Shown here piece by piece: positions 1-64,000 of a DNA stretch of 64,000 nucleotides. The DNA comes from Aminobacterium colombiense DSM 12261 (GTDB taxonomy: Bacteria; Synergistota; Synergistia; Synergistales; Aminobacteriaceae). Location of the stretch: contig NC_014011.1 in the NCBI RefSeq assembly GCF_000025885.1, positions 1,302,001 to 1,366,000 of the forward strand. Direction: 5' to 3'. Numbering within the stretch: position 1 is the stretch's first letter; each line of letters opens with the position of its first letter. The notes below the pieces were generated by a model, which was not told where the DNA came from, made no database searches, and saw only the letters and a program-made list of their open reading frames with translations. The translations under genes and the position numbers were made by a program.

Positions 1-480
1 ACGTATTCGTTCCCGGACGGGTTCAAAAACATCCCCAATACGCTCTTGAAAGGATATTACGAGATTATCTTTCAGTATGAAGCTAACTTGTTCTATGGTG
101 AGGTCTCCTGTTTGCTCATCAATGTCGAGCATCTTAAGAACGACATACAAAAAATCTTCATATTCGTCTGTTTTGGGTCGTTGCTCTGTATTAAGAATAT
201 CTTCAAGAACAAGCGGGTGGATAGAAAAAGTTTCGCCAATCTCTTCGATAAGTGGCGCTTCATGAAGCCCCACTACATCAAGCCAGTCTATTACCCCTGC
301 TGAATCTTTTCTTTCATAATCATGAAAGTCGGATAAAGACCTCTCATCTAAAACATCCACACCATATCGCATCAAATGCAACGCAACATCACCCATTTTT
401 TTCTCTCCAACATGGATAAGGCTCCCAGGCGGAAGCCCCGCCTTGTCAGAACGGCGATGCTTCTTTAGCTTTTGTGTCAT
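1..480 (-). CDS. corA: CorA-family Mg2+/Co2+ channel, N-terminal part (cut by window edge)
   Basis: Only the first 160 codons are visible; the gene reads leftward from ATG at 480 and leaves the window still open. It encodes the cytoplasmic N-terminal domain of a CorA-type divalent cation channel. The family block HPLVLEDILNTEQRPK is at residues 88-103, followed by the acidic, hydrophobic strand segment typical of the CorA funnel domain. The membrane part with the GMN signature would lie outside the window, so the call rests on the soluble domain alone. A GGGGAGA stretch a few bases before the ATG can serve as ribosome binding site. It is encoded in the same direction as the chromate transporter genes but upstream of neither. 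Confidence 0.85.
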   Translation of the reverse strand, partial: MTQKLKKHRRSDKAGLPPGSLIHVGEKKMGDVALHLMRYGVDVLDERSLSDFHDYERKDSAGVIDWLDVVGLHEAPLIEEIGETFSIHPLVLEDILNTEQRPKTDEYEDFLYVVLKMLDIDEQTGDLTIEQVSFILKDNLVISFQERIGDVFEPVRERIR

Positions 481-530
481 TAGTATCTCCCCTTTGTCAG
501 TTATCCAGGGACAGATGCGGCTCCTAAATC

Positions 531-1055
531 TTATTGAAAAATAAGAAGTCCGGCCAGACCAAAGAGTATAAAAAGAAGAGGGGGGTTATTTTTAAATATA
601 CGAAGCTGAAAAAGAACAAGGCCCAAACAAAACAGAGCGGCCGTCTGCCACTGGGAAAGAGCGGTTTTTAAAAGAGGAACCACTGCAAGAGTCAATAGAG
701 CTCCCACTGCTGGACGCAACGATCTTTTAAAATGATCAACTTTCTCGTCGGAACTTTTCTTCATCATGAGAAGAACTAAAAACAAGATAAGAAGAGGCGC
801 TGAAGCAACAGAAAGAGTTGCTATAAGAGAACCTAAAACACCAGCCTGATGATATCCTACGAAGGTCGCGGCATTGATGGCAATAGGTCCTGGAGTGACC
901 TGGGCTAAGGCCAAAACCTGATTGAACTCTTCGAGAGTCAACCAGCCATAATTCATGACAAGTTCATGCTCTATAAGAGGGATGGTTGAAATACCGCCAC
1001 CAAAGGCCCCTATCCCAATACGGGCAAAGGCCAGGGCGAGCAATAGAAGCTTCAC
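531..1055 (-). CDS. chrA: Chromate transporter (CHR family), second half-subunit
   Basis: A 174-residue membrane protein equal to one half of a full-length ChrA. It has the CHR-domain pattern: an early FGGG glycine cluster (residues about 17-20), then a conserved TPGP motif near residue 54, and four to five further hydrophobic segments. CHR proteins export chromate or exchange related oxyanions; short-chain forms work as a pair of oppositely oriented halves. Its start overlaps the stop of the preceding half-gene (1052-1582) by 4 bases (ATGA type), so the two are translationally coupled. The substrate is inferred from the family; chromate itself may not be the natural one. Confidence 0.85.
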   Translation of the reverse strand: MKLLLLALAFARIGIGAFGGGISTIPLIEHELVMNYGWLTLEEFNQVLALAQVTPGPIAINAATFVGYHQAGVLGSLIATLSVASAPLLILFLVLLMMKKSSDEKVDHFKRSLRPAVGALLTLAVVPLLKTALSQWQTAALFCLGLVLFQLRIFKNNPPLLFILFGLAGLLIFQ

Positions 1056-1582
1056 GACTTTTTCTCCTTTCTAAGCCATTGAATGGCTACCCCCCCAGCC
1101 ACAGCAAAAAGTGGGTGGATATTAAAGAAGACCATTAAAAGGATAACGAAGGCATAGGGGACTAAATTCAAGAGATCAGGAAGAAGAATGGATTTCAGTT
1201 GTCGGACTACAACATTGACCAATAGCGCAGCTACTGCACAAATAACGCCAAGGAAAAAAGCCTTTAATGCAGGGGAGTTGTGATACTTCAACACAAGGTT
1301 CGAAAGGAGCAAAATAATAGTAAAAGGAGGAACTAAAACCCCTAAAACTGCCATGAACGCGCCCCTAATACCACTATAATGCTTCCCTATAAGAAAAGAG
1401 GATGATACAGCTATAGGCCCTGGCATTGCCGCGGATAGGCTCACTATGTCCAATAAATCCTGTTCAGACATGTCACCTCGTTTGCGAACTTCAGTTTCTG
1501 CCATGCCAAGGATAACTACGCCGCCTCCAAATGTTACGGAACTAATTTTAAAAAACATTTTAAACAGCTGCCACGGTGTCAT
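1052..1582 (-). CDS. chrA: Chromate transporter (CHR family), first half-subunit
   Basis: A 176-residue integral membrane protein with the CHR-domain hallmarks: FGGG near residues 18-21, an acidic/basic loop, then AMPGPIAV near residue 54, and several later membrane spans. It is the first gene of a two-gene unit; the second half starts inside its last codons. Paired short CHR proteins are the usual bacterial arrangement when ChrA is split. The ATG at 1582 has only a distant purine-rich stretch (GAGGAAAGG about 15 bases upstream), so the start is less certain than the family. Confidence 0.85.
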   Translation of the reverse strand: MTPWQLFKMFFKISSVTFGGGVVILGMAETEVRKRGDMSEQDLLDIVSLSAAMPGPIAVSSSFLIGKHYSGIRGAFMAVLGVLVPPFTIILLLSNLVLKYHNSPALKAFFLGVICAVAALLVNVVVRQLKSILLPDLLNLVPYAFVILLMVFFNIHPLFAVAGGVAIQWLRKEKKS

Positions 1583-1673
1583 AGTAATGCGTCAATCCTT
1601 TCCTCCGTTTCGGCACCATTCATGTCAAAAGCAAAAAAATCATGAATAGCCTCTAGAGGCATTGTACATAAAT

Positions 1674-2501
1674 TTAACGACTTTTACAGCTTAAAAAGGG
1701 CAAGGGTATCTCTGTAAAGGGAAACGCTGGCAACCCGAGATTGCCATTCCCATCAAAAAGGGTTTGAGCCTGACTTCGTATCTGTTGCCACAAAAGGGGT
1801 TTGATACTTCCATCCTGTGTTTCGACAACAGCAGAACAGCTTTCAAGCCAGTCTCCAGTATTGCAGTAAAGAAGGGCTCCAATCTTCTTCATGACAGGGC
1901 GATGGATATGTCCGCAAATAATGCCTTCCACATTATATTTCTCTGCGGTTTCCGTGATCTTTCTTTCGTATCCGCTTATGTACTTTACAAATTCCTTTAC
2001 TGTCCTTTTTGCCCTTCTCGATAGCGACCATTTTGAATTATCAGAAAGAAACAAGCGGCTAAGGCCATCATTCAACCAAAGTGATGTTTCGTAAGCTGCG
2101 TCCCCAATTCTTGCCAACCATTGTGTATATTTTGATACAATGTCAAATTCGTCTCCATGGGTAATCAAATATCGTCGTCCATCCGCAGCTGTATGAAAAA
2201 CTCTTTCAAGGATATGTATCCCACCAAGAGTTCGTCCGCTAAATTCCTTAAGAAAATCATCATGGTTCCCAGGGATATAGAAGACCTCTGTTTTTTCAGA
2301 CAGTTTAAGAAGCAACTGGAGAATATAGTGGGAAGAACGAGTTTTTAAGGCTTCGTGTCTGAATTTCCAGCCATCTATAATGTCCCCCACTAAATAAAGG
2401 CGGTCACAAAAAGAAGAGGAAAGGAAGGCCGCTAACTGGTCGACTTTGCTCCATTTAGATCCAAGATGAACGTCAGAAACAAAAATTGTACGATAATGCA
2501 T
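1674..2501 (-). CDS. LpxH-like metallophosphoesterase (UDP-2,3-diacylglucosamine diphosphatase family)
   Basis: A 275-residue calcineurin-fold phosphatase. All metal-ligand motifs are present in order: D-x-H in FVSDVHLGS (residues 7-15), GDIIDGW, GNHDDFL, THGDEF, and the late GHIHRP. This layout and the length match the LpxH/YbbF group, which cleaves UDP-2,3-diacylglucosamine to lipid X in lipid A synthesis at the inner face of the cytoplasmic membrane. The C-terminal extension of about 40 residues after the catalytic core is somewhat longer than classic LpxH. No other lipid A gene is adjacent, so substrate assignment is from the family only. Confidence 0.75.
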   Translation of the reverse strand: MHYRTIFVSDVHLGSKWSKVDQLAAFLSSSFCDRLYLVGDIIDGWKFRHEALKTRSSHYILQLLLKLSEKTEVFYIPGNHDDFLKEFSGRTLGGIHILERVFHTAADGRRYLITHGDEFDIVSKYTQWLARIGDAAYETSLWLNDGLSRLFLSDNSKWSLSRRAKRTVKEFVKYISGYERKITETAEKYNVEGIICGHIHRPVMKKIGALLYCNTGDWLESCSAVVETQDGSIKPLLWQQIRSQAQTLFDGNGNLGLPAFPFTEIPLPFLSCKSR

Positions 2502-2559
2502 CGCTTCGCCCCTTTTTAAAAGTCGTATCTGCTCTGAATCGAACAGTTCTAATCTAAAC

Positions 2560-2823
2560 TTATTGTTTCATTCCCAACAAAATAAGAATACCACCAATTA
2601 TGGTGATTGTGTGGATGTTTTCTCTCCACAAAAGCCAAGCTAAAAATGAGCTCCTAAGAGATTCCCCTAAAAGCGCGACAGAAACGCTCCCTGGGTTGAG
2701 GTAACGTAACGTCCAATTATAGCAGCTATGCCCAAGAATTTGGGGGATAAGAGCCATTCCTCGCAAAGCCCCCCATGTGGAAAAAGGAAATCCTGTAAAA
2801 GGATGACCTTTTATCAGGACCAA
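2560..2823 (-). pseudogene. EamA/DMT-family transporter, truncated C-terminal remnant
   Basis: About 87 codons resemble the last part of an EamA (drug/metabolite transporter) domain: GHxxYNWTLRY, then VSVALLGE and a final AWLLWRE plus glycine-rich helix. A complete member has about 290 residues and ten helices. Upstream in the reading direction the frame is closed by a TAG, and only a short hydrophobic stretch in another frame (about 2850-2945) could be further debris before the divergent gene at 3080. I therefore call it a decayed gene rather than a small protein. Confidence 0.6.
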
Positions 2824-3079
2824 TAACTACAAAAGAACCGCTGCCATACTATAACAGTGAGAGGTATATGTAAGCAATAAAGGGCAATCCAGATAGGAAT
2901 AGTATTAACAATGACAACAGGATTAGCGCTGCCAGGCCAACCCTATAGGTAGCTATCACAAAAAAGGCGAAAAAATACATGATACGATATAAATCCAATC
3001 TGTCTCTCTTCTCTTTCTGCTAAAAATATGGCATAGTATAAGCGCACTATAAAGTGCTGTAACGGAGGTGAGTGTAAGA

Positions 3080-4129
3080 GTGCTTTATTCCAAATACCCT
3101 CCAGATTTGGTAAAGAAGGCTCTTGATCTAAGCTCCAGGATAGATTTTTTGTTACGCCAAGATATAGTAGAATCGGTAATTCACGATGCAACAGTATGGC
3201 TTCCATCCCTTGGCCAGGAATTAGGCCTCCCATCTGTTTCTTCTGTTTGTGAACCCCCTATTAATTGGAAACAAATTATAACCACTCTTTTTCATTGCAC
3301 GCTGCTGACAAATCCGGAAAGTCGCGAAACACCTGAAGAAGGAGCTCGACGATGGCATTTAGTGCTCTCAGCAATGGGCGAAACAGCTTTCCCTTATTTA
3401 TATGACACTCTCCCCGAACGTCAATTCATGAAAATATCGCAACAAGAAATCGTTACCGCTTCTACCAGAGAGTCTGCGCCCCACTTACCCTGGGATTCTG
3501 TGCCTTCATGGAAATGGGGGCATTATGCCAGCATTTATCTTGACATTCCTGAATCTAATGAGCTTTTTTGGCATATCAAGGAAAATAACACGGGGTGGAC
3601 AACTGCCCATATGGCATCACTGCATGGGCGCATTTTTGCCAGTTCATCGCTGCTCCACCAGCAAACAAGATGTGTACCTTTAGGTTTAATTCTCGACTCT
3701 TCTCAAAGTAAAAGACAAAAAACTACTCTTGAGATGCTCTCTGTGGCATCGGTTTATTATTTGGCAGGATTCGTTTTCCCTCAGGTTAATGAATATCTGA
3801 AAGCTCCTTTTGACAGCGTGAAGACAACGGTTATCGAAGCCATTCTAAGTAAAGGCACAAAACATCAAGATCCATCATGGTTAAGTGGAGCTCTTCGCAA
3901 TTTGTATATTCTCTATGGAAAACTTCCTCTTGAAAAAATAGGACGGCTTGCAGCTCTTCTCTTCAGAAGACTCCAGGCTCTTCTCTATTCTGAACAGCTT
4001 TTGCGAAGCACAATAAGCGATATGGGGAATCTTTTTTCAAAACATGCGGGTAAAAATGCTACAGAGAGGGTTCTCCGTGTATTTGAGGGCATGGTTCCCG
4101 AATATTCCTATTGGCTCATTCCTACCTAA
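3080..4129 (+). CDS. Protein of unknown function, about 350 residues
   Basis: A long open frame with good coding character but no family I recognise. It has no signal peptide, no clear membrane span and no obvious catalytic motif; it contains aromatic-rich blocks (a WKWGHYASIYLD segment near residue 150, HIKENNTGWTTAH near 177) and a largely helical C-terminus. GTG codons occur at 3068 and 3080; the GGAGGTG ribosome site at 3064-3070 overlaps the first, so 3080 is the better start. It stands alone: a truncated transporter lies divergently upstream, and a perfect 14-bp inverted repeat separates it from trkA downstream. Confidence 0.7.
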   Translation: MLYSKYPPDLVKKALDLSSRIDFLLRQDIVESVIHDATVWLPSLGQELGLPSVSSVCEPPINWKQIITTLFHCTLLTNPESRETPEEGARRWHLVLSAMGETAFPYLYDTLPERQFMKISQQEIVTASTRESAPHLPWDSVPSWKWGHYASIYLDIPESNELFWHIKENNTGWTTAHMASLHGRIFASSSLLHQQTRCVPLGLILDSSQSKRQKTTLEMLSVASVYYLAGFVFPQVNEYLKAPFDSVKTTVIEAILSKGTKHQDPSWLSGALRNLYILYGKLPLEKIGRLAALLFRRLQALLYSEQLLRSTISDMGNLFSKHAGKNATERVLRVFEGMVPEYSYWLIPT

Positions 4130-4181
4130 AAACAACCTAAGAGGTATTGGCATTAAACCTGACAAGCGATATTATACGTTG

Positions 4182-4214
4182 TTATAAAGCTGACCTTGAA
4201 GGTCAGCTTTATAA
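4182..4214 (+). terminator. Perfect 14-bp stem-loop between the unknown gene and trkA
   Basis: Arms TTATAAAGCTGACC (4182-4195) and its exact complement (4201-4214) enclose a 5-base loop. It starts 53 bases after the stop of the unknown gene and ends 75 bases before trkA. There is no T-run after the stem other than the AT-rich arm end, so it may terminate upstream transcription weakly or structure the trkA leader. Confidence 0.6.
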
Positions 4215-4288
4215 TGGTTGCGTTTCTTCAAAGCTTTGATAGTATGGCTTGGGGGTACTCAGAATATTTTGGAAGCAGGGATTATTTT

Positions 4289-5653
4289 ATGCGTATAGTT
4301 ATAGTAGGAGCAGGAGAAGTTGGGTATCACGTTGCGAAAAGCCTCTCCACTGAAGGTCATGGTATTACTGTTATAGAAGAAGACGAAGAAAGAGCACTAA
4401 AAGTAGACAATGAGCTTGATGTTATCACGATACGAGGGAATGGTTCCCGTCCTTCCGTACTAGAAGAAGCCGGTGTAGTTGCTGGTTGTTCTGTAGATAT
4501 TCTTGTTGCGTGTACCAATCGCGATGAAGTGAATATTATGGCTTGCTGGATCGCCAAAAGGGCAGGCGTAAAACGAGTTATTTCGAGAGCGCGGGGATTG
4601 GAGTACACAGACAGCCCAACGTGGGCACGAGACTTGGGAATTGACGTAATGAGCTCTCCAGAAAGATCTGTTTCACGCCAAATCATAGAGCTTCTTACAG
4701 TCAGTTCTGCAGTGGAAACAGCAGAACTTCTCGAAGGGGTCGCCGGCATTTACGCATTCCCCATTGCCCTTAAATCACCTCTCGCAGGTGCTAGTTTGAA
4801 ACAGCTCCGTGTTCGATACCCTCATGTTACAGCTATCATTGTGTACGTGAAGCGTAATGGCAAGGGTTTTGTGCCATATGGCGACAATATTTTACAAGAA
4901 GGAGATCTGTGTTTCACAGTCACAAGAAAAGACCAGGTTTGGAAGCTGGAAGAAGTTTTTACAGGAAAAAAGAGTACTCCCCTTCGCCGGGTGTTTATAA
5001 TCGGCGGAGGAAAGCTGGGATTTCAGGTTGCACATCGTCTCGAATCCCAATATAGAAATGTGGACATCCATCTTGTTGACCATAACAAAGAAAAGTGCGA
5101 ACGCATAGCCACCGAATTGCAGCGCACCCTTGTGTTGTGCGGAGATGGCGCCGATGAAACGCTCCTCAGACAGGAAGGTATAGAAGAAGCGGATGGCCTC
5201 GTTACCGCAACCGAAAGCGATGAAGCCAACATTCTTTTAGGAGTTGTTGGAAAAGCATTGGGGGCTAAAAAAACCATAGCCGTCGTCCGAAAACAAATGT
5301 ATATGCGCCTTGATAATTACATCTCGGTGGACTCCATGGTAAATCCTAACCAGGCTCTCGCATCCGTAATTATGAGCTACGTTCGATACCCCTCAGGAGC
5401 AGGTACGCTTTCACTTCTCGATAAGGTTGACGCAGAAATGCTTGAGGCTCATCTTCCAGCAGGAAGCTCGCTTTCTGGTCTTTCATTGGCAGAAATGAAT
5501 CTGCCTAAAGGAATGCTCTTTGCCCTTGTACGCCGTGGCAGGGAGGTCTTCGTCCCTATCGGTAATACTATTTTACATGAAGGAGACCTCGTGACTATAT
5601 TCGCCTCTTCCGAGATGATGCCCTTGGCAGTAGAAAAGCTTGGAGTAAAGTAA
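4289..5653 (+). CDS. trkA: Trk potassium uptake regulatory subunit TrkA
   Basis: A 454-residue cytoplasmic protein with the four-part TrkA layout: RCK_N Rossmann domain (IVGAGEVGYHVAKSL near the start), TrkA_C domain (about 140-225), a second RCK_N (IIGGGKLGFQVAHRL, about residue 235) and a second TrkA_C (to the end). It binds NAD(H)/ATP and gates the TrkH channel. The ATG at 4289 gives a product beginning directly with the first nucleotide-binding strand and has a GGAAGCAGGGA ribosome site; an in-frame TTG at 4196 sits in the loop of the upstream hairpin and is not credible. trkH follows after 2 bases, so the two form an operon. Confidence 0.93.
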   Translation: MRIVIVGAGEVGYHVAKSLSTEGHGITVIEEDEERALKVDNELDVITIRGNGSRPSVLEEAGVVAGCSVDILVACTNRDEVNIMACWIAKRAGVKRVISRARGLEYTDSPTWARDLGIDVMSSPERSVSRQIIELLTVSSAVETAELLEGVAGIYAFPIALKSPLAGASLKQLRVRYPHVTAIIVYVKRNGKGFVPYGDNILQEGDLCFTVTRKDQVWKLEEVFTGKKSTPLRRVFIIGGGKLGFQVAHRLESQYRNVDIHLVDHNKEKCERIATELQRTLVLCGDGADETLLRQEGIEEADGLVTATESDEANILLGVVGKALGAKKTIAVVRKQMYMRLDNYISVDSMVNPNQALASVIMSYVRYPSGAGTLSLLDKVDAEMLEAHLPAGSSLSGLSLAEMNLPKGMLFALVRRGREVFVPIGNTILHEGDLVTIFASSEMMPLAVEKLGVK

Positions 5654-5655
5654 CG

Positions 5656-7107
5656 ATGAAACTCCGGCTCGTGGCACGGGTACTTGCCCTCCTATCTGCT
5701 ATGATCTCGATTTTTATGTTCTGGCCACTTTTCTGGGCATTTCTTGACGGAACCCCGGATGTTAAGGCTTTTTCAGTGTCAATCGCCATTGGTTTTTTAA
5801 TTGCAGCCTTCCTCTATATATGGGGCAGGCAAGATTCGTTTCAAGACATTGGAATACGAGAGGCCTTTGCCGTTGTAACTCTTTCATGGGTTACAGCCTC
5901 GATTATCGGAGGTCTTCCTTATCTTTTAAATGGGACTGCCGCAACATTTACTGATGCTTTTTTTGAAGCCATGTCGGGATTTACCACTACCGGCGCCTCT
6001 ATACTCACAAATATTGAAGCAGAACCAAGAGGCATTCTCTTTTGGCGTGATCTTACCCATTGGCTTGGCGGAATGGGAATTATAGTTCTCAGCCTTGCTA
6101 TTTTACCCTTTATTGGAGTGGGTGGAATGGAACTCTATAAAGCTGAAGTTCCCGGACCTATCCCTGAAAAGATGACACCTCGTATTCAACAAACGGCTCT
6201 ACTTCTATGGGGGGTTTATATTTTTCTTTCTGCACTGCAGTCTATTTTATTACTCTTTGGAGGAATGAACCTATTTGATGCTCTGACCCACACTTTCGGA
6301 ACCATGGCTACAGCTGGTTTTTCTCCTAAAAATGCAAGCGTCGCCCATTATGGAAGTGCCTATATCGACTGGGTCATTACCATTTTTATGTTTTTGGCCG
6401 GCAGTAACTTTGCCCTTCATTATCATTTTCTTCAAGGGAAATGGGATGCATGGTGGAAAGACGGTGAGTTTCGTGTCTATTTTTCTATCACGACATGCTG
6501 CACCTTCATTATTACTATCCTTCTTCTAAGAAAAGGGATTTATAGCAACATATTTGAAGCTTTAAGATATGCTGCCTTCCAGGTCGTTAGTATTATTACA
6601 ACAACAGGCTTCGTCACTGCTGATTATGAACTCTGGCCTATTTTTACTCAGTTTTTGCTTCTTATACTTATGTTTATCGGAGGATGTGCAGGATCCACAA
6701 GTGGCGGCATCAAAAACTTACGTATAATGGTTCTTGTTCGCCACGCCTATACAGAACTTTATAGATTACTTCATCCCAAAGCCATTATCCATACCAAAAT
6801 TGGGGATCGGACACTCTCTAAAGAAATAGTGGGCTCCATAACAGCTTTTTTTCTTCTTTATATTGGCCTTTTCACCTTAGCGACTCTGCTTATGACTGGC
6901 CTTGGGTTAGACTTAGTATCTGCTATATCAAGCGTAGCAGCTACCCTTGGAAACATCGGCCCGGGATTGGCCATTGTCGGGCCAACTAAGAATTACGCCC
7001 TGATCCCTGATATAGGCAAATGGATTCTATCCTTCTGTATGCTCTTGGGGCGACTAGAACTTTACACCGTCCTTATTTTATGTGTTCCAGCAACGTGGAG
7101 GCGATAG
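5656..7107 (+). CDS. trkH: Trk potassium transporter membrane subunit TrkH/TrkG
   Basis: A 483-residue membrane protein of the SKT superfamily with four pore-loop repeats. The filter-like segments are visible: SGFTTTGAS (about residue 110), TMATAGFSP (about 218), ITTTGFVTAD (about 315) and ATLGNIGPG (about 435), each with the key glycine. It forms the K+ conducting dimer gated by the TrkA ring encoded immediately upstream. The gene ends just before a terminator shared with the convergent K+/H+ antiporter gene. Confidence 0.94.
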   Translation: MKLRLVARVLALLSAMISIFMFWPLFWAFLDGTPDVKAFSVSIAIGFLIAAFLYIWGRQDSFQDIGIREAFAVVTLSWVTASIIGGLPYLLNGTAATFTDAFFEAMSGFTTTGASILTNIEAEPRGILFWRDLTHWLGGMGIIVLSLAILPFIGVGGMELYKAEVPGPIPEKMTPRIQQTALLLWGVYIFLSALQSILLLFGGMNLFDALTHTFGTMATAGFSPKNASVAHYGSAYIDWVITIFMFLAGSNFALHYHFLQGKWDAWWKDGEFRVYFSITTCCTFIITILLLRKGIYSNIFEALRYAAFQVVSIITTTGFVTADYELWPIFTQFLLLILMFIGGCAGSTSGGIKNLRIMVLVRHAYTELYRLLHPKAIIHTKIGDRTLSKEIVGSITAFFLLYIGLFTLATLLMTGLGLDLVSAISSVAATLGNIGPGLAIVGPTKNYALIPDIGKWILSFCMLLGRLELYTVLILCVPATWRR

Positions 7108-7112
7108 AAATG

Positions 7113-7142
7113 AGCCCGACATAAAGGAGCCGGGCTTTTTTC
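7113..7142 (+). terminator. Rho-independent terminator after trkAH
   Basis: The arms AGCCCG (7113-7118) and CGGGCT (7131-7136) are followed directly by a run of six T. It closes the trkAH transcript and abuts the stop codon of the convergent antiporter gene. Confidence 0.75.
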
Positions 7143-8631
7143 ATATTTCGTTTTCGTTGTCAATCTCCCGTCTTGTTATCACTTCTCGTGCCTTCTTCAG
7201 TGCCTCTGGCTCTCCCAACACAAGCAGCGTATCATATGGCTCTAATACAGTTTGCCCACGAGGGACAAGAAAGTTTTTATCTCTTCTCACGAGGAGAATT
7301 AAAGCACCTGGAGGAAAGTGCAACTCTCCTATAGTTTTCCCTACCACTGCTGTTCCAGGAAGAATATCAAGCTCTCGCGTTTCGTTTCGTACATCATTTT
7401 CGGTTTTGTCAAATTCCAAAGGGTATCTCGGACGATACTCTAAGGGTTTGTCCACCTTTAAAAAACGGGCAAGGGGCATGAGAGTCATGCCTTGAAGCAA
7501 AACTGACGTTAATACAATAAAGAAAACCATATTGAATATCTCATTAGACTTGGGATGGCCCAAAAGAAGGGGGAAAGTTGCTAAAACGATAGGAACAGCC
7601 CCTCTCAAACCAGCCCATGCCGCCAGGGTTCGCTCGCTAAAAGAAAAGGAACTTCCAATAAGTGTCAAATAAGTAACCACAGGGCGCGCCACAACCATTA
7701 GAAAAGCCGCGCTCAAAAGCCCATCTTTGGCCACACGTGGCAAATGGGAGGGAAAAACGAGCAGCCCTAAAACTAAAAACATGATAATCTGCATCAACCA
7801 TCCCATGCTATCGTGAAAACGAATCAGGCTTTTTTTATAAATAAAATCGCTATTTCCTAATATAAGACCACATACATAGACTGCTAAAAAACCATTTCCG
7901 CCCATTTTTTCAATAAGACCATAGGTCAAGAGAACTATGCTAGCTCCAAGGACAGGATAGAGCCCTTCGTAATCCAGACGAATCCGGTTCATAAGCCTTG
8001 CTGCTCCTCTGCCTAACAACCAACCTGCCACTCCCCCGAAAATCATTTGTACTACAAACCTTGGAAGAAGCTCTGTCCAGCTCATGGTGTTTTGAGAAAT
8101 AACCTGAAGTACGGCGAGGGTTAAAAAAATCGCCATGGGGTCGTTGCTTCCAGATTCGAACTCTAAAAGAGAGCGCAGATTGTCTCTCAAGCTGACCCTT
8201 CGAGAGCGAAGCACAGCAAAAACAGCAGCTGCGTCTGTTGAAGACACTATAGAACCTAATAGCAAGCCATCTTGCCATGAAAAGCCCAGTATGCAGCAAA
8301 CAAAGAGCCCCATAACAATAGCTGACAAGGCTACTCCAATAGTAGCCATGACAACACCTCTCACTAATACCGGTTTAATGTTATACCAATGAGTGTCAAG
8401 ACCTCCAGCAAAAAGAATAAAAGCAAGGGCTACGCTGCCTACCATGTTGGCCGCAGCTGCATTATCGAATTGAATACCTCCCGGACCATCAGAGCCAGCC
8501 AGCATTCCAATTGCGAGGAAGGTCAAAAGAGCGGGGAAACCAAACCGTTCTGCCAGTTTGCTCGAAAATATGCTTAATAGAAGGAGTATTGATGTTACAA
8601 GAAATATCAATGGCAGATCAAACACTTTCAT
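7141..8631 (-). CDS. CPA-type K+(Na+)/H+ antiporter with RCK_C (TrkA_C) domain
   Basis: A 496-residue protein. The first 400 residues form the Na+/H+ exchanger fold of the CPA1/NhaP2 group, with the conserved acidic segment SSTDAAAVFAVLRSR and FESGSNDPMAIFLTLAVL. The last 90 residues are a TrkA_C ligand-binding domain (LPGTAVVGKTIGELHFPPGALI), as in KhtU/CvrA-type exporters that expel K+ in exchange for protons. A frame extension to 8784 adds an unrelated cysteine-rich stretch, so I place the start at ATG 8631, or GTG 8625, which is better spaced from GAGGTGA. It converges on trkAH, so K+ uptake and efflux genes meet tail to tail. Confidence 0.85.
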   Translation of the reverse strand: MKVFDLPLIFLVTSILLLLSIFSSKLAERFGFPALLTFLAIGMLAGSDGPGGIQFDNAAAANMVGSVALAFILFAGGLDTHWYNIKPVLVRGVVMATIGVALSAIVMGLFVCCILGFSWQDGLLLGSIVSSTDAAAVFAVLRSRRVSLRDNLRSLLEFESGSNDPMAIFLTLAVLQVISQNTMSWTELLPRFVVQMIFGGVAGWLLGRGAARLMNRIRLDYEGLYPVLGASIVLLTYGLIEKMGGNGFLAVYVCGLILGNSDFIYKKSLIRFHDSMGWLMQIIMFLVLGLLVFPSHLPRVAKDGLLSAAFLMVVARPVVTYLTLIGSSFSFSERTLAAWAGLRGAVPIVLATFPLLLGHPKSNEIFNMVFFIVLTSVLLQGMTLMPLARFLKVDKPLEYRPRYPLEFDKTENDVRNETRELDILPGTAVVGKTIGELHFPPGALILLVRRDKNFLVPRGQTVLEPYDTLLVLGEPEALKKAREVITRREIDNENEI

Positions 8632-8786
8632 CACCTCAAAAAAACATTCTTCAGTTGACCATTTTACGGGAAACCTGTAATATATACGTGTTACTTTTTT
8701 ATTATTTCGTGTTACGCACTTGTGAGATAGATAAGTATATTGTACTTCACAATATGGACACTTCAGTCCGTTGATTCTCCTCAAGA

Positions 8787-8819
8787 AAGCGGAAAGGCTC
8801 CCACCTGGCCTTTCCGCTT
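8787..8819. terminator. 12-bp perfect stem-loop between antiporter and ferredoxin genes
   Basis: The arms AAGCGGAAAGGC (8787-8798) and GCCTTTCCGCTT (8808-8819) are exactly complementary with a 9-base loop. It lies upstream of both divergent genes. No clear T-run follows on either strand, so it could be a relic terminator or a leader structure. Confidence 0.5.
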
Positions 8820-8914
8820 GATATTATTGTAAAAATCATGCTTTAATAATATTATAAAGGACACTGAGAGCAACTTTGTTAAGGGAAATAGCATAACACA
8901 AAGGAGGAAAACTT

Positions 8915-9106
8915 ATGAAAGCATATGTTGATCTAGATATGTGCATCGGGTGCGGGTTATGTGTTTCTCTGTGTGATTCTGTTTTTGAACTAGATGAGAA
9001 TGGCAAGGCTTTTTCAAAAATAGAGCCCGTTCCTCAATCATCCGAAGGCTGCACTCGCGATGCGGCGGATCAGTGCCCTGTAGAAGCAATCCACATAGAA
9101 GAATAA
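8915..9106 (+). CDS. Small [4Fe-4S] ferredoxin
   Basis: A 63-residue ferredoxin of the single-cluster type. CIGCGLC near residues 10-16 gives three cluster ligands, with a further C at about 20, and the C-terminal half has C46 and DQCPVEAI with the final ligand. Such proteins carry electrons between 2-oxoacid:ferredoxin oxidoreductases, hydrogenases and Rnf-type complexes in anaerobes. A textbook AAAGGAGG site at about 8900 fixes the ATG. It is a single-gene unit closed by a hairpin terminator. Confidence 0.92.
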   Translation: MKAYVDLDMCIGCGLCVSLCDSVFELDENGKAFSKIEPVPQSSEGCTRDAADQCPVEAIHIEE

Positions 9107-9125
9107 ATGGACTGAATATTTTGCA

Positions 9126-9155
9126 GGGAGGCAGCGTTATACTGCCTCCCTTTTC
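9126..9155 (+). terminator. Rho-independent terminator of the ferredoxin gene
   Basis: A 9-bp GC-rich stem, GGGAGGCAG (9126-9134) with CTGCCTCCC (9142-9150), is followed by TTTTC. It begins 20 bases after the ferredoxin stop and abuts the convergent gene at 9154. Confidence 0.8.
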
Positions 9156-10452
9156 ATAACATTAAAACGCTATCGTCTTCCCCTTCTTCATCAAAAGTGT
9201 AATTGGGATTTTTAACAATACGCACCTTGTCTATGCGCTGGCCCATTACTTTTACAACCTCAAAGCGAAGAGGCCCCCACTCAAGGGCAGCCCCAACTGC
9301 TGGCAAAGTCTTGAACTGTTCAAAAAGCCACCCGCTCAACGTACTGGATTCACTTTCAGGGGCGTAGGGCATCCGGAGAAACTTTTCAAAGAGTTCTTCC
9401 AGGTAGGCATCACCGCTCGCTAGATAGATATTTTCTTCTACCTGGGTATAATATTCCTTGAAATCGTCGTGTTCATCGTATATTTCGCCTACTAGCTCCT
9501 CTAAAATATCTTCAAGGGTAATAATCCCGGATGTACCGCCATATTCATCTAAAACAATGGCAAGGTGGGCTTTATTTCTTTGCAACATCTTTAATGCGTC
9601 CATTAAGGTGGCGCTGCCTGCTATCAGCAGTGGCGGAGCCATAATAGAACGAAGGTCAACATGCTTGTCATTGATATAATGGTTCAGAAAATCTTTTTCG
9701 TTGAGAATGCCAATGATATTGTCGAAGGTTCCTTCATATATTGGAACACGGGAATAATGATTCTTCAGCATAAGATTTTTTACATTCTCGAGGGGCTCAT
9801 TCACATTTAACGCAAACAGGTCCACTCGTGGAGTCTGTATTTCACAGACTTCTATCTCAGAGAAATTCACTGCGTTTCCTATAATATCCTTTTCGACCTC
9901 AGGCAACTCTCCTTCTTCTCCCATGGTTTCTACAATACTTAACAATTCATCATGTGTGACGCTGGGCAAAGCGGCTGTTCTGCTTTTGCCCCGCAAGTAA
10001 TTAGACAGATTTGTTGTAAGCCATGTAAGGGGAGAAAGAAGAAAAACAAAAAAATACACCCAGGCAGCAGCACCGAGAGCAAAGTTTTCAGCCTTATCCT
10101 TCACAAAAGCCTTGGGAAGGATTTCTCCAAAAAGGATGATGAGAACAGTCATAAGAAGTGTTGCATAAACCACACCGATAGGTCCCATCAAAACAGAAAG
10201 GATGCCTGCCGCCGCAGAGGTCATGACAATATCAACGATATTCCCGCCAATGAGGATCGCAGAAATCGTTTTATTGAAATCCTTTGCAAGGTCGAGTGCC
10301 TTTTTAGAGCCTTTACGTCCCTCTTCTACAAACCGTTTAAGACGTATTTTATTAACACTGGAATAAGCTGTCTCGCTTGCTGAAAAAAAAGCTGAAAGGA
10401 TGAACATAAAAATAAAAAATAGAGCGAACAGTATTACGGAACTCTCAGCCAC
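9154..10452 (-). CDS. CNNM/CorC (HlyC) family membrane protein with CBS pair
   Basis: A 432-residue protein in the standard order: DUF21/CNNM transmembrane domain (residues about 1-190, with the SASETAYSSVN segment near 25), two CBS domains (about 210-330, including EYGGTSGIITLEDILEELVGEI), and the C-terminal CorC_HlyC domain (about 345-425). Family members take part in Mg2+/Co2+ efflux or magnesium homeostasis; the old hemolysin label is historical. It is a single gene with no evident operon partner; together with the partial CorA at the left edge the region carries two divalent-cation genes. Confidence 0.88.
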   Translation of the reverse strand: MAESSVILFALFFIFMFILSAFFSASETAYSSVNKIRLKRFVEEGRKGSKKALDLAKDFNKTISAILIGGNIVDIVMTSAAAGILSVLMGPIGVVYATLLMTVLIILFGEILPKAFVKDKAENFALGAAAWVYFFVFLLSPLTWLTTNLSNYLRGKSRTAALPSVTHDELLSIVETMGEEGELPEVEKDIIGNAVNFSEIEVCEIQTPRVDLFALNVNEPLENVKNLMLKNHYSRVPIYEGTFDNIIGILNEKDFLNHYINDKHVDLRSIMAPPLLIAGSATLMDALKMLQRNKAHLAIVLDEYGGTSGIITLEDILEELVGEIYDEHDDFKEYYTQVEENIYLASGDAYLEELFEKFLRMPYAPESESSTLSGWLFEQFKTLPAVGAALEWGPLRFEVVKVMGQRIDKVRIVKNPNYTFDEEGEDDSVLML

Positions 10453-10551
10453 TAAAAAAAACCTCCATTTCAGGCTATAAGGCTATAATTTTACTATGAG
10501 TATAATAACAGAACATTAAGAGATAATGTTACTTATTGTTCTATTTGTTGA

Positions 10552-10810
10552 TTAGTGACTTCGCCACCTGCGGAGCCCTAGTAAAAACTCAGAAAGCATT
10601 TGCCGTGCTTCTTCTTTATCGAAACCCTCAGCCACCATGAAGAGGATACACTTTTCTATCATCTCGTCTATAGTTATACCCGGCTGCTCAAAAGCCCCGT
10701 TTCTGTAACAATAAATACAATAGTTATGGGAAAGGCTTCCGTTTCTTTCCGAACCTAGAAGAGAGGGGGTCTTCAAGAGGCATTCCACAACTTTGACAAA
10801 CCTTTTTCAT
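10552..10810 (-). pseudogene. Zn_ribbon_2-type (DUF, PF12674-like) protein, interrupted by a one-base frameshift
   Basis: Starting at ATG 10810 behind a strong AAAGGAGGTG site, the frame gives MKKVCQSCGMPLEDP and then runs off-frame to an early stop. From about 10769 the next frame continues the same protein: LLGSERNGSLSHNYCIYCYRNG and then EMIEKC to the stop at 10552. Joined, the two parts give an 85-residue protein with the CQSCGMP and CxYCY pairs of the small zinc-ribbon family. The break falls in a run of five G at 10765-10769; removing one base restores the whole protein. It may be a true inactivation or a homopolymer sequencing error. Confidence 0.75.
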
Positions 10811-11150
10811 GGCACCACCTCCTTTAATAAATAAAAATTATGCTTTAATATGAGCAATAATAGTAGCACAACTTATGTATTGCCACTCTTGCCTTTTTAT
10901 TTTTTCCCCTATTTTTGTATTTGTAAAACTCCCTCTAACTCCATTTCCTGCGGCAAGGGTAGAAAGCATTATCAAGTTTTTAGGCGTACCCTACGATTAA
11001 CCTCCTGTAGAAGGCCTTCGGTTGAATTTTTCTACATTTCACGTATAATAGTTTTTTGTATATAATGAAATAGATATTTACATTCAATTGCGTTGTATCC
11101 ACTAAACAGATTTCTTTTCTTTGTATTTCCCAGAAAGGATGTAGAAAATA
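10811..11150. other. Intergenic region between zinc-ribbon gene and MATE gene
   Basis: There is no gene I can support in these 340 AT-rich bases. The segment carries the zinc-ribbon ribosome site at its left end and a sigma70-like promoter for the MATE gene at 11038-11066. A short palindrome GAAGGCCTTC lies near 11010. Confidence 0.5.
11038..11066 (+). promoter_or_regulatory. Candidate sigma70 promoter for the MATE gene
   Basis: A consensus -10 box TATAAT (11061-11066) is preceded at 17 bases by TTCACG (11038-11043), a fair -35. It lies about 85 bases upstream of the MATE start. Confidence 0.45.
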
Positions 11151-12572
11151 TTGAAATACACATTCGATCCGCTGCGAGGGAGTATTTTCTCGGTATTCCT
11201 ATACTATTCCTCGCTGACGGTCATAGGAATGCTGGCGGTTTCCTCGGCCAGCGCCATCGATGCCGCTTTTCTAGGGAACATGGATGGCGAGGTTGCCTTG
11301 GCTACAGTAACGCTGACACTCCCCTTTGTCATTTTTGTGGGAGGAGTGGCGTTTATGATGGGTATTGGAGGATCAGTTTCCTGCGGCAAATATCTCGGAG
11401 CCGGCGATGTTCAGACGGCATCGGCCATTTTTACAAAAACTCTTCTAGCGACCCTCCTTTTCGCGGTGGGGGTCTGTTTCACAGCAACAATAGGAGTTGA
11501 CCTATTAGTTGTACTCCTGGGTGCAAGCCCTGCCATTGCTCCATCTGTGCGCACTTATACATCAATTTTAACCCTATTTATCCCTTTTTCAGTTACAGGA
11601 ATTTGTCTTTCATATTTCGTAAGAGTTGACGGCAGACCGCTTCTTGCTGCTGTTGCTATGACAGTAGGTGCCATAGTAAATATTTCCCTTGATTGGCTTT
11701 TTGTCGTAAAACTACATTGGGGTATACAGGGAGCTGCTTTCGCAACAGGATTCTCCCAAATTACCCTTCTCTGCATGCTGTTCTCCCATTTTCTACAAAA
11801 AAAGGGGAAATTGCGCTTTAATATGCGAGGAGGCTCATGGAAAGAAATTATTCGAGCTGCCTATAACGGGTTCTCTGAATTTGCCAACGAAATTTCAGCT
11901 GGATTTCTTACGTTCCTCTTTAACAGAATCATGATCAGGCGTTTAGGGGTAGCCGGTGTTGCAGCTTATACAATTGTCAACTACATTCTCTACCTTGGCT
12001 CTATGGCATGTTATGGTATCAGCGATGCCATACAGCCAATTATCAGTAAAAATTTTGGTGCTGGAAAAGCTAAGCGAATCAAGGGGTTCTTATGGATAGC
12101 AGGCGGAACAGTTACTTTTTTAGGTATCCTTATTGTGAGCATTCTACTTCTGATGCCAAACTCAATGATTAAGCTTTTTACAAACTCAGAAGCAGAAATA
12201 ACAATATGCATTGCCCGTGATTTTATAGCTCACTTCTGGCCAGCTTTTTTGCTTATTGGAATCAATATCGTCTTTTCTTCATATTTTACTGCTATGCAAA
12301 AGCCGGTACACTCAGCATTTATCGCCATATCGAGAAGTCTCGTGGCACCAGCAACGCTGCTATATATACTTCCTCTTTTCCTTGGCAACAAGGGGATATA
12401 TATGGCTGTTCCATTAGCGGAGCTCGCTACATTCATCCTTGCACTCGCACTCTTTATGCCGAACTCTCCATTAAAACTGATACGCTCTGACCAAATCTAC
12501 AAAAAACTAGGAGAAAAAAGAGAGCTTTTCCCACAAAAGGGTGTTCCCACTTCAGAATCACGCTTCTCATAA
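11151..12572 (+). CDS. MATE-family multidrug/cation efflux transporter
   Basis: A 473-residue protein of twelve predicted membrane helices with two MATE repeats; the N-half carries GxxxxxxDAAFLGNMDGEVALATVTL and the second half LGVAGVAAYTIVNYI and the SDAIQPIISKNFGAGK block typical of the NorM/DinF superfamily. Members expel cationic compounds against Na+ or H+. The start appears to be TTG at 11151, about ten bases after AGAAAGGATG, because no ATG fits the family's N-terminus. Its last six bases overlap the end of convergent lrgB. No regulator is adjacent. Confidence 0.85.
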   Translation: MKYTFDPLRGSIFSVFLYYSSLTVIGMLAVSSASAIDAAFLGNMDGEVALATVTLTLPFVIFVGGVAFMMGIGGSVSCGKYLGAGDVQTASAIFTKTLLATLLFAVGVCFTATIGVDLLVVLLGASPAIAPSVRTYTSILTLFIPFSVTGICLSYFVRVDGRPLLAAVAMTVGAIVNISLDWLFVVKLHWGIQGAAFATGFSQITLLCMLFSHFLQKKGKLRFNMRGGSWKEIIRAAYNGFSEFANEISAGFLTFLFNRIMIRRLGVAGVAAYTIVNYILYLGSMACYGISDAIQPIISKNFGAGKAKRIKGFLWIAGGTVTFLGILIVSILLLMPNSMIKLFTNSEAEITICIARDFIAHFWPAFLLIGINIVFSSYFTAMQKPVHSAFIAISRSLVAPATLLYILPLFLGNKGIYMAVPLAELATFILALALFMPNSPLKLIRSDQIYKKLGEKRELFPQKGVPTSESRFS

Positions 12573-13283
12573 CATTTTAAAGAATGGAATAACCCACAAG
12601 AGAAGAGGCACCACAATTACAGTAACAACGCCACAAAGGCCTGTAGCAAGGCTGCTGAAGGCACCCTCTGTCTCTCCCATCTCGAAAGCCCGGCTCGTCC
12701 CTATAGCATGAGAACTAGACCCAATGGCCAGACCTCGAGCAATCGGATGATGAATCCCAGCTATTTTACAAAGGATGGGCGCCAGAATAGCACCAGTTAC
12801 TCCCGTAATAATAATAGAAAACACTGTAACAGGAACTATACCCTCAATAATGCGGGCTATTTCGATTCCTATAGGGGCTGTCACAGATTTAGGAACCAGA
12901 GACAGAAAAAAATCATTGTTAAGATTTAAAAAACAGCATAAAAACCAAATACAGACAAAAGAAGTGAGAACCCCTGCAACTATAGAAAGCATTATCGGTT
13001 TCAGAATAGCTTTTAATCGTGACAATTCACGGTATATGGGCACAGCTAAGAGAACAGTAATCGGACCAAGCAACATAGCGATAATATCTCCACCGCGCCT
13101 ATATTCTTCATAGCTGTAGTCAGTAAATGTCAGAGTGATACCGATCACTAGAGATGAAAATACTACTGGAGGCAAGAGGACAAATCTTGCTTTGTCACGA
13201 ATCCAGCACCCCAAAAGATAAGTGCCAATGGTAAGAACTATGGCAAAAAGAGGGGTTTGAAATATTTCTTTAAAGACTGCCAC
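12567..13283 (-). CDS. lrgB: LrgB/CidB-family membrane protein
   Basis: A 238-residue membrane protein with the family's two signatures: PKSVTAPIGIEIA (about residues 130-142) and SSSHAIGTSRA (about 187-197). LrgB works with LrgA; the pair is linked to cell-lysis control in some bacteria and to pyruvate uptake or overflow-metabolite transport in others. It follows lrgA with a 14-base overlap. Its 3' end overlaps the convergent MATE gene by 6 bases. Confidence 0.9.
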   Translation of the reverse strand: MAVFKEIFQTPLFAIVLTIGTYLLGCWIRDKARFVLLPPVVFSSLVIGITLTFTDYSYEEYRRGGDIIAMLLGPITVLLAVPIYRELSRLKAILKPIMLSIVAGVLTSFVCIWFLCCFLNLNNDFFLSLVPKSVTAPIGIEIARIIEGIVPVTVFSIIITGVTGAILAPILCKIAGIHHPIARGLAIGSSSHAIGTSRAFEMGETEGAFSSLATGLCGVVTVIVVPLLLWVIPFFKML

Positions 13284-13638
13284 TGGACTTTTCCTCTTTT
13301 CTTCGAAGAAGGTACTGTGCTGTTATGCCCGTTGCTACCATAACAAGAGACGTAGAAAGAACAATTATGAAAATTAGCTGTGGAACAACATCAAGTATTT
13401 TTTCTTTGGCCGCTACCACACCGACAACAACAGGCACAAAGAAAAACGCGAGATTTCCCAGGCAAAAGTCCGCCAGGTCCTTTAACGATTCAACAGAAAT
13501 AACGTTACAGTACATAAGGGCAAATAAAAGTATCATCCCTATAACACTTCCAGGAATGGGAATACCTGATAAGACCTGAATACTTTGACCAATAAAGAAA
13601 ATGACGCATACAATGAACATTTGCCGTAAAAGATTCAA
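13270..13638 (-). CDS. lrgA: LrgA/CidA-family holin-like protein
   Basis: A 122-residue protein with four membrane segments and the LrgA block IPIPGSVIGMILLFALM near residues 27-43, followed by the DFCLGNLAFFFVPVVVGV segment. It is the small partner of LrgB, encoded directly downstream with overlap. No LytTR-type regulator accompanies the pair here, so control is not evident. In a pyruvate-fermenting anaerobe the pyruvate-transport role is attractive, but that is inference. Confidence 0.88.
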   Translation of the reverse strand: MNLLRQMFIVCVIFFIGQSIQVLSGIPIPGSVIGMILLFALMYCNVISVESLKDLADFCLGNLAFFFVPVVVGVVAAKEKILDVVPQLIFIIVLSTSLVMVATGITAQYLLRRKEEKSSGSL

Positions 13639-13723
13639 GGCAATCCCCCCTTAAACCTAAAATTCCGTCAGATTGTACATATAAATACGTGTCCGCACCA
13701 TAAAATTTTTCTATGGTTACCGA

Positions 13724-13762
13724 TAAAAATGTTTCCGGGAAGAAAAGTCTCCCCGGAAACAT
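13724..13762 (-). terminator. Rho-independent terminator of the tct/RidA operon
   Basis: The arms ATGTTTCCGGG (13729-13739) and CCCGGAAACAT (13752-13762) are exact complements. Read on the minus strand the stem is followed by TTTTTAT. It lies 44 bases after the stop of the triple-RidA gene and closes that operon. Confidence 0.8.
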
Positions 13763-13805
13763 AAAAAAGAACTTTGATCTAAATGTTCTGTCAAACCCCA
13801 GAAAA

Positions 13806-15113
13806 TTACGGTGCGTAAACCCAGAGATCAGTCAAAATTGTGCACCCGGGAATTGGCAACGGAGCGGGAACTTCAACTGCTGAAAAAGGCAGGGCCTGCC
13901 CTGGTAAACAATTTTGCCAACTCTGGTAAGCAGGGTAGAATTCGTTAAGATCAGTGTGGAACTGTTGGATGCGGACCACATTTTTCAAAGAAGTTCCTGC
14001 TGCCTGGCAAATCTTTTCTGCGTTGTTCAGAATATGCTCCATCTGACACTGAGCAGAAGAACCAAAATAGGGCTGTCTGGGATCAATCTCGCATCCTGGA
14101 GCAAGACCATTCTCATCAGCGGCCATAAGACCAGTAATAAAGAGAAGATCCCCTGCTCTGATCGCTACTGTCTGATCTTCATATCCTGTAAAGACATCGT
14201 GCTTGATGATCTCTTTTTTGGTTTTTCCGCCATCAGCAAGAGCCAAAACTGTAATTTCTATTGCCGCTTCAGAAATTGCGAAGCCTGGAGTAGCTGTAGG
14301 AATAAGTGTTGTTACCGGCGGGTTTTCAGGGAAATACTTATTCCAAACTTCTCTAAAGGCGGGGAAATCTTCTATGTCTCGCATATATACCTGAGCCTTA
14401 ACGATATTGCCAAGGGATGAACCGCTTGCTCGCAATGCTGGCTCTAGTCTGTGCTTAATAATATACTCAGTCTCTAGTTTTATCTGCTTGCCCCGCCAGA
14501 GATAACCAGGTACAGGACGTGCTTCCGGCGGTATGCACTCATTTCTTCCTTTACCACTTGTCGCCATCATTCCCGCTACAAAAATAAAGTCACCTGCACG
14601 CACTGCCGGAGCATATCCGGAAGAGGCCGGCGCATCTATCTCAGGTGGGTTAATAGCTTCAACAGAGAAATCCTCGCTGGGAACAACCGCGATCATCTCT
14701 ACCTCTATATCTGCATTATTAATAAGAAGGCCCTTTTGCAAAATAGAAGTGCTTGGAGGAATATAATCACCAAAGGCCGCTTTCCTCCCAACATGATATG
14801 GGTCTACTGCTTTCCAGGTAGTATAGTACTGATCTACTCGTACTACGTTAGACATGCCGCTTCCCGCACTAGAAAGCAAGGATTTGAGTCTGTTGAAAAT
14901 GAAATCCGTTTCCTTTTCATTTTTAGGTTTGCCTGACCTCGGAAGACGAGGGTTGTGTACCTCCGGAGAAAGTCCCTGTTTAAAATCAGTAGCCATATGC
15001 CCCGTCGCAAAAATCCAGTTACCGGCTTTTATTGCCTGGGCATACTGTATTTTTCCTTTAGCAATTTCGACAGGGGACAAAAATTCCAATGTTTTCTTCT
15101 TTGTGTCATCCAT
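13806..15113 (-). CDS. Three tandem RidA/YjgF domains in one chain
   Basis: A 435-residue protein made of three successive RidA (YjgF/YER057c/UK114) domains at about 17-150, 165-295 and 305-432. Each repeat has the family's opening strand pattern (QAIKAGNWIFATGHMA; PAVRAGDFIFVAGMMA; VAIRAGDLLFITGLMA) and the later GxxxxNVVR/NIVK segment. Classical RidA is a homotrimer of 130-residue chains that hydrolyses reactive enamines/imines, using an Arg in a PAR motif. At that place these repeats read PPST, PPVT and LPFS, so the catalytic Arg is missing in all three. The start is ATG 15113 behind GAGAAAGGAG. It is the last gene of the tct operon, 64 bases after tctA. Confidence 0.85.
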   Translation of the reverse strand: MDDTKKKTLEFLSPVEIAKGKIQYAQAIKAGNWIFATGHMATDFKQGLSPEVHNPRLPRSGKPKNEKETDFIFNRLKSLLSSAGSGMSNVVRVDQYYTTWKAVDPYHVGRKAAFGDYIPPSTSILQKGLLINNADIEVEMIAVVPSEDFSVEAINPPEIDAPASSGYAPAVRAGDFIFVAGMMATSGKGRNECIPPEARPVPGYLWRGKQIKLETEYIIKHRLEPALRASGSSLGNIVKAQVYMRDIEDFPAFREVWNKYFPENPPVTTLIPTATPGFAISEAAIEITVLALADGGKTKKEIIKHDVFTGYEDQTVAIRAGDLLFITGLMAADENGLAPGCEIDPRQPYFGSSAQCQMEHILNNAEKICQAAGTSLKNVVRIQQFHTDLNEFYPAYQSWQNCLPGQALPFSAVEVPAPLPIPGCTILTDLWVYAP

Positions 15114-15177
15114 ATAAATTCTCCTTTCTCTTGCTATGTGGCAATTTTCAGATGTCAGTAATAATGGAAAGAACCCA

Positions 15178-16668
15178 TCAAGCTGCTTCACATCTCCTAC
15201 TTTTTATTTCTCGTCTCACACTAAATACTAAGAATAGGATAGCCGTTACTATAAAGGCCAGAGAATAAGGTCTGGTAAAAAATATCTTTATACCAGCATC
15301 TGGCAACATCAAAGATGCTCGTAGGCTTTTTTCCATAATTGGACCTAAAACCAGGGCCATTGCCACTGATAGAACAGGGAAACCGCCTTTTTCAAAAAAG
15401 TAACCAATGAGTCCGAAAACAATGGAGAGCCAGAAATAGTAAACGTGACCGTAGCTTATAGAGGGACCTACTATTGAGAGGACTAAAACAAAGGGGATCA
15501 TATATTTGTTATCCACCATCGTGGCTAGCTTGCCTATAAAATTAGCTAAAAACAACCCCATCAACAAAAGCAACACATTAGAGATCATCATCGCTAAAAA
15601 GATAACGTAAACCAAATCCAGCTGGTCACGAAACAGGCTTGGTCCTGGGACCAATCCGTGGATCAGCATAGCACCCATCATCATCAGGGTATTGGAATCA
15701 CCTGGAATTCCCAGTGTTAGCATGGGGACCAAGGCACCACCTGTTACAGAATTATTTGCGCTTTCGCTTGCCACAACACCTTCCTTAGAGCCTTTGCAAA
15801 ACTCCTCGGGATTTTTAGAAGCCCTTTTAGCCTCACCATAAGCCATAAAAGAAGCCATGGTTGCTCCCAGCCCCGGCAGTATGCCAATTACTGTTCCAAT
15901 AATACTGGATCTCAAAATATTAAACCACATTTTAGGCAAGTATTTGTACGCAGAGAAAACTCCTGTCACTTTATACCTTACAATATTAGAAGCAGCGGGG
16001 CGCCCCACCATTCTGAATGCTTCTGCAACACATAATAACCCTATAGTTGCCGGAACCTCAGGAATACCTATAGTGAGTTCTTGAATGCCGAAGGTAAATC
16101 TTGGGAAAGGACAGATTAAGTCTAGCCCAACTGTAGAAAGCAGCAAACCGAAGGACGCTGCAATAAAACCTTTGAGAACCGATTTACATGACATGGTAAA
16201 TACTACTATTATGGCGAGAAGACAAAGAGAAAAATACTCCGGTCCTGCAAAAAGAGTCGCAATCCGTGCCAACTTTAACGAAAGAAAAATGAGGATAATA
16301 CAACTGAAAATTCCACCAAAAGATGAACTATATGTAGCTAACCCTAATGCGGTGCCACCCTCGCCTTTTTGGGTCATAGGCCACCCTTCCATCGCTGTCA
16401 CGGCCGCTGTCGGTGTTCCTGGAATGTTCATTAGAATAGCCGTTATGGATCCTCCATATATGCTGCCGCAATAGATGCCGCACATCATAATGAAAGCCGA
16501 ATATTTTGACATCGTAAATGTTAATGGAATCAACAATCCGATAGCTATGGTCGAAGTAAGACCTGGAGCAGCACCGACCATTATGCCGGAAAACACCGAT
16601 CCAACAAGAAGTAAAATTTGGGTTGGTTGAAATATTATCCCTAAAGCCTGTGTGATCATGCCATCCAT
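15178..16668 (-). CDS. tctA: Tripartite tricarboxylate transporter, large membrane subunit TctA
   Basis: A 496-residue protein with about twelve membrane helices. The TctA signatures are present: GAAPGLTSTIAIGLL near residue 32, the NIPGTPTAAVTAMEGWPM block near residue 79, and GTVIGILPGLGATMASFMAYGEAK with LTLGIPGDSNTL further on. With TctB and the periplasmic TctC it forms an ion-driven carboxylate importer. Gene order on this strand is tctC-tctB-tctA. The substrate cannot be read from sequence; the neighbouring isocitrate-dehydrogenase-family and fumarylacetoacetase-family enzymes suggest a di- or tricarboxylate. Confidence 0.92.
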   Translation of the reverse strand: MDGMITQALGIIFQPTQILLLVGSVFSGIMVGAAPGLTSTIAIGLLIPLTFTMSKYSAFIMMCGIYCGSIYGGSITAILMNIPGTPTAAVTAMEGWPMTQKGEGGTALGLATYSSSFGGIFSCIILIFLSLKLARIATLFAGPEYFSLCLLAIIVVFTMSCKSVLKGFIAASFGLLLSTVGLDLICPFPRFTFGIQELTIGIPEVPATIGLLCVAEAFRMVGRPAASNIVRYKVTGVFSAYKYLPKMWFNILRSSIIGTVIGILPGLGATMASFMAYGEAKRASKNPEEFCKGSKEGVVASESANNSVTGGALVPMLTLGIPGDSNTLMMMGAMLIHGLVPGPSLFRDQLDLVYVIFLAMMISNVLLLLMGLFLANFIGKLATMVDNKYMIPFVLVLSIVGPSISYGHVYYFWLSIVFGLIGYFFEKGGFPVLSVAMALVLGPIMEKSLRASLMLPDAGIKIFFTRPYSLAFIVTAILFLVFSVRREIKSRRCEAA

Positions 16669-16691
16669 TTTTAAAAACCTCTCTTCTTAGA

Positions 16692-17204
16692 TCAATTCAA
16701 AAAATATTCCCAAAGCTTGCCTGTTGGAAGGTAAACCCCTACGACAATGGCGAAGATGTAATACAAGCCGCCACCTAAAGCGACGCTAAATAAAGTACTA
16801 TTTAACATCTTGCTGCCAAGCACTCTCATTATGAGGAATATGAAAATGATCGTTGAAGGCAAAAAACCTATGGTGATAATAAGAGCCGGATATATTAAGC
16901 AAAGTAAAAAAGCGTAGGCTGTATTACGAATTAGAATCGATTCTTCATCTAAAGCATCTTTTTTCCAGACCACGTTTAGCTTGCTTAAGCTATCTAAAAC
17001 AAAAGAGAATCCGCCATTATTTTTGAAAAGTGATATCATAAGAAGGAGTGCCCCAGATCCTGTAAAAATGGAAAAAACTCTCGGAAAAAGAGCGAGACCG
17101 CCCGGATCTGCGTTAATAACAGGAAAACTAAATGTCTGCACAAAAAATATCAAACTTACAAAGAATGTTAAAAGAGCTACAGCCCACTCCGCGATAATAG
17201 TCAT
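16692..17204 (-). CDS. tctB: Tripartite tricarboxylate transporter, small membrane subunit TctB
   Basis: A 170-residue protein with four hydrophobic segments (about 8-28, 40-60, 90-120, 140-165), the size and shape of TctB. The FPRVF loop after the first pair of strands is typical. It lies between tctC and tctA with 23 bases to tctA, and supplies the small membrane part of the importer. Confidence 0.88.
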   Translation of the reverse strand: MTIIAEWAVALLTFFVSLIFFVQTFSFPVINADPGGLALFPRVFSIFTGSGALLLMISLFKNNGGFSFVLDSLSKLNVVWKKDALDEESILIRNTAYAFLLCLIYPALIITIGFLPSTIIFIFLIMRVLGSKMLNSTLFSVALGGGLYYIFAIVVGVYLPTGKLWEYFLN

Positions 17205-17227
17205 GGTAACACCTCATTCTTACCAAG

Positions 17228-17266
17228 TAGGCCTGCCTATACCTCTGCCAAGGCCAGGCAGGCCTA
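17228..17266 (-). terminator. Intercistronic hairpin after tctC
   Basis: An exact 11-bp stem, TAGGCCTGCCT (17228-17238) with AGGCAGGCCTA (17256-17266), lies between tctC and tctB. No T-run follows, so partial termination or protection of the tctC message from 3' decay is likelier than full termination. Confidence 0.65.
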
Positions 17267-17338
17267 TATAGGTTTACGTACTAAAAGAGATCATTTTTAA
17301 TCATCGAATCCCCTTTTGTAACTGCTTATTGTCAAAGG

Positions 17339-18319
17339 CTACTTGCTCTGCATCAAACTTAAAGCCTTGGTTATGTTTTCCTGCATCTTGTAGAGATGCT
17401 CTGTGTATGCCGCACTATCCTTTTTGTAAACAGACTGTCCCAGCTTTTCAAGCTCTGCTCTGAACTCAGGAATTTCCCATACCTTCTTGTTGGCTTCTTC
17501 AAGAATTTTTTTTACGTCCTCAGGAAGTCCCTTGGGACCGCCGATGCCGTAAGGAATTTCCCATACGATGTCATAACCAAGCTCTTTAAATGTCGGAACG
17601 TCAGGGAAGTCAGGGTGTCTTTCGCTGCCAAAATAACCGATAAACTTCAGTACACCATCATTAACGTAGGGAATGGCGGGTCTAATGTAAGAGCTGACTA
17701 CATCCACATGTCCACCCAGTATTGCAGCGTTCATTGCTGGAGAGCCGTCATGCGCTATGGCTTTGGCGCTGAATCCAGCCTGATCCATCCACAACAACAG
17801 CGGCTGATGGTGGCTTCCGCCTATATCAGAAACACCCATGGTCATCTTGTCAGGATTCTTCTTTGCTTCTTCAGCGAAGTCCATTGCTGTGTTCCAGTGT
17901 GATTTGCTCTGTGCCACTAGAACAGGAGACTGATAGCAGAAACTTCCTATAACATCGAAATCACTGATATCAAGGGGAGCGAGGTTCATTGGCTTATACT
18001 TGGGTAAATCTCCCTGGACAACAACGAGGGTATATCCATCAGGTCTGGCATTTTTGGCTGCGGCGTATCCTATACTTCCGCCACCACCAGTGATGTTTTC
18101 CACAACAATCTTCTGTCCAAGAATCTGCTCCAGATACTTCGTATAGATTCTGCTAGCAGTGTCTCCACCGCCCCCTGCTTGCCACATTACTATCCACTTT
18201 ATCGGCTTACTGGGATAATTTGACTTTCCAGCTGCCATGGCAGGTTCAACGCAAACAGCGAACATCAGGGAAAAAACAAACATAACCAATACAGCGACAA
18301 ACGCTCTTTTCTTTACCAT
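17339..18319 (-). CDS. tctC: Tripartite tricarboxylate transporter, periplasmic binding protein TctC (Bug family)
   Basis: A 326-residue secreted protein. A signal peptide covers residues 1-30 (basic MVKKR start, long hydrophobic stretch, cleavage near AMA-AG). The mature part opens with YPSKPIKWIVMWQAGGGGDTASR, the Bug/TctC pattern in which the glycine-rich loop clamps the ligand carboxylate, and later has the GYDIVWEIPYGIGGPKGLP segment. It captures a carboxylate and delivers it to TctAB. It precedes tctBA and is separated from them by a stem-loop, which would allow it to be made in excess. Confidence 0.92.
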   Translation of the reverse strand: MVKKRAFVAVLVMFVFSLMFAVCVEPAMAAGKSNYPSKPIKWIVMWQAGGGGDTASRIYTKYLEQILGQKIVVENITGGGGSIGYAAAKNARPDGYTLVVVQGDLPKYKPMNLAPLDISDFDVIGSFCYQSPVLVAQSKSHWNTAMDFAEEAKKNPDKMTMGVSDIGGSHHQPLLLWMDQAGFSAKAIAHDGSPAMNAAILGGHVDVVSSYIRPAIPYVNDGVLKFIGYFGSERHPDFPDVPTFKELGYDIVWEIPYGIGGPKGLPEDVKKILEEANKKVWEIPEFRAELEKLGQSVYKKDSAAYTEHLYKMQENITKALSLMQSK

Positions 18320-18405
18320 TCTTTATTCCCTCCTTAGTTATTTAGAAGCCTAAAAGCTTTCATAGTAGCCAGGGGAACAAGCTAAATGATCTTATTCGGT
18401 TAATC

Positions 18406-19326
18406 CTATCTTTTCTCCGCAACAATCTTGTTTTCAAGAACGCCAAGGACATCGCATTCTATACGGCAAACATCGCCGGGGAACATGTGGGTGGGATTCT
18501 TGCTGAACTTAGCAATTCCGCCAGGGGTTCCAGTTGCGACCACATCGCCTGGTTCAAGGGTGAAAACCTCAGAAAGGAAAGCTACAAGTTTGGGAATTCC
18601 ATAGAGCAAATTCTTAGTATTGGAACTCTGCAGCTGCTTGTCATTTACCCAGAGTTTAAAGTTCAGATCCATAGGATCAGCTACTTCATCTGGTGTGACA
18701 AGGGTAGGCCCCATGGGGGCGAAAGTATCAAAGGTTTTTCCTCTTAAGACCTGTTTGTCGAGGGTGGTAATATCACTGGCCGAAACGTCATTGAAGATGG
18801 TGTATCCTGCAATATAGTCATAAGCATCTTCCTCAGATACATAACGAGCAGGTTTGCCGACCACAAAGGCCACTTCAACTTCATAGCCAAGCTCATCTGT
18901 GGCATCTGGTTTAATAATGCAATCTTCTGGACCACACACACTGTTCTGATACTTTGAGAAAATTCTTGGCGCTGCAGGTGTGGGAACACCTGTCTCTTCG
19001 ATAAAATCTACATAGTTGTGGGAAAGGCAAATTATTTTTCCTGGATCAGTGATAGGTGCCATAAGCTTTACTTCAGAACGCTCAAAAACCGCCTTATCAT
19101 CTATGGTGCCCTCAAGCACTTTACGGGCAAGATCCATACCCCTCTCTTCTCTCGTGAGAAAACGCTTCATATCTGACGGCAAAAGGGCGTCCGCTACTAC
19201 CTGGGGAGTGGGATCTCCTTCTTTGCACAGCTGTTTGGCGTAGGCAAGATTAAGATCGATAACTTTGTCTCCCACAAGCGCACCTAGTCTGTTGGTATTA
19301 CATTTCTGGAAAGTTACTAAACGCAT
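18406..19326 (-). CDS. Fumarylacetoacetate hydrolase (FAH) family enzyme
   Basis: A 306-residue protein with the FAH fold and metal site: ELGYEVEVAFVVG supplies the two Glu ligands and FNDVSASD the Asp; GKTFDTFAPMGP and VATGTPGGIA complete the active site. FAH-family enzymes hydrolyse, decarboxylate or isomerise beta-diketo or 2-oxo acids such as fumarylpyruvate, oxaloacetate and 2-oxo-hept-diene-dioates. Start ATG 19326 lies 7 bases after AGGAGG; an in-frame TTG at 19332 is less suited. It stands in the tct operon next to an isocitrate-dehydrogenase-family gene, so its substrate is probably a derivative of the imported carboxylate. Confidence 0.85.
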   Translation of the reverse strand: MRLVTFQKCNTNRLGALVGDKVIDLNLAYAKQLCKEGDPTPQVVADALLPSDMKRFLTREERGMDLARKVLEGTIDDKAVFERSEVKLMAPITDPGKIICLSHNYVDFIEETGVPTPAAPRIFSKYQNSVCGPEDCIIKPDATDELGYEVEVAFVVGKPARYVSEEDAYDYIAGYTIFNDVSASDITTLDKQVLRGKTFDTFAPMGPTLVTPDEVADPMDLNFKLWVNDKQLQSSNTKNLLYGIPKLVAFLSEVFTLEPGDVVATGTPGGIAKFSKNPTHMFPGDVCRIECDVLGVLENKIVAEKR

Positions 19327-19372
19327 GCTCAAACCTCCTAATCGGTATCTTAAATGTCGGCTAGATCACAGA

Positions 19373-20368
19373 TTACAATGCGTGGATTATGGCCTGTGTC
19401 ATCTCTGATGTTTTCGCAGTTCCACCAAGATCTCGGGTTACAACCTTGCCTTCCCTTATTACGGTGGCCACTGCATTCTCCACTCGGTCTGCTCCTTCGC
19501 TATAACCAAGATGGCGAAGCATGAGACAAGCAGAAAGAATCATAGCGGTTGGATTGATTCTGTCTTGACCGGCATATTTGGGAACACTCCCATGCACAGA
19601 CTCAAAGACAGCGATATCATCTCCGTAGTTCACTCCTGGCCCCACACCAAGGCCACCCACAAGACCTGCTGTAAGGTCGGAAACCATGTCGCCGTAGACA
19701 TTGGGCATAACCATGACATCAAATGCTTCCGGCATTAGTACCAATCTCATACACAGAGCATCAATGATTACCTCGTCGAATTCGATTTGAGGATAATCTT
19801 TCGCAACTTCTCTGGCTGTCTTCAGAAAAAGACCATCAGTAAGTTTTAAGATATTGGGTTTTACTGAAGCCGTTACTTTTTTTCGCCCATTGGCGATGGC
19901 ATACTCAAAAGCCTTACGAACTACCCGCTCCGAGCCTTTTTTTGTTATGAATTTCAGGGCTACAGCTACGTCGTCACTAAGCATCTGTTCTTGCCCGGCA
20001 TAGGTGTCTTCCGTGCTTTCACGTACAACGATAAGGTCGAGATCTTTAAAGTTGGAACGTACGCCTTCGTAGTACTTGGCGTGGCGGATGTTGGCGTAAA
20101 GATCCAACTTGACTCTTAACGTTACGTTGGGGCTTCTAAATCCCTCCCCCACAATGTTTGTAAGGGGACCCTTAAGTGCAACCTTGTTGCGACGAATAGA
20201 CTCCAGGGCTTTTTCGGGAACCGGTTCGCCGTATTCCGGCACTGCTACCTGTCCGGCTGCAACTTCTTCCCACTCTATCCCCAGCTTGAGGGCATCAACG
20301 ACTTGGCGGGCTGCATTAACTACTTCTGGGCCTATTCCATCCCCTGGTATCAAGGTAATACGCGTCAT
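19373..20368 (-). CDS. NAD-dependent isocitrate/homoisocitrate-type dehydrogenase family enzyme
   Basis: A 331-residue beta-decarboxylating dehydrogenase. The substrate loop reads SPNVTLRVKLDLYANIR, the form of NAD-isocitrate dehydrogenases rather than isopropylmalate dehydrogenase. The family signature NVYGDMVSDLTAGLVGGLGV is near residue 220 and the cofactor segment HGSVPKYAGQDRINPTA follows. It oxidises a 2-hydroxy-3-carboxy acid to a 2-oxoacid and CO2. Placement beside a tricarboxylate importer fits isocitrate or a methyl- or homo-isocitrate as substrate. The length is typical of the short NAD-type enzymes. Confidence 0.85.
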   Translation of the reverse strand: MTRITLIPGDGIGPEVVNAARQVVDALKLGIEWEEVAAGQVAVPEYGEPVPEKALESIRRNKVALKGPLTNIVGEGFRSPNVTLRVKLDLYANIRHAKYYEGVRSNFKDLDLIVVRESTEDTYAGQEQMLSDDVAVALKFITKKGSERVVRKAFEYAIANGRKKVTASVKPNILKLTDGLFLKTAREVAKDYPQIEFDEVIIDALCMRLVLMPEAFDVMVMPNVYGDMVSDLTAGLVGGLGVGPGVNYGDDIAVFESVHGSVPKYAGQDRINPTAMILSACLMLRHLGYSEGADRVENAVATVIREGKVVTRDLGGTAKTSEMTQAIIHAL

Positions 20369-20402
20369 ATCGTTCTCCTCTTCTTATGTTTTTCCAAAAA
20401 CG

Positions 20403-20426
20403 TTTGCACACATCGTTGTGCGCAAA
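20403..20426. promoter_or_regulatory. Imperfect palindrome between the GntR and isocitrate-dehydrogenase-family genes
   Basis: TTTGCACACA (20403-20412) and TGTGCGCAAA (20417-20426) are complementary except at one position, with a 4-base spacer. It could be an internal operator or a small intercistronic hairpin. Confidence 0.35.
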
Positions 20427-20445
20427 AGAGCACTAAAACAACAAT

Positions 20446-21114
20446 TTATTTATTTTTCTTGCCGATCTGATGTGTAACGCGATCCATGGCTTCAAAGGCA
20501 TGCTTGTTTGCCGCTTCAAACGCTCCGACTGCATCCTTATTGAGCAATGCATCATAAATAGCCTTATGGCCATCTATCACATCTCCCCATCGATCAATGT
20601 TGCCAAGGGAAAGTTCCGCATATCTCCTGAGATTTTGTGAAATGCTGTTGTAGTATTGAGATAAAAGGCTGTTATCTATTGACTCTATAATCAGGCTATG
20701 GAAGGCCGTATTGGCAGAAACCATCCCCTCAAAGTCACCTTCTTCGATGTAACAACGGGATTCTTCGATGTTATTGGCTAGAGTCGCAAAATCCTCTTCA
20801 GTGAGCTTCTGAGCTGCTGCATAACAACCGTAGCCATCCAGCATGGCTTTGAGCTGATAATGTTCATGAACATTTTTAAGGCGTATTACAGAAACCCTTG
20901 CGCCACGATAGGGTAAAAGTTCAACAAACCCCTCATGGGCCAACATTCTCAACGCTTCTCTGATTGGTGACCTGCTTACCCCAAACATATCTGCCAAAAA
21001 CGATTCTGTAAGGCGCTGGCCCTCCTCTATTTCGCCATCAAGGATCTTCTCTCGAGTAACATCTGTAATGCGGCGTGCAATTTGCAAAATCTCAGGAATC
21101 TGCTGTGTCCCCAT
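20446..21114 (-). CDS. GntR-family transcriptional regulator, FCD subfamily (tct operon)
   Basis: A 222-residue DNA-binding protein. The N-terminal winged helix is recognisable (ESFLADMFGVSRSPIREALRMLAHEGFVE, about 37-65), followed by an all-helical FCD ligand domain with the NTAFHSLIIES metal/ligand helix. FCD-type GntR proteins usually repress carboxylate catabolic genes until the substrate or an intermediate binds. Start ATG 21114 is preceded by AAGGAG; an in-frame ATG at 21132 has no site. It lies inside the operon it probably controls, between the alcohol dehydrogenase and isocitrate-dehydrogenase-family genes. Confidence 0.9.
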   Translation of the reverse strand: MGTQQIPEILQIARRITDVTREKILDGEIEEGQRLTESFLADMFGVSRSPIREALRMLAHEGFVELLPYRGARVSVIRLKNVHEHYQLKAMLDGYGCYAAAQKLTEEDFATLANNIEESRCYIEEGDFEGMVSANTAFHSLIIESIDNSLLSQYYNSISQNLRRYAELSLGNIDRWGDVIDGHKAIYDALLNKDAVGAFEAANKHAFEAMDRVTHQIGKKNK

Positions 21115-21145
21115 TTTATTACTCCTTATCATTTAAGTTTTTTAC

Positions 21146-22321
21146 TTAAATACGAGCGTCAAAGGCCTCTGTGTATATCTTGGCAATATCCTCAACAGTC
21201 AAATCGCGTGCACATCGACCCAAAAGACGACGCTCCTGCCAGCCTGCCTCTGCCCATCTTCCTACTGCGGTGCGATCTGTAATACCCACCTCCGTTAAGC
21301 TAATGGGCATTTCCACACTCTTCATAAAGGCAGCCATTGCATCCAGGGCAACTTCTACTCCCTCTCGAACAGAAAGCCCTTCCATATTTTCGCCCATAGC
21401 TTCTGCGAGAAGCATAAGACGCCTTCCCTTAGAGGCAGAAATGGCATTAAAGCAGGAGGTAAGCAAAACGCTTAATGAAACACCATGAACCACGTGGTAC
21501 TCTCCGCCGATGGGATAGGCCAGAGCGTGTACCAGGCTTGTCCCGGCATTATTTAATACCATGCCCGCCATAAGGGAACCGAGAGACATCTGGTAGCGCG
21601 CATCTATATCATTAGGATCTGACCAAGCAACGCCAAGGGATTTTGTGATAATACGCACCGCTTCAAGAGCCAGTGCATCTGTAATAGGATTGGTTCTCTT
21701 GGAAACAAAGGGTTCTGCAGCATGAAGCCAGGCATCAAATCCGGAGGCACTAGTGACATTACGGGGGCTAGATACTGTAAGCATCGGGTCAACAATTGCT
21801 ACGTTAGGAAGAAGAGCATCGGAAGCTACTGCTTTTTTTACATTGTTCTCCTGGTCTAAAAATATAGCGTGCTTCGTGATTTCAGACCCTGTTCCTGCGG
21901 TTGTTGGAATCATAATAGTGGGGCGCCCTTTGTGCTTTACTTTGTTCCGTCCAAAATACTCTCTTGTTTTTCCTGGATTCGTCGTAAGGGCTGAGGACAT
22001 TTTAGCTACATCAAGAATACTACCGCCGCCTACGCCGATAACCACATCGAAGCCGCCGTCTGAAACTATCTTTGCAACAGCCTCTGCCAAATCTGTAGTT
22101 GGCTCTGTTGTGGAACGTTGGAGCACGTTCACATCATAATCGATTTTTTCACTTTTAATTGGGGCAAGCACCTTATCAAGAATCCCTGCTGATTTTACTG
22201 ATGGCCCCGTTACAACGAGAACCCTTTTACCATTAAGACTTTTCACTTTTTCTGCGACACTGTTGACGGAATCTATGCCAAAAGCAATGTCAGGCGTCAC
22301 AAAAGCGATATTTTTCCACAT
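21146..22321 (-). CDS. Iron-containing (group III) alcohol dehydrogenase
   Basis: A 391-residue member of the Fe-ADH family: GVGGGSILDVAKMSS (about residues 97-111) binds NAD, PTTAGTGSEIT (about 141-151) is the family block, and the metal ligands lie in GFDAWLHAAE and the paired-His region NAGTSLVHALAYPIGGEYHVVHG. It interconverts an alcohol or hydroxyacid with an aldehyde or ketoacid; 4-hydroxybutyrate, lactaldehyde and hydroxyacid-oxoacid members all look like this, so the substrate is open. It is the first gene of the tct operon; a palindrome at 22432 lies about 110 bases upstream. Confidence 0.88.
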   Translation of the reverse strand: MWKNIAFVTPDIAFGIDSVNSVAEKVKSLNGKRVLVVTGPSVKSAGILDKVLAPIKSEKIDYDVNVLQRSTTEPTTDLAEAVAKIVSDGGFDVVIGVGGGSILDVAKMSSALTTNPGKTREYFGRNKVKHKGRPTIMIPTTAGTGSEITKHAIFLDQENNVKKAVASDALLPNVAIVDPMLTVSSPRNVTSASGFDAWLHAAEPFVSKRTNPITDALALEAVRIITKSLGVAWSDPNDIDARYQMSLGSLMAGMVLNNAGTSLVHALAYPIGGEYHVVHGVSLSVLLTSCFNAISASKGRRLMLLAEAMGENMEGLSVREGVEVALDAMAAFMKSVEMPISLTEVGITDRTAVGRWAEAGWQERRLLGRCARDLTVEDIAKIYTEAFDARI

Positions 22322-22431
22322 ATGAACTCCTCCTTAATTAAATAGTTTTTTAAATAAAATCGTTTTTTGGGGATATTTTTAGATTCCTTTGTTATAAATT
22401 TCTCACAGTGCTGCGTTCAACGTGGAATATT

Positions 22432-22444
22432 GTACATTATGTAC
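22432..22444. promoter_or_regulatory. Palindromic operator candidate upstream of the Fe-ADH/GntR operon
   Basis: GTACAT-T-ATGTAC is a perfect 6-1-6 inverted repeat. It contains two TGTAC-like half-sites of the TnGTnnACnA kind used by FadR/FCD-type GntR proteins, and one such regulator is encoded in the operon downstream. It lies about 111 bases upstream of the dehydrogenase start. Confidence 0.5.
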
Positions 22445-22514
22445 GATCTCGTTGTCAAGTTGATGAAGTCTTGCAGAGCCAAGAAGCGTATATAAGAGGG
22501 ATTACACTACTAAT

Positions 22515-22691
22515 TTACTCAGGAATTTTATTGGGATTGCGCATGCGGAAGCATTGACGTTTAGGAGTTGGCGGCTGCTTTGACATCAAACAGTTTTCCA
22601 GATATGCCGTCTCATTATCGGCAAGGATGTATTCAGGTTTGCAACCGGGAGAGTATTCTCCCTGAGGGTTTCTGGAACGCGGGAACAACAT
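22515..22691 (-). CDS. Possible small protein or gene fragment, 58 codons
   Basis: An open frame from ATG 22691 to TAA 22515 encodes a Cys/Pro-rich peptide (PGCKPEYILADNETAYLEN in its middle, ending KRQCFRMRNPNKIPE). Amino-acid composition looks coding, but there is no good ribosome site and a stop lies close upstream in the same frame. It could be the surviving end of an older gene. I recognise no family. Confidence 0.25.
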   Translation of the reverse strand: MLFPRSRNPQGEYSPGCKPEYILADNETAYLENCLMSKQPPTPKRQCFRMRNPNKIPE

Positions 22692-22833
22692 AAACCATCT
22701 TGGAAAAAAACTTTAAAGAGTTTATAGCTCCTCAGCAAAAAAGGATGGAGTCTTCTGGTGAAACGAAAATCATAGAAGGCTACTCCAGCTCTTTAATAAT
22801 GGCGTAAACCAGTGCGGAGTGATAGTAATAAAG

Positions 22834-24093
22834 CTACAACACTCCAATCATAGGGACAGTAAGACTCCCCACAGGCATAACCACACTGCTAAAAGAAAAT
22901 CCATGTTTGTTTTTTACGAATGAAAGAGCTTCGTCGAGGTCATTGACTTTTTGAGCAAATAACATGGCTGTTTGCTGCTGATCAAAATTGGAAATCAGCA
23001 AAATCTCCTTATTCAAAGCAACGCGGGCAATACCAAACGCCTTGTGACCGCCTAAAACAAATTTTTGACGTATTTTCTCTATTACTTCCATTGGCGTACG
23101 AGACATCCTCAGAAAATTTTCAAAGGTTTCTTCTCCGAACCCCATGGGACATTCCGCTAACAAAACGATCGTTCCGCCCTTTTTTGTGATGCGGTCTGCA
23201 TGGTCCAGAGCCTTTTGTGCCTGGTACATGTTTATGTCCCTGGGGAAACCCCCGCAAGAAACAAATGTCACATCTACTTCCTCTGGCAATGGAATCTCGT
23301 ACATTTCCGCAGAAATTTTTACGCCTTCAAGCCATGCTTTTTCAAAGTCTCCCGCAACTACTTCAACTATTTCTTTTTGGCTGTTTGGAACTACATTAAC
23401 AATAAAATCCAGACCTGCCAAACGAGCCCCTTCCACCATTTCAATGCTAAGGGGGTTTGTTTCCAACGGCGGCATGGAATCGAGCAGTTCCACCATTCTA
23501 GAATGATTTAATTCTATCGTTTCCCTTGAAGCCACTCCTGGCAGAATGGATTTTCTCCCTCCTGAAAAACCTGCAAAATAATGGGGAAGAATTACGCCAA
23601 CTGAAATAAGAAGATCTGCTTCAAAAACCTCGCTATTGATGAAAATAGGAGTGCCGTAAGACGTCGCTCCAAGGTTTTTTACATTTTCGCTGTCACAATC
23701 ATGAGAAATAAAACGGTACCTTTCAACAAGGTTTTCTCCGAATATTTGTTTGTTCTGCTCAACGGTGTGCGGTTCGTGTATCCCCGTAGCTACCAAAAAA
23801 GTGACCTGGTCTTCTTTCACACCTTCTCTGTGGAGTGTTTCAAGAATAGGGGGAAGAAGTATGTCATTTGGAGTGGGCCGGGTAAGATCATTTACCACAA
23901 TAACAACCTTTTCAGGCTTTTTGTTTCGCACAATATGGGAAAGAGGCAGGGTTCCCAAAGGAGCCTTAAGTCTCTCACGCACTAATTGAATTGGAGATTT
24001 TACGCCTGGCCGTTCATTGGCGGTAATGATGTTAGCTTGAACAAGTTCCTCCATGTTTAAACACAGAGAACCCTTTCCATATTTTAATAACAA
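22834..24093 (-). CDS. larA: Nickel-pincer-nucleotide dependent racemase, LarA family
   Basis: About 419 residues. The LarA residues are all visible: the DLTRP loop, ATGIHEPHT (active-site His), and PHYFAGFSGGRKS followed by NHSRM. The spacing His-10-Lys and Lys-16-His equals that of His174, Lys184 and His200 in lactate racemase of Lactiplantibacillus plantarum, so the covalently bound nickel pincer cofactor is expected. The family racemises or epimerises various 2-hydroxyacids. The start is either TTG 24093, 8 bases after AAGGGGGG and giving the family-like LLKYGKGSL opening, or GTG 24141. It is the last gene of the TRAP operon. No larB, larC or larE lies in this window. Confidence 0.85.
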   Translation of the reverse strand: MLLKYGKGSLCLNMEELVQANIITANERPGVKSPIQLVRERLKAPLGTLPLSHIVRNKKPEKVVIVVNDLTRPTPNDILLPPILETLHREGVKEDQVTFLVATGIHEPHTVEQNKQIFGENLVERYRFISHDCDSENVKNLGATSYGTPIFINSEVFEADLLISVGVILPHYFAGFSGGRKSILPGVASRETIELNHSRMVELLDSMPPLETNPLSIEMVEGARLAGLDFIVNVVPNSQKEIVEVVAGDFEKAWLEGVKISAEMYEIPLPEEVDVTFVSCGGFPRDINMYQAQKALDHADRITKKGGTIVLLAECPMGFGEETFENFLRMSRTPMEVIEKIRQKFVLGGHKAFGIARVALNKEILLISNFDQQQTAMLFAQKVNDLDEALSFVKNKHGFSFSSVVMPVGSLTVPMIGVL

Positions 24094-24144
24094 GTCTTTC
24101 GTCCCCCCTTCTTTATATTTTCCAGATTTCTTTTCTAACACCCT

Positions 24145-25419
24145 TTAAAAAAGAAGGCTCGGTAAAAAGGTAGTAATCGCCGGAACATAGGCCAAAATAA
24201 AAAGCCCTAAAACTAAAACAAGTAAAAATGGAATGACTTTTACTGTAATCTGACCTATAGAAATATCACTAATCGCACAAGTGGCAAAAAGAGAGATGCC
24301 AACAGGCGGAGTTGCCATTCCAATAGCCAGCGAAATAACTGTAACGACACCGAATTGAACCATATCGAAACCCAGCTGAGAAGCAATAGGTGCAAATATA
24401 GGAACCACAAGGAGTATAATTGCTGCCGTTTCCATAAATGTTCCGAGGATAAGATAGATTATGAGCATTAACGCATAAATTACTATGGGGTTAGTAGAGA
24501 AACCAAGAATAGCCGATGAAAAAAGCTGTGGAACTTGTTTAATCGTCATTAGCCACCCAAAAGGGTTGGCTGCGGCAATCAGAATCATGATCATTGCAGA
24601 ATTGAGAGCGGCTTTATAAAAAATAGGCATAATATCTTTCCATGTCAGCTCTTTGTATATGAAGCAACTGACAAATAGGCCATAAACAACTGCTATAGCT
24701 GCGGATTCAGTTGGAGTAAAGATACCCGTCATAATGCCGCCAAGAATAATAACAGGCATTAAAAGCCCCCAGATGGCTTCTACAAAAGAGATTTTTCTTT
24801 CGGTCCATGATTTCTTTTCTTCCGTAGGGTACCCTAGCCTTTTTGACTGAATTCTGTTCATACCTAATAAAAGAAGGGAAAGAAAGATTCCTGGAATAAT
24901 TCCTCCTATTAAAAGCTGTCCTACTGAAACATTCGCCACTGTGCCAAAAACGACCATAGTGATACTTGGAGGAATAATAACTCCAAGACAAGCAGCTGCC
25001 GCCACTACCGCTGAAGCGTAAGATTTATCATATCCCCGCTTCTCCATTTCCGGAATCGTCAAGCTACCCACAGCAGCGGCGGTAGCTGGCGTAGACCCGG
25101 AAATAGCAGCAAAAAAAGTACAGGCCACGATGGAAACGGCTGCCAATCCTCCCGTAATGTGTCCAACCAAAGTGCTAGCGAGAGATACTATGCGCTTTGA
25201 CACGCCACCTCGCTCCATTATGGCGCCAGCTAACATAAAGAAAGGGATGGCTAACAAGGGGAAGGAATTCGCTCCGGCTACCATTCTCTGGGGAATAAGC
25301 ACTATGGGCATACTTCCAGAAGCTATGAGACTCGCCAAGGATGCTATCCCCAAAGAAAAACCTATTGGGACATTGGCAATGAAACAAACAACAAGCGAAA
25401 TAATTAAAGCAGATAACAA
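24145..25419 (-). CDS. dctM: TRAP transporter large membrane subunit DctM (first system)
   Basis: A 424-residue protein with about twelve membrane spans and DctM motifs: FSLGIASLASL near the start, AIPFFMLAGAIMERGGVSKRIV (about 56-77), GSTPATAAAVGSLTIPEMEKRGYD (about 109-132) and FTPTESAAIAVVYGL (about 227-241). It is the transport channel that moves substrate from the DctP binding protein using a Na+ or H+ gradient. The start is TTG 25419, spaced well from AGGGAGGGG. dctQ lies 15 bases upstream. Confidence 0.93.
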   Translation of the reverse strand: MLSALIISLVVCFIANVPIGFSLGIASLASLIASGSMPIVLIPQRMVAGANSFPLLAIPFFMLAGAIMERGGVSKRIVSLASTLVGHITGGLAAVSIVACTFFAAISGSTPATAAAVGSLTIPEMEKRGYDKSYASAVVAAAACLGVIIPPSITMVVFGTVANVSVGQLLIGGIIPGIFLSLLLLGMNRIQSKRLGYPTEEKKSWTERKISFVEAIWGLLMPVIILGGIMTGIFTPTESAAIAVVYGLFVSCFIYKELTWKDIMPIFYKAALNSAMIMILIAAANPFGWLMTIKQVPQLFSSAILGFSTNPIVIYALMLIIYLILGTFMETAAIILLVVPIFAPIASQLGFDMVQFGVVTVISLAIGMATPPVGISLFATCAISDISIGQITVKVIPFLLVLVLGLFILAYVPAITTFLPSLLF

Positions 25420-25434
25420 GGTTTTCCCCTCCCT

Positions 25435-25917
25435 CTACTCGACAATTTGACTGAAGTTTTTGCGCATTTGTTTTAGACAGTAATAAATATTTAAACAACC
25501 TGCAACAGGAATGGAAAGATACACCCAGAACATAGGCAGTCCCAGAGCAGGGGATGGCTGATTCTTCGTTGTTAGAGATATTTTCCAGCCGTAGTAAATG
25601 AGGTAGCCGGAAAAGACTATAAGGGCCGCATATACAAGAATCTCTACACTTTTCTGTATTTTAGAGGGAAGAAGGTTAACTACTACATCTATTCCTATAT
25701 GAATTTTTTCTTCTATACCAATAGCTGCTGCTATGAAAGTACACCATATAAACAAAAACCGGACTAATTCTTCTGCCCATGATGGAGCATTATTAAAAAC
25801 ATAACGCATAACAACTTGGTAAAAGGTCAAAAAGGTGATGCCAATCATAAGAATGGCGAGAAACCATTTCACTAGGTAACTCATGCTAAAAGGGAGCCTT
25901 TGTTCTCTATGAGACAT
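25435..25917 (-). CDS. dctQ: TRAP transporter small membrane subunit DctQ (first system)
   Basis: About 160 residues with four membrane helices and the DctQ pattern VVMRYVFNNAPSWAEELVRFLFIWCTFIAAA (helix 2 region) followed by IHIGIDVVV. It docks the DctP binding protein to the DctM channel. ATG 25917 follows GAGGTGG at good distance; an in-frame ATG further upstream adds 15 unlikely residues. The TRAP order on this strand is dctP-dctQ-dctM. Confidence 0.9.
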   Translation of the reverse strand: MSHREQRLPFSMSYLVKWFLAILMIGITFLTFYQVVMRYVFNNAPSWAEELVRFLFIWCTFIAAAIGIEEKIHIGIDVVVNLLPSKIQKSVEILVYAALIVFSGYLIYYGWKISLTTKNQPSPALGLPMFWVYLSIPVAGCLNIYYCLKQMRKNFSQIVE

Positions 25918-26001
25918 GGGAAACCACCTCGTAATATTCAGGAACATTGTTTTGACAACCATTTTAGATACAGTAAATAAAAGCGCGGTTAATTAGAAAT
26001 C

Positions 26002-26031
26002 AGGGGACTGACACAGTAACGACAGCCCCCT
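26002..26031 (-). terminator. Intercistronic hairpin after the first dctP
   Basis: AGGGGACTG (26002-26010) pairs with CAGCCCCCT (26023-26031) apart from one position. It lies 14 bases after the dctP stop and before dctQ, without a T-run, similar in place to the hairpins after tctC and the second dctP. Confidence 0.5.
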
Positions 26032-26045
26032 ATAAGTGAAATGTT

Positions 26046-27071
26046 TTACTTCGTGTTGTTGATCTTTTCTATAAGCTCTTTGCCGTAAGCTTCATCCCCG
26101 CCCCCTACAACACTGTAATAGGAGGGGTACAGTTTCGTCTGGGCTGTCTCGATGAAATCGGTTTTATCAACTTCATTGATCTCCATGCCTTTTTCTTTCA
26201 ATACCGTTCTCATGGCTACTTCATACTTTGCCAGCTCTTCTCTCTGAATGTCACATGCGATCTTTGCACTCTCGGCAATAATTTTCTTATGTTCGTCGCT
26301 CAGAGTTTTCCACCAATTTTCGGAAGCAATATACTGCCTTGGGTAATAGAAGTGGCCGCTCAGAGAAAGATATTTCTGTACTTCATAGAATCTCTGGCTG
26401 AAAATAAGGTTAAGAGGGTTTTCCTGTCCATCAACAACACCTTGCTGAAGAGCCGTATAGAGTTCTCCAAAAGCCATGGGCACGGGAGATGCGCCAAAAG
26501 CAGCAAGAGTATCTATCATGACCTTGCTTTCCATAACACGAATCTTGAGTCCTTTAATGTCAGCCATGGTGTTAATAGGTCTTGCATTGTTTGTAAAATA
26601 TCTGAAACCGCCGTCATTGTAGGCAAGGTGTCTAATGCCTACGCCTACATATTTCTCCTGTACCATCTGGCCAAGTTCGCCATCGAGCACCTTATGGGCA
26701 TGGTCTATATCACGGAATATAAAGGGTAAATCCCAAAGCATTGCTTCTGGAACAAAACGCCCCATAGGGCCATTCTCAATGTCACCGATCTCAATGGTTC
26801 CCATTTGCACGCCTTCAACTATGGTTCTGGCGTCGCCAAGCTGGCCTGCAGGGTAAAGCTCTACCTTAAGGGTTCCGCCTGACTTTTCCTCTACCATTTC
26901 CTTAAACTTTGCACAAGCGATATTCTGGGGATCTTCCGGAATAGTATTACCGTTGTGGGCAAATTTGATAGTGATTGTTTTAGCTGCCTCTGCAGCTGTA
27001 CCCACTGCAAAAACACATACGCAAATAACAAGTACTAAGACTGACAACATACTAATCCCTTTTTTAAACAT
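26046..27071 (-). CDS. dctP: TRAP transporter periplasmic binding protein DctP (first system)
   Basis: A 341-residue secreted protein. Its signal peptide spans about 1-28 (MFKKG start, hydrophobic core, AEA-A cleavage). The mature part shows the DctP pattern: IKFAHNGN at the start, DIKGLKIRVMES with the ligand-binding Arg (about 170), and PMAFGELYTALQQGVVDGQENPL (about 192-214). Start ATG 27071 follows AGGAAG and gives a standard signal peptide; an in-frame extension to 27149 is not credible. The ligand is probably the 2-hydroxy or 2-oxo acid used by the enzymes of this operon. Confidence 0.92.
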   Translation of the reverse strand: MFKKGISMLSVLVLVICVCVFAVGTAAEAAKTITIKFAHNGNTIPEDPQNIACAKFKEMVEEKSGGTLKVELYPAGQLGDARTIVEGVQMGTIEIGDIENGPMGRFVPEAMLWDLPFIFRDIDHAHKVLDGELGQMVQEKYVGVGIRHLAYNDGGFRYFTNNARPINTMADIKGLKIRVMESKVMIDTLAAFGASPVPMAFGELYTALQQGVVDGQENPLNLIFSQRFYEVQKYLSLSGHFYYPRQYIASENWWKTLSDEHKKIIAESAKIACDIQREELAKYEVAMRTVLKEKGMEINEVDKTDFIETAQTKLYPSYYSVVGGGDEAYGKELIEKINNTK

Positions 27072-27135
27072 TACTTCCTCCACCTCCAAGAAATAGTAAA
27101 AACGTAGTCCTTTGTACCGTGCTATTACCGTGCTA

Positions 27136-28386
27136 TTACGCCTTATCAATAATGTTCCGTGCTATTTCCTCAAACTCCTGCTCAGTCAAAAGAGCGCTCT
27201 TTTCGAAAGCTTTTGCTTTTATGGCATTAACTATTTCCAGCTTCACATCAGCGTCTTTTACATCGAGTCCCAATTTATCAAGATAGATGTCAACAGTTGG
27301 AATGCCGCTCATCTTTCCAATAGTAACCTTTGCGTCTGGATGTCCTGTCAAACTGTAGAGATAAGGAGAAAGCTCAAGGGGAGCCTCATCATTGGCATTT
27401 TTAAACCATCCCGCCACAATTCCTGATTCAATGTCAGACACATTTTCGCCTACGATTCCCCTGTTCTGACGAACTTTAAGACCAGAAATACTCTGGAGAT
27501 ATTGAGAAAGTGGATAGAATTTATTGTACTTCAAACCTGTATCCACTCCGTACATGGTCAGAAGGGAGAGAGCCACATCTTCGTAAGGAGCGTTCCCCGC
27601 CCGCTCTCCGATGCCGGAGATAGTTGTATGGGCAATATCTGCTCCAGCTGCAAGGCCGGCAAGGGTATTCGCTGCACCAAGGCCAAAATCATCATGAAAA
27701 TGGATGCCTATGGGTTTATCTGAAATTCGCTCTTTTACTTTCTTTATAAGGAAGGGGACGGCCTGGGGCATAAGCCCACCCATAGTATCTACTACTGTGA
27801 GTTCGTCCATATGGCCATTTTCTGCAATGAGCTCTATCAAATCGAGGTACTCATCGATGCCTGTTCTTGTTCCATCTATAGTGAAGAAAGAAACGTACAT
27901 CCCATTATCACGAGCATAGAGGGTGGACTCTATGGATACGTCTATAGCCTTCTGAACTTCCCACCTATAGGCATATTTCAACAGATGATCACTTGTCGGA
28001 ACTTCCATGACAATGCTCTTAACACCACAATCAAGAGCTCTTTTCACATCATCTTTCATACAGCGGGCGAAAGCAAAGATTTCTGGACCAAGGTTGCGCC
28101 TAACTATCTCTTTGATTGCCCCTTCATCTTGATCTGAAACTGCGGGCATACCAGCTTCTATTCTGTGAATACCTACTTCTGCCAGCTTTTCAGCTAAAGC
28201 AACTTTTTGATCTTTAGTGAAGATGAGCCCTGATTGCTGTTCACCGTCACGAAGGGAAACATCATGAAACTGAATTTTCTTAGAAAAGTCGAACCCCTTC
28301 CTTGCCTCTTCTGAAAAGTTCCAGGGGCTCGTGTACCATAGATCTGTCTTCCAAGGAGTGGGAGAATTGTTGAATTTTACTGTCAT
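27136..28386 (-). CDS. 2-Isopropylmalate/homocitrate synthase family enzyme (DRE-TIM, HMGL-like)
   Basis: A 416-residue TIM-barrel enzyme. The DRE-TIM catalytic features are visible: SLRDGEQQSG (Arg, Asp and Glu of the active site, about residue 44-53), TVVDTMGG in the middle and the HFHDDFGLGAANTLAG metal-binding HxH block (about 229-244). Members condense acetyl-CoA with a 2-oxoacid or catalyse the reverse cleavage. The leucine-feedback domain of LeuA is absent and the tail of about 120 residues is short, so a catabolic or specialised role is more likely than leucine synthesis. It sits between the binding-protein gene and the hydroxyacid dehydrogenase gene. Confidence 0.85.
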   Translation of the reverse strand: MTVKFNNSPTPWKTDLWYTSPWNFSEEARKGFDFSKKIQFHDVSLRDGEQQSGLIFTKDQKVALAEKLAEVGIHRIEAGMPAVSDQDEGAIKEIVRRNLGPEIFAFARCMKDDVKRALDCGVKSIVMEVPTSDHLLKYAYRWEVQKAIDVSIESTLYARDNGMYVSFFTIDGTRTGIDEYLDLIELIAENGHMDELTVVDTMGGLMPQAVPFLIKKVKERISDKPIGIHFHDDFGLGAANTLAGLAAGADIAHTTISGIGERAGNAPYEDVALSLLTMYGVDTGLKYNKFYPLSQYLQSISGLKVRQNRGIVGENVSDIESGIVAGWFKNANDEAPLELSPYLYSLTGHPDAKVTIGKMSGIPTVDIYLDKLGLDVKDADVKLEIVNAIKAKAFEKSALLTEQEFEEIARNIIDKA

Positions 28387-28416
28387 AGTCTTAGCTCCTC
28401 CTCATAAAAAGTATGA

Positions 28417-29388
28417 TTAAAATTTATTTACCCAGTTTTTGGGATTATTGCCTGTCAATGCTCTTACTATTTCCTTGGCTGCCTTTCGTCTTAACTCTAT
28501 TTCAGACTCATTTGAATAGAAAGCTGCGTGAGGGGTAAGAATGATGTTGTCCAGCCCGGCAAGAGCAAAAGGTGCCTCAGGAGGCTCTGTTTCCAGCACA
28601 TCAAGGGCAGCTCCCGCTATACGCTTTTCAACTAAAGCCTGATAAAGATCTTTTTGATTTACAAGAGGCCCTCTCGAAGTATTAACAAAAAAAGTAGAAG
28701 GTTTCATAAGAGAAAGGGTTGATTCATTGATAAGATGATGTGTTTCTTCTGTAAGAGGCATATGAAGCGAGAAAAAATCAACAGTTGAAAAAATTTCTTC
28801 GATGCTTGCAACGCGCGTAATGCCCAGGGAGCTCAATCTCTCATCAGAGAGGTACGGATCGTACCCGTATATATCCATTCCAAAAGCCTGAGCTCTCGTG
28901 GCTACTTCTCTGCCTATGGCACCGCAGCCAAGAACTCCATATTTTTTCCCTCTCAAACGGGGAACCGGCTTCGCGAGTGTTACATCCCATTGGCCGCCTT
29001 TGACTTTCTGGTTGAGATAGGAAACCTTTCTTATCCCTGAAAGGAATAAGGCTATGGTATGATCTGCGACCTCTTCTATACAATAGTCAGGGACATTACA
29101 TACCATAATCTTTTTTTCGGTAGCTGCGTCCACATCTATATTGTTGACCCCTATTCCCGTTCGTACAATGATCCTGCACTTATCGAGCTTGCGAATCACC
29201 TCTTCGCCCACCGGTGCGTATACCACCAGCATTGCATCGCAATCATGCCCTTCAGTTATGAAAGCCGACGATGTTTTGTCAGAGGAAATTTGAAGTTGCG
29301 CGCCTATTTTAGCCAACTCCTCTTCTTCAATGACTGAGTCGGGGAAAATAGTATCTGTCATGAAAACCTTGAAATTAGCCAAAAGCAT
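28417..29388 (-). CDS. D-2-hydroxyacid dehydrogenase family protein
   Basis: A 323-residue NAD-dependent oxidoreductase of the SerA/D-lactate dehydrogenase group. GVLGCGAIGREVA (about 152-164) is the nucleotide fold, ending at an acidic residue in YGYDPY that favours NAD. Catalytic Arg, Glu and His are seen in NTSRGPLVN, LETEPPE and TPHAAFYS. It interconverts a D-2-hydroxyacid and its 2-oxoacid. The operon also encodes a LarA-type racemase, which would let the cell use both hydroxyacid enantiomers. It starts 84 bases downstream of the GntR gene. Confidence 0.88.
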   Translation of the reverse strand: MLLANFKVFMTDTIFPDSVIEEEELAKIGAQLQISSDKTSSAFITEGHDCDAMLVVYAPVGEEVIRKLDKCRIIVRTGIGVNNIDVDAATEKKIMVCNVPDYCIEEVADHTIALFLSGIRKVSYLNQKVKGGQWDVTLAKPVPRLRGKKYGVLGCGAIGREVATRAQAFGMDIYGYDPYLSDERLSSLGITRVASIEEIFSTVDFFSLHMPLTEETHHLINESTLSLMKPSTFFVNTSRGPLVNQKDLYQALVEKRIAGAALDVLETEPPEAPFALAGLDNIILTPHAAFYSNESEIELRRKAAKEIVRALTGNNPKNWVNKF

Positions 29389-29471
29389 TGTCCCTCCTTC
29401 ATCACAGCATTTTTTCTTTTACCCTACGACTAATACAAGTTTCCCTGTCCCACCTCCATTAACAACTGAGA

Positions 29472-30176
29472 TCAATGTCTGCTAACAAGGTCCCTTATAG
29501 AACGTTCTATATCTTCCAAATGAGCGAGCATGGCTTTCTGTGCGTTATCTGCATCAAAAGAAAGAATGTAATAGAGTATTGAGGAGTGAAAATCCAATGC
29601 TCGCTTAATTTGTCCTTCACGCTCAATGACATACATATTTTCTGAAAGAGTTAAATCTCGGGTAGCATTCAACATTTCAACAAGCACCATGTTCTGGCTC
29701 ATCTCTGCTATTTTTTCATGAAAAGCAAAATCCGCTTTCAAAAAAGGCTGTTCATCGTCTACAAGCGTCATCGCGTACTTATGCAGCTTTTTCAAGGCCT
29801 CTTTCTCTTCCTTAGAAGATCTTATCGTTGCAAGAGATACTGTTTCACACTCTATTATTTTTCTCGCTTCTACAAGTTCCCTTACAGAGCACTGCTTAAG
29901 AAGAAGAGAAATTTTAAAATGATCAGAGAGAAGTGAGATGTTTTCGGTCAGAAAAGTCCCCTCTCCGCTGTGGACTTCTAACACGCCCATATACCTGAGA
30001 GCTCTCAACGCCTCTCGTACAGATGCTCTGCTAACCCCAAAGCTCTCTACCAAATCTCTTTCGGAGGGTAGTTTGTCTCCAGAAGAAATCTCTCCGTTAA
30101 GTATCTTTTGTTTAAAAGCCTCTACTATACTTTCTGTAACAGATTGTCGATTAATTTTTGTAAAAGAAATTCCCAT
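29472..30176 (-). CDS. GntR-family regulator, FCD subfamily (TRAP/LarA operon)
   Basis: A 234-residue DNA-binding protein. The winged helix reads PSERDLVESFGVSRASVREALRALRYMGVLEVHSGEGTFL (about 38-77). The FCD domain with ADFAFHEKIAEMSQN follows. ATG 30176 has AGGAG at good distance, better than GTG 30185. It is the first gene of the operon with the hydroxyacid dehydrogenase, the synthase-family enzyme, DctPQM and LarA. A palindrome at 30270-30289 in the divergent promoter region is its probable operator. Confidence 0.9.
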   Translation of the reverse strand: MGISFTKINRQSVTESIVEAFKQKILNGEISSGDKLPSERDLVESFGVSRASVREALRALRYMGVLEVHSGEGTFLTENISLLSDHFKISLLLKQCSVRELVEARKIIECETVSLATIRSSKEEKEALKKLHKYAMTLVDDEQPFLKADFAFHEKIAEMSQNMVLVEMLNATRDLTLSENMYVIEREGQIKRALDFHSSILYYILSFDADNAQKAMLAHLEDIERSIRDLVSRH

Positions 30177-30269
30177 CTCTACCACTCCTACAAATACGTG
30201 AATGACTTTTTAAAACATTTGAACTTCAATATTTTTTTAAAAATGCTATTATATTTATAAATTTCGTTA

Positions 30270-30289
30270 GTGGTAAGAGGTCAGACCAC
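30270..30289. promoter_or_regulatory. Nested palindromic operator candidate in a divergent promoter region
   Basis: GTGGT (30270-30274) pairs with ACCAC (30285-30289), and GGTC-A-GACC is a perfect repeat at 30279-30287. The GGT..ACC form resembles FadR/PdhR-type GntR sites. It lies between the GntR-led operon (starts 30176, minus) and the C45 gene (starts 30373, plus), where it could control both. Confidence 0.45.
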
Positions 30290-30372
30290 GAACTTGTATA
30301 AATTTACGCCACAAATTAATTATTGTCAAATGGGGGAATAAAAACACTATTTATATGGGGGGGTTACAGCCT

Positions 30373-31452
30373 ATGACCAAAACTGGATATCCGTTTATAC
30401 AGCTCGAGGGAAATCCTTTTGAGAGAGGAAGGATATACGGAAAAGAATGTTCCAATCTTATTCGAAAAAGCATTTCGAATTACTCTTTTATGTTTAAAAC
30501 CTTTTCCGGAATGAGCTGGGAGGAGGCGAAAGAAAGAGCCAGAAGCTACATACCATTTATAGCAGAATACAGCCCACAGCTTATAGAAGAAATGAAAGGC
30601 ATCGCTGAAGGGGCAATTTTGCATTTTGACGACATTGTCACCTTAAACTCCAGAAGCGAAATTGTTCTCGACAATACACTCGATGGGTGCACAGCCTTCG
30701 GAGTTTCTTCCTCCATTTCAAAAGATGGTGTTGCTTACGTGTGTCAAAACTGGGATTGGATTCGAAGACAGGGAGATACACTAGTCATTCTGCAAATTAA
30801 ACAGGAAGAACCTCTGCCACAACTTTTATTGATTGCTGAAGCTGGCATTATAAGCGGCAAGGGGTTAAACTCCGCTGGTATCGGCGTTTGCTTCAACGCC
30901 CTTTCAACAGGCAAAGGGAAACCTGGAGTCCCTATTCATATTTTGCTGAGAGAGATTATGAGTTCCCCCACTTTAGGTGATGCTGTCGAAGCTGTAGCCA
31001 GAGCAGAACGGGCTAGCTCCGGGAATTTTTTAGTAGGGACTGCTGAGGGGGAAATTATAAACATTGAATCCGCCCCTTCAGATTTCGGGGTGCTCTACGC
31101 AGAAAAGGGATACCTGGCCCACACTAATCACTTTCTTTCTCCTAACATCATATGTAAAGAAAAAGACCATGGCAAAGTCATATTGCCAGACACCTTTCAC
31201 AGGCTTGGCAGGATCAATGTGCTACTTAATGAAAAAGTTGATTCTGTAGACCAAAAGTTGTGCCAAAGATTTTTATCAGACCACAAAAATGCGCCTGATG
31301 CCATATGCAGGCACGAAGATCCTAGAGATCCAGAGGGTAAACAGCTGGCATCGGTATACTCTATCATAATGAATCTCATGGAGAGAACCTTATGGATCAG
31401 TGATAGCAACCCGTGCACGAGCGAATTTTGCTCATACAGTTTTAAAAAATAA
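30373..31452 (+). CDS. C45-family peptidase / acyl-CoA:6-APA acyltransferase-like Ntn hydrolase
   Basis: About 359 residues of the C45 (isopenicillin N acyltransferase) family. The DGCTAFGV segment places the nucleophile at Cys106; in this family the chain cuts itself before that Cys to expose an N-terminal nucleophile. EGNPFERGRIYGKE near the start and CQNWDW after the nucleophile are also typical. The natural substrates of bacterial members are mostly unknown amides or peptides. The G-rich stretch at 30357-30363 serves as ribosome site for ATG 30373; ATG 30355 lies in front of it. It diverges from the GntR/TRAP/LarA operon and may be co-controlled. Confidence 0.82.
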   Translation: MTKTGYPFIQLEGNPFERGRIYGKECSNLIRKSISNYSFMFKTFSGMSWEEAKERARSYIPFIAEYSPQLIEEMKGIAEGAILHFDDIVTLNSRSEIVLDNTLDGCTAFGVSSSISKDGVAYVCQNWDWIRRQGDTLVILQIKQEEPLPQLLLIAEAGIISGKGLNSAGIGVCFNALSTGKGKPGVPIHILLREIMSSPTLGDAVEAVARAERASSGNFLVGTAEGEIINIESAPSDFGVLYAEKGYLAHTNHFLSPNIICKEKDHGKVILPDTFHRLGRINVLLNEKVDSVDQKLCQRFLSDHKNAPDAICRHEDPRDPEGKQLASVYSIIMNLMERTLWISDSNPCTSEFCSYSFKK

Positions 31453-31471
31453 TACTGTTAACGGAGATCTA

Positions 31472-31515
31472 AATAAGGACAGGCTCGGTTGATTTTTACC
31501 GAACCTGTCCTTATT
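31472..31515. terminator. Bidirectional terminator between the C45 and SulP genes
   Basis: An 18-bp stem with one mismatch: 31472-31489 pairs with 31498-31515 around an 8-base loop, flanked by T-rich sequence downstream and an A-rich start upstream. It separates two convergent genes. Confidence 0.8.
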
Positions 31516-31549
31516 TATTTGAGAAATACCAATTAATTTGCTCCTAGAC

Positions 31550-33234
31550 CTAATACCCCTTTGCGAGACCCAGCACTGCTCGGGCCCGCATTAAGGCCTC
31601 ATCAATATCCTCGCAAAAATTTTCTGCCCCTACCTCTTCTATAAAGCCTGATCGTCTGAAGGCCCTTCTAGGCTGCGGCTGAACTCCTGAAAAAATAAGC
31701 TGCGTTTTTTCTTTCTGGCATCTATGATAAAGCTCTCGTAAAACATGAATAGCTGTCGCATCTATTGCTGAAACCTTTCTTGTTCGAATAATAAGTACAG
31801 GAACCGGTTTTTCCAGATTGCGCAGGGCATTTTTGAATTCATTAACCATGCCAAAGAAGAAGGGGCCGTTCACTTCAAAGACCTCTACTCCAACCGGCAC
31901 TTTTCTTAAAGCTATGGCATTGGGATCATCTCCAAAATCCTCTTCTCCTCGTACTTCTTTGGTAATCATGCTCACATCGGTAATCTCCGACATTCTCCAG
32001 ATAAAAAGAAGAGAAGCCATAACTACCCCAACCTGAACAGCCACTGTCAGGTCAACAAGAACTGTAAGGGCAAAGGTCAGAACCAAGACAAAAGCATCAC
32101 TTTTCGGACCTTTAAAAATTGAAACAAAGTGATGAAGTTCGCTCATGTTGTAGCTGACCACGACAAGAATGCCCGCTAAAGCCGAAAGAGGAATAAGCTT
32201 GGCGATGGGAGCGCACAGCAAAAGCAGGAGGGCAAGGACAATGGAATGTATGATTCCGGCCACAGGAGTCTTAGCACCGCTTTTTACGTTTGTAGCCGTT
32301 CTGGCAATGGCGCCAGTGGCTGGAATGCCTCCAAATAAAACGCTGCCAATATTAGCAACACCCTGAGCTATAAGTTCTGCATTGGGCTTATGGCGCCCGC
32401 CTATCATTCCATCAGCTACTGTGGCAGATAAAAGAGACTCAATTGCCGCCAGCAAGGCAATAGTAAAGGCTGGTTTCACTAAAAGTCCGATTTGGGCAAG
32501 TTCGAACTTTGGTAATGAAGGAGCAGGCAACATGCGGGGCAAATCTCCGAAGCGGCTTCCTATTGTCGCCACATCCAAATGGAGAGCGGAAGCAAGAGCT
32601 GTTGCTGCAATCATGCCTATGAGCATGGCAGGCAGCTTGGGCCAAAAACGCCGCACCATCACAATTACAAGAATGGTTCCAAACCCTATTGCCACAGTTT
32701 GAGGATCAAAAGAACCCAGGTTCTTCAGATAAACTTGCCACTTCAGTAAAAACTCCGCTGGGACATTTTCAACATTGAGACCTAAAAGATCGCAAATCTG
32801 AGTGGAAAAAATGACTACTGCAATGCCCGTTGTAAAACCGGTAGTTACGGGGAAAGGAATAAATTTAATAAAACCGCCCATGCGAAACACACCAAACAAT
32901 ATGAGGAAAACTCCCGCTATAAGAGTGCAAAGTGCCAGCCCGGAATAACCATATTCAGTGGCGACGGCAGATACAAGCACTACAAAAGCACCGGTTGGAC
33001 CACCTATCTGCACACTGCTCCCCCCAAGAGCAGAAATCAGAAAACCTGCTACAATAGCTGTAAACAAGCCTCTCTCAGGAGGCAACCCGCTAGAATTGCA
33101 AAAGCCATAGCCAGCGGAAGGGCCACAATGCCAACAGTAATTCCCGCAAAAAGATCGGCAACAGCCTTCTCGCGAGAGTATTGCTTCAATTCACTCAAGA
33201 GCTTCGGCGTATACACATCAATCTTCCTTTTCAT
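31550..33234 (-). pseudogene. SulP-family anion permease with STAS domain, one-base frameshift near the N-terminus
   Basis: From ATG 33234 the first 46 codons read as the normal SulP N-terminus (REKAVADLFAGITVGIVALPLAMAFAI) and then shift frame. From about 33090 another frame continues with the expected PPERGLFTAIVAGFLISALGG and runs on through the permease and a C-terminal STAS domain (VSAIDATAIHVLRELY) to 31550. The total length is one base short of a multiple of three, so a single deletion near 33091-33097 breaks a gene of about 561 codons. Everything else looks intact, so the lesion is recent or a sequence error. SulP proteins import sulfate, bicarbonate or dicarboxylates. Confidence 0.85.
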
Positions 33235-33350
33235 TTAAATAGATTTGGCCTTCTGGAATAAGCGGTAGGCAGGGCACAGGCCCAAATAAAAGCCACTATC
33301 AGTTTAACATCAACAGCGCCAAAATCAATGGTAATTTCTAAAAAAGACAT
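33231..33350 (-). CDS. Possible 39-codon leader peptide coupled to the SulP gene
   Basis: An open frame from ATG 33350 ends in a TGA that overlaps the SulP start (ATGA). The peptide has a short hydrophobic stretch (LIVAFIWACALPTAY). No ribosome site is visible, so the overlap may be chance; it could instead be a leader for translational coupling. Confidence 0.2.
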   Translation of the reverse strand: MSFLEITIDFGAVDVKLIVAFIWACALPTAYSRRPNLFK

Positions 33351-33467
33351 GTTTATTTGTCTTAAATCTAAATTGTTCTGTCAAATTTCTTTTTATATTA
33401 ACTACCGCCCGGAACCACTTGCCTATACACAGACCGACATTTGTTTTTAAGAGAAACACAGCACGAA

Positions 33468-33486
33468 ATTATCATTATCTGATAAT
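33468..33486. promoter_or_regulatory. Inverted repeat upstream of the por promoter
   Basis: ATTATCA (33468-33474) and TGATAAT (33480-33486) are exact complements with 5 bases between. The repeat ends 18 bases before the candidate -35 box, a usual place for an activator or repressor. Confidence 0.4.
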
Positions 33487-33504
33487 ACTTTTTTATTACT
33501 TGAG

Positions 33505-33533
33505 TTGACGCAATCAAATTGCCATACTAAACT
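33505..33533 (+). promoter_or_regulatory. Candidate sigma70 promoter of porGDAB
   Basis: TTGACG (33505-33510), a 17-base spacer and TAAACT (33528-33533) lie 35 bases before the porG start, with a GAAAGGAGTG ribosome site in between. Confidence 0.55.
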
Positions 33534-33568
33534 CTATTTTATGAATACTTGAAAGGAGTGATGCAGTA

Positions 33569-34141
33569 ATGCCTCAGGCCATTGAGATCAGGTGGCATGG
33601 ACGAGGAGGCCAGGGAGCCAAGTCTGGCTCAGCCATACTCTCCGAGGTGTTGTTCGGGGCCGGGAAATTTGTGCAGTCCTTTCCCGAGTACGGGGCGGAA
33701 CGCCAGGGAGCACCCATGAAAGCTTATAACCGGGTGTCTGACCAGCCTATCCGCAAACGCTGCGGTGTACAGAATCCTAACGTGGTAGCAGTCATAGACC
33801 CAACATTGCTCGATGCTGCCCGCCCAACCGAAGGATGTGATAATAACACAATCTACCTTATCAACACCCCCATGTCTCCAGCTGATATTAAGAAGAAACT
33901 CGGCCTTCCAGATGCAGTCAAGGTTATCACTATCGATGCAACCAAGATCACCCTGGAGGAGTTTGGTCAAAACCGCCCCAACGCTCCTATGCTTGGAACC
34001 TTTGCTCATATCTTTACAGAGGTTCCCATTCAAGCATTCGTTGAACACTTCGCGCACAAAATGGCTAAATTGCCTGAAAAGGTACTATCCGCCAATCTCC
34101 GAGCCATCCGGAGGGGCTATGAGGAGGTACAGATCGGATGA
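33569..34141 (+). CDS. porG: 2-Oxoacid (pyruvate):ferredoxin oxidoreductase, gamma subunit
   Basis: A 190-residue subunit. The opening IRWHGRGGQGAKSGSAIL is the gamma-domain glycine loop, followed by FPEYGAERQGAPMKAYNRVSD, the segment that binds at the CoA end of the complex. It is the first gene of porGDAB, the four-subunit order seen in archaea and many anaerobic bacteria, and is coupled to porD by an ATGA overlap. The complex oxidises a 2-oxoacid and CoA to acyl-CoA and CO2, reducing ferredoxin in the cytoplasm. Confidence 0.95.
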   Translation: MPQAIEIRWHGRGGQGAKSGSAILSEVLFGAGKFVQSFPEYGAERQGAPMKAYNRVSDQPIRKRCGVQNPNVVAVIDPTLLDAARPTEGCDNNTIYLINTPMSPADIKKKLGLPDAVKVITIDATKITLEEFGQNRPNAPMLGTFAHIFTEVPIQAFVEHFAHKMAKLPEKVLSANLRAIRRGYEEVQIG

Positions 34142-34464
34142 GCGGCTGCAAGAATTGGAAAGAGATGAAGGATGTAGGCAAACCCAAAAAATGGCAGGAT
34201 GTTCCCATGGGAGGAATTGCTTACGGAGCTTCGGCCGAAAACGTTGAAACTGGCCAATGGAGAAGCATTCGTCCCGTATGGAATGAAGATGAGTGTATAT
34301 CATGCATGCTTTGCTGGGTTCAGTGCCCGGACCGTTCCATTACAACCGATGAAAATGGAAAAGTAACGGGTGTCGACTACTTCTACTGTAAGGGCTGCGG
34401 AATTTGCGCCCAGGTGTGCCCCAAAAAGGCCATAGAGATGCGGCCTGAGGCCGAGTTTGCGTAG
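34138..34464 (+). CDS. porD: 2-Oxoacid (pyruvate):ferredoxin oxidoreductase, delta (ferredoxin) subunit
   Basis: A 108-residue protein ending in a bacterial-type 2[4Fe-4S] module: CISCMLCWVQCPD (about 50-62) and CKGCGICAQVCP (about 84-95), each with the standard CxxCxxCxxxCP spacing. It conducts electrons from the TPP centre of porB to free ferredoxin. It overlaps porG by 4 bases and is followed by porA after 16 bases. Confidence 0.95.
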   Translation: MSGCKNWKEMKDVGKPKKWQDVPMGGIAYGASAENVETGQWRSIRPVWNEDECISCMLCWVQCPDRSITTDENGKVTGVDYFYCKGCGICAQVCPKKAIEMRPEAEFA

Positions 34465-34480
34465 AAGGGAGCAGAAGAAG

Positions 34481-35647
34481 ATGCCTCGTAAAGAAATTAC
34501 ATCAGGAAACTGGGCTTTTGCTGAAGCAATGCGCCAGATAAATCCGGACGTCGTTGCGGCATATCCCATCACGCCTTCAACAGATATCATCATGAAATTC
34601 GCAGAATTTGTAGCCAACGGCGAGGTCGACACAAACTTTGTTACAGTAGAAAGTGAGCACTCTGCCATCACTGCCTGTGTAACGGCCTCAGCTGCGGGAG
34701 CTCGTGTCATGACAGCTTCAAGCGCAAATGGCGTAGCGCTCATGCACGAAATATTCCCTATTGCGGGTTGCTTCAGAACCCCCATAGTCTTTGGGCTAGT
34801 GAACAGAAGCGTAGGAGCCCCCATAAATATCCACTGCGACCACAGCGATAGCATGGCCCAACGGGATTATGGGTGGATACACCTATACTGCGAAGATGCT
34901 CAGGAAGTATACGATTCAGCCTTTATGGCCATACGGCTCAGTGAGAACAATGATGTTCTTACTCCCGTATTTGTCTGCCAGGACGGCTTTATTACCAGCC
35001 ATGGTTTCGAACCTGTGGAGTACCTGGACGATGAAACTGTAAAGAAATTCATTGGAGAACGGACCCCCATAAACCCATTGCTTGATATTGAAAATCCAGT
35101 AACATACGGATCCTTTGCCATGTCCGAGTATTATTTTGAGATCAAGCGTCAGCAGATCGAAGCAAACAAAAAAGCCCTTGAGCTTTATGACGGAATTGCA
35201 AAGGAATATGAAGCCATATCTGGCCGCTACTACCCCATGATCGACTGCTACAAAACCGATGATGCCGATTACGTAATTGTTGTCATGTCCTCTGCATCAG
35301 GAGCAGTGAAAGATGTGGTAGATGAAATGAGGGAAAAGGGACACAAGGTAGGGTGCCTTCGTATTCGCATGTTCCGCCCCTTCCCCACTGAAGCAATAGC
35401 TGCTGCCCTTAAGGGTAAAAAAGCGGTTGCTGTTCTTGACAGAAGCCTGAGCTTAGGCGGAACCGCGCCACTTGCGGCAGAGGTCAGAAGCGCCCTCTAC
35501 GCTGCCGGAGAATTAATCCCCACCAACAGCTGCATATATGGCCTTGGCGGAAGGGATTTCTTCCCACAGTATGCTGAGAATATCTTTATGGACCTCATAA
35601 ATGGCAACATTTCGCCCGAAGAGCACTACATCGGCCTTCTAGAATAG
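34481..35647 (+). CDS. porA: 2-Oxoacid (pyruvate):ferredoxin oxidoreductase, alpha subunit
   Basis: A 388-residue subunit with the TPP pyrimidine-domain features: TSGNWAFAEAMRQINPDVVAAYPITPST at the start, FVTVESEHSAITACVTASAAGARVMTASSANG (about 55-86) and a C-terminal transketolase-like domain with the GHKVGCLRIRMFRPFP segment. ATG 34481 is preceded by GAAGGGAG; an in-frame start at 34457 lies inside porD and adds only basic residues. It forms the active site together with porB. Confidence 0.95.
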   Translation: MPRKEITSGNWAFAEAMRQINPDVVAAYPITPSTDIIMKFAEFVANGEVDTNFVTVESEHSAITACVTASAAGARVMTASSANGVALMHEIFPIAGCFRTPIVFGLVNRSVGAPINIHCDHSDSMAQRDYGWIHLYCEDAQEVYDSAFMAIRLSENNDVLTPVFVCQDGFITSHGFEPVEYLDDETVKKFIGERTPINPLLDIENPVTYGSFAMSEYYFEIKRQQIEANKKALELYDGIAKEYEAISGRYYPMIDCYKTDDADYVIVVMSSASGAVKDVVDEMREKGHKVGCLRIRMFRPFPTEAIAAALKGKKAVAVLDRSLSLGGTAPLAAEVRSALYAAGELIPTNSCIYGLGGRDFFPQYAENIFMDLINGNISPEEHYIGLLE

Positions 35648-35660
35648 GGGGATAACGAAG

Positions 35661-36605
35661 ATGAGTATAAGAATAAAAGATGTTGTTCATAAAAAAAGCC
35701 CTATGACACAGGGACACCGCATGTGCCCTGGTTGCGGAGCCCCTACGGCTGTACACCAGGGACTCATGGGAGTAGATTTCCCCCTCGTAGTGGTTAACGC
35801 TACTGGATGCCTTGAGGTTTCTACAACTGTGTACCCCTTTAGCGCCTGGCGCGTGCCATGGATTCACACGGCTTTTGAAAATGCCGGAGCTGGAGTTTCT
35901 GGCGTAGAAGCAGCCTATCAGGCTCTGAAGAAGAGAGGGAAAATAGACAAAGAGATCAAGTTCGTCGCTTTTGGCGGCGATGGCGGAACCTACGATATTG
36001 GACTTCAGTCCCTTTCAGGTGCCCTCGAAAGAGGTCATGACTTTACCTACATTTGCTACAACAACCAGGGGTATATGAACACTGGAGCCCAGCGAAGCAG
36101 CGCCACGCCTCGAGGAGCCAATGCCACCACTTCTCCAGCAGGCAGCGTCATTCCCGGCAAACTGCAAAAGCCCAAAGATCTTACAAGCATCGCAGCGGCC
36201 CACCATGTCCCTTACGTGGCTCAGACAACGTTGTTCAATCACATGGATGTAGCCGCCAAGGTTAAGAGGGCTATTGAAACTCCAGGACCAGCTTTTGTAA
36301 ATATTCTTGTTCCATGTGTTCTTTTCTGGAGAATCGATCCCGCCCTTCAGGGAGATATCTGCAAAAAAGCCGCTGATACTCGTTTCTGGCCCATTTATGA
36401 GGTTATTGACGGAGAATGGAAACTCTCATACAAGCCTAAAAAACGGGTACCTGTAGAGGAATTCCTGAAACCTCAGGGACGATATTCCCACCTCTTTAAA
36501 GGTGAGAAGTCCAAAGCCCTTCTAGAACAGGCCCAAGCCGATATAGAGAAGGACTGGGAGTACATCCTCGACCGCTGCAAAGAAACCTGGGAACCTCAGG
36601 ATTAG
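35661..36605 (+). CDS. porB: 2-Oxoacid (pyruvate):ferredoxin oxidoreductase, beta (TPP) subunit
   Basis: A 314-residue subunit that binds thiamine pyrophosphate and a [4Fe-4S] cluster: RMCPGCGAPTAVHQG supplies two Cys ligands, and FGGDGGTYDIG with NNQGYMNTGAQRSSATPRGANATTSP is the TPP/Mg2+ and pyruvate region. The latter block is the form found in pyruvate synthase/oxidoreductase rather than in isovalerate or indolepyruvate enzymes. It is the last gene of the operon, 13 bases after porA, and is followed by a strong bidirectional terminator. Confidence 0.95.
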   Translation: MSIRIKDVVHKKSPMTQGHRMCPGCGAPTAVHQGLMGVDFPLVVVNATGCLEVSTTVYPFSAWRVPWIHTAFENAGAGVSGVEAAYQALKKRGKIDKEIKFVAFGGDGGTYDIGLQSLSGALERGHDFTYICYNNQGYMNTGAQRSSATPRGANATTSPAGSVIPGKLQKPKDLTSIAAAHHVPYVAQTTLFNHMDVAAKVKRAIETPGPAFVNILVPCVLFWRIDPALQGDICKKAADTRFWPIYEVIDGEWKLSYKPKKRVPVEEFLKPQGRYSHLFKGEKSKALLEQAQADIEKDWEYILDRCKETWEPQD

Positions 36606-36646
36606 CTAATATTTCCATACAAAAAAGAAGCAATCTGATTTAACGT

Positions 36647-36689
36647 AAGAGCCCAGCCGCTGTTAATCGGTTGGGCTCTTTAACTTGCT
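36647..36689. terminator. Bidirectional terminator, copy 1 of a 43-base repeat
   Basis: A 13-bp stem (AAGAGCCCAGCCG at 36647-36659, with CGGTTGGGCTCTT at 36668-36680, one G-U pair) and the loop CTGTTAAT lie between convergent porB and a lyase gene. The whole 43 bases recur at 45591 with one difference. Confidence 0.85.
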
Positions 36690-36746
36690 CCCTGGGCTGC
36701 TCAAGCCTTTGGCTTAGCTCAATTGATTCCTTTAAACAAGGGCCTC

Positions 36747-37667
36747 TTATCCTACTATCTTCTCTTTGCCGTGGTATTTTTCCTCAATTACACTTTTAGG
36801 AAGATACTCTTCTTCCATTTTTCTGATGTACTCAAGGTTAACCACTTCTGCAAATTCCCTAAACGATATAAGTTTATCAAGGTATCGATCGGATACTCCT
36901 TTTTCTTTGATTTCACTCATCACATCAAACATACCCTTTGCTGCTGAATAAAGGGTAGAAAGAGCAGGTACAACCCATTTATACCCCATCTCCTCTGCTT
37001 CCTCTATTGGGATGAGGGGTGTTTTGCCTCCTTCTATGAGGTTAAGCATTAGAGGAATGCCCCTAAGCTCTACGGCCGTTTTCTCGATCTGGTCGCGTGT
37101 TTCCAGGGCTTCAACAAACACCATATCCACTCCAAAATCAGCGGCTCTCTTAGCTCTGGTAAGTGCATCTTGGTACCCATTAACTGCAATGGCATCTGTC
37201 CGGTATATAATCACAAAATCGGGATCAAGATCCTTTTTTGCATCCATGGCAGCCCGGAGCTTGCCCTCCATTTCTTCATACGAGATCACTTGTTTGCCTT
37301 CCATGTGTCCACATCTTTTTGGGGCAACCTGATCCTCCATAAAAAGCCCTGCCGCCCCTGCTGCTATATACTCCTGTACCGTACGATAGGCATTGATGGC
37401 ATTTCCAAAACCATTATCAGAATCACCAACCACAGGAATATTGACAGCTCTTGCTATGGCTCTGACCTGAGAAGTCATTTCGGAAAGAGTGAGAAGTCCA
37501 ATGTCAGGCTGTCCCAATGTCGCAGCAGCTGTACCGTATCCCGAATGCTGAAGAGCTTCAAATCCAACCATTTCACATATTCTGGCACTTAGCGAATCAT
37601 AGACCCCTGGTGCTAAAATAGCCCGAGATTCCTTAAGCCTCTTTCTGAGTAATGTTGATTTTTTCAT
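36747..37667 (-). CDS. Isocitrate lyase/PEP mutase superfamily lyase (first of two)
   Basis: A 306-residue TIM-barrel enzyme. The opening LAPGVYDSLSARI, the metal-binding GDSDNGFGNA and EDQVAPKRCGHMEGK, which contains the catalytic Cys of isocitrate-lyase-type members, are all in place. This subgroup includes 2-methylisocitrate lyase and 2,3-dimethylmalate lyase, which split a hydroxy-dicarboxylate into pyruvate or succinate plus a second acid. No prpC or prpD lies nearby, so a classic methylcitrate cycle is not indicated. It is followed on this strand only by the terminator repeat and preceded by its paralogue. Confidence 0.85.
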   Translation of the reverse strand: MKKSTLLRKRLKESRAILAPGVYDSLSARICEMVGFEALQHSGYGTAAATLGQPDIGLLTLSEMTSQVRAIARAVNIPVVGDSDNGFGNAINAYRTVQEYIAAGAAGLFMEDQVAPKRCGHMEGKQVISYEEMEGKLRAAMDAKKDLDPDFVIIYRTDAIAVNGYQDALTRAKRAADFGVDMVFVEALETRDQIEKTAVELRGIPLMLNLIEGGKTPLIPIEEAEEMGYKWVVPALSTLYSAAKGMFDVMSEIKEKGVSDRYLDKLISFREFAEVVNLEYIRKMEEEYLPKSVIEEKYHGKEKIVG

Positions 37668-37748
37668 GGCTACTCCTCCATCCAGTTGATTTTTTCGTAG
37701 CTAATCCTCAAAAGTTGAGCAATCACCCAGAAGATTAATTGTCCGCTG

Positions 37749-38630
37749 CTATTTCCCTTCGGTGGAGTATCGTTTCTCTATTTCACAAATAGCAGGTAAT
37801 CCGATAAGTTTGTTGAACTCTTCAAAGGCTATCATCTTATCTACTATATTTCCCGTAGACCCCGTTTCTTTAAGGACTTTCATTACTTCTGACACTGCCT
37901 TTGCTATGACATAGGTAGAGGTCACAGGGAAAATTACCAGATCATAACCTATTTCTTCGAGCGCAGATACTGGAAGAAATGGGGTACGGCCATGTTCCAC
38001 CATATTAGCGAGAACAGGAACAGAAAAACTGGAAGTAATTTGTTTCATTTCCTCTTCTGTTTCAGGAGATTCAATAAAAATAATATCTGCGCCAGCTTCT
38101 TCGTAGGCTTTGCCTCTTTCTATCGCTTCTTTGATGCCAAAACTGGTTCTGGCATCAGTTCGAGCCATAATCAAAAGCTCATCATCCTGTCTGGCGTCAC
38201 AGGCTGCTTTTATCTTTCCTGTCATCTCTTCAATTGATATTATCTCCCTACCCAGCATATGACCACACTTCTTGGGTGCTACCTGGTCTTCCAACTGCAG
38301 GCATGCAACACCAGCTTTTTCATATTCCCTTACAGTTCTGGTCACATTCACGGCATTGCCATAACCTGTATCCGCATCTGCTATGACTGGGATATCCACA
38401 GCATCTACAAGTCGAGATGCCCTTGCCGCCATCTCGGTTAAGGTAAGTAATCCCACATCAGGTTTGCCCAACATGCTCGCAGAAGTTCCGTAACCCGTCA
38501 TATAGAGAGCATTAAAACCCTCTATTTCAACTATCCTGGCAGTTAGTCCATCATGTACACCAGGAACTACTAATATTTCTTTTCTGGAAAGAAGTTTCCT
38601 CAATCTGATTCTGCTATTTTCCTTTTTCAA
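37749..38630 (-). CDS. Isocitrate lyase/PEP mutase superfamily lyase (second of two)
   Basis: A 293-residue paralogue of the adjacent lyase with the same landmarks: VVPGVHDGLTARIVE, ADADTGYGNAVNV and EDQVAPKKCGHMLGR, the canonical catalytic KKCGH of isocitrate and methylisocitrate lyases. The two proteins differ through most of the chain, so the pair is not a recent duplication and probably handles different substrates or stereoisomers. It lies directly downstream of the second TRAP transporter genes (27 bases after dctM), which points to a lyase acting on the imported acid. Confidence 0.86.
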   Translation of the reverse strand: MKKENSRIRLRKLLSRKEILVVPGVHDGLTARIVEIEGFNALYMTGYGTSASMLGKPDVGLLTLTEMAARASRLVDAVDIPVIADADTGYGNAVNVTRTVREYEKAGVACLQLEDQVAPKKCGHMLGREIISIEEMTGKIKAACDARQDDELLIMARTDARTSFGIKEAIERGKAYEEAGADIIFIESPETEEEMKQITSSFSVPVLANMVEHGRTPFLPVSALEEIGYDLVIFPVTSTYVIAKAVSEVMKVLKETGSTGNIVDKMIAFEEFNKLIGLPAICEIEKRYSTEGK

Positions 38631-38657
38631 AACTACATCACCTGTCCACTTCCTGAC

Positions 38658-39938
38658 TTAATGCATTATTGATGGCAACCAGAGACTCATTTGCGGGAAT
38701 GCTATAGAAAGTAGCAACATGAATGCCATGAGTATGATGAAGGGCCATACTCCCTGGATGATGTCTGACATGCAGATGTCATCGCGCAGACCATTTATAA
38801 CGTAAAGATTCATCCCTACGGGAGGTGTTATCAATGCCATGGTCATGTTTATGGTGAGGATAACAGCATACCAGATTGGGTCAATATTCAAAGCAAAGAG
38901 AATGGGAGTGACCAAAGGCATGGTAAGTAAAATGATAGAAACTGTTTCAAGTATCATCCCTAGTACTATCATAAACAGGTTCATAGCGAGAATGAACATA
39001 AGAGGCGACAAATTGTTCTCTATAATTAACTGAGTCAATTTTTGCGGTATCATAAGCATTGTCATGACCTTACCAAAGAGGACTGCTGCAGCAATTATGA
39101 CTGCAATCATACAGGAAGTACCCACCGATTTCAGACAGATTTCGGGTAGTTCCTTCAATTTTATAGTTTTGTAAATCACTACGGTAATGATAAGGCTGTA
39201 GATTAAACCTACTGATGCAGCTTCGGTGGGGGTAAAAATCCCACTATAGATACCACCGATGATAAGTATCGGAAGAAAAATTCCCCAGATATTCTTTCGA
39301 GTTACCGCTAATCTTTCAGGCCAGCTGGTTCTCTCCATGGGAGTAAAGCCTCCCCTCATGCTTTTTATTACAGCATAAATAACAAAAATGGCGGTCAGCA
39401 CGAGCCCAGGTATCACTCCTGCAATGAAAAGCTTTCCCACAGATTCCTCAGTAATTGCACCATAGAGAATCATAGGAATACTTGGGGGGATCAGAATACC
39501 CAGTGTTCCCCCGGCAGCAAGAAGTCCCAAAGTAAATTTTTTATCGTACCCTCTCTCTATCATTGCTGGATATGCCACCATTCCAATGGTAGCAGCTGTT
39601 GCTGCACCTGACCCTGTTATGGCTGAAAAGAAAGCACAGGCAAGGATAGTGGCAACGGCAAGTCCCCCAGGAAGATGTCTGACCCAGGCATTCATTACTT
39701 CAAAAAGGTCATCTCCGACCCTTCCATCCAAAAGAATTTGGCTCATCAGAATAAACAAAGGTATGGACAAAAGGGTAAAGCTTTCCATGCCTGAAAACAT
39801 TGTAGTTCCAACAATCTTGGTAGGAAGACTATAAAGAAATATAAGCAAAACAGAAGTAGAGCCCAGAGAGAAAGCAACAGGAAGTCCCATAAAAAGAATT
39901 ATAAGAAGAAGGCCTATAACCAAGAGGAAATTTAGCAT
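38658..39938 (-). CDS. dctM: TRAP transporter large membrane subunit DctM (second system)
   Basis: A 426-residue protein with the DctM blocks GLPVAFSLGSTSVLLIF (about 18-34), GSGAATAATIGMVAYPAMIERGYD (about 110-133) and FTPTEAASVGLIYSL (about 227-241). It forms the substrate channel. Its start overlaps the end of dctQ by 7 bases. It is a paralogue of the dctM at 24145, with clearly different sequence. Confidence 0.93.
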   Translation of the reverse strand: MLNFLLVIGLLLIILFMGLPVAFSLGSTSVLLIFLYSLPTKIVGTTMFSGMESFTLLSIPLFILMSQILLDGRVGDDLFEVMNAWVRHLPGGLAVATILACAFFSAITGSGAATAATIGMVAYPAMIERGYDKKFTLGLLAAGGTLGILIPPSIPMILYGAITEESVGKLFIAGVIPGLVLTAIFVIYAVIKSMRGGFTPMERTSWPERLAVTRKNIWGIFLPILIIGGIYSGIFTPTEAASVGLIYSLIITVVIYKTIKLKELPEICLKSVGTSCMIAVIIAAAVLFGKVMTMLMIPQKLTQLIIENNLSPLMFILAMNLFMIVLGMILETVSIILLTMPLVTPILFALNIDPIWYAVILTINMTMALITPPVGMNLYVINGLRDDICMSDIIQGVWPFIILMAFMLLLSIAFPQMSLWLPSIMH

Positions 39939-40453
39939 TGATTTTCCCCCTCCTTTTTTTCATGTCCGCTAAAGGTAGGAAATTTAGCGCCTAAGATTAT
40001 TATGAACTGAAGAGTGAGAAGGCCGAATCCCACAGGAAGGGCAAGTTGAGGAATCCACAGTGGAACTCTCAGCGGCGTCGCTGACAACTTATTATATTTA
40101 AGCGTAACCTTCAACATTTCAAAACCCTGTAATGTTACATAAGCAGAAAAGAGCATTCCCATGATACTAGTAAAGAATTCAAGGTAATTTTGAGTCTTTT
40201 CTGAAAATCTAATGACTAAGAGATCTATCCGTACATGTTTGCCTACTTGCAGCGTATAGGCAGCACCTGCTAACATAGTCCACATGAAGATAAAAACTGA
40301 TATTTCTTGTGCCCAAATAGTTGGTGAGTTGAAGACGTACCTTGCTACAACTTCATAAAAAAGGATGATCCCCATTAGCAGAATACCTAAACCGCTGCTG
40401 TATCCAATCAGGAGATTTAACCTTTCTGCAAGTTTTTTTAAAGATGAGAACAA
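39932..40453 (-). CDS. dctQ: TRAP transporter small membrane subunit DctQ (second system)
   Basis: A 173-residue protein with four membrane helices and VVARYVFNSPTIWAQEISVFIFMWTMLAGAAYTL, the DctQ helix-2 pattern, then HVRIDLLV. The start is TTG 40453 with AGGGGGA upstream. It links the DctP binding protein to DctM. Confidence 0.9.
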   Translation of the reverse strand: MFSSLKKLAERLNLLIGYSSGLGILLMGIILFYEVVARYVFNSPTIWAQEISVFIFMWTMLAGAAYTLQVGKHVRIDLLVIRFSEKTQNYLEFFTSIMGMLFSAYVTLQGFEMLKVTLKYNKLSATPLRVPLWIPQLALPVGFGLLTLQFIIILGAKFPTFSGHEKKEGENQC

Positions 40454-40611
40454 GACTACTCCCCCTGTCTTACTGAAAATAATTTTCTGAAAAACAAAAA
40501 CACCATTGAACCTTTGGATGTCAAGAATTTCTCAACCTAACAAACTTGATCTTAATACTCTATTAAATTCAAGTTCCCCTCATTTTTACAAATAAAAGGT
40601 AGAACATTATG

Positions 40612-40657
40612 TTTTAGTGAAGGGAGAAGGTTGTGCACCCTTCTCCCTTCACTAAAA
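40612..40657 (-). terminator. Long intercistronic hairpin after the second dctP
   Basis: A perfect 19-bp stem (40612-40630 with 40639-40657) and 8-base loop sits 43 bases after the dctP stop and before dctQ. Without a T-run on the minus strand it probably stabilises the dctP message or reduces read-through. Confidence 0.75.
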
Positions 40658-40699
40658 TGATGCTAAAGTTTTTACTTTAAAAATTTATTTTCGTTGCTG

Positions 40700-41692
40700 T
40701 TAGTCAAGGGATGCTACGATTTCCATGAGTTTTTTACCGACTTCGCCAGTTTCCTTAACAAAGGCATCCCTTACAGGCTCTGTCGCTTTCATGAAAACTG
40801 CTCTTTCCTCATCATTGAGCTCGTAAATCTGAACTCCACCATCTTTAATAACGTTATAGGCTTTCTCTTCAGCTGCAGTTATTGATCCACGGATAAATGT
40901 GGCCGCATCTTCCCCGGCTTTAAGGAGAACTTCCTTTTCTTCATCCTTAAGTGAATCCCACCATTCCAAGTTCGCCTGGACGAAAAACTGGGCAGTAGTA
41001 TAGTTCGCAAGGGTCATATACTTCTGAACTTCAAATATTTTTCTTGAAACAGCAGCAGGCATTCCTGTGGTGGCACCATCAACGGTGCCTCTCTGAAGAG
41101 CCATATACATTTCAGAAGAGCTCATCACTGCGGGGATACCGCCCAGAGCCTTTACTGTATCAGCTGTCCCCTTGCTAAAGGTTCTTATTTTAAGACCAGC
41201 AAAATCAGCAGGTTTCGCTAGTGGACGCTTGCTGTTATAGAATTGGACAAGACCGTAATCTACCCAAAAAACAACCTTTGCTCCCTTGCCCATAAATTCA
41301 TTGTCAAGAATATCTCCTGCACCGCTCTCTATGAACTTTTTGGGGGAGTCAAGATCTTTGAAAATGAAGGGCATCTCAAAAACATCAGCTGCGAGAACCA
41401 TCCCTGACCACTTGTTGACTGGTACCAAGGCCAGCTCAACAAGTCCTTCTTGAACAGCTTCTACGATCTCAGTATCCTTAAAAAGCTGTGCTGAGTGAAA
41501 AACCTCGACTTTCATTTTTCCATTGGAGTACTCTGCAACTTTCTGGGCAAAGCAATCCATACCCTCGGAGATGAAGTGTGATGGTGGAAGCTGGTTGGAA
41601 AGTCTCCATGCCGCCGCCATTGCTGGAAAAGCACAAAAAGTCATAATTAGTGCTACTACAATAGCTGTTGAAAAAAATCTCCCAAGTTTCAT
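40700..41692 (-). CDS. dctP: TRAP transporter periplasmic binding protein DctP (second system)
   Basis: A 330-residue secreted protein: signal peptide about 1-27 (MKLGRFF start, AMA-A cleavage), WRLSNQLPPSHFISEG as first strand and loop, DFAGLKIRTFSKG with the ligand Arg (about 150), and SEMYMALQRGTVDGATTG (about 174-191). ATG 41692 lies behind GGAGGTGTAAGG. It is the first gene of a dctP-dctQ-dctM-lyase-lyase operon. The substrate is probably a branched hydroxy-dicarboxylate, judged only from the two lyases. Confidence 0.92.
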   Translation of the reverse strand: MKLGRFFSTAIVVALIMTFCAFPAMAAAWRLSNQLPPSHFISEGMDCFAQKVAEYSNGKMKVEVFHSAQLFKDTEIVEAVQEGLVELALVPVNKWSGMVLAADVFEMPFIFKDLDSPKKFIESGAGDILDNEFMGKGAKVVFWVDYGLVQFYNSKRPLAKPADFAGLKIRTFSKGTADTVKALGGIPAVMSSSEMYMALQRGTVDGATTGMPAAVSRKIFEVQKYMTLANYTTAQFFVQANLEWWDSLKDEEKEVLLKAGEDAATFIRGSITAAEEKAYNVIKDGGVQIYELNDEERAVFMKATEPVRDAFVKETGEVGKKLMEIVASLD

Positions 41693-41799
41693 TTTCCTTA
41701 CACCTCCATTATTTTATTCCTTGTTCAAAATAGCGATACTCTCCTATAACATATGAACTCTTGTTAACTGCCAATATCTTTCGACGTTCGCAAACAAAA

Positions 41800-42480
41800 T
41801 TAACCTTTGGATTTAATGTTTTCTATCCTTCTTGCAAAAAGACTCCAGGATCTGCTCTCATTAAGTTTTTCGAGCTCCCCACTTTTTAAGAATTCCAAGA
41901 TTTTATAATGATTACGAGCAGCTTCCTCAAGGTTTTTTTCATTGCTAAGATCGTCAAGCATTCCCAATTCCAGCTGATGATACAAGTCAGACAGAATATT
42001 CATTGTCCGAGGGCGTTCTGCTTTGAGCCATGTGAAGTAATGGAACTCTATATCTTTTTTAAAAAAGGCCAAAACCTTTTCATCAGGTGTCATCTCAGAT
42101 CGTGCTATTTTCACCATTTGGTCAATGAGCCATGAGAGATAACTGAAATCCGATTCTTTCAGAAGTTCTTTTTTAACCAAAGCCTCATATATGCTCCCTT
42201 CCAAAAGGTAACGCAAGCCATAAATCTCTTCCATTTCTTCCACGGAAAAAGCACTGACAAAGGCTCCTCTTCGAGGAATGGTGGTTACCAGACCATGACT
42301 CTCGAGACGACGAAGAGCCTCCCTTACCGGAGCTCGGCTAATATTAAATTTTTCTGCGATTTTGGACTCAACTATCTTGTCCCCCTTTTTATACTTCTTT
42401 GAGACAAGAATTTGATTTCTTATGTAATTCACCACTTGAGATGTAATCGTTTCATCAGAACCGCATTTTTTATTGACCAT
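41800..42480 (-). CDS. GntR-family regulator, FCD subfamily (second TRAP cluster)
   Basis: A 226-residue DNA-binding protein: the winged helix VESKIAEKFNISRAPVREALRRLESHGLVTTIPRRGAFV (about 37-75) is followed by an FCD domain with KKDIEFHYFTWLKAE. ATG 42480 has AAGGAG at good spacing; an in-frame extension to 42576 encodes an unlikely hydrophobic stretch. It precedes the TRAP/lyase operon and lies on the other side of an 896-base region from the CoA-transferase operon, both of which it may control. GTCGAC palindromes occur in that region. Confidence 0.88.
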   Translation of the reverse strand: MVNKKCGSDETITSQVVNYIRNQILVSKKYKKGDKIVESKIAEKFNISRAPVREALRRLESHGLVTTIPRRGAFVSAFSVEEMEEIYGLRYLLEGSIYEALVKKELLKESDFSYLSWLIDQMVKIARSEMTPDEKVLAFFKKDIEFHYFTWLKAERPRTMNILSDLYHQLELGMLDDLSNEKNLEEAARNHYKILEFLKSGELEKLNESRSWSLFARRIENIKSKG

Positions 42481-42521
42481 ATAATTTCTACTCCTTACAA
42501 GCCTCGATATAATTACAATTA

Positions 42522-42527
42522 GTCGAC
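42522..42527. promoter_or_regulatory. GTCGAC operator candidate, site 1
   Basis: On the minus strand the site reads CTGTCGACTA, sharing TGTCGACTA with site 3. It lies about 42 bases upstream of the GntR start, suited to self-repression. Confidence 0.4.
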
Positions 42528-42662
42528 AGTTAACTACTATTATGTTTAATATACAGCAATAAGGGATCCTTTGCAACTAGGGCTAAAAAGCGCTTTTATA
42601 ACTTCAAAACACCGCTAAAACAGCAGGATAAGAAACAAAAATTACCGTTTTTTGCCTATAGT

Positions 42663-42668
42663 GTCGAC
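42663..42668. promoter_or_regulatory. GTCGAC operator candidate, site 2
   Basis: TGTCGACA is a perfect 8-base palindrome. It lies between the GntR gene and the plus-strand CoA-transferase operon. Confidence 0.35.
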
Positions 42669-42992
42669 ATATACTCTAAATAACTTCTTAAAATAAAATT
42701 TGACGACTAAAAAAGAAAACCCTGGTTTTTATTTTTCCTATTATTATTGTCATTTAGCACGCATCGTTTAGAGAATCTAATTAGCAGATTATCATTACAA
42801 AATATAAATATACGCGATGTAGTAAAAAACAAAGAAACTAGAAGACATCTGAGTTAAAAGAGCTCGTGCATCTCAATCATAGAGCGTATCCTCATTATCA
42901 TCAGCTAGCTTTATTTTCATGATAGATAGGTGAAATGCATAATATTCCTTGTTCGACTTAATTGACAAAAAAGAATATAGATATATAATTTT

Positions 42993-42998
42993 GTCGAC
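42993..42998. promoter_or_regulatory. GTCGAC operator candidate, site 3
   Basis: TTTTGTCGACTATCAACAAAA (42989-43009 region) shows the shared TGTCGACTA core inside TTTTGT...ACAAAA half-sites. It lies about 380 bases upstream of the CoA-transferase start. Confidence 0.4.
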
Positions 42999-43044
42999 TA
43001 TCAACAAAAGCGGTGACTGGATCTACCTGAGGTTTTTATTAGCA

Positions 43045-43191
43045 AAAATTTCTTTCCTGGAAGATTAAACCATTGCCCGCGAGATTGCAGATCACCTTAA
43101 AACAAGCAAAAACTTTATACTAGCCATCGCAAAGCAATGCGATTACTTCCTTCATGAAAATATGATTGCCAACAACCTCAATAAAAACTAG
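43045..43191 (+). pseudogene. Possible relic of a helix-turn-helix regulator (Rrf2-like)
   Basis: One plus-strand frame gives TIAREIADHLKTSKNFILAI, which resembles the DNA-recognition part of Rrf2-type regulators, but it is bounded by TAA at 43066 and TAG at 43189 and has no start. The likeness covers about 20 residues, so chance is not excluded. Confidence 0.2.
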
Positions 43192-43376
43192 TTTCCCGTG
43201 AGAGTTTACCTTTCGAGCATTAAAATCGGATGCGTTTTTTATGAAACATTTAGATTGTGAGGAAAGAATATTACCTTAAATTTCACTAGTTCAATTTCCG
43301 AGGAGAATGAATGCTTTTCTATGTTTTTAAAATGAAACTTGTACTGTAAATATTACTGAAAGGGTGTGGAAATTTA

Positions 43377-44573
43377 ATGGGGGTAAAAGGTGCACTAACA
43401 AATCTGAAGGTACTAGATCTCACGAGGGTATTGGCTGGGCCTTTCTGCACAATGATGCTTGCCGACATGGGGGCAGATGTTATAAAGATCGAGCAAGCAG
43501 GTCGAGGTGATGATACTCGTTTTATGGGCCCCTTTCAAAAGGGTGAAAGTGCCTATTATATAAACCTTAACAGAAATAAAAGGGGAATGACTCTTAATCT
43601 TAAAGATCCTGTGGGGAAAGAACTCTTTCTTAAAATGGTCAAGAAAGCAGACATTGTGACAGAAAATTTTCGTCCCGGCACAATGGAAAAACTAGGTATC
43701 GGTTATGAAACTCTGAAAGAAGTCAACCCACGCATCATTTATGCCGCTATTTCTGGATTTGGGCATACAGGGCCATACAAAATGCGCCCTGGATATGACA
43801 TCATAGCCCAAGCTATGAGCGGTCTTATGAGCACTACTGGATGGCCTGGAGGAGAACCGACCCGTACAGGAACTGCAATGGGAGATGTTTTGGCAGGCCT
43901 TTCCTGTGCTATTGGCATTCTTGCTGCAGTCAATTCAAGAAATATAACTGGGATAGGCCAGAAAGTCGATATCGCCCTTGTAGACTCTGCAGTAGCGAGC
44001 CTCGAGATCATTAACATGATTTATCTTGTTGAAGGAAGGGTTCCACAAAGAATTGGCAATCGTTACGAGTCTACTTATCCTTACGATTCCTTCAAGGCTT
44101 CCGACGGTAGTCTTGTAATCGGAGCTGCTAACAATAAACTATGGCAAAGTCTTTGTCAGGTAATAGGAAAACCTGAGTTGGCAGAAGCCCCAGAATACCT
44201 TGAAGTCAAAGACCGTGTGGGGAAACACGAAGAACTCAAGGTTATTGTCGAAGAATGGACCATGAAACATACTGTCCAAGAAGCATTTGACTTAATAAAT
44301 AAGGCTGGAATTCCTTGCGCTCCCATAATGACTATAGATAAAATCGTAAATGACCCCCACATAGCGGGAGACCGGGAAATGTTTGTTAAAACTAACCATC
44401 CGATAGCGGGAGAGCTGACGATAACTGGAAGCCATATTAAGCTTTCGGATACCCCCACCTCGATAAGAACTCACTCTCCTCTCCTTGGGCAGCATAATGC
44501 CGAGATACTAGAAGAACTTCTTGGCCTTGATATTGAAAAGGTCAAAGAATTAGAAGGGAAAGGTGTTCTTTAA
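43377..44573 (+). CDS. Class III (CaiB/BaiF) CoA-transferase
   Basis: A 398-residue family III CoA-transferase. LDLTRVLAGPFCTMMLADMGADVIKIE is the N-terminal block; the catalytic Asp is Asp170 in TAMGDVLAGL, matching Asp169 of formyl-CoA transferase; SGFGHTGPY and NRYESTYPYDSF are further family segments. It moves CoA between carboxylic acids, such as succinyl-CoA to an imported acid. Its stop overlaps the next start (TAATG), so it is coupled to an HMG-CoA-lyase-family gene. The pair suggests activation of a hydroxyacid followed by cleavage, as in citramalate, itaconate or HMG degradation. Confidence 0.9.
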   Translation: MGVKGALTNLKVLDLTRVLAGPFCTMMLADMGADVIKIEQAGRGDDTRFMGPFQKGESAYYINLNRNKRGMTLNLKDPVGKELFLKMVKKADIVTENFRPGTMEKLGIGYETLKEVNPRIIYAAISGFGHTGPYKMRPGYDIIAQAMSGLMSTTGWPGGEPTRTGTAMGDVLAGLSCAIGILAAVNSRNITGIGQKVDIALVDSAVASLEIINMIYLVEGRVPQRIGNRYESTYPYDSFKASDGSLVIGAANNKLWQSLCQVIGKPELAEAPEYLEVKDRVGKHEELKVIVEEWTMKHTVQEAFDLINKAGIPCAPIMTIDKIVNDPHIAGDREMFVKTNHPIAGELTITGSHIKLSDTPTSIRTHSPLLGQHNAEILEELLGLDIEKVKELEGKGVL

Positions 44574-45502
44574 TGATGGACAAGCAGATCCCCCATTCGG
44601 CAACCATTCGTGAAGTATGTCCGAGAGACGGTTTTCAAAGTGTTAGGGACTTCATACCTACAGAAGATAAGGTAAAATTCATAAACACCTTGGTTGAAAC
44701 TGGAATTTCAATAATGGAGGTTACATCCTTTGTAAGCCCTAAAGCCATCCCTCAAATGGCAGACGCAGCGGATGTAATGGAAGAGTTCAACAAGAGATGG
44801 AAGGACAAAGTAGATTCTGTAGTGCTTATTCCTAACCTTAGAGGCGCCGAAAACGCTCTTAAAGTTAACCCTGACTGGATCAACTTTGTACTGTCTGCCA
44901 GTGAATCTCACAACAAAGCAAACACCAAGAGAACCGTAGCCGAATCTCTAGAAGAGCTCAAAAGGGTAGCAGCAATAAAAGGAGAAACCAAACTATGCGT
45001 TTCTGTTGCTACCGCATTTGAATGCCCCTTTGAAGGCGCCGTTGATCCAGATAACGTGATCAGGGTTCTCGATGCCATATTCGAAATAGGAGTGCATGGA
45101 ATTACACTTGCTGACACTATCGGAACTGCTAATCCATTCGAAGTGACTACGACACTTTCAAAAATCAGAGGAAAATACGGAAACTATCCATTCTTCCTTC
45201 ACCTTCATGACACCCATGGAATGGCATTGGTGAACACTCTAGCAGCCTTGCATCTGGGATTCAACTGTTTTGATTCTGCTGCAGGAGGACTGGGTGGATG
45301 TCCCTTTGCTCCTGGCGCTGCTGGAAATGTTGCCACAGAAGACTTGGTCAATTTCTTAGAGAAAATTGGTGTCCATACTAACGTTGATCTTCTAAAAGTA
45401 ATTTCTGCTGCAAGGAATATGAAGGCTTATGGCCTTAAAATAATGAGTCATCTTTCGGCAAGCAGTGTCGGGAAAGAAAGCGATAGTTGCCGTCAATTAT
45501 AG
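44573..45502 (+). CDS. HMG-CoA lyase family enzyme
   Basis: A 309-residue DRE-TIM lyase. REVCPRDGFQS carries the catalytic Arg-Asp pair, HLHDTHGMAL the metal-binding HxH, and GGLGGCPFAPGAAGNVATED the signature loop with the catalytic Cys. It cleaves 3-hydroxy-3-methylglutaryl-CoA or a similar 3-hydroxyacyl-CoA into acetyl-CoA and a ketoacid. It overlaps the CoA-transferase gene by one base and completes the two-gene operon. It ends in a short GC hairpin at 45542 and the strong terminator repeat at 45591. Confidence 0.9.
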   Translation: MMDKQIPHSATIREVCPRDGFQSVRDFIPTEDKVKFINTLVETGISIMEVTSFVSPKAIPQMADAADVMEEFNKRWKDKVDSVVLIPNLRGAENALKVNPDWINFVLSASESHNKANTKRTVAESLEELKRVAAIKGETKLCVSVATAFECPFEGAVDPDNVIRVLDAIFEIGVHGITLADTIGTANPFEVTTTLSKIRGKYGNYPFFLHLHDTHGMALVNTLAALHLGFNCFDSAAGGLGGCPFAPGAAGNVATEDLVNFLEKIGVHTNVDLLKVISAARNMKAYGLKIMSHLSASSVGKESDSCRQL

Positions 45503-45541
45503 ATACGATGTAATCCAGAACACTTGGTAAAAACGAACAGG

Positions 45542-45560
45542 ATGGGGCGGCTAGCCCCAT
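45542..45560 (+). terminator. Short GC-rich hairpin after the HMG-CoA-lyase-family gene
   Basis: ATGGGGC (45542-45548) pairs with GCCCCAT (45554-45560) around a 5-base loop. It lies 39 bases after the stop and is followed by the stronger repeat terminator. Confidence 0.45.
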
Positions 45561-45590
45561 TCCGGACTTTCACTGTATAGATACGTGCAA

Positions 45591-45633
45591 AAGAGCCCAG
45601 CCGCTGTTAATCGGCTGGGCTCTTTAACTTGCT
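45591..45633. terminator. Bidirectional terminator, copy 2 of a 43-base repeat
   Basis: It is identical to 36647-36689 except for one base, which here makes the stem perfectly paired (AAGAGCCCAGCCG with CGGCTGGGCTCTT). Again it lies between convergent genes, the HMG-CoA-lyase-family gene and the Ldh2-family gene. Confidence 0.85.
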
Positions 45634-45656
45634 TTCTATTTTCGTATATGCAGGTT

Positions 45657-46745
45657 TTAATTAAAGAGGCTGGGTATGTTGTAGTCCTTGGCAAAGCCCT
45701 CAAGAAGAGTGCACGTAGCTGCATCAAGAGGAACTCCATCCTTTATAGAAACAGCCCTGTTCCCCCATTCTTTTTCTCCGTGAACGTAGATTCTGTCATA
45801 GCCCGGTGCTCTTTCACTGTTCTGAATTTCAGTAAGAATAGAATCAACATGCTTTTTAATTTTTTCCGCATCTCCAAACAAATCAAGTCTGAAAACTGCA
45901 AAGAAATGGGCGGTTCCTGACCCTTCCCCACCTTGGAAAGTGTACCTGCTCCAGGTTCCAAGAGAAAGACCTGAACACAACAGCTCTACAAGAAGAGCAA
46001 GGCCATATCCTTTGTGACCGCCTAACATCTCGCCCTCTCCGCCAAGGTATAATTGCCCTCCAAAAGGCTCTTTAGAGAGAATAAGATCTTCAATATGACG
46101 GGCATCAGATGAGTTTTTACCATACTCATCCACGGCCCAGCCAATAGGCATCTCCTTCTTCCGTCTGCCATACACTTCAATCTTTCCGTGAGCAACTGTT
46201 GTGGTGGCCATATCGAGAAGGAATGATTCTTTATTATCTCTCGGTATAGCTACCGCTATAGGGTTTGTTCCAAGAAGCCTTTCTCTTCCCCCTGTTACAA
46301 TGCCGCATTTAAGAGTGTTCGTGAAGGCCATGCCTATCATGTTGCGGGATGTCGCCATATCAGCCCAATAACCAGCTATCCCAAAATGGTTGGAATCTTT
46401 TACAGAACCAAAACAGACTCCTGATTCAAGCCCCTTTTTCAGGCACTTCTCCATAGTAAACTTTGATATATAGGGTCCTATTCCATGTTTCCCGTCTACA
46501 GAAAGAGAAACGGGGGTTTCATGAATAACTTCAGGTTCTGCTGCTGGCCTGGCGGATCCTCCCGCTACATTTCTCTTATACATCGCAAGGCGCGCAACCC
46601 CATGAGAAGGGATGCCCCTCGCGTCAGCTTCAACCAAAACCTTTGCGGTTATATCAGCCTGGGCCTGCGGGTAGCCAAAAGATTTAAGAACTTCAGTGGT
46701 AAATTCAAGCAACGTCTGAGCATCAACTTTTTTCAACTTCATCAT
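45657..46745 (-). CDS. Ldh2-family (malate/L-lactate/ureidoglycolate) dehydrogenase
   Basis: A 362-residue NAD(P)-dependent oxidoreductase of the Ldh_2 family, unrelated to Rossmann-type malate dehydrogenases. Typical segments are EADARGIPSHGVARL (about 39-53, with the catalytic His), SVKDSNHFGIAGYWADMA (about 113-130), GTNPIAVAIP and GGHKGYGLALLVELL. It interconverts 2-hydroxyacids and 2-oxoacids, such as malate, sulfolactate, lactate or ureidoglycolate. ATG follows GAGGAGGC closely. It may supply the hydroxyacid step to the neighbouring CoA-transferase/lyase pathway. Confidence 0.88.
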   Translation of the reverse strand: MMKLKKVDAQTLLEFTTEVLKSFGYPQAQADITAKVLVEADARGIPSHGVARLAMYKRNVAGGSARPAAEPEVIHETPVSLSVDGKHGIGPYISKFTMEKCLKKGLESGVCFGSVKDSNHFGIAGYWADMATSRNMIGMAFTNTLKCGIVTGGRERLLGTNPIAVAIPRDNKESFLLDMATTTVAHGKIEVYGRRKKEMPIGWAVDEYGKNSSDARHIEDLILSKEPFGGQLYLGGEGEMLGGHKGYGLALLVELLCSGLSLGTWSRYTFQGGEGSGTAHFFAVFRLDLFGDAEKIKKHVDSILTEIQNSERAPGYDRIYVHGEKEWGNRAVSIKDGVPLDAATCTLLEGFAKDYNIPSLFN

Positions 46746-46936
46746 TTATGCCTCCTCTGGAAGGGAATTCGCCCCTTTGGTTTCAACGTTCGTAGAATAT
46801 CCTTGCCCCTAGGCCAGAATTTCTGGGCGATCAGGTAAACCAACAAGTTTTTCAAAAGCTTTCTTCGTGGATTCATCATCACCTGGCCCTTGTCAATGTC
46901 ATCCCTTATTTTCTCTCCTTTGGGATAGATTGCCAC
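46742..46936 (-). other. Gene-poor stretch with possible coding debris
   Basis: Two short frames on the minus strand look partly coding. One gives KGEKIRDDIDKGQVMMNPRRK; another, shifted, gives AFEKLVGLPDRPEILA ending in a stop at about 46811. Neither has a credible start of its own. They may be the broken tail of a lost gene upstream of the Ldh2-family gene. Confidence 0.2.
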
Positions 46937-46950
46937 TAACCACGTTCTGG

Positions 46951-47691
46951 CTATTTTCGCAATGATGCCTTAGAGAAGATGTAGTCAGGTATTTCAACGT
47001 TAAATTCAATAGCCTCTATGATAAATTCCGTACCCTCACCTGAGGCCAGGGCATCTTTAACCGTAGCCTTCTTGGGATACCACCGATCTTGAACTTTGAA
47101 AACCTCGTCAATCAAAAAGGTTTTTAATAGTTTGCCACTTTTGGCAAAACGATCCTCTCTCAGAGGAAGATAGTTTTCTTTATCTACCCACAATTTTCGA
47201 GAATGGTACGACAACCCTTCTTCTTTGGCAATGAGATCAAGAACATAACAGTCTCGATTGCTGAAACTCTCTTCACCAACGAGCTCAACGTCATACAAAT
47301 TACTCAATTTGGGATCCTCCATATAATCTTCATAAGATATATCGGACCCCATCAAAGAACGCCTGAGCATATGGCCTGCTATTTTAATTGTACGGTCTGT
47401 GGTTGGCGTATATATCCATAGTTCATCGCCAAGCTTGAGCATTTTTGTCCCCTCGTCCCTAGGAGGGGAAAGGAATTCGCTGAACGCCTTATCCATACCC
47501 TGCACCCAGGATTGGGCCTGCATGGTTCGCATGCCTCTACTTCCCTTTACGATCATGGTGCTTATAACCTTCCGGTTATCGGCAATATAGTTAGCATCCA
47601 CTTTCTCAAGAATGCCAATGCCGGAAAGCTCTTCTCCGTAGGCAATGGCACAGTGGGTTATCAGTAATAACAAAAGGATCAATTTCTTCAT
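46951..47691 (-). CDS. LolA-like periplasmic lipoprotein-sorting protein
   Basis: A 246-residue exported protein; the signal peptide spans about 1-20 (MKKLI start, AYG-EE cleavage). The mature part is the LolA-like fold of the outer-membrane lipoprotein-sorting family: ILEKVDANYI, MIVKGSRGMRTMQAQSWVQG, LWIYTPTTDRTIKIAGHMLRRSLMGSDISYEDY and a C-terminal LWVDKENYLPLRED sheet. These proteins shield lipid chains while crossing the periplasm. It is the last gene of a five-gene operon with two FtsX-type permeases, an ATPase and an outer-membrane barrel. The overlap with the permease gene upstream is 4 bases. Confidence 0.82.
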   Translation of the reverse strand: MKKLILLLLLITHCAIAYGEELSGIGILEKVDANYIADNRKVISTMIVKGSRGMRTMQAQSWVQGMDKAFSEFLSPPRDEGTKMLKLGDELWIYTPTTDRTIKIAGHMLRRSLMGSDISYEDYMEDPKLSNLYDVELVGEESFSNRDCYVLDLIAKEEGLSYHSRKLWVDKENYLPLREDRFAKSGKLLKTFLIDEVFKVQDRWYPKKATVKDALASGEGTEFIIEAIEFNVEIPDYIFSKASLRK

Positions 47692-48962
47692 ATTTCCAGC
47701 TCCTTAATAAGTTGGGCCGTTTCTCTCTTATAGATGCCTATGCCAGCAAACATGGCCCCCAGAACAGAGGCAAAAACTCCCGGCAAGAATCCTATAATGT
47801 AACTGGCTGGCGTCACCTGGGCTCGTATGACATTTGATATGAACATGCTGGATTTAGGCATCATTTCACCAAAGTCTATTCCCGTGTATTGCATGTAATA
47901 CGAAATGGCGAGTCCTAAAGCGGTTCCTAAAATTGACCCTATGAGCCCAATGATCAATGATTCAACTATCATCCCGCGGTATAAATGCCCCTTCGATTCA
48001 CCCATGGCAAGGCGAACCCCAATTTCTCCGTATCGACGCAGGCCATTCATCAAACCAGAGTTCCAAAGAACAATAGACATGGCCAAAACAAAAATACCAA
48101 CAATAATACTTGCTACGGCTCCAGCATATCGCAAGTATTCCTCAAAATTATCCTGCTGACCAAGGGATGTCATTAGAGGAGAAAAATCATTATCTTCCCT
48201 TGCAAATTCCTTATTAAACCGCTGAGCCACCTTTTTCATACGATCATTTGAGTAAAGCATATCCTGCGTATACCCCACGATTTCACTTGCGCTATCCGCC
48301 ATGTCAAGGGCATTTTGCACATCTCTGATATCAGCGATTACAGTGCCTCTATCCATGGGAATCATGCCGAAAAACACCGTCCCGGCAACTTTAAAGTTAT
48401 AAAATGCCATAGATCCATACATGGTTGATCCAATAAGGGTCACGGTGCCGCCTATATCCACACCAAGTTTTTTTGCAAATTCATCGCTTATCAATATTTC
48501 GTTTGGCTGGCTGGGGTAATGGCCTCGCACAATGGATTTCTCTATATTGAAAAGTTCCTTTTCGGGAGTGTTTTCGCCAAAAAGATCTATTCCCAGGCCA
48601 AAGGCGGGACCCTGAGCCTTCGTTTCTCCCCTTTCGTCTGGGATATCAAGAAGCCCTCCAAAACGAATTCTCGCAGTCCATAACATGTTCTCTTCATTGT
48701 TTTTCAGCCAAGAGAGCAGGTCTTCTACTCCCATGATGGCCAAATCATTGGGGATCTGGTCTGAGAGTTCTTTGTATGCTTTTGTCATAACCTTTACATG
48801 GCCCGTATCAAACTTCGCCGTGGAGCTTATCAAATCCCCCATGGCTCCTTCCATGAAACAGTAGAGGAATACAGTTAAGAAAACCCCGGCGGTGACCATA
48901 AGAACGGGGAACAGGCTGCGTGATCGGTCTCTCATTAATCCCTTCAGAATAAAAATAATCAT
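47688..48962 (-). CDS. ABC transporter permease, MacB/LolE (FtsX) type
   Basis: A 424-residue protein of MacB-type build: one N-terminal helix (SLFPVLMVTAGVFLTVFLYCF, about 15-35), a large periplasmic domain (about 40-265) and three C-terminal helices in the FtsX domain, which contains NGLRRYGEIGVRLAMGESKGHLYRGMIVESLIIGLIGSILG. MacB/Lol-type exporters extract lipids or lipoproteins from the inner membrane. It overlaps both neighbours by 4 bases and pairs with the permease encoded at 48959. Confidence 0.88.
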   Translation of the reverse strand: MIIFILKGLMRDRSRSLFPVLMVTAGVFLTVFLYCFMEGAMGDLISSTAKFDTGHVKVMTKAYKELSDQIPNDLAIMGVEDLLSWLKNNEENMLWTARIRFGGLLDIPDERGETKAQGPAFGLGIDLFGENTPEKELFNIEKSIVRGHYPSQPNEILISDEFAKKLGVDIGGTVTLIGSTMYGSMAFYNFKVAGTVFFGMIPMDRGTVIADIRDVQNALDMADSASEIVGYTQDMLYSNDRMKKVAQRFNKEFAREDNDFSPLMTSLGQQDNFEEYLRYAGAVASIIVGIFVLAMSIVLWNSGLMNGLRRYGEIGVRLAMGESKGHLYRGMIVESLIIGLIGSILGTALGLAISYYMQYTGIDFGEMMPKSSMFISNVIRAQVTPASYIIGFLPGVFASVLGAMFAGIGIYKRETAQLIKELEI

Positions 48963-50131
48963 GATATTTTCCCCTTTAACGCTTCTGTGGGCTGGAGCTT
49001 TGCGATTTTGCTCGAGGGCAAAAAGCTGATAATCGTTACGATCACCATAAGAAAGACCATTGTTCCTAAAACAAGCTCTGCTGAGTATATGGGGTAAAGT
49101 TTATCTGAAAGGGCGAAACCATATCCCTCTACTATCTGGGGTATAGACAGCCCCTTTTCAGAGAGGAAAGATAAAAGAGGCATTCCGAAAATCAATGAAA
49201 CGCAAATCGCCAGCACTCCCTGAATCACGCCTTCCATAGTAAAAAGCATAACTACCTGCATTCTTGTCATGCCTAAGGCTATTAATGTTCCAATCTCCTT
49301 TTTTCGCCTGAAGATAGAGAGCACCTGTGTATCAAAAATTGCGAGCATGCCCAGGAATAACAAAATTATGTAAATAATTGAGGCGGAAATTCGTTTCGTC
49401 TTTATCATTTCGGTAAGGTCTCTTATTAAAAAGGCCTGCGTATTAAAATGCCATGGGGGGAACGTTTCTATCTGGTCGATATTCCGGCTAACGACGACTA
49501 TAGAGGCTTCATTCTCCGAAGCCGTCATTTGACGCAGCTCTTCAAGGGGCACCCACAAGATTCCGCTATCAATAGTGGGAACCTGAGTGTCCATAATGTG
49601 CACTACTCTCCCTTCCATGGCATCAAAGGTTCCGTGAACATCCCTCCAGCGTATTGTCACATAGTCGCCAATGGAAAGGTTTTTGTTCTTCGCCATTCTT
49701 TTACCTATAAGGATGGGCAATTCGCCCTCTTTACCATAAAGGGTGTGGGAAGGAATGTTTAAAATTGTCTGTGAAGGCTCGATGCCTCTAAGCTCCGCAG
49801 CCTGGGCTCGCCCCAAAAGATAGATCGTCGCCTGACGGATAAGGATGGGCACAGCTTTTTTATTTTCTATCATTTGCACCAGACCATTTGGGACAATGCC
49901 GTGGCCATCATCAATGGACAGCACATCGTATGGATCGTAATTCTGGTGCCAGTATTGCCCCCCAGCCACCTCATCTTCAATCATAGCTCTGGAACTTTGG
50001 GCAAGAATGCCTGTGTAGAGGCCCTGAAAGCCCACGATAACAATAAATGTCAGGGCAAGAACAGCCACATTGAGCCACGTTCTGAGGCCAGCCTCTTTAA
50101 TGTTTCTGAACGCCAGTTTCGCGCCAAGCAT
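48959..50131 (-). CDS. ABC transporter permease, MacB/LolC (FtsX) type
   Basis: A 390-residue permease with an N-terminal helix (LNVAVLALTFIVIVGFQGLYTG), a periplasmic domain (about 40-255) and an FtsX module with three helices including IFRRKKEIGTLIALGMTRMQVVMLFTMEGVIQG. It is not a close copy of its partner at 47688, so a LolC/LolE-like heterodimer is expected. It follows the ATPase gene after one base. Confidence 0.88.
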   Translation of the reverse strand: MLGAKLAFRNIKEAGLRTWLNVAVLALTFIVIVGFQGLYTGILAQSSRAMIEDEVAGGQYWHQNYDPYDVLSIDDGHGIVPNGLVQMIENKKAVPILIRQATIYLLGRAQAAELRGIEPSQTILNIPSHTLYGKEGELPILIGKRMAKNKNLSIGDYVTIRWRDVHGTFDAMEGRVVHIMDTQVPTIDSGILWVPLEELRQMTASENEASIVVVSRNIDQIETFPPWHFNTQAFLIRDLTEMIKTKRISASIIYIILLFLGMLAIFDTQVLSIFRRKKEIGTLIALGMTRMQVVMLFTMEGVIQGVLAICVSLIFGMPLLSFLSEKGLSIPQIVEGYGFALSDKLYPIYSAELVLGTMVFLMVIVTIISFLPSSKIAKLQPTEALKGKIS

Positions 50132-50132
50132 C

Positions 50133-50831
50133 CTAGTGGGCTCCTTCAGAAATTATTTCATCCTGCGCGACCCGTCCATCGAACAAATGGATCTTCCTCC
50201 TGAGATATTTCATCACCTTTTCATCATGGGTGGCAAAAATAAAGGTGGTTTCAAGTTCTTTGTTGAGCCTCACCATCATTTCCAAAATATTGTAAGAGTT
50301 TTCACTGTCGAGATTAGCGGTAGGTTCATCAGCTAAGATCAATTCTGGTCGTTTCACTACGGCCCTGGCCACCGCCACCCGCTGACACTCCCCTCCAGAA
50401 AGCTGCGAAGGCCTCGAATCGATCTTGTCTGTCAAGCCAAGCCACTCCAGGGCATCAAATATCTTTTCCTTCCTTTCCTTTTGAGGTATTTTAAGAAGCA
50501 ATAGGGGAAATTCTATATTTTCGTAAACGTTATAGACAGGAAAAAGGTTGTACGTCTGAAAAATAAAACCGATATGGTGGTTCCGCAATTGAGCGGATTC
50601 CTTATGGGACAAGTTTTCTACATTCCTGTCTATGACAACAACGCTGCCCTCTGAGGGAGCATCAAGAGCGCCAATAATGTTTAACAGCGTAGTCTTGCCA
50701 GAGCCGCTGGGCCCAATCAATCCGCAGAATTCACCCTTTTTAAATTCGAGATCGACGCTGCTGAGAGCCGTAAACGTATGATCCCCCATAGGATACCTCT
50801 TTGTCAGCTCTTTTATATTCACTATCGGCAT
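50133..50831 (-). CDS. ABC transporter ATPase, LolD/MacB type
   Basis: A 232-residue ATPase. Walker A GPSGSGKTT (about 40-48), Q-loop FIFQTYNLFP (about 90-99), signature LSGGECQRVAVARA (about 143-156), Walker B LILADEPTANLDS (about 163-175) and the H-loop ATHDE are all present in the LolD-like order. The start is ATG 50831, as GTGATG-like alternatives three bases up add nothing. It powers the two FtsX-type permeases encoded immediately downstream. Confidence 0.93.
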   Translation of the reverse strand: MPIVNIKELTKRYPMGDHTFTALSSVDLEFKKGEFCGLIGPSGSGKTTLLNIIGALDAPSEGSVVVIDRNVENLSHKESAQLRNHHIGFIFQTYNLFPVYNVYENIEFPLLLLKIPQKERKEKIFDALEWLGLTDKIDSRPSQLSGGECQRVAVARAVVKRPELILADEPTANLDSENSYNILEMMVRLNKELETTFIFATHDEKVMKYLRRKIHLFDGRVAQDEIISEGAH

Positions 50832-50858
50832 CAACAGACCCCCTTTATGCCACGTACG

Positions 50859-52016
50859 TTAATAATTATACAATATAGTGCACATTATGCCTGTTCCGGA
50901 GTAAACGCTCTCAGTATCACAGCTATTGTGAAAGGCAGTTACGTTTATAAGCCAGTCGTCGTAGGTGCGCTGCCAGCTCAGGTTGGGGTACAGCTCGTCT
51001 TTTTGCCAGTCATAATATGCAATGAGTGTAATGGTATCGAGAACACTCGTGCTGAAATCCACTGAGATTGCCGATATTCGAGAGTCGGTTTCCAGTTCCC
51101 TTATACCGCTACCAGTGGATCGCAAATAATGTTCCCCGAGAATGTGAACGCCCGGGCCAATATCGAAGGTATAGTCGGCCCCAATAGTGAGATGCCTCGT
51201 CCAAAGGGAATGACTGGAATCCTTTTTTAACTCACTGAAAGCAGCTTCGAACCATAAGCCTATGCCAATATCAAAGCTGCCGTCTATAGCATAACGGTTC
51301 TCCACTCCGCCCATAAGTATGTCTGGCTGAATTCTACTCCACCAGTGTTTATCAACCCGTCTGTTGTGGTACGTAAAAGCCATTTCCCCCTTTGGAACAG
51401 GAAACTCATACCTGAAGCCATACTCCACCCTATCCCCATCTGTTTTAAAGGTTTCCAGCCCTTTTAGATCATCATTGCCGTATAGCCCCCATATCCAGAT
51501 GTTCGAGTTGTTGAGAAAGTAGTATCGGCCAAGAAGGGCATATACACCATCTGTAATATTCAATGGATCTCGCGGATCAAGCTGATCAAACCATTTGAGA
51601 GAACGGAGTATGCGGGCCGGTCCGAAATTTATCCTCTGAAGACCAAGGCGCACCTCGTATCGATCGCCGGATAATCGCCCCCAAGCTCGGTACAAATCTA
51701 CGTCAAAATTATCCCCCACCTCTTTAAATGAATCGAAGGTGGTGTGCGTATGAATATCCAGGGAAAGAAGGGCATCAATCGTAAGCGCATCGCTAATACT
51801 CCCGCTCCAGGTCACCTCAGGAATATATCTGAACCCCATTTGCCCGTCTATGTTGTCATTATAAACTCCCCAGAGGGAGACCTGCCCTTGATGTTCAAAA
51901 GCGTTAACGGAGGCAAAGTGAAGAGGCGAAACAAAAAGAAGCACAAAAACAAGCGTTGTTCTCATATATCTTCGCTTATCTTTTCTATCTGAAAAAAGCT
52001 TCTTTAAGGATTTCAT
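50859..52016 (-). CDS. Outer-membrane beta-barrel protein of the Lol-like operon
   Basis: About 385 residues. A signal peptide lies behind a basic N-terminus (hydrophobic TTLVFVLLFVSPLHFASVNA, about 20-40). The rest alternates short amphipathic strands with aromatic belts (YEVRLGLQRINFG, VEYGFRYEFPVPKGEMAFTYHN, ISAISVDFSTSVLDTITLIAYYDW) and ends in a C-terminal aromatic residue pattern (TILYNY), the mark of an outer-membrane beta-barrel. I recognise no named family. It begins the operon, 27 bases before the ATPase gene. AGGAGGG upstream serves ATG 52016 or GTG 52022. Confidence 0.75.
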   Translation of the reverse strand: MKSLKKLFSDRKDKRRYMRTTLVFVLLFVSPLHFASVNAFEHQGQVSLWGVYNDNIDGQMGFRYIPEVTWSGSISDALTIDALLSLDIHTHTTFDSFKEVGDNFDVDLYRAWGRLSGDRYEVRLGLQRINFGPARILRSLKWFDQLDPRDPLNITDGVYALLGRYYFLNNSNIWIWGLYGNDDLKGLETFKTDGDRVEYGFRYEFPVPKGEMAFTYHNRRVDKHWWSRIQPDILMGGVENRYAIDGSFDIGIGLWFEAAFSELKKDSSHSLWTRHLTIGADYTFDIGPGVHILGEHYLRSTGSGIRELETDSRISAISVDFSTSVLDTITLIAYYDWQKDELYPNLSWQRTYDDWLINVTAFHNSCDTESVYSGTGIMCTILYNY

Positions 52017-52170
52017 GCACACAAGACCCTCCTATTTAATTTGCAGGCAAGATCTTTAAAGGATATACACGAGGCGGATATGAAGAGTTGTGCCGTTCAA
52101 CGTACAAGACATAGCACAGAGAATTGTTTATGTAAGAATATCACTCTGAAACCATCTTGTGCAAACTTTG

Positions 52171-52200
52171 TTAACTGATATAAATATGGTACTTTATAAT
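52171..52200 (+). promoter_or_regulatory. Candidate promoter of the HerA-like ATPase gene
   Basis: Consensus TATAAT (52195-52200) lies 18 bases after TTAACT (52171-52176). It is about 60 bases before the start codon. Confidence 0.45.
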
Positions 52201-52260
52201 AAATATTAGAGAAATAGATTATAGTAGTGCATAGACATTGGAGTAACAGGAGGGATGATG

Positions 52261-54648
52261 ATGGAAAACTTCGAACTCATGGGCAAATTCTATCTGGGGA
52301 AAGAAATAGAACCCCAAAGTGGTAAAGTGAGCGATAATTTAGTGCTTTATGATTCAAAGGACCTGACAACCCATGGAATGATCATAGGGATGACAGGCAG
52401 CGGAAAGACCGGCCTTGGCATAGCCCTTCTGGAAGAAGCCCTCATGGATAACATTCCCGTAATAGCCATCGACCCCAAAGGGGACATTACCAACCTTCTT
52501 CTATCATTTCCAGAACAGCGGTCAGAAGATTTTCTGCCATGGATCAACATAGAAAATGCGACTGCAGAAGGTTTTCCCCCTTCTGAATATGCTGCCAGGG
52601 AGGCAGAAAAATGGAAAAAGGGCCTTGCCGGGTGGGGAATAGACGGTGACAGAATAAAAAAGATGAGGGAATCTGTCAGCTTCAGTATCTATACTCCGGG
52701 AAGCAATTCTGGCATAAAAGTAAACGTGCTCGGGTCTTTCAGATGCCCCTCTGAAAAAATCATCAACGATCATGACCTTTTTTTAGAAAAGGTTCAAAAC
52801 ACTACATCCACACTCCTCTCTCTTCTAAACATTGAATCTGACCCCCTCTCCGGAAGGGAACACCTTCTCATATCAAAGATATTTGAGCAAAGCTGGAGAA
52901 ACGGCAAAGATGTAGATTTGCCAATGATCATAAATGGAATTCAGACCCCTCCTTTTGCCCAAATTGGAGTTATGCCCACAGACACCTTTTACCCCCCAAG
53001 CGAGCGGTTCAAACTGGCACTTGCTCTGAACCAGATATTGGCGTCCCCAGCCTTTAACCAATGGATGACCGGAGTTCCCCTTGAAATAGGCAGCTTCCTT
53101 CACTCTCCCGAAGGGAAGCCCCGGGCCTCGATATTTACAGTTTCACACCTCTCTGACAACGAAAGAATGTTCTTTATTTCCATGGTCCTCAACGAAATAG
53201 TCGGGTGGATGCGAACTCAGACCGGAACCCCAAGCCTTCGAGCCATTCTTTACATTGATGAGGTATTTGGGTATATGCCTCCCGTAAAAGAACCACCTTC
53301 AAAAAAACCTCTCATCACCCTGCTCAAGCAAGCTAGGGCCTTCGGTATCGGAGTTGTTTTAGCTACCCAGAACCCCGTGGATCTGGATTACAAAGGACTT
53401 TCAAACATAGGAACCTGGTTTATAGGGCGCCTTCAGACCCAGCGAGATAAAGACCGCGTACTCGAAGGGTTGGAGCGGCTCGAAAATGCGTCAGGGTATG
53501 ACCGCCAATTTCTCGACAAGGCCATAACGGGTTTGAAGAAAAGAGAGTTCCTCCTCAACAATGTTCACGAAAACAGCCCTTCTATTTTTACTTCACGATG
53601 GGCCATGTCATATCTCAGAGGGCCGCTCACCCGGGAGCAGATATCTTCTATTATGGAAGAAAGAAAAGAAGAACCCCATGTTGAAGGGGCTAAACCGGCC
53701 ATGGAAAGAACCAGAGGCGTAAAAGGATACACCTCCCCTGTTAAGCCGGCCATCTCACCTGATGTCAATGAATTCTTTGTTGATCTTCCTGTCACATCCG
53801 ATTCCTGGGCATATAAACCCTTTATCGTAGGTAGCGGTGACATTTACTATTCGAACCCAAAACTGGGCATTGAAGAAAGAATCGCCTGCCTATTGGGGGC
53901 AGAAGCCCCACACAATACCCTTGAACCAAACTGGGAGAACGCCCTTGAACTTGATGAGGGGGATCTTTGCAGAGAGGGCAACGAGCAATTGAAGTTTCTT
54001 GAGCTTCCGGCAGCTATGGCTAATCCCAGCAATTATAAAAAGTGGGAAAAAGCCTTTCAACGATGGATACGTCAGAATAAACCTCTTGTAATCTTCAAAA
54101 ATCAGTCTTTGAAGCTTGCCAGTTCACCCGGAGAGGGCAGAGGGGATTTTGAAATACGGGTTGAGGAAGCCCTGAGAGAAAAAAGGGATATGGAAATTGA
54201 AAAACTAAGAAAAAAATATGACAGTAAAATGGCGACCCTCCAAAAACAGCTCATGGCGGCAGAACAGGCCATTGCAAGAGAAAGCGAACAGGCCAAGAAC
54301 AGAAACATCGATACTGTCATATCCTTTGGCTCAGCCATTGCAAGCGCTCTGCTCGGCAGAAAAAGCCTTACTGCCACTTCCACTTATAGAATGGGCTCCG
54401 CCCTTTCAAAAGCGGGCAGGCTCAGAAAAGAAAAGATGGACATAGCAAGAGCCGAAGAAAAAACCCAATTCATACAAGAACAATTAGCCGCTCTTGAAGC
54501 AAGTTTGAATGAAGAAATAGAGAAACTTACAGAAAGCATGGAGAAATACAGGGAGGCAACCCAGGAACATCTTGTCCGTCCCCAAAGCACCAATATTAAC
54601 ATCAAGGTCTTTGGGCTCGCCTGGGTTCCTGTGGAAATAGAAAACTGA
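52261..54648 (+). CDS. HerA/VirB4-like ATPase with C-terminal coiled coil (DUF87-type)
   Basis: A 795-residue ATPase of the HerA/FtsK-like superfamily. Walker A is GMTGSGKT (residues 43-50) and Walker B is ILYIDEVFG near residue 331; LLKQARAFGIGVVLATQNPVDL (about 360) is the sensor/arginine region typical of HerA and DUF853-like proteins. The middle holds a poorly conserved domain (about 480-600), and residues 640-770 are a charged, Glu/Lys-rich coiled coil with a short hydrophobic hinge (SFGSAIASALLG). HerA-like ATPases pump DNA or remodel nucleoprotein; this subgroup's role is unknown. The start is ATG 52261, 6 bases after AGGAGGG, with two further ATGs just upstream. Confidence 0.78.
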   Translation: MENFELMGKFYLGKEIEPQSGKVSDNLVLYDSKDLTTHGMIIGMTGSGKTGLGIALLEEALMDNIPVIAIDPKGDITNLLLSFPEQRSEDFLPWINIENATAEGFPPSEYAAREAEKWKKGLAGWGIDGDRIKKMRESVSFSIYTPGSNSGIKVNVLGSFRCPSEKIINDHDLFLEKVQNTTSTLLSLLNIESDPLSGREHLLISKIFEQSWRNGKDVDLPMIINGIQTPPFAQIGVMPTDTFYPPSERFKLALALNQILASPAFNQWMTGVPLEIGSFLHSPEGKPRASIFTVSHLSDNERMFFISMVLNEIVGWMRTQTGTPSLRAILYIDEVFGYMPPVKEPPSKKPLITLLKQARAFGIGVVLATQNPVDLDYKGLSNIGTWFIGRLQTQRDKDRVLEGLERLENASGYDRQFLDKAITGLKKREFLLNNVHENSPSIFTSRWAMSYLRGPLTREQISSIMEERKEEPHVEGAKPAMERTRGVKGYTSPVKPAISPDVNEFFVDLPVTSDSWAYKPFIVGSGDIYYSNPKLGIEERIACLLGAEAPHNTLEPNWENALELDEGDLCREGNEQLKFLELPAAMANPSNYKKWEKAFQRWIRQNKPLVIFKNQSLKLASSPGEGRGDFEIRVEEALREKRDMEIEKLRKKYDSKMATLQKQLMAAEQAIARESEQAKNRNIDTVISFGSAIASALLGRKSLTATSTYRMGSALSKAGRLRKEKMDIARAEEKTQFIQEQLAALEASLNEEIEKLTESMEKYREATQEHLVRPQSTNINIKVFGLAWVPVEIEN

Positions 54649-54673
54649 GAAAAGAGAAAGGGAGGTAGTGCCT

Positions 54674-55843
54674 ATGAAGCCGAGGAACATAAGCGACAGA
54701 GTTCAATGGATGGGAGCAATTGACTGGAACAGAAGACTTTTCGATTCTCTAATCCCCCTTCCCGACGGAACCAGTTATAACGTCTACTTTGTTCAGGGAT
54801 CTGAAAAGACAGCCCTAATCGACACAGTAGACCCTGCCAAAGTAGATATTCTGCTTGAACAGCTGAAGGATATTCCCCATATTGACTATCTTATATCCCA
54901 TCATGCCGAACAGGACCATTCTGGATCCATTCCTGTGATTCTTGAAAAATACCCTGAGGCAAAACTGGTCTGTTCACAGAAAGCCAAAGAGTTGCTCATC
55001 GATCACCTATGCGTTGCCGGAGAAAGAATCAAAATCGTTGAAGATGGCGAAACCCTATCACTGGGAGACCGCAACCTGACCTTTATTTACACCCCCTGGG
55101 TCCATTGGCCTGAAACCATGGTTACATACCTGAAGGAGGAAAAGATTCTTTTTACCTGCGACTTCTTCGGATCCCATCTTGCGACATCAGACCTCTACGC
55201 AGGGGACGACCCCTATGTGTGCGAGGCTGCAAAACGCTACTATGCGGAGATTATGATGCCCTTCCACACAATAATCAGAAAAAACATGGAAAAGATCGAG
55301 AATCTCGACTTTGAGCTTATCGCCCCCAGCCACGGCCCAATCTACGATAAGCCCCAATGCATCCTCGACCATTATCGCGACTGGATTTCTGACAAGGTCT
55401 CTAACAAAGTGGTAATCCCCTACATCTCTATGCATGGAAGCACAGAAAGAATGGTGGATTACCTTGTAAGCTCTCTAGCGGAGCGGGGTATCAAAGTTGA
55501 GAAATTCGAGTTGTCCTCAACGGATATTGGCAAGCTTGCCATGGCCCTGGTGGACGCTGCCACCATCGTAATCGGAACGCCGACAGTGCACTACGGGCCT
55601 CATCCTGTGGTCTTCTCTGTAACCCAGCTCGCCAACGCATTAAAACCAAAGGTTAAATATGCGGCTATTATCGGTTCCTACGGCTGGGGAACCAAAGCGG
55701 TGGAACAGATCGCCGGATTAATTCCGAATCTGAAGGTAGAAGTGCTCGACACCATCATGTGCAAAGGCTTCCCACGGAAAGAAGACCTGAAAGCATTAGA
55801 TGCCCTTGCCGACAAAATAAAGGAGAAACACTCACAGCTATAG
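54674..55843 (+). CDS. Flavodiiron protein (FprA-type O2/NO reductase)
   Basis: A 389-residue A-type flavodiiron protein. The metallo-beta-lactamase domain holds the diiron ligands: HHAEQDHSG (His, Glu, Asp, His, about 79-87), VHWPETMVTY, TCDFFGSH and SHGPIYD. A C-terminal flavodoxin domain follows from about residue 250 (SMHGSTERMVDYL for FMN phosphate, GTPTVHYGPHP). The enzyme reduces oxygen to water, or NO to N2O, in the cytoplasm, protecting iron-sulfur enzymes of an anaerobe. ATG 54674 follows GGAGGTAG. It lies 25 bases after the HerA-like gene, so the two may be cotranscribed. Confidence 0.93.
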   Translation: MKPRNISDRVQWMGAIDWNRRLFDSLIPLPDGTSYNVYFVQGSEKTALIDTVDPAKVDILLEQLKDIPHIDYLISHHAEQDHSGSIPVILEKYPEAKLVCSQKAKELLIDHLCVAGERIKIVEDGETLSLGDRNLTFIYTPWVHWPETMVTYLKEEKILFTCDFFGSHLATSDLYAGDDPYVCEAAKRYYAEIMMPFHTIIRKNMEKIENLDFELIAPSHGPIYDKPQCILDHYRDWISDKVSNKVVIPYISMHGSTERMVDYLVSSLAERGIKVEKFELSSTDIGKLAMALVDAATIVIGTPTVHYGPHPVVFSVTQLANALKPKVKYAAIIGSYGWGTKAVEQIAGLIPNLKVEVLDTIMCKGFPRKEDLKALDALADKIKEKHSQL

Positions 55844-55875
55844 ACAAAACCTGCTTGCAAAACAGCGCGTAGATA

Positions 55876-55910
55876 GAGGCCGCATGAGCCAGTGGTGCGG
55901 CCTCCTTTTT
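55876..55910 (+). terminator. Rho-independent terminator after the flavodiiron gene
   Basis: A GC-rich 9-bp stem, GAGGCCGCA (55876-55884) with TGCGGCCTC (55896-55904), is followed by CTTTTT. It lies 33 bases after the stop. Confidence 0.85.
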
Positions 55911-55942
55911 AAAGCAAGCACTTCAACACCAGGAGGAAGAAC

Positions 55943-56299
55943 ATGGTTATATCGCTGAAAAGAATCTATGAAGAGCCAGATGTCAATGATGGATACCGCA
56001 TTCTTGTGGATCGCCTGTGGCCCAGAGGCCTATCAAAAGAAAAGGCAAAAGTGGATGAATGGATGAAGGAAGTCGCCCCATCTAACAGCCTTCGCAAGGC
56101 TTTCCACAGCGGAGACCTTAGCTGGGAGGATTTTGAAAAGCAATACATAGAAGAGCTAGAAAACCAGCATGACACCCTTCGTGCCCTTGTAATTCGCGCA
56201 AAATCTGAAAAAGTAACCCTGCTCTACAGCTCAAAAAACAATGAACAAAACAACGCAACTGTGTTGAAAGAGTATGTGGAGCGGATGAGCATGAAATAA
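55943..56299 (+). CDS. DUF488 (YeaO-like) protein
   Basis: A 118-residue protein of the DUF488 family. RILVDRLWPRGLSKEKAKVDEWMKEVAPSNSLRKAFHSG, near residues 20-58, is the family hallmark; LYSSKNNEQNNATVLKEYVE is the usual C-terminal block, with the family's Asn/His-rich loop. Function is unestablished. AGGAGGAAG precedes the ATG. It is a single gene behind the flavodiiron terminator. Confidence 0.88.
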   Translation: MVISLKRIYEEPDVNDGYRILVDRLWPRGLSKEKAKVDEWMKEVAPSNSLRKAFHSGDLSWEDFEKQYIEELENQHDTLRALVIRAKSEKVTLLYSSKNNEQNNATVLKEYVERMSMK

Positions 56300-56333
56300 A
56301 AGAAAAACCTTGCCTAATGGCGTACTCCTTGAG

Positions 56334-57455
56334 CTAGGTGAAAATTATCGTATATTTTGTTTTTAAATAATTAAATTTGCTATAATGCACATACTCATCT
56401 TTTTGCAGTCTTCCAAGCACAATACCCGGGTGTACATCAATCATTTCGGCAAATCGTTTTATGCTCTGCTCAGTAAAAATCCGAGATTGTACGTACTCAA
56501 GATATTTTCCCCTAGGGATGAGAGTCTCCCTTGCGAATTCATCTGCTTCAGCTTCTAATTTCCGAATCAAATTCCCCGTCTGAGACATACTATCTTCTGT
56601 CACTATAGTCATCGTTTTTCTTCGTTGTAAAACATGTTTTATCTCATGAAATAAAGAAAACCAGAAAATATCAGATGATTTCAACCTATCGCTTATTGCT
56701 AACAACACTTTTTGATCGTTGTACCACTTCACTGCTCCATGTATTCCAGAAGATGGCAGATGAGGCAAGGTTACAAACGCAACGCCACAAGATTTGAAAA
56801 TTCCATTTAGCCTTGGATAAAATACTTGAGGGTCTTTTATAGTCATCGTTCTTATTTCTGGAATTTTAGATTCCAGTTTCTTTTTATCATATGGGGCCAC
56901 ATCGATTTCTTTTCCAATATTTATAGCCGTCTGGAGCCATGCATTGGAATTAACCCTATTTTTTATATTTGGATTCTCAATGTTGTTTCTAAAATCGACT
57001 AGGAAATGCTCTTGGCTCAATAGAGAAAGAGAGGATATCTTAAAGTACTTACAAAGATTCTTTATCTTCTCTGTAACTCTTCTCTCTTCTGGCACTACAC
57101 CTAATGCCGCAAAATACTTATATTGAATCATTTTGGCATATTCTTTTTCTTCTTCTAATTTCTTTTCTTCTTCGATTTCGATACATTTCTCTTCGTATTT
57201 AGCTTGCAAATTTAACCATAGACCTGCACTCGTACCAAGCATTATGGATAACTTCATCGCCAGGTTTTCAGATAAAGAAGCTGACCCGGCCAAGACATTA
57301 CTCAAATGTTTTGGAGATGTCCCCACCCTTTTTGCAAATTCATCCTGTGTTATTTCCATATCATCAATTAGTTCTTTCAAGTAGCAACCCGGATGAAAAG
57401 CTAAAATATCACCATATTCTATTCTGCTCGCATCGATAATTTTAGTTTTACTCAT
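56334..57455 (-). CDS. XRE/HigA-type DNA-binding protein fused to an ImmA/IrrE metallopeptidase
   Basis: A 373-residue protein. Residues about 20-80 form a HigA-type helix-turn-helix (HPGCYLKELIDDMEITQDEFAKRVGTSPKHLSNVLAG). The C-terminal half is an ImmA/IrrE zinc peptidase domain with HEIKH (HExxH, about 270) and the EAEADEFARETLIP helix with the third ligand. Similar proteins act as antitoxins or as stress-cleaved repressor controls. No HigB-like or other toxin gene is adjacent on either side. GGAGGTGAG precedes the ATG; a palindrome at 57511-57529 in front is a likely self-operator. It borders the restriction-modification genes. Confidence 0.85.
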   Translation of the reverse strand: MSKTKIIDASRIEYGDILAFHPGCYLKELIDDMEITQDEFAKRVGTSPKHLSNVLAGSASLSENLAMKLSIMLGTSAGLWLNLQAKYEEKCIEIEEEKKLEEEKEYAKMIQYKYFAALGVVPEERRVTEKIKNLCKYFKISSLSLLSQEHFLVDFRNNIENPNIKNRVNSNAWLQTAINIGKEIDVAPYDKKKLESKIPEIRTMTIKDPQVFYPRLNGIFKSCGVAFVTLPHLPSSGIHGAVKWYNDQKVLLAISDRLKSSDIFWFSLFHEIKHVLQRRKTMTIVTEDSMSQTGNLIRKLEAEADEFARETLIPRGKYLEYVQSRIFTEQSIKRFAEMIDVHPGIVLGRLQKDEYVHYSKFNYLKTKYTIIFT

Positions 57456-57510
57456 AATGAGGACTCACCTCCAAAATCTCCACCACTTTTATCATTTTCC
57501 AACCAACTTT

Positions 57511-57529
57511 TATTACCTATTTGGTAATA
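57511..57529. promoter_or_regulatory. Self-operator candidate of the XRE/ImmA gene
   Basis: TATTACC-TATTT-GGTAATA is a perfect 7-bp inverted repeat, 56 bases before the ATG at 57455 and overlapping the probable promoter. This layout is normal for HigA-type autoregulation. Confidence 0.55.
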
Positions 57530-57777
57530 TTTTCTTATATATTTTATCATAAAAAAAGCACAGACATGTAAAAGACTATTTCAAAACTTGGCTATAGATT
57601 CACGCCATTGGAATAATAAAACGATCTCTGAGAAAACAAAACAAGAGGGGGCGTTGAAACTTCCCAAATGGGAATTTGGCCCTAGCGCTGATGCGGCAAT
57701 ATTTTGCCGCATGGCATCGACGAAATGGGGCTCAAGGAATATATGGATATGGAGCGACTCAACAAACATATTGGTTA

Positions 57778-57900
57778 CTATATTACCTCTTTAGACACTT
57801 CTAAGTGTGCCTCGATAATCTTATCCAGCCGCAGTTTAATATTCTTAAAATCAGTGTTTAAATCGAGTGTTTTTACACTGATTTGATTCCCGCCCATCAT
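57778..57900 (-). CDS. Short open frame overlapping the defence-gene fragment
   Basis: A 40-codon frame from ATG 57900 to TAG 57778; the C-terminal two thirds is a plausible amphipathic helix (FKNIKLRLDKIIEAHLEVSK). It starts inside the preceding fragment in another frame. It may be the continuation of that fragment after a frameshift, or a chance frame. Confidence 0.2.
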   Translation of the reverse strand: MMGGNQISVKTLDLNTDFKNIKLRLDKIIEAHLEVSKEVI

Positions 57901-57979
57901 ACTTTTCATCTGTCCAGTGCTCAGGAAAGTATTGTTTACAGGCAACAATAACAGCAACCAAACTGTCGCTATTAATCAT
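57851..57979 (-). pseudogene. N-terminal fragment of an McrB-like protein or related defence gene
   Basis: From ATG 57979, behind a strong GAGGAGGGG site, 42 codons begin INSDSLVAVIVACKQYFPEHWTDEKY. The HW-x-DEKY pattern resembles the N-terminus of McrB-like ATPases (usual form DEKYKWEAVKxFQ), but the match stops right there and a stop follows 17 codons on. The rest of such a gene is missing. It lies 76 bases downstream of the methyltransferase gene on the same strand, so it was probably part of the same island. Confidence 0.4.
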
Positions 57980-58054
57980 CAATGCCCCTCCTCTATTTTT
58001 TCTTGCGACATTAGGTATGCCTCATAACTGATCTTTTCAGATCTTCGTAATTAG

Positions 58055-61000
58055 TTATAAAGAGCCGCTTCCTTCCACAATGGCTATTTCTTGAGGGGTA
58101 AGGTCGTAGAGTTTATAGACGAGCTGATCGATTTGTTTTTCCAGCTCCTGTGTATCAACACTTATGATTTGTTTTTTAGCGGTTAATATTTCGTCCGTTA
58201 ACTCTTCTATCTTATCTATAACAGAACTGTTTTGAGGAATAATCGGAAGGACTGGTAGAAGCTCCACGTATATTTTTTTCCATCTGTTAGTTCCTGTTCC
58301 TGAAGAGGCGCAAATCGTATCAAAATACCAGTTTATAAGAGATGAGTTCAAACATCCCGCCAAATATTTGGATCTCGAATGTGTCATCAAAAATGTTGTT
58401 GCTTCTGTATAGATTCCACTTTCAACACAAGAAAAACGCCCTTCATCAACAAGCTCAATCCAAACAACCTTCTCTTTCTCAAATTCAGAGTAATACGCAA
58501 TAGTATCTTGTGTTTCAAACCACTTGTTATTCGTTAATTTACGAGCGTTGATGTTCAGTTTGGGGTATTTTTTACCGGATTGCTCTAGTTGTCGAATATC
58601 AAAATTATTGAGCAGATAATTCTTAACAGCAGGGTATTCTTCGATATCTAAATGTAAAGATGGAAATGTTGCTATCAACCACAATCCCGCCCACTCATAG
58701 CTATACCGTTTGATATCCCGTCCCCTTAATATTGGCTTTAGAATTTCTGCACTTTTGGGGTCTTCCGCAACAAGCCGGTCACGGGTTGCCGTGTCAATAA
58801 TAAAAGCTTCGTTAAGACCTGTTTTTATACCATAATTGATTTTTACATCCCATTCCCTCAAGGGCTTGCCCATTCTTTCTATTTTCTCTCTTAGCTTTAG
58901 CTCTGCATTACTGCCTATAAACCAGGTATCCTGGCTAAGATCCTTTAACGTCACACCGTTTGTCTGTAAAGCTGACAAGATATTAAGGTTAGAATCATCT
59001 TCACGAGAAAGAGTTGCTGCTTGCAAACTATTTTTATTCTTATTTTTTTGGATAATCAATATATTGGTATCTACTGTTGCAGAATCAAAAATACCCGGCC
59101 CCAGATCTATTAATTGCAAAGGATTGTATTCCAAAAAAAAGCGCCGGAGTTTTTCCCCATAGGCAGCACGCATCCATTTGTTGGAAGTGATAAAAACGAG
59201 GTGTCCGCATTTTTTGAGTATATCCATGCCTTTTTCATAAAAAAGGCAGTATATGTCGCCATTGGCATTATGAACTTCAAAGTTTTGACTCTTATAGGCA
59301 TTTTGCAGCGGATTACCTCGTAATTTTTGGAGTTGAATATATGGTGGGTTGGCAATTACAACATCAAAACCGCCATTTTGACTGAAAACTTCAGAAAAAT
59401 TGATCTTATAATCTATGGTGACTTTATAACCAAGGTTTCCTTCAGTGTTTTTGAAAAGGCCGAAGATAGCCTCGTCTATCCTATTGCGCAAGTTCCGTTT
59501 TTTATTTGGGTCAACTTCATCAAAAAACTGCCTCTTGAGCTCTTCCACTTTGTCAAGCCCTCTTGGTATATAGGGATAACCTAATAAAGAATCACCGCAA
59601 ACAATCTTATAATCAAGGTTAGGAAGAGGTTTAATGTCATCCATATCATCTTCATCCACAATGAGGGAGAGCCACAGACGCAATTTAGCAATCTCAACAG
59701 CGCCTGGATCAATATCTACACCATAGAGAGTGTGTTCAATACAGTGGCGCTTGAAGTTGTATTTTGTACGAGGGCCTTCTTGAATGAACGTTGAAAGTAC
59801 TTTTCGTGTTCTCACTATTTCGTTCATCATCCCAACTGGAAAAGCACCTGAGCCTACTGCTGGGTCGCATACGGTGATCTCTGCTAACTTCTGATCGATC
59901 AGGGCTGCGTTATTGCGGATAGCTTCGGGCATTTTGTGCGAGTACGTACGTGTTTCTCTTCCTTCATTTATAACGCGGGCTTCGTTTTGTCTAACCTGTT
60001 CGCCGCTATAAATAAGAGTTTCAATATCTTTCCTGCCTATTTTAGGTATGGTTCTATCTTCAACAGTCAGATTTAACTGCTCATTTCCAAAAGCGAAAAT
60101 TTGAGTTCCGTCTTTTCCGTGGTAAGGAGCTTCTTTATTCAGCTCGGTATAGAGATAATTAACGAGACTTTGCTGGCACATATAATGAACAATTTCACGG
60201 GGGGTGTAATAAACTCCGAATTTTTTATTAAACTTGGTTTCCTCGCCACTTTTGCCGCTCTTCAATGCTTTTTTAAACTCATCGAAATTATCAGGGCGGA
60301 TTGCATTGAATTTTTCATATGTCTTGCCCAGCAGTTCCGGATCAATGGCTACTTCTTTTTCCAGAGGCTCATCTTCCTTCACGGTAAAGTTATAGCGATC
60401 GAAGATATCTAAAATTCCGTCGCCGATATCTCCCTCTCTGGTTTTCCTGGTATTTGAAAACAAGGTATTAGGGAGGTTTATATCAGTGTGTACCCAATCG
60501 TAATTGCCGATAGGATCGAATAAACCACCATTTAGAAAGGGAATCTTGCAGTCAAATCGGCTGTAATAATCATCGGAGGAACTGCGATCAATACGTAAAG
60601 CTTCATAGAAGAGAGGCTCCAGAACATCATTAAAAAAATTGTTATACTGGCAACGTTTTTTCTCAAATAATTCACGAAGAAAATGCTTGGAACCAGTTCC
60701 CCAATCTTCATCGCGCCCAACACCGAACCAGCCTTTTTTCTGAAGAAAGTAAAGAAATACGATTTGGCCAAGCAATTTCTTTGCGAAGTTTACCGTATCT
60801 ACACCATTGGCTTCAAAATTTTCTTTGATTTTCAGGTCTTTTTTTACAATGCGGTCTAGTTCTTCTTTAGTGCGGATGAAAAGGTCACGGTATTTAAGGA
60901 AAAACTCTTTGGTAACTGTTTCTATGTCAAAAGCATTTTCCAGCTCTTCAAGGCTGGGGGCATGTTCGTCATTTGCCAGTATGGTTACCAACCGGCTCTG

Positions 61001-61501
61001 GGCGGTATGGCTTTTTTCATTGACCCCAACGAGAAATGACCATCTCCTGGCTGGAGTAAATTCTTCACTTACACTTACACTTCCGGAAGGTAGTTGTTTA
61101 AACGTATAGTCCATTCTGACCAGAGAAAAGCGCCAGTCCTCTTCTTCTGGAGAAACATAAGCAACAAGGGCCGCATCTTTTATGCTTTTTCTGCCATATT
61201 TTCCCTGGAGGTATCCAGCGATAAAATTTCGTTGCGCAGTCCTGGCACGCTCAATAGATTTCTCTTTCTGTAAAGTGACGATAAGAATATCAATCCGATT
61301 TTTGCCATCGCTGTACGTTCCTACCCGTTCATATTTTCTGATGTGCTGCTTGTAGGCATCACGGATGTACTGACCATGAAGGTTAAAAGGATCCTCCTCT
61401 ATTCTATTCAAAAGGTTTTTGATGAAATATATAAACTTGTTTCTATCAAAAGCACTCTCAAATGTTGTTTTGATAATATCCCGCGCCTGTTCTTTGTTCA
61501 T
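58055..61501 (-). CDS. Large Eco57I-class N6-adenine DNA methyltransferase (type IIG-like)
   Basis: A 1148-residue protein. The N-terminal 420 residues hold a domain with DGKNRIDILIV (about 65-75) and WRFSLVRMDY, seen in type IIG-like enzymes. The methyltransferase core carries the FGVYYTPREIVHYM lead-in (about 435), motif I VCDPAVGSGAFPVG (about 543) and motif IV ANPPY (about 717), marking an amino-methyltransferase acting on adenine. The C-terminal third (about 930-1110) is TaqI_C-like target recognition (ILRGRDIKRY; SSGTGTNRWKKI). I see no clear PD-(D/E)xK nuclease motif. It overlaps the upstream helicase gene by 4 bases. Confidence 0.85.
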   Translation of the reverse strand: MNKEQARDIIKTTFESAFDRNKFIYFIKNLLNRIEEDPFNLHGQYIRDAYKQHIRKYERVGTYSDGKNRIDILIVTLQKEKSIERARTAQRNFIAGYLQGKYGRKSIKDAALVAYVSPEEEDWRFSLVRMDYTFKQLPSGSVSVSEEFTPARRWSFLVGVNEKSHTAQSRLVTILANDEHAPSLEELENAFDIETVTKEFFLKYRDLFIRTKEELDRIVKKDLKIKENFEANGVDTVNFAKKLLGQIVFLYFLQKKGWFGVGRDEDWGTGSKHFLRELFEKKRCQYNNFFNDVLEPLFYEALRIDRSSSDDYYSRFDCKIPFLNGGLFDPIGNYDWVHTDINLPNTLFSNTRKTREGDIGDGILDIFDRYNFTVKEDEPLEKEVAIDPELLGKTYEKFNAIRPDNFDEFKKALKSGKSGEETKFNKKFGVYYTPREIVHYMCQQSLVNYLYTELNKEAPYHGKDGTQIFAFGNEQLNLTVEDRTIPKIGRKDIETLIYSGEQVRQNEARVINEGRETRTYSHKMPEAIRNNAALIDQKLAEITVCDPAVGSGAFPVGMMNEIVRTRKVLSTFIQEGPRTKYNFKRHCIEHTLYGVDIDPGAVEIAKLRLWLSLIVDEDDMDDIKPLPNLDYKIVCGDSLLGYPYIPRGLDKVEELKRQFFDEVDPNKKRNLRNRIDEAIFGLFKNTEGNLGYKVTIDYKINFSEVFSQNGGFDVVIANPPYIQLQKLRGNPLQNAYKSQNFEVHNANGDIYCLFYEKGMDILKKCGHLVFITSNKWMRAAYGEKLRRFFLEYNPLQLIDLGPGIFDSATVDTNILIIQKNKNKNSLQAATLSREDDSNLNILSALQTNGVTLKDLSQDTWFIGSNAELKLREKIERMGKPLREWDVKINYGIKTGLNEAFIIDTATRDRLVAEDPKSAEILKPILRGRDIKRYSYEWAGLWLIATFPSLHLDIEEYPAVKNYLLNNFDIRQLEQSGKKYPKLNINARKLTNNKWFETQDTIAYYSEFEKEKVVWIELVDEGRFSCVESGIYTEATTFLMTHSRSKYLAGCLNSSLINWYFDTICASSGTGTNRWKKIYVELLPVLPIIPQNSSVIDKIEELTDEILTAKKQIISVDTQELEKQIDQLVYKLYDLTPQEIAIVEGSGSL

Positions 61502-64000
61502 TCTTTCTCACCTGCCAAATATAATGACAAAATCACTTCTCGCTTACCTGAAGCTGCTGGATTTTGCTCTGCATAATGGCTTTCGAGCAGCCCCGCAGGA
61601 ACATTTGCCTGAAGCACGGCCAAAACCTTTAAAGGATTTACCAATTCTTTTCGCAGGGATTGCAACGCTTGGAGCGTATTCTTTGTGGTTTGTTTAGGCA
61701 GACCGCCTTCTTCAAGCTGGGTGAATACTTTTCTCAGGTAGTCCTCCTGGTCTTCGGTAAACTTCTGGGTATTACTCATCGTTGCCTTTAAAATCTTAAG
61801 GATGTTGGCGGCACTATCTTTTCCTTTTCCTCGTTGCGGCTTTGTTACTTCTTCTGTTGTGGCGACGATAAAGGCATTTTTGTTCTTGTCTAACAAGTCG
61901 TATATTTCTCCTGGGATGTGCTTTCTTTTTTCCTCTGGATTGCTTTCAAGCAATTTTGCAGCGGTCATAAAATCAAGTTCTTGCGCTTCATCTTTGTCTT
62001 TCGACATAAAGAACTTTTGCAACTTTCCCAGTCGGAAATAGGTTATAAGTGACCCGGCAGATTCAAACTTCTGTTTTGAAGTGCGAGCCTTTTTAGGCAA
62101 GCGTTTTATCCTTTCAAAAAGTTCGGCATTCTTTTCTCGAATATCCTGAATGACCCGTAAATATTTGAGTTCGCTTTCTTCACTCTCATCGTTGCCTTCC
62201 AGTGTTTTTGCAGATGTCAGCCGATCAAACAGTTCATGAGACCCTATGGGTTCGCCTTCTGTTAAAAGTTCCGCGTCACCACCAAGAAGAGTCAAAAAGG
62301 CATTGATTTTGCCTTCCGCTGCTTCTTTAAGCTTAATTTGGTCATTGGATTGCGTAGTGGGAAAGAAATTAAAGGTGTGAATGACATCGAAGGGAGTATC
62401 TACTCTGTTGATTCGGCCCACTCTCTGCATCATTCGCGTTGGGTTCCATGGGATGTCGTAATTAACTACCACATTGGACCGATGCAAGTTTACACCTTCC
62501 GATAGAACTTCAGTTGATATCAATATGCGATAATCGCCTTTTTTGGAGCGCGCACGAGCGTCAAAATTGGCGATCACTTTGTCTCGAACGGCTTCTTTCG
62601 AATCGCCTGTAAATAAAAGGACCTTTTTAGGATATTCCTTATTGATTTCTTCAAACAGATAATTGGCGGTTTCTTTAGATTCAGTAAAAATTATGAGATG
62701 ATTTTTTTGTAAGGTGGCATTTGTCGATAATTCTTTTTTAAATTTAAGAAGTTTTGGGTCTCTATCTATCTGTTCCCATAACCTTTTTATTTCCATAAGA
62801 ATGGCGCGGTCATGCTCCAGGTCAGTTCTTAGTTCGTCTTTGAAATCTTCACTGCTATACCGTTCAGCCTTGCCTTCATCTATCAATTTCTGCAACGCTT
62901 CGTCGTCATCGCTTTCCAGCAGTTCAAATATTTTATTGCTATATTTCTTGCTGACGTAGATAAAACCATCATCCAGTTCTTTCAAGAACATGTTGTAGGA
63001 ATTAAGAAACCTCTGCCCGGTATTTCTAAATGCAAAAAAACTACTTTCAAGACGCTTAACAAGCAGTATTTTCATAAAGCGCCCCATGTTGCGCTGAGAT
63101 TGTCTTTCAAGTTGATTAAGCTCATTTTTGTAATAAAGCATGGGCATATAACGGGCATATTTAAATTGGTTGGCGATATGTTCAATTGTTCTATTAAAAA
63201 TAAAATCTTCTTTTTCATTAAGTTCATAAAATAGAGGGACTGGTTTTGCTACCTTCGGGAATTTCAAACCCTGCTCTTTGATATCACGAGAAAAATATTC
63301 TTCAATTTCTGCTCTGGTGCGGCGAACCATGAGATACTTCAAAACCTTATTCCGTATCTCACGAGCATTCTCTTTTACGGTTTCAATATATTTATCGTAA
63401 TCTTTTTTGCGATCTAATTGTTTAAGTTTTTTATCGAGGCTGTTAAAAAAAGATTCAAGGTTGGGCAAGTTAGGAATGGTGCTTTTTTGGCCTTTTTGAA
63501 ATAATTTCAAAAGGCTAAGTATGTCTTTGGGAGAGTTGTTATAAGGAGTTGCCGTAACAAGAATGACCCTTTTCCCCCGACATATTTCTGCTAGTTTTTC
63601 ATAAGTTATTGTTGTTTCTGTACGAAAACGGTGAGCTTCATCAATAATAATGTTTGTGTATTTTTCAGTTCCCCTCTCAATAAGATTGTCTAGTCTACCA
63701 ATGGATTCATAGTCTGCAGGAACTCTAAAGTCTGAAAACACATTGGGCCATGACCCTGGATTAGTCTTTTCTAAAAGCACTGGAGGGGCAATAACGAGGG
63801 TTCTGCCATCAAGCTGCCCTGCCAACATGGCTGAAATGTATGTTTTACCAAGGCCCACTACATCCGAGATAAAAACTCCGCCATATTCCAGCACAATCTT
63901 TTTGGCGTTTAAGACTGCTTGTTCCTGGTACTCAAGTCTTTTAAACTCCTGAGGAAGGTACCTTACAAAAACCTCATCGGTCTGACTTAGCTCATCTTTG
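61498..64000 (-). CDS. SNF2-type DEAD/DEAH helicase of a defence or restriction system (cut by window edge)
   Basis: At least 834 codons are visible and the frame stays open to the right edge. Helicase motifs are complete: LEYQEQAV (Q-like motif) and DVVGLGKT (motif I) near the edge, IIIDEAHRF (motif II, about 63630-63655), VTATPYNN (motif III), and in the second lobe LIISTEVLSEGVNL and QRVGRINRVD (motif VI, about 62400-62425). The C-terminal 280 residues are a charged helical extension. It is the first visible gene of a unit coupled to the methyltransferase. In related proteins a phospholipase-D-like nuclease domain often precedes the helicase; whether this one has it lies outside the window. 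Confidence 0.85.
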   Translation of the reverse strand, partial: KDELSQTDEVFVRYLPQEFKRLEYQEQAVLNAKKIVLEYGGVFISDVVGLGKTYISAMLAGQLDGRTLVIAPPVLLEKTNPGSWPNVFSDFRVPADYESIGRLDNLIERGTEKYTNIIIDEAHRFRTETTITYEKLAEICRGKRVILVTATPYNNSPKDILSLLKLFQKGQKSTIPNLPNLESFFNSLDKKLKQLDRKKDYDKYIETVKENAREIRNKVLKYLMVRRTRAEIEEYFSRDIKEQGLKFPKVAKPVPLFYELNEKEDFIFNRTIEHIANQFKYARYMPMLYYKNELNQLERQSQRNMGRFMKILLVKRLESSFFAFRNTGQRFLNSYNMFLKELDDGFIYVSKKYSNKIFELLESDDDEALQKLIDEGKAERYSSEDFKDELRTDLEHDRAILMEIKRLWEQIDRDPKLLKFKKELSTNATLQKNHLIIFTESKETANYLFEEINKEYPKKVLLFTGDSKEAVRDKVIANFDARARSKKGDYRILISTEVLSEGVNLHRSNVVVNYDIPWNPTRMMQRVGRINRVDTPFDVIHTFNFFPTTQSNDQIKLKEAAEGKINAFLTLLGGDAELLTEGEPIGSHELFDRLTSAKTLEGNDESEESELKYLRVIQDIREKNAELFERIKRLPKKARTSKQKFESAGSLITYFRLGKLQKFFMSKDKDEAQELDFMTAAKLLESNPEEKRKHIPGEIYDLLDKNKNAFIVATTEEVTKPQRGKGKDSAANILKILKATMSNTQKFTEDQEDYLRKVFTQLEEGGLPKQTTKNTLQALQSLRKELVNPLKVLAVLQANVPAGLLESHYAEQNPAASGKREVILSLYLAGEKE

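Follow-up and report, generated by a model that had tools for sequence, protein, structure and literature searches.

The window, a stretch of 64,000 nucleotides of the Aminobacterium colombiense DSM 12261 genome, carries on its minus strand an operon that ends with a gene for a triple RidA-fold protein. We refer to this protein as triRid, a label coined in this analysis. In the direction of transcription the order is GntR/FCD regulator, isocitrate dehydrogenase (IDH)-type dehydrogenase, fumarylacetoacetate-hydrolase (FAA)-type protein, TctC, TctB, TctA and triRid. The genes and the associated features are as follows.

20446..21132, minus strand, GntR/FCD regulator (PF00392 and PF07729)
19373..20368, minus strand, isocitrate/isopropylmalate-type dehydrogenase (PF00180, E 1e-101)
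18406..19332, minus strand, fumarylacetoacetate-hydrolase family protein (PF01557, E 2.5e-60)
17339..18319, minus strand, TctC, periplasmic receptor (PF03401, E 6e-38)
16692..17204, minus strand, TctB (PF07331, E 4e-11)
15178..16668, minus strand, TctA, large membrane subunit of the tripartite tricarboxylate transporter (PF01970, E 7e-137)
13806..15113, minus strand, triRid, 435 aa, ATG start (open reading frame and translation)
13729..13762, minus strand, terminator-like hairpin of 15 pairs with a T tail, just after triRid

Judging from its position, the GntR/FCD gene is the probable regulator of the operon. A palindrome at 20403-20426, between the GntR and dehydrogenase genes, scored as terminator-like and is a possible operator of this regulator. 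No NCBIfam equivalog scored above cut-off for the dehydrogenase or the FAA-type protein, and the Pfam scan revealed no PLP enzyme among the operon genes scanned. In the region, 14 terminator-like sites were found (10.1 expected), and the hairpin after triRid has the longest stem. Past this hairpin, at 12567-13638, lie genes for LrgA and LrgB, which probably form a separate unit. The next gene group, at 22834-29388, encodes a lactate-racemase family protein (PF09861), a TRAP large subunit (PF06808), an HMGL-like protein and a D-2-hydroxyacid dehydrogenase, and constitutes another cluster for the uptake and use of organic acids. The genome as a whole (1,980,592 bases, one contig) yielded two TctC matches.

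Pfam found PF01042 in three stretches of triRid, with a whole-protein E value of 1.8e-38, and at E values up to 0.01 no domain other than PF01042 was detected. The three domains were delimited as follows.

14667..15080, minus strand, domain 1, residues about 12-149 (family alignment and domain tree)
14223..14666, minus strand, domain 2, residues about 150-297, the most RidA-like, with the best Pfam stretch at 160-292
13809..14222, minus strand, domain 3, residues about 298-435 (domain tree)

The arginine site and the triRid family

A sequence-only reading of this gene had described three RidA repeats with PPST, PPVT and LPFS in place of the motif that holds the catalytic arginine of RidA. The Pfam hits, the translation and the alignment bore this out: the motifs occupy residues 119-122, 265-268 and 408-411, and S121, T268 and F410 align with R105 of RidA. 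The family alignment comprised 64 distinct near-full-length proteins, i.e., the window protein and 63 from Betaproteobacteria; proteins shorter than 380 aa were excluded, and repeated sequences were counted once. None of the 64 members, and hence none of the 192 domains, has an arginine in the R105 columns. Eleven members have an arginine somewhere within 265-271, none of them in columns 266-270. The site is occupied by S or T in domain 1 (Ser in 55/64), by T, L or V in domain 2, and by F, L, Y or I in domain 3. As controls served the 31 single RidAs that were readable from loci of Synergistota, the phylum of the window genome; the proteins of L002, L006 and L031 were excluded because they gave no phmmer hit. 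Arginine was present at the site in 30 of these 31 proteins and serine in one. The claim that the arginine is missing from all three domains was thus upheld by a difference that exceeds chance, and at the level of sequence its loss in every aligned triRid member is strongly supported. triRid scored 94.4 against the Rid hydrolase model TIGR00004, under the cut-off of 106.25, and three relatives scored 62-86.

Members of the family were located in two ways. Six exact 8-residue patterns, searched against 84,980 species genomes, led to three loci in Betaproteobacteria with proteins 41-44% identical to triRid (full-length ones in L040 and L041, an incomplete one in L042). Profile searches around the genome of L040 (G185) then detected triRid in at least 15 of 399 genomes of its order, which we take to be Burkholderiales for all the betaproteobacterial triRid genomes, in 23 of 74 genomes of its family, and in at least one of 398 genomes spread over its phylum, the match being G185 itself; these three search sets overlap, and those of the order and the phylum were scored for up to four candidates per genome. 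Some genomes hold four or more copies. Among 185 genomes of Synergistota, only the window genome gave a full-length match. With regard to a possible horizontal transfer, the GC content of the triRid gene is 45.5%, compared with 43.0% for the window. In plasmid records, no single place covered 80% of the window triRid, and a search with the L040 protein at 1e-10 gave no match. The 32 members compared are 35-49% identical to the window triRid, and the reading frames of the family are intact. None of the open-licence papers listed in literature searches describes a family of triple Rids that lack the Arg, and triRid apparently represents a small, undescribed one.

In order to trace the three domains, a tree was built from 86 domains: 45 from 15 triRids, nine from three 3x-RidAs (proteins with three RidA domains that are discussed below), 31 from single RidAs, and E. 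coli RidA. Domains 1, 2 and 3 of triRid each formed a single clade (support 100/99, 100/99 and 100/98), indicating that the triplication predates the spread of the family. The position of the window protein is less clear. In a full-length tree of 29 proteins it sits on a long branch and weakly joins the L059/L071 clade (90/76), and in the 86-domain tree its single domains join different neighbours. L064 was excluded from both the R105-site comparison and the full-length tree.

A second, distantly related Rid type of 461 aa was observed in the same betaproteobacterial clusters (L078:12058-13443, L151:11797-13182 and L152:4030-5415; 69-79 bits to triRid), in the order amidohydrolase, 461-aa protein, single Rid, TctC, triRid. 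Inspected by eye, it comprises three domains with APPSTAS, PPATL or PAGTV, and PPAIS, PPAVT or PPAIT at the sites, and is therefore Arg-less too; in the one protein scanned with Pfam, two PF01042 stretches passed. Since this type occupies the same clusters, triRid may be part of a larger group of triple Rids without the Arg.

Predicted fold and conserved pocket residues

The sequence-only reading had proposed that the chain folds as a single-chain trimer with three unlike interfaces. AlphaFold models of two members support the first part of this proposal. The model of the window triRid reached a pLDDT of 72 and a pTM of 0.81; the five models ranged from 72 to 34, two of them falling to 34-39, and pLDDT was under 50 for residues 41-64, 98-103 and 124-134, which lie near the presumed pocket. 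The L040 protein was modelled with a pLDDT of 76.8 and a pTM of 0.83; the confidence of both models is thus medium. For the window model, chorismatases came first in both Foldseek and VIA-align (Z 24.6, rmsd 3.1, 287 aligned residues), with moderate Foldseek TM-scores of 0.39-0.49 by query and 0.50-0.62 by target, and single RidAs ranked after them with Z up to 18. The L040 model, compared with VIA-align only, also matched chorismatase best (Z 25.7, rmsd 3.1 over 287 residues), followed by FBXO22 (Z 15.9, rmsd 5.0), single RidAs (about 12) and cyanuric acid hydrolases (about 11). The solved structure closest to the whole chain is thus chorismatase, and the predictions support a single-chain pseudo-trimer of that kind. 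Fold and family of triRid are well supported, though a fold in common does not by itself reveal a function.

Considering that chorismatase was the top fold match, we asked whether triRid is itself a chorismatase, and rejected this assignment. The catalytic Glu of the chorismatase Hyg5 is E334 (PMC7170507, partial text). In a register derived from the end points of the alignment, this residue falls on L427 of triRid, a column occupied in the 64 members by M (35), Q (13), I (9), T (6) and L (1). Moreover, a profile of 17 triRid members matched 61 PDB sequences at E values up to 10, and no chorismatase was present among the best 60 of these, a result that would still be compatible with distant common descent.

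The second part of the proposal, the unlike interfaces, gained support from residues conserved in only one of the domains at RidA pocket positions. The stretches concerned are the following.

14745..14840, minus strand, domain 1 signature RVDQYY...YH..R...PPSTS, residues 92-123 (alignment of 64)
14256..14258, minus strand, E286 in domain 2, equivalent to RidA Glu120, 64/64 (alignment to RidA)
13827..13829, minus strand, D429 in domain 3, RidA position 122, D in 62/64 and E in 2/64

In domain 1, R92, D94, Q95, H107 and R110 are invariant in the 63 members that have a residue there, and P120 and S123 are found in 64/64. H107 takes the place of RidA N88 and S123 that of C107, R110 lies three residues past the N88 equivalent, and the Glu120 place varies (E in 36/64). 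Domain 2 keeps K239, Q241, Y243, W257 and E286 in all 64 proteins. Domain 3 keeps R381, P409 and W431 in 64/64, and the Glu is absent from its Glu120 place. Altogether, 21 residues are fully invariant across the family, which makes triRid unlike a decaying pseudoenzyme.

Because each domain forms one clade and has its own invariant pocket residues, the three interfaces appear to have diverged and not to be equivalent, with the Arg side of domain 1 rebuilt. We infer that the domain 1 signature corresponds, in rebuilt form, to the Arg side of the pocket in RidA. In TdcF, N88 orients R105. R110 might bring a guanidinium into the domain 1 pocket, as a candidate for the arginine from elsewhere in the chain that the sequence-only reading had allowed for. 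By position, E286 is the best candidate for the acid partner of this pocket.

Linkage to Tct genes

In 48 of 58 betaproteobacterial loci, TctC is the immediate neighbour of triRid, compared with 146 of 630 (23%) other non-TctC genes in these loci (Fisher p 1.5e-19). The same tendency was observed when only TctC on the same strand was counted (38/58 versus 106/630) and under another gene clustering (24/33 triRids versus 77/377 other genes). The 58 copies are those loci whose surroundings were read, a subset of the profile matches; L106 was dropped since its triRid gene was not called, and the 461-aa proteins of L078, L151 and L152 were counted among the other genes. Genes in these loci were called with a simple codon score and not taken from annotation. 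TctC is very common in these bacteria, with at least 81-84 matches per genome in 15 betaproteobacterial genomes, and the loci are related to each other, so the adjacency is weaker evidence than the p value suggests. Of the ten copies that lack an adjacent TctC, seven share a housekeeping neighbourhood (five from the L059/L071 clade), and the other three are L040, L173 and L176.

The L040 locus has a dehydrogenase homolog, TctA and TctC in common with the window, and the window dehydrogenase clusters only with that of L040. In L040, triRid is preceded by genes for an acyl-CoA dehydrogenase and a protein of the MmgE/PrpD type; the 144-aa gene before TctA is presumably TctB, and the ligase after triRid presumably an AMP ligase. 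FAA-type genes were found near triRid in only three other loci (L157, L159 and L166). These two operon genes thus do not accompany triRid in general. Genes for an amidohydrolase, an amidase, CaiB or a dehydrogenase are found close to several of the triRid copies, and some clusters include OCD genes. In 16 loci, triRid has a single Rid no more than three genes away, with the motif HAR(S/T)AVG kept in 16/16; the one that was scanned belongs to PF14588.

The sequence-only reading had suggested that triRid might bind the acid imported by TctABC. A link to TctABC is supported by the operon in the window and by the recurrent TctC adjacency elsewhere. As for tctA in other genomes, the L040 locus has TctA. 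In the phylum of the window, a search at E 1e-100 detected TctA in 53 of 185 genomes; of the 10 TctA surroundings read, some of which were cut by contig ends, none contains a triRid. In L137, from a genome of the same genus as the window (G031), the gene of an ordinary Arg-bearing RidA immediately precedes TctC, and TctA follows later on the same strand (about 9825-13329). Rid-Tct linkage is thus not limited to triRid. No report of a Rid-Tct link was found among the open-licence papers listed in a literature search. Since the Arg-less family has the Tct receptor and transporter as genomic partner, the search for the substrate is narrowed to carboxylates and the function becomes testable.

Possible function and comparison with known systems

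From the sequence comparisons, triRid is likely not an imine hydrolase, and it has probably been repurposed as an enzyme rather than kept as a RidA. The more specific reading that we prefer, with a little less than even confidence, is a single-chain enzyme of the RidA fold in which one pocket is rebuilt and which acts on a carboxylate tied to Tct uptake. Fusion of the RidA trimer into one chain would have left the three subunit-interface pockets free to diverge. One of them, that on the Arg side of domain 1, would have been rebuilt, with H107 in the place of N88, R110, and S121-T122-S123 in the place of R105-C107, and would use an acid from another domain, for which E286 is the best placed; the remaining two pockets may be structural or ligand-binding. 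The reaction might be that of a tautomerase, hydrolase or lyase on an enol, keto or imine carboxylate. In E. coli TdcF, 2-ketobutyrate is bound in the RidA pocket and was read by the authors as the enol form (PMC1884159, partial text). The substrate may be a carboxylate imported by TctABC, or one derived from it via the dehydrogenase and the FAA-type enzyme of the operon; both substrate and reaction are inferred.

The main rival is a non-catalytic role, in which the pseudo-trimer would be a ligand binder or sensor with a regulatory task, its ligand being the imported acid or a metabolite. We regard this as rather unlikely. It would fit the rank of FBXO22, a FIST protein, directly after chorismatase for the L040 model, the proposal of FIST as a sensory domain (PMC11185555, partial text), the linkage to receptor genes, and the regulator gene in the window operon. 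However, the polar invariants H107, R110, S123, E286, K239 and Q241 at or near RidA pocket positions look catalytic, Pfam detected no second domain in the chain, and several copies lie near the genes for amidohydrolase, amidase, CaiB or dehydrogenase. A purely structural or decaying relic without function, for which the loss of all three catalytic arginines could be cited, is highly improbable given the 21 invariant residues in 64 proteins, the 35-49% identity of the 32 members compared to the window protein and the intact frames.

Two further possibilities would keep triRid closer to enzymes already described. It could be an imine/enamine deaminase after all, if R110 binds the carboxylate in place of Arg105 or if the site tolerates Ser. 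R110 is indeed present in 63/63 members and three residues past the N88 equivalent, an Arg was seen by eye at the matching place in the distant 461-aa proteins, and some clusters contain genes for OCD, amidase and amidohydrolase. Moreover, Ser replaces Arg in about 10% of RidA-subfamily proteins (PMC4433059, cited here from partial text), and domain 1 has Ser in 55/64. The same source reports, though, that exchange of Arg for Ala in plant and Salmonella RidA almost abolishes imine hydrolysis, and that the Arg-less Rid4-7, whose functions it calls mysterious, are thought not to hydrolyse imines. In addition, the scanned genes of the window operon include no PLP enzyme, and in some loci the Arg-bearing single Rid within three genes of triRid (16/16 such genes) could already do this job. 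A deaminase is therefore improbable. We consider it less probable still that triRid is a chorismatase-like hydrolase of an enol ether carboxylate, e.g., chorismate: chorismatase is the top whole-chain fold match of both models, but it is missing from the best 60 of the 61 PDB profile matches, the position of the Hyg5 Glu is the variable column 427 (M, Q, I, T or L), and the surroundings in the window are catabolic, not aromatic-biosynthetic.

Returning to the repurposed enzyme, we put forward its widest form more tentatively than the reading above. triRid would be a new enzyme family that arose when the RidA homotrimer was converted into a single chain independently of 3x-RidA, chorismatase, cyanuric acid hydrolase and FIST, a process in which three arginines were lost and one asymmetric active site was built; it would catalyse a step in the breakdown of Tct-imported acids and belong to the wider Arg-less triple-Rid set. 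triRid is a natural experiment on the passage from a symmetric homotrimer, in which the three active sites are identical, to an asymmetric single chain.

Several known systems can be compared with triRid in fold. Chorismatase (PDB 5a3k, 5ag3 and 4bps, the first two of which we take to be Hyg5) shares the single-chain YjgF-type fold, with Z 24.6-25.7 in comparisons with predicted models only, but is 12-15% identical to triRid and has another gene context. The cyanuric acid hydrolase AtzD, with the Toblerone fold, consists of three YjgF-type units in tandem and matched the L040 model at a Z of about 11 and an rmsd of about 5; the AtzD family has a Pfam model of its own, whereas PF01042 is the sole Pfam family reported for triRid. 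According to Peat et al. 2013 (PMC3758960, partial text), AtzD is made up of concatenated YjgF units, and its central barrel holds the active site, with Ser-Lys dyads and a metal site. The FIST domain has three structural repeats with pseudo-threefold symmetry and a fold like that of chorismatases and cyanuric acid hydrolases; FBXO22 differs in its attached F-box, its 7% identity, and the lack of an obvious ligand pocket in FIST, as stated in the excerpted text of PMC11185555.

Within the Rid proteins, Rid4-Rid7 have the RidA fold and lack the catalytic Arg, as triRid does, but each consists of one domain. In Rid4 and Rid7 the Arg is replaced by Trp (PMC4433059, partial text), a residue that no triRid domain shows at this site. 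Compared with the Rid4-Rid7 pattern, in which the Arg is replaced and Glu120 retained, triRid has Glu in 64/64 in domain 2, varies in domain 1 (E in 36) and has lost it in domain 3. Three joined RidA domains are not a novelty in themselves and we rejected them as such: 3x-RidA, three RidA domains in one chain and presumably a covalent trimer, is in print, with EF_0115 of Enterococcus faecalis as a named example (Niehaus et al. 2015, PMC4433059, partial text). It also occurs in another genome of the window's phylum (G139; L038:3647-4972), as an Arg-bearing protein with very similar repeats that is 68% identical to an Enterococcus faecalis protein. The domain tree and the Arg-site residues led us to reject the assignment of triRid to 3x-RidA. 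The three 3x-RidAs compared, one each from E. faecalis, Photobacterium and G139, have Arg in eight of nine domains and Lys in one, as opposed to 0/192 in triRid; their nine domains form a clade of their own (100/100), apart from domains 1, 2 and 3 of triRid; and the E. faecalis and G139 proteins reach 289-290 bits with TIGR00004 (cut-off 106). Arg-keeping 3x-RidA and Arg-less triRid therefore provide matched controls within one phylum.
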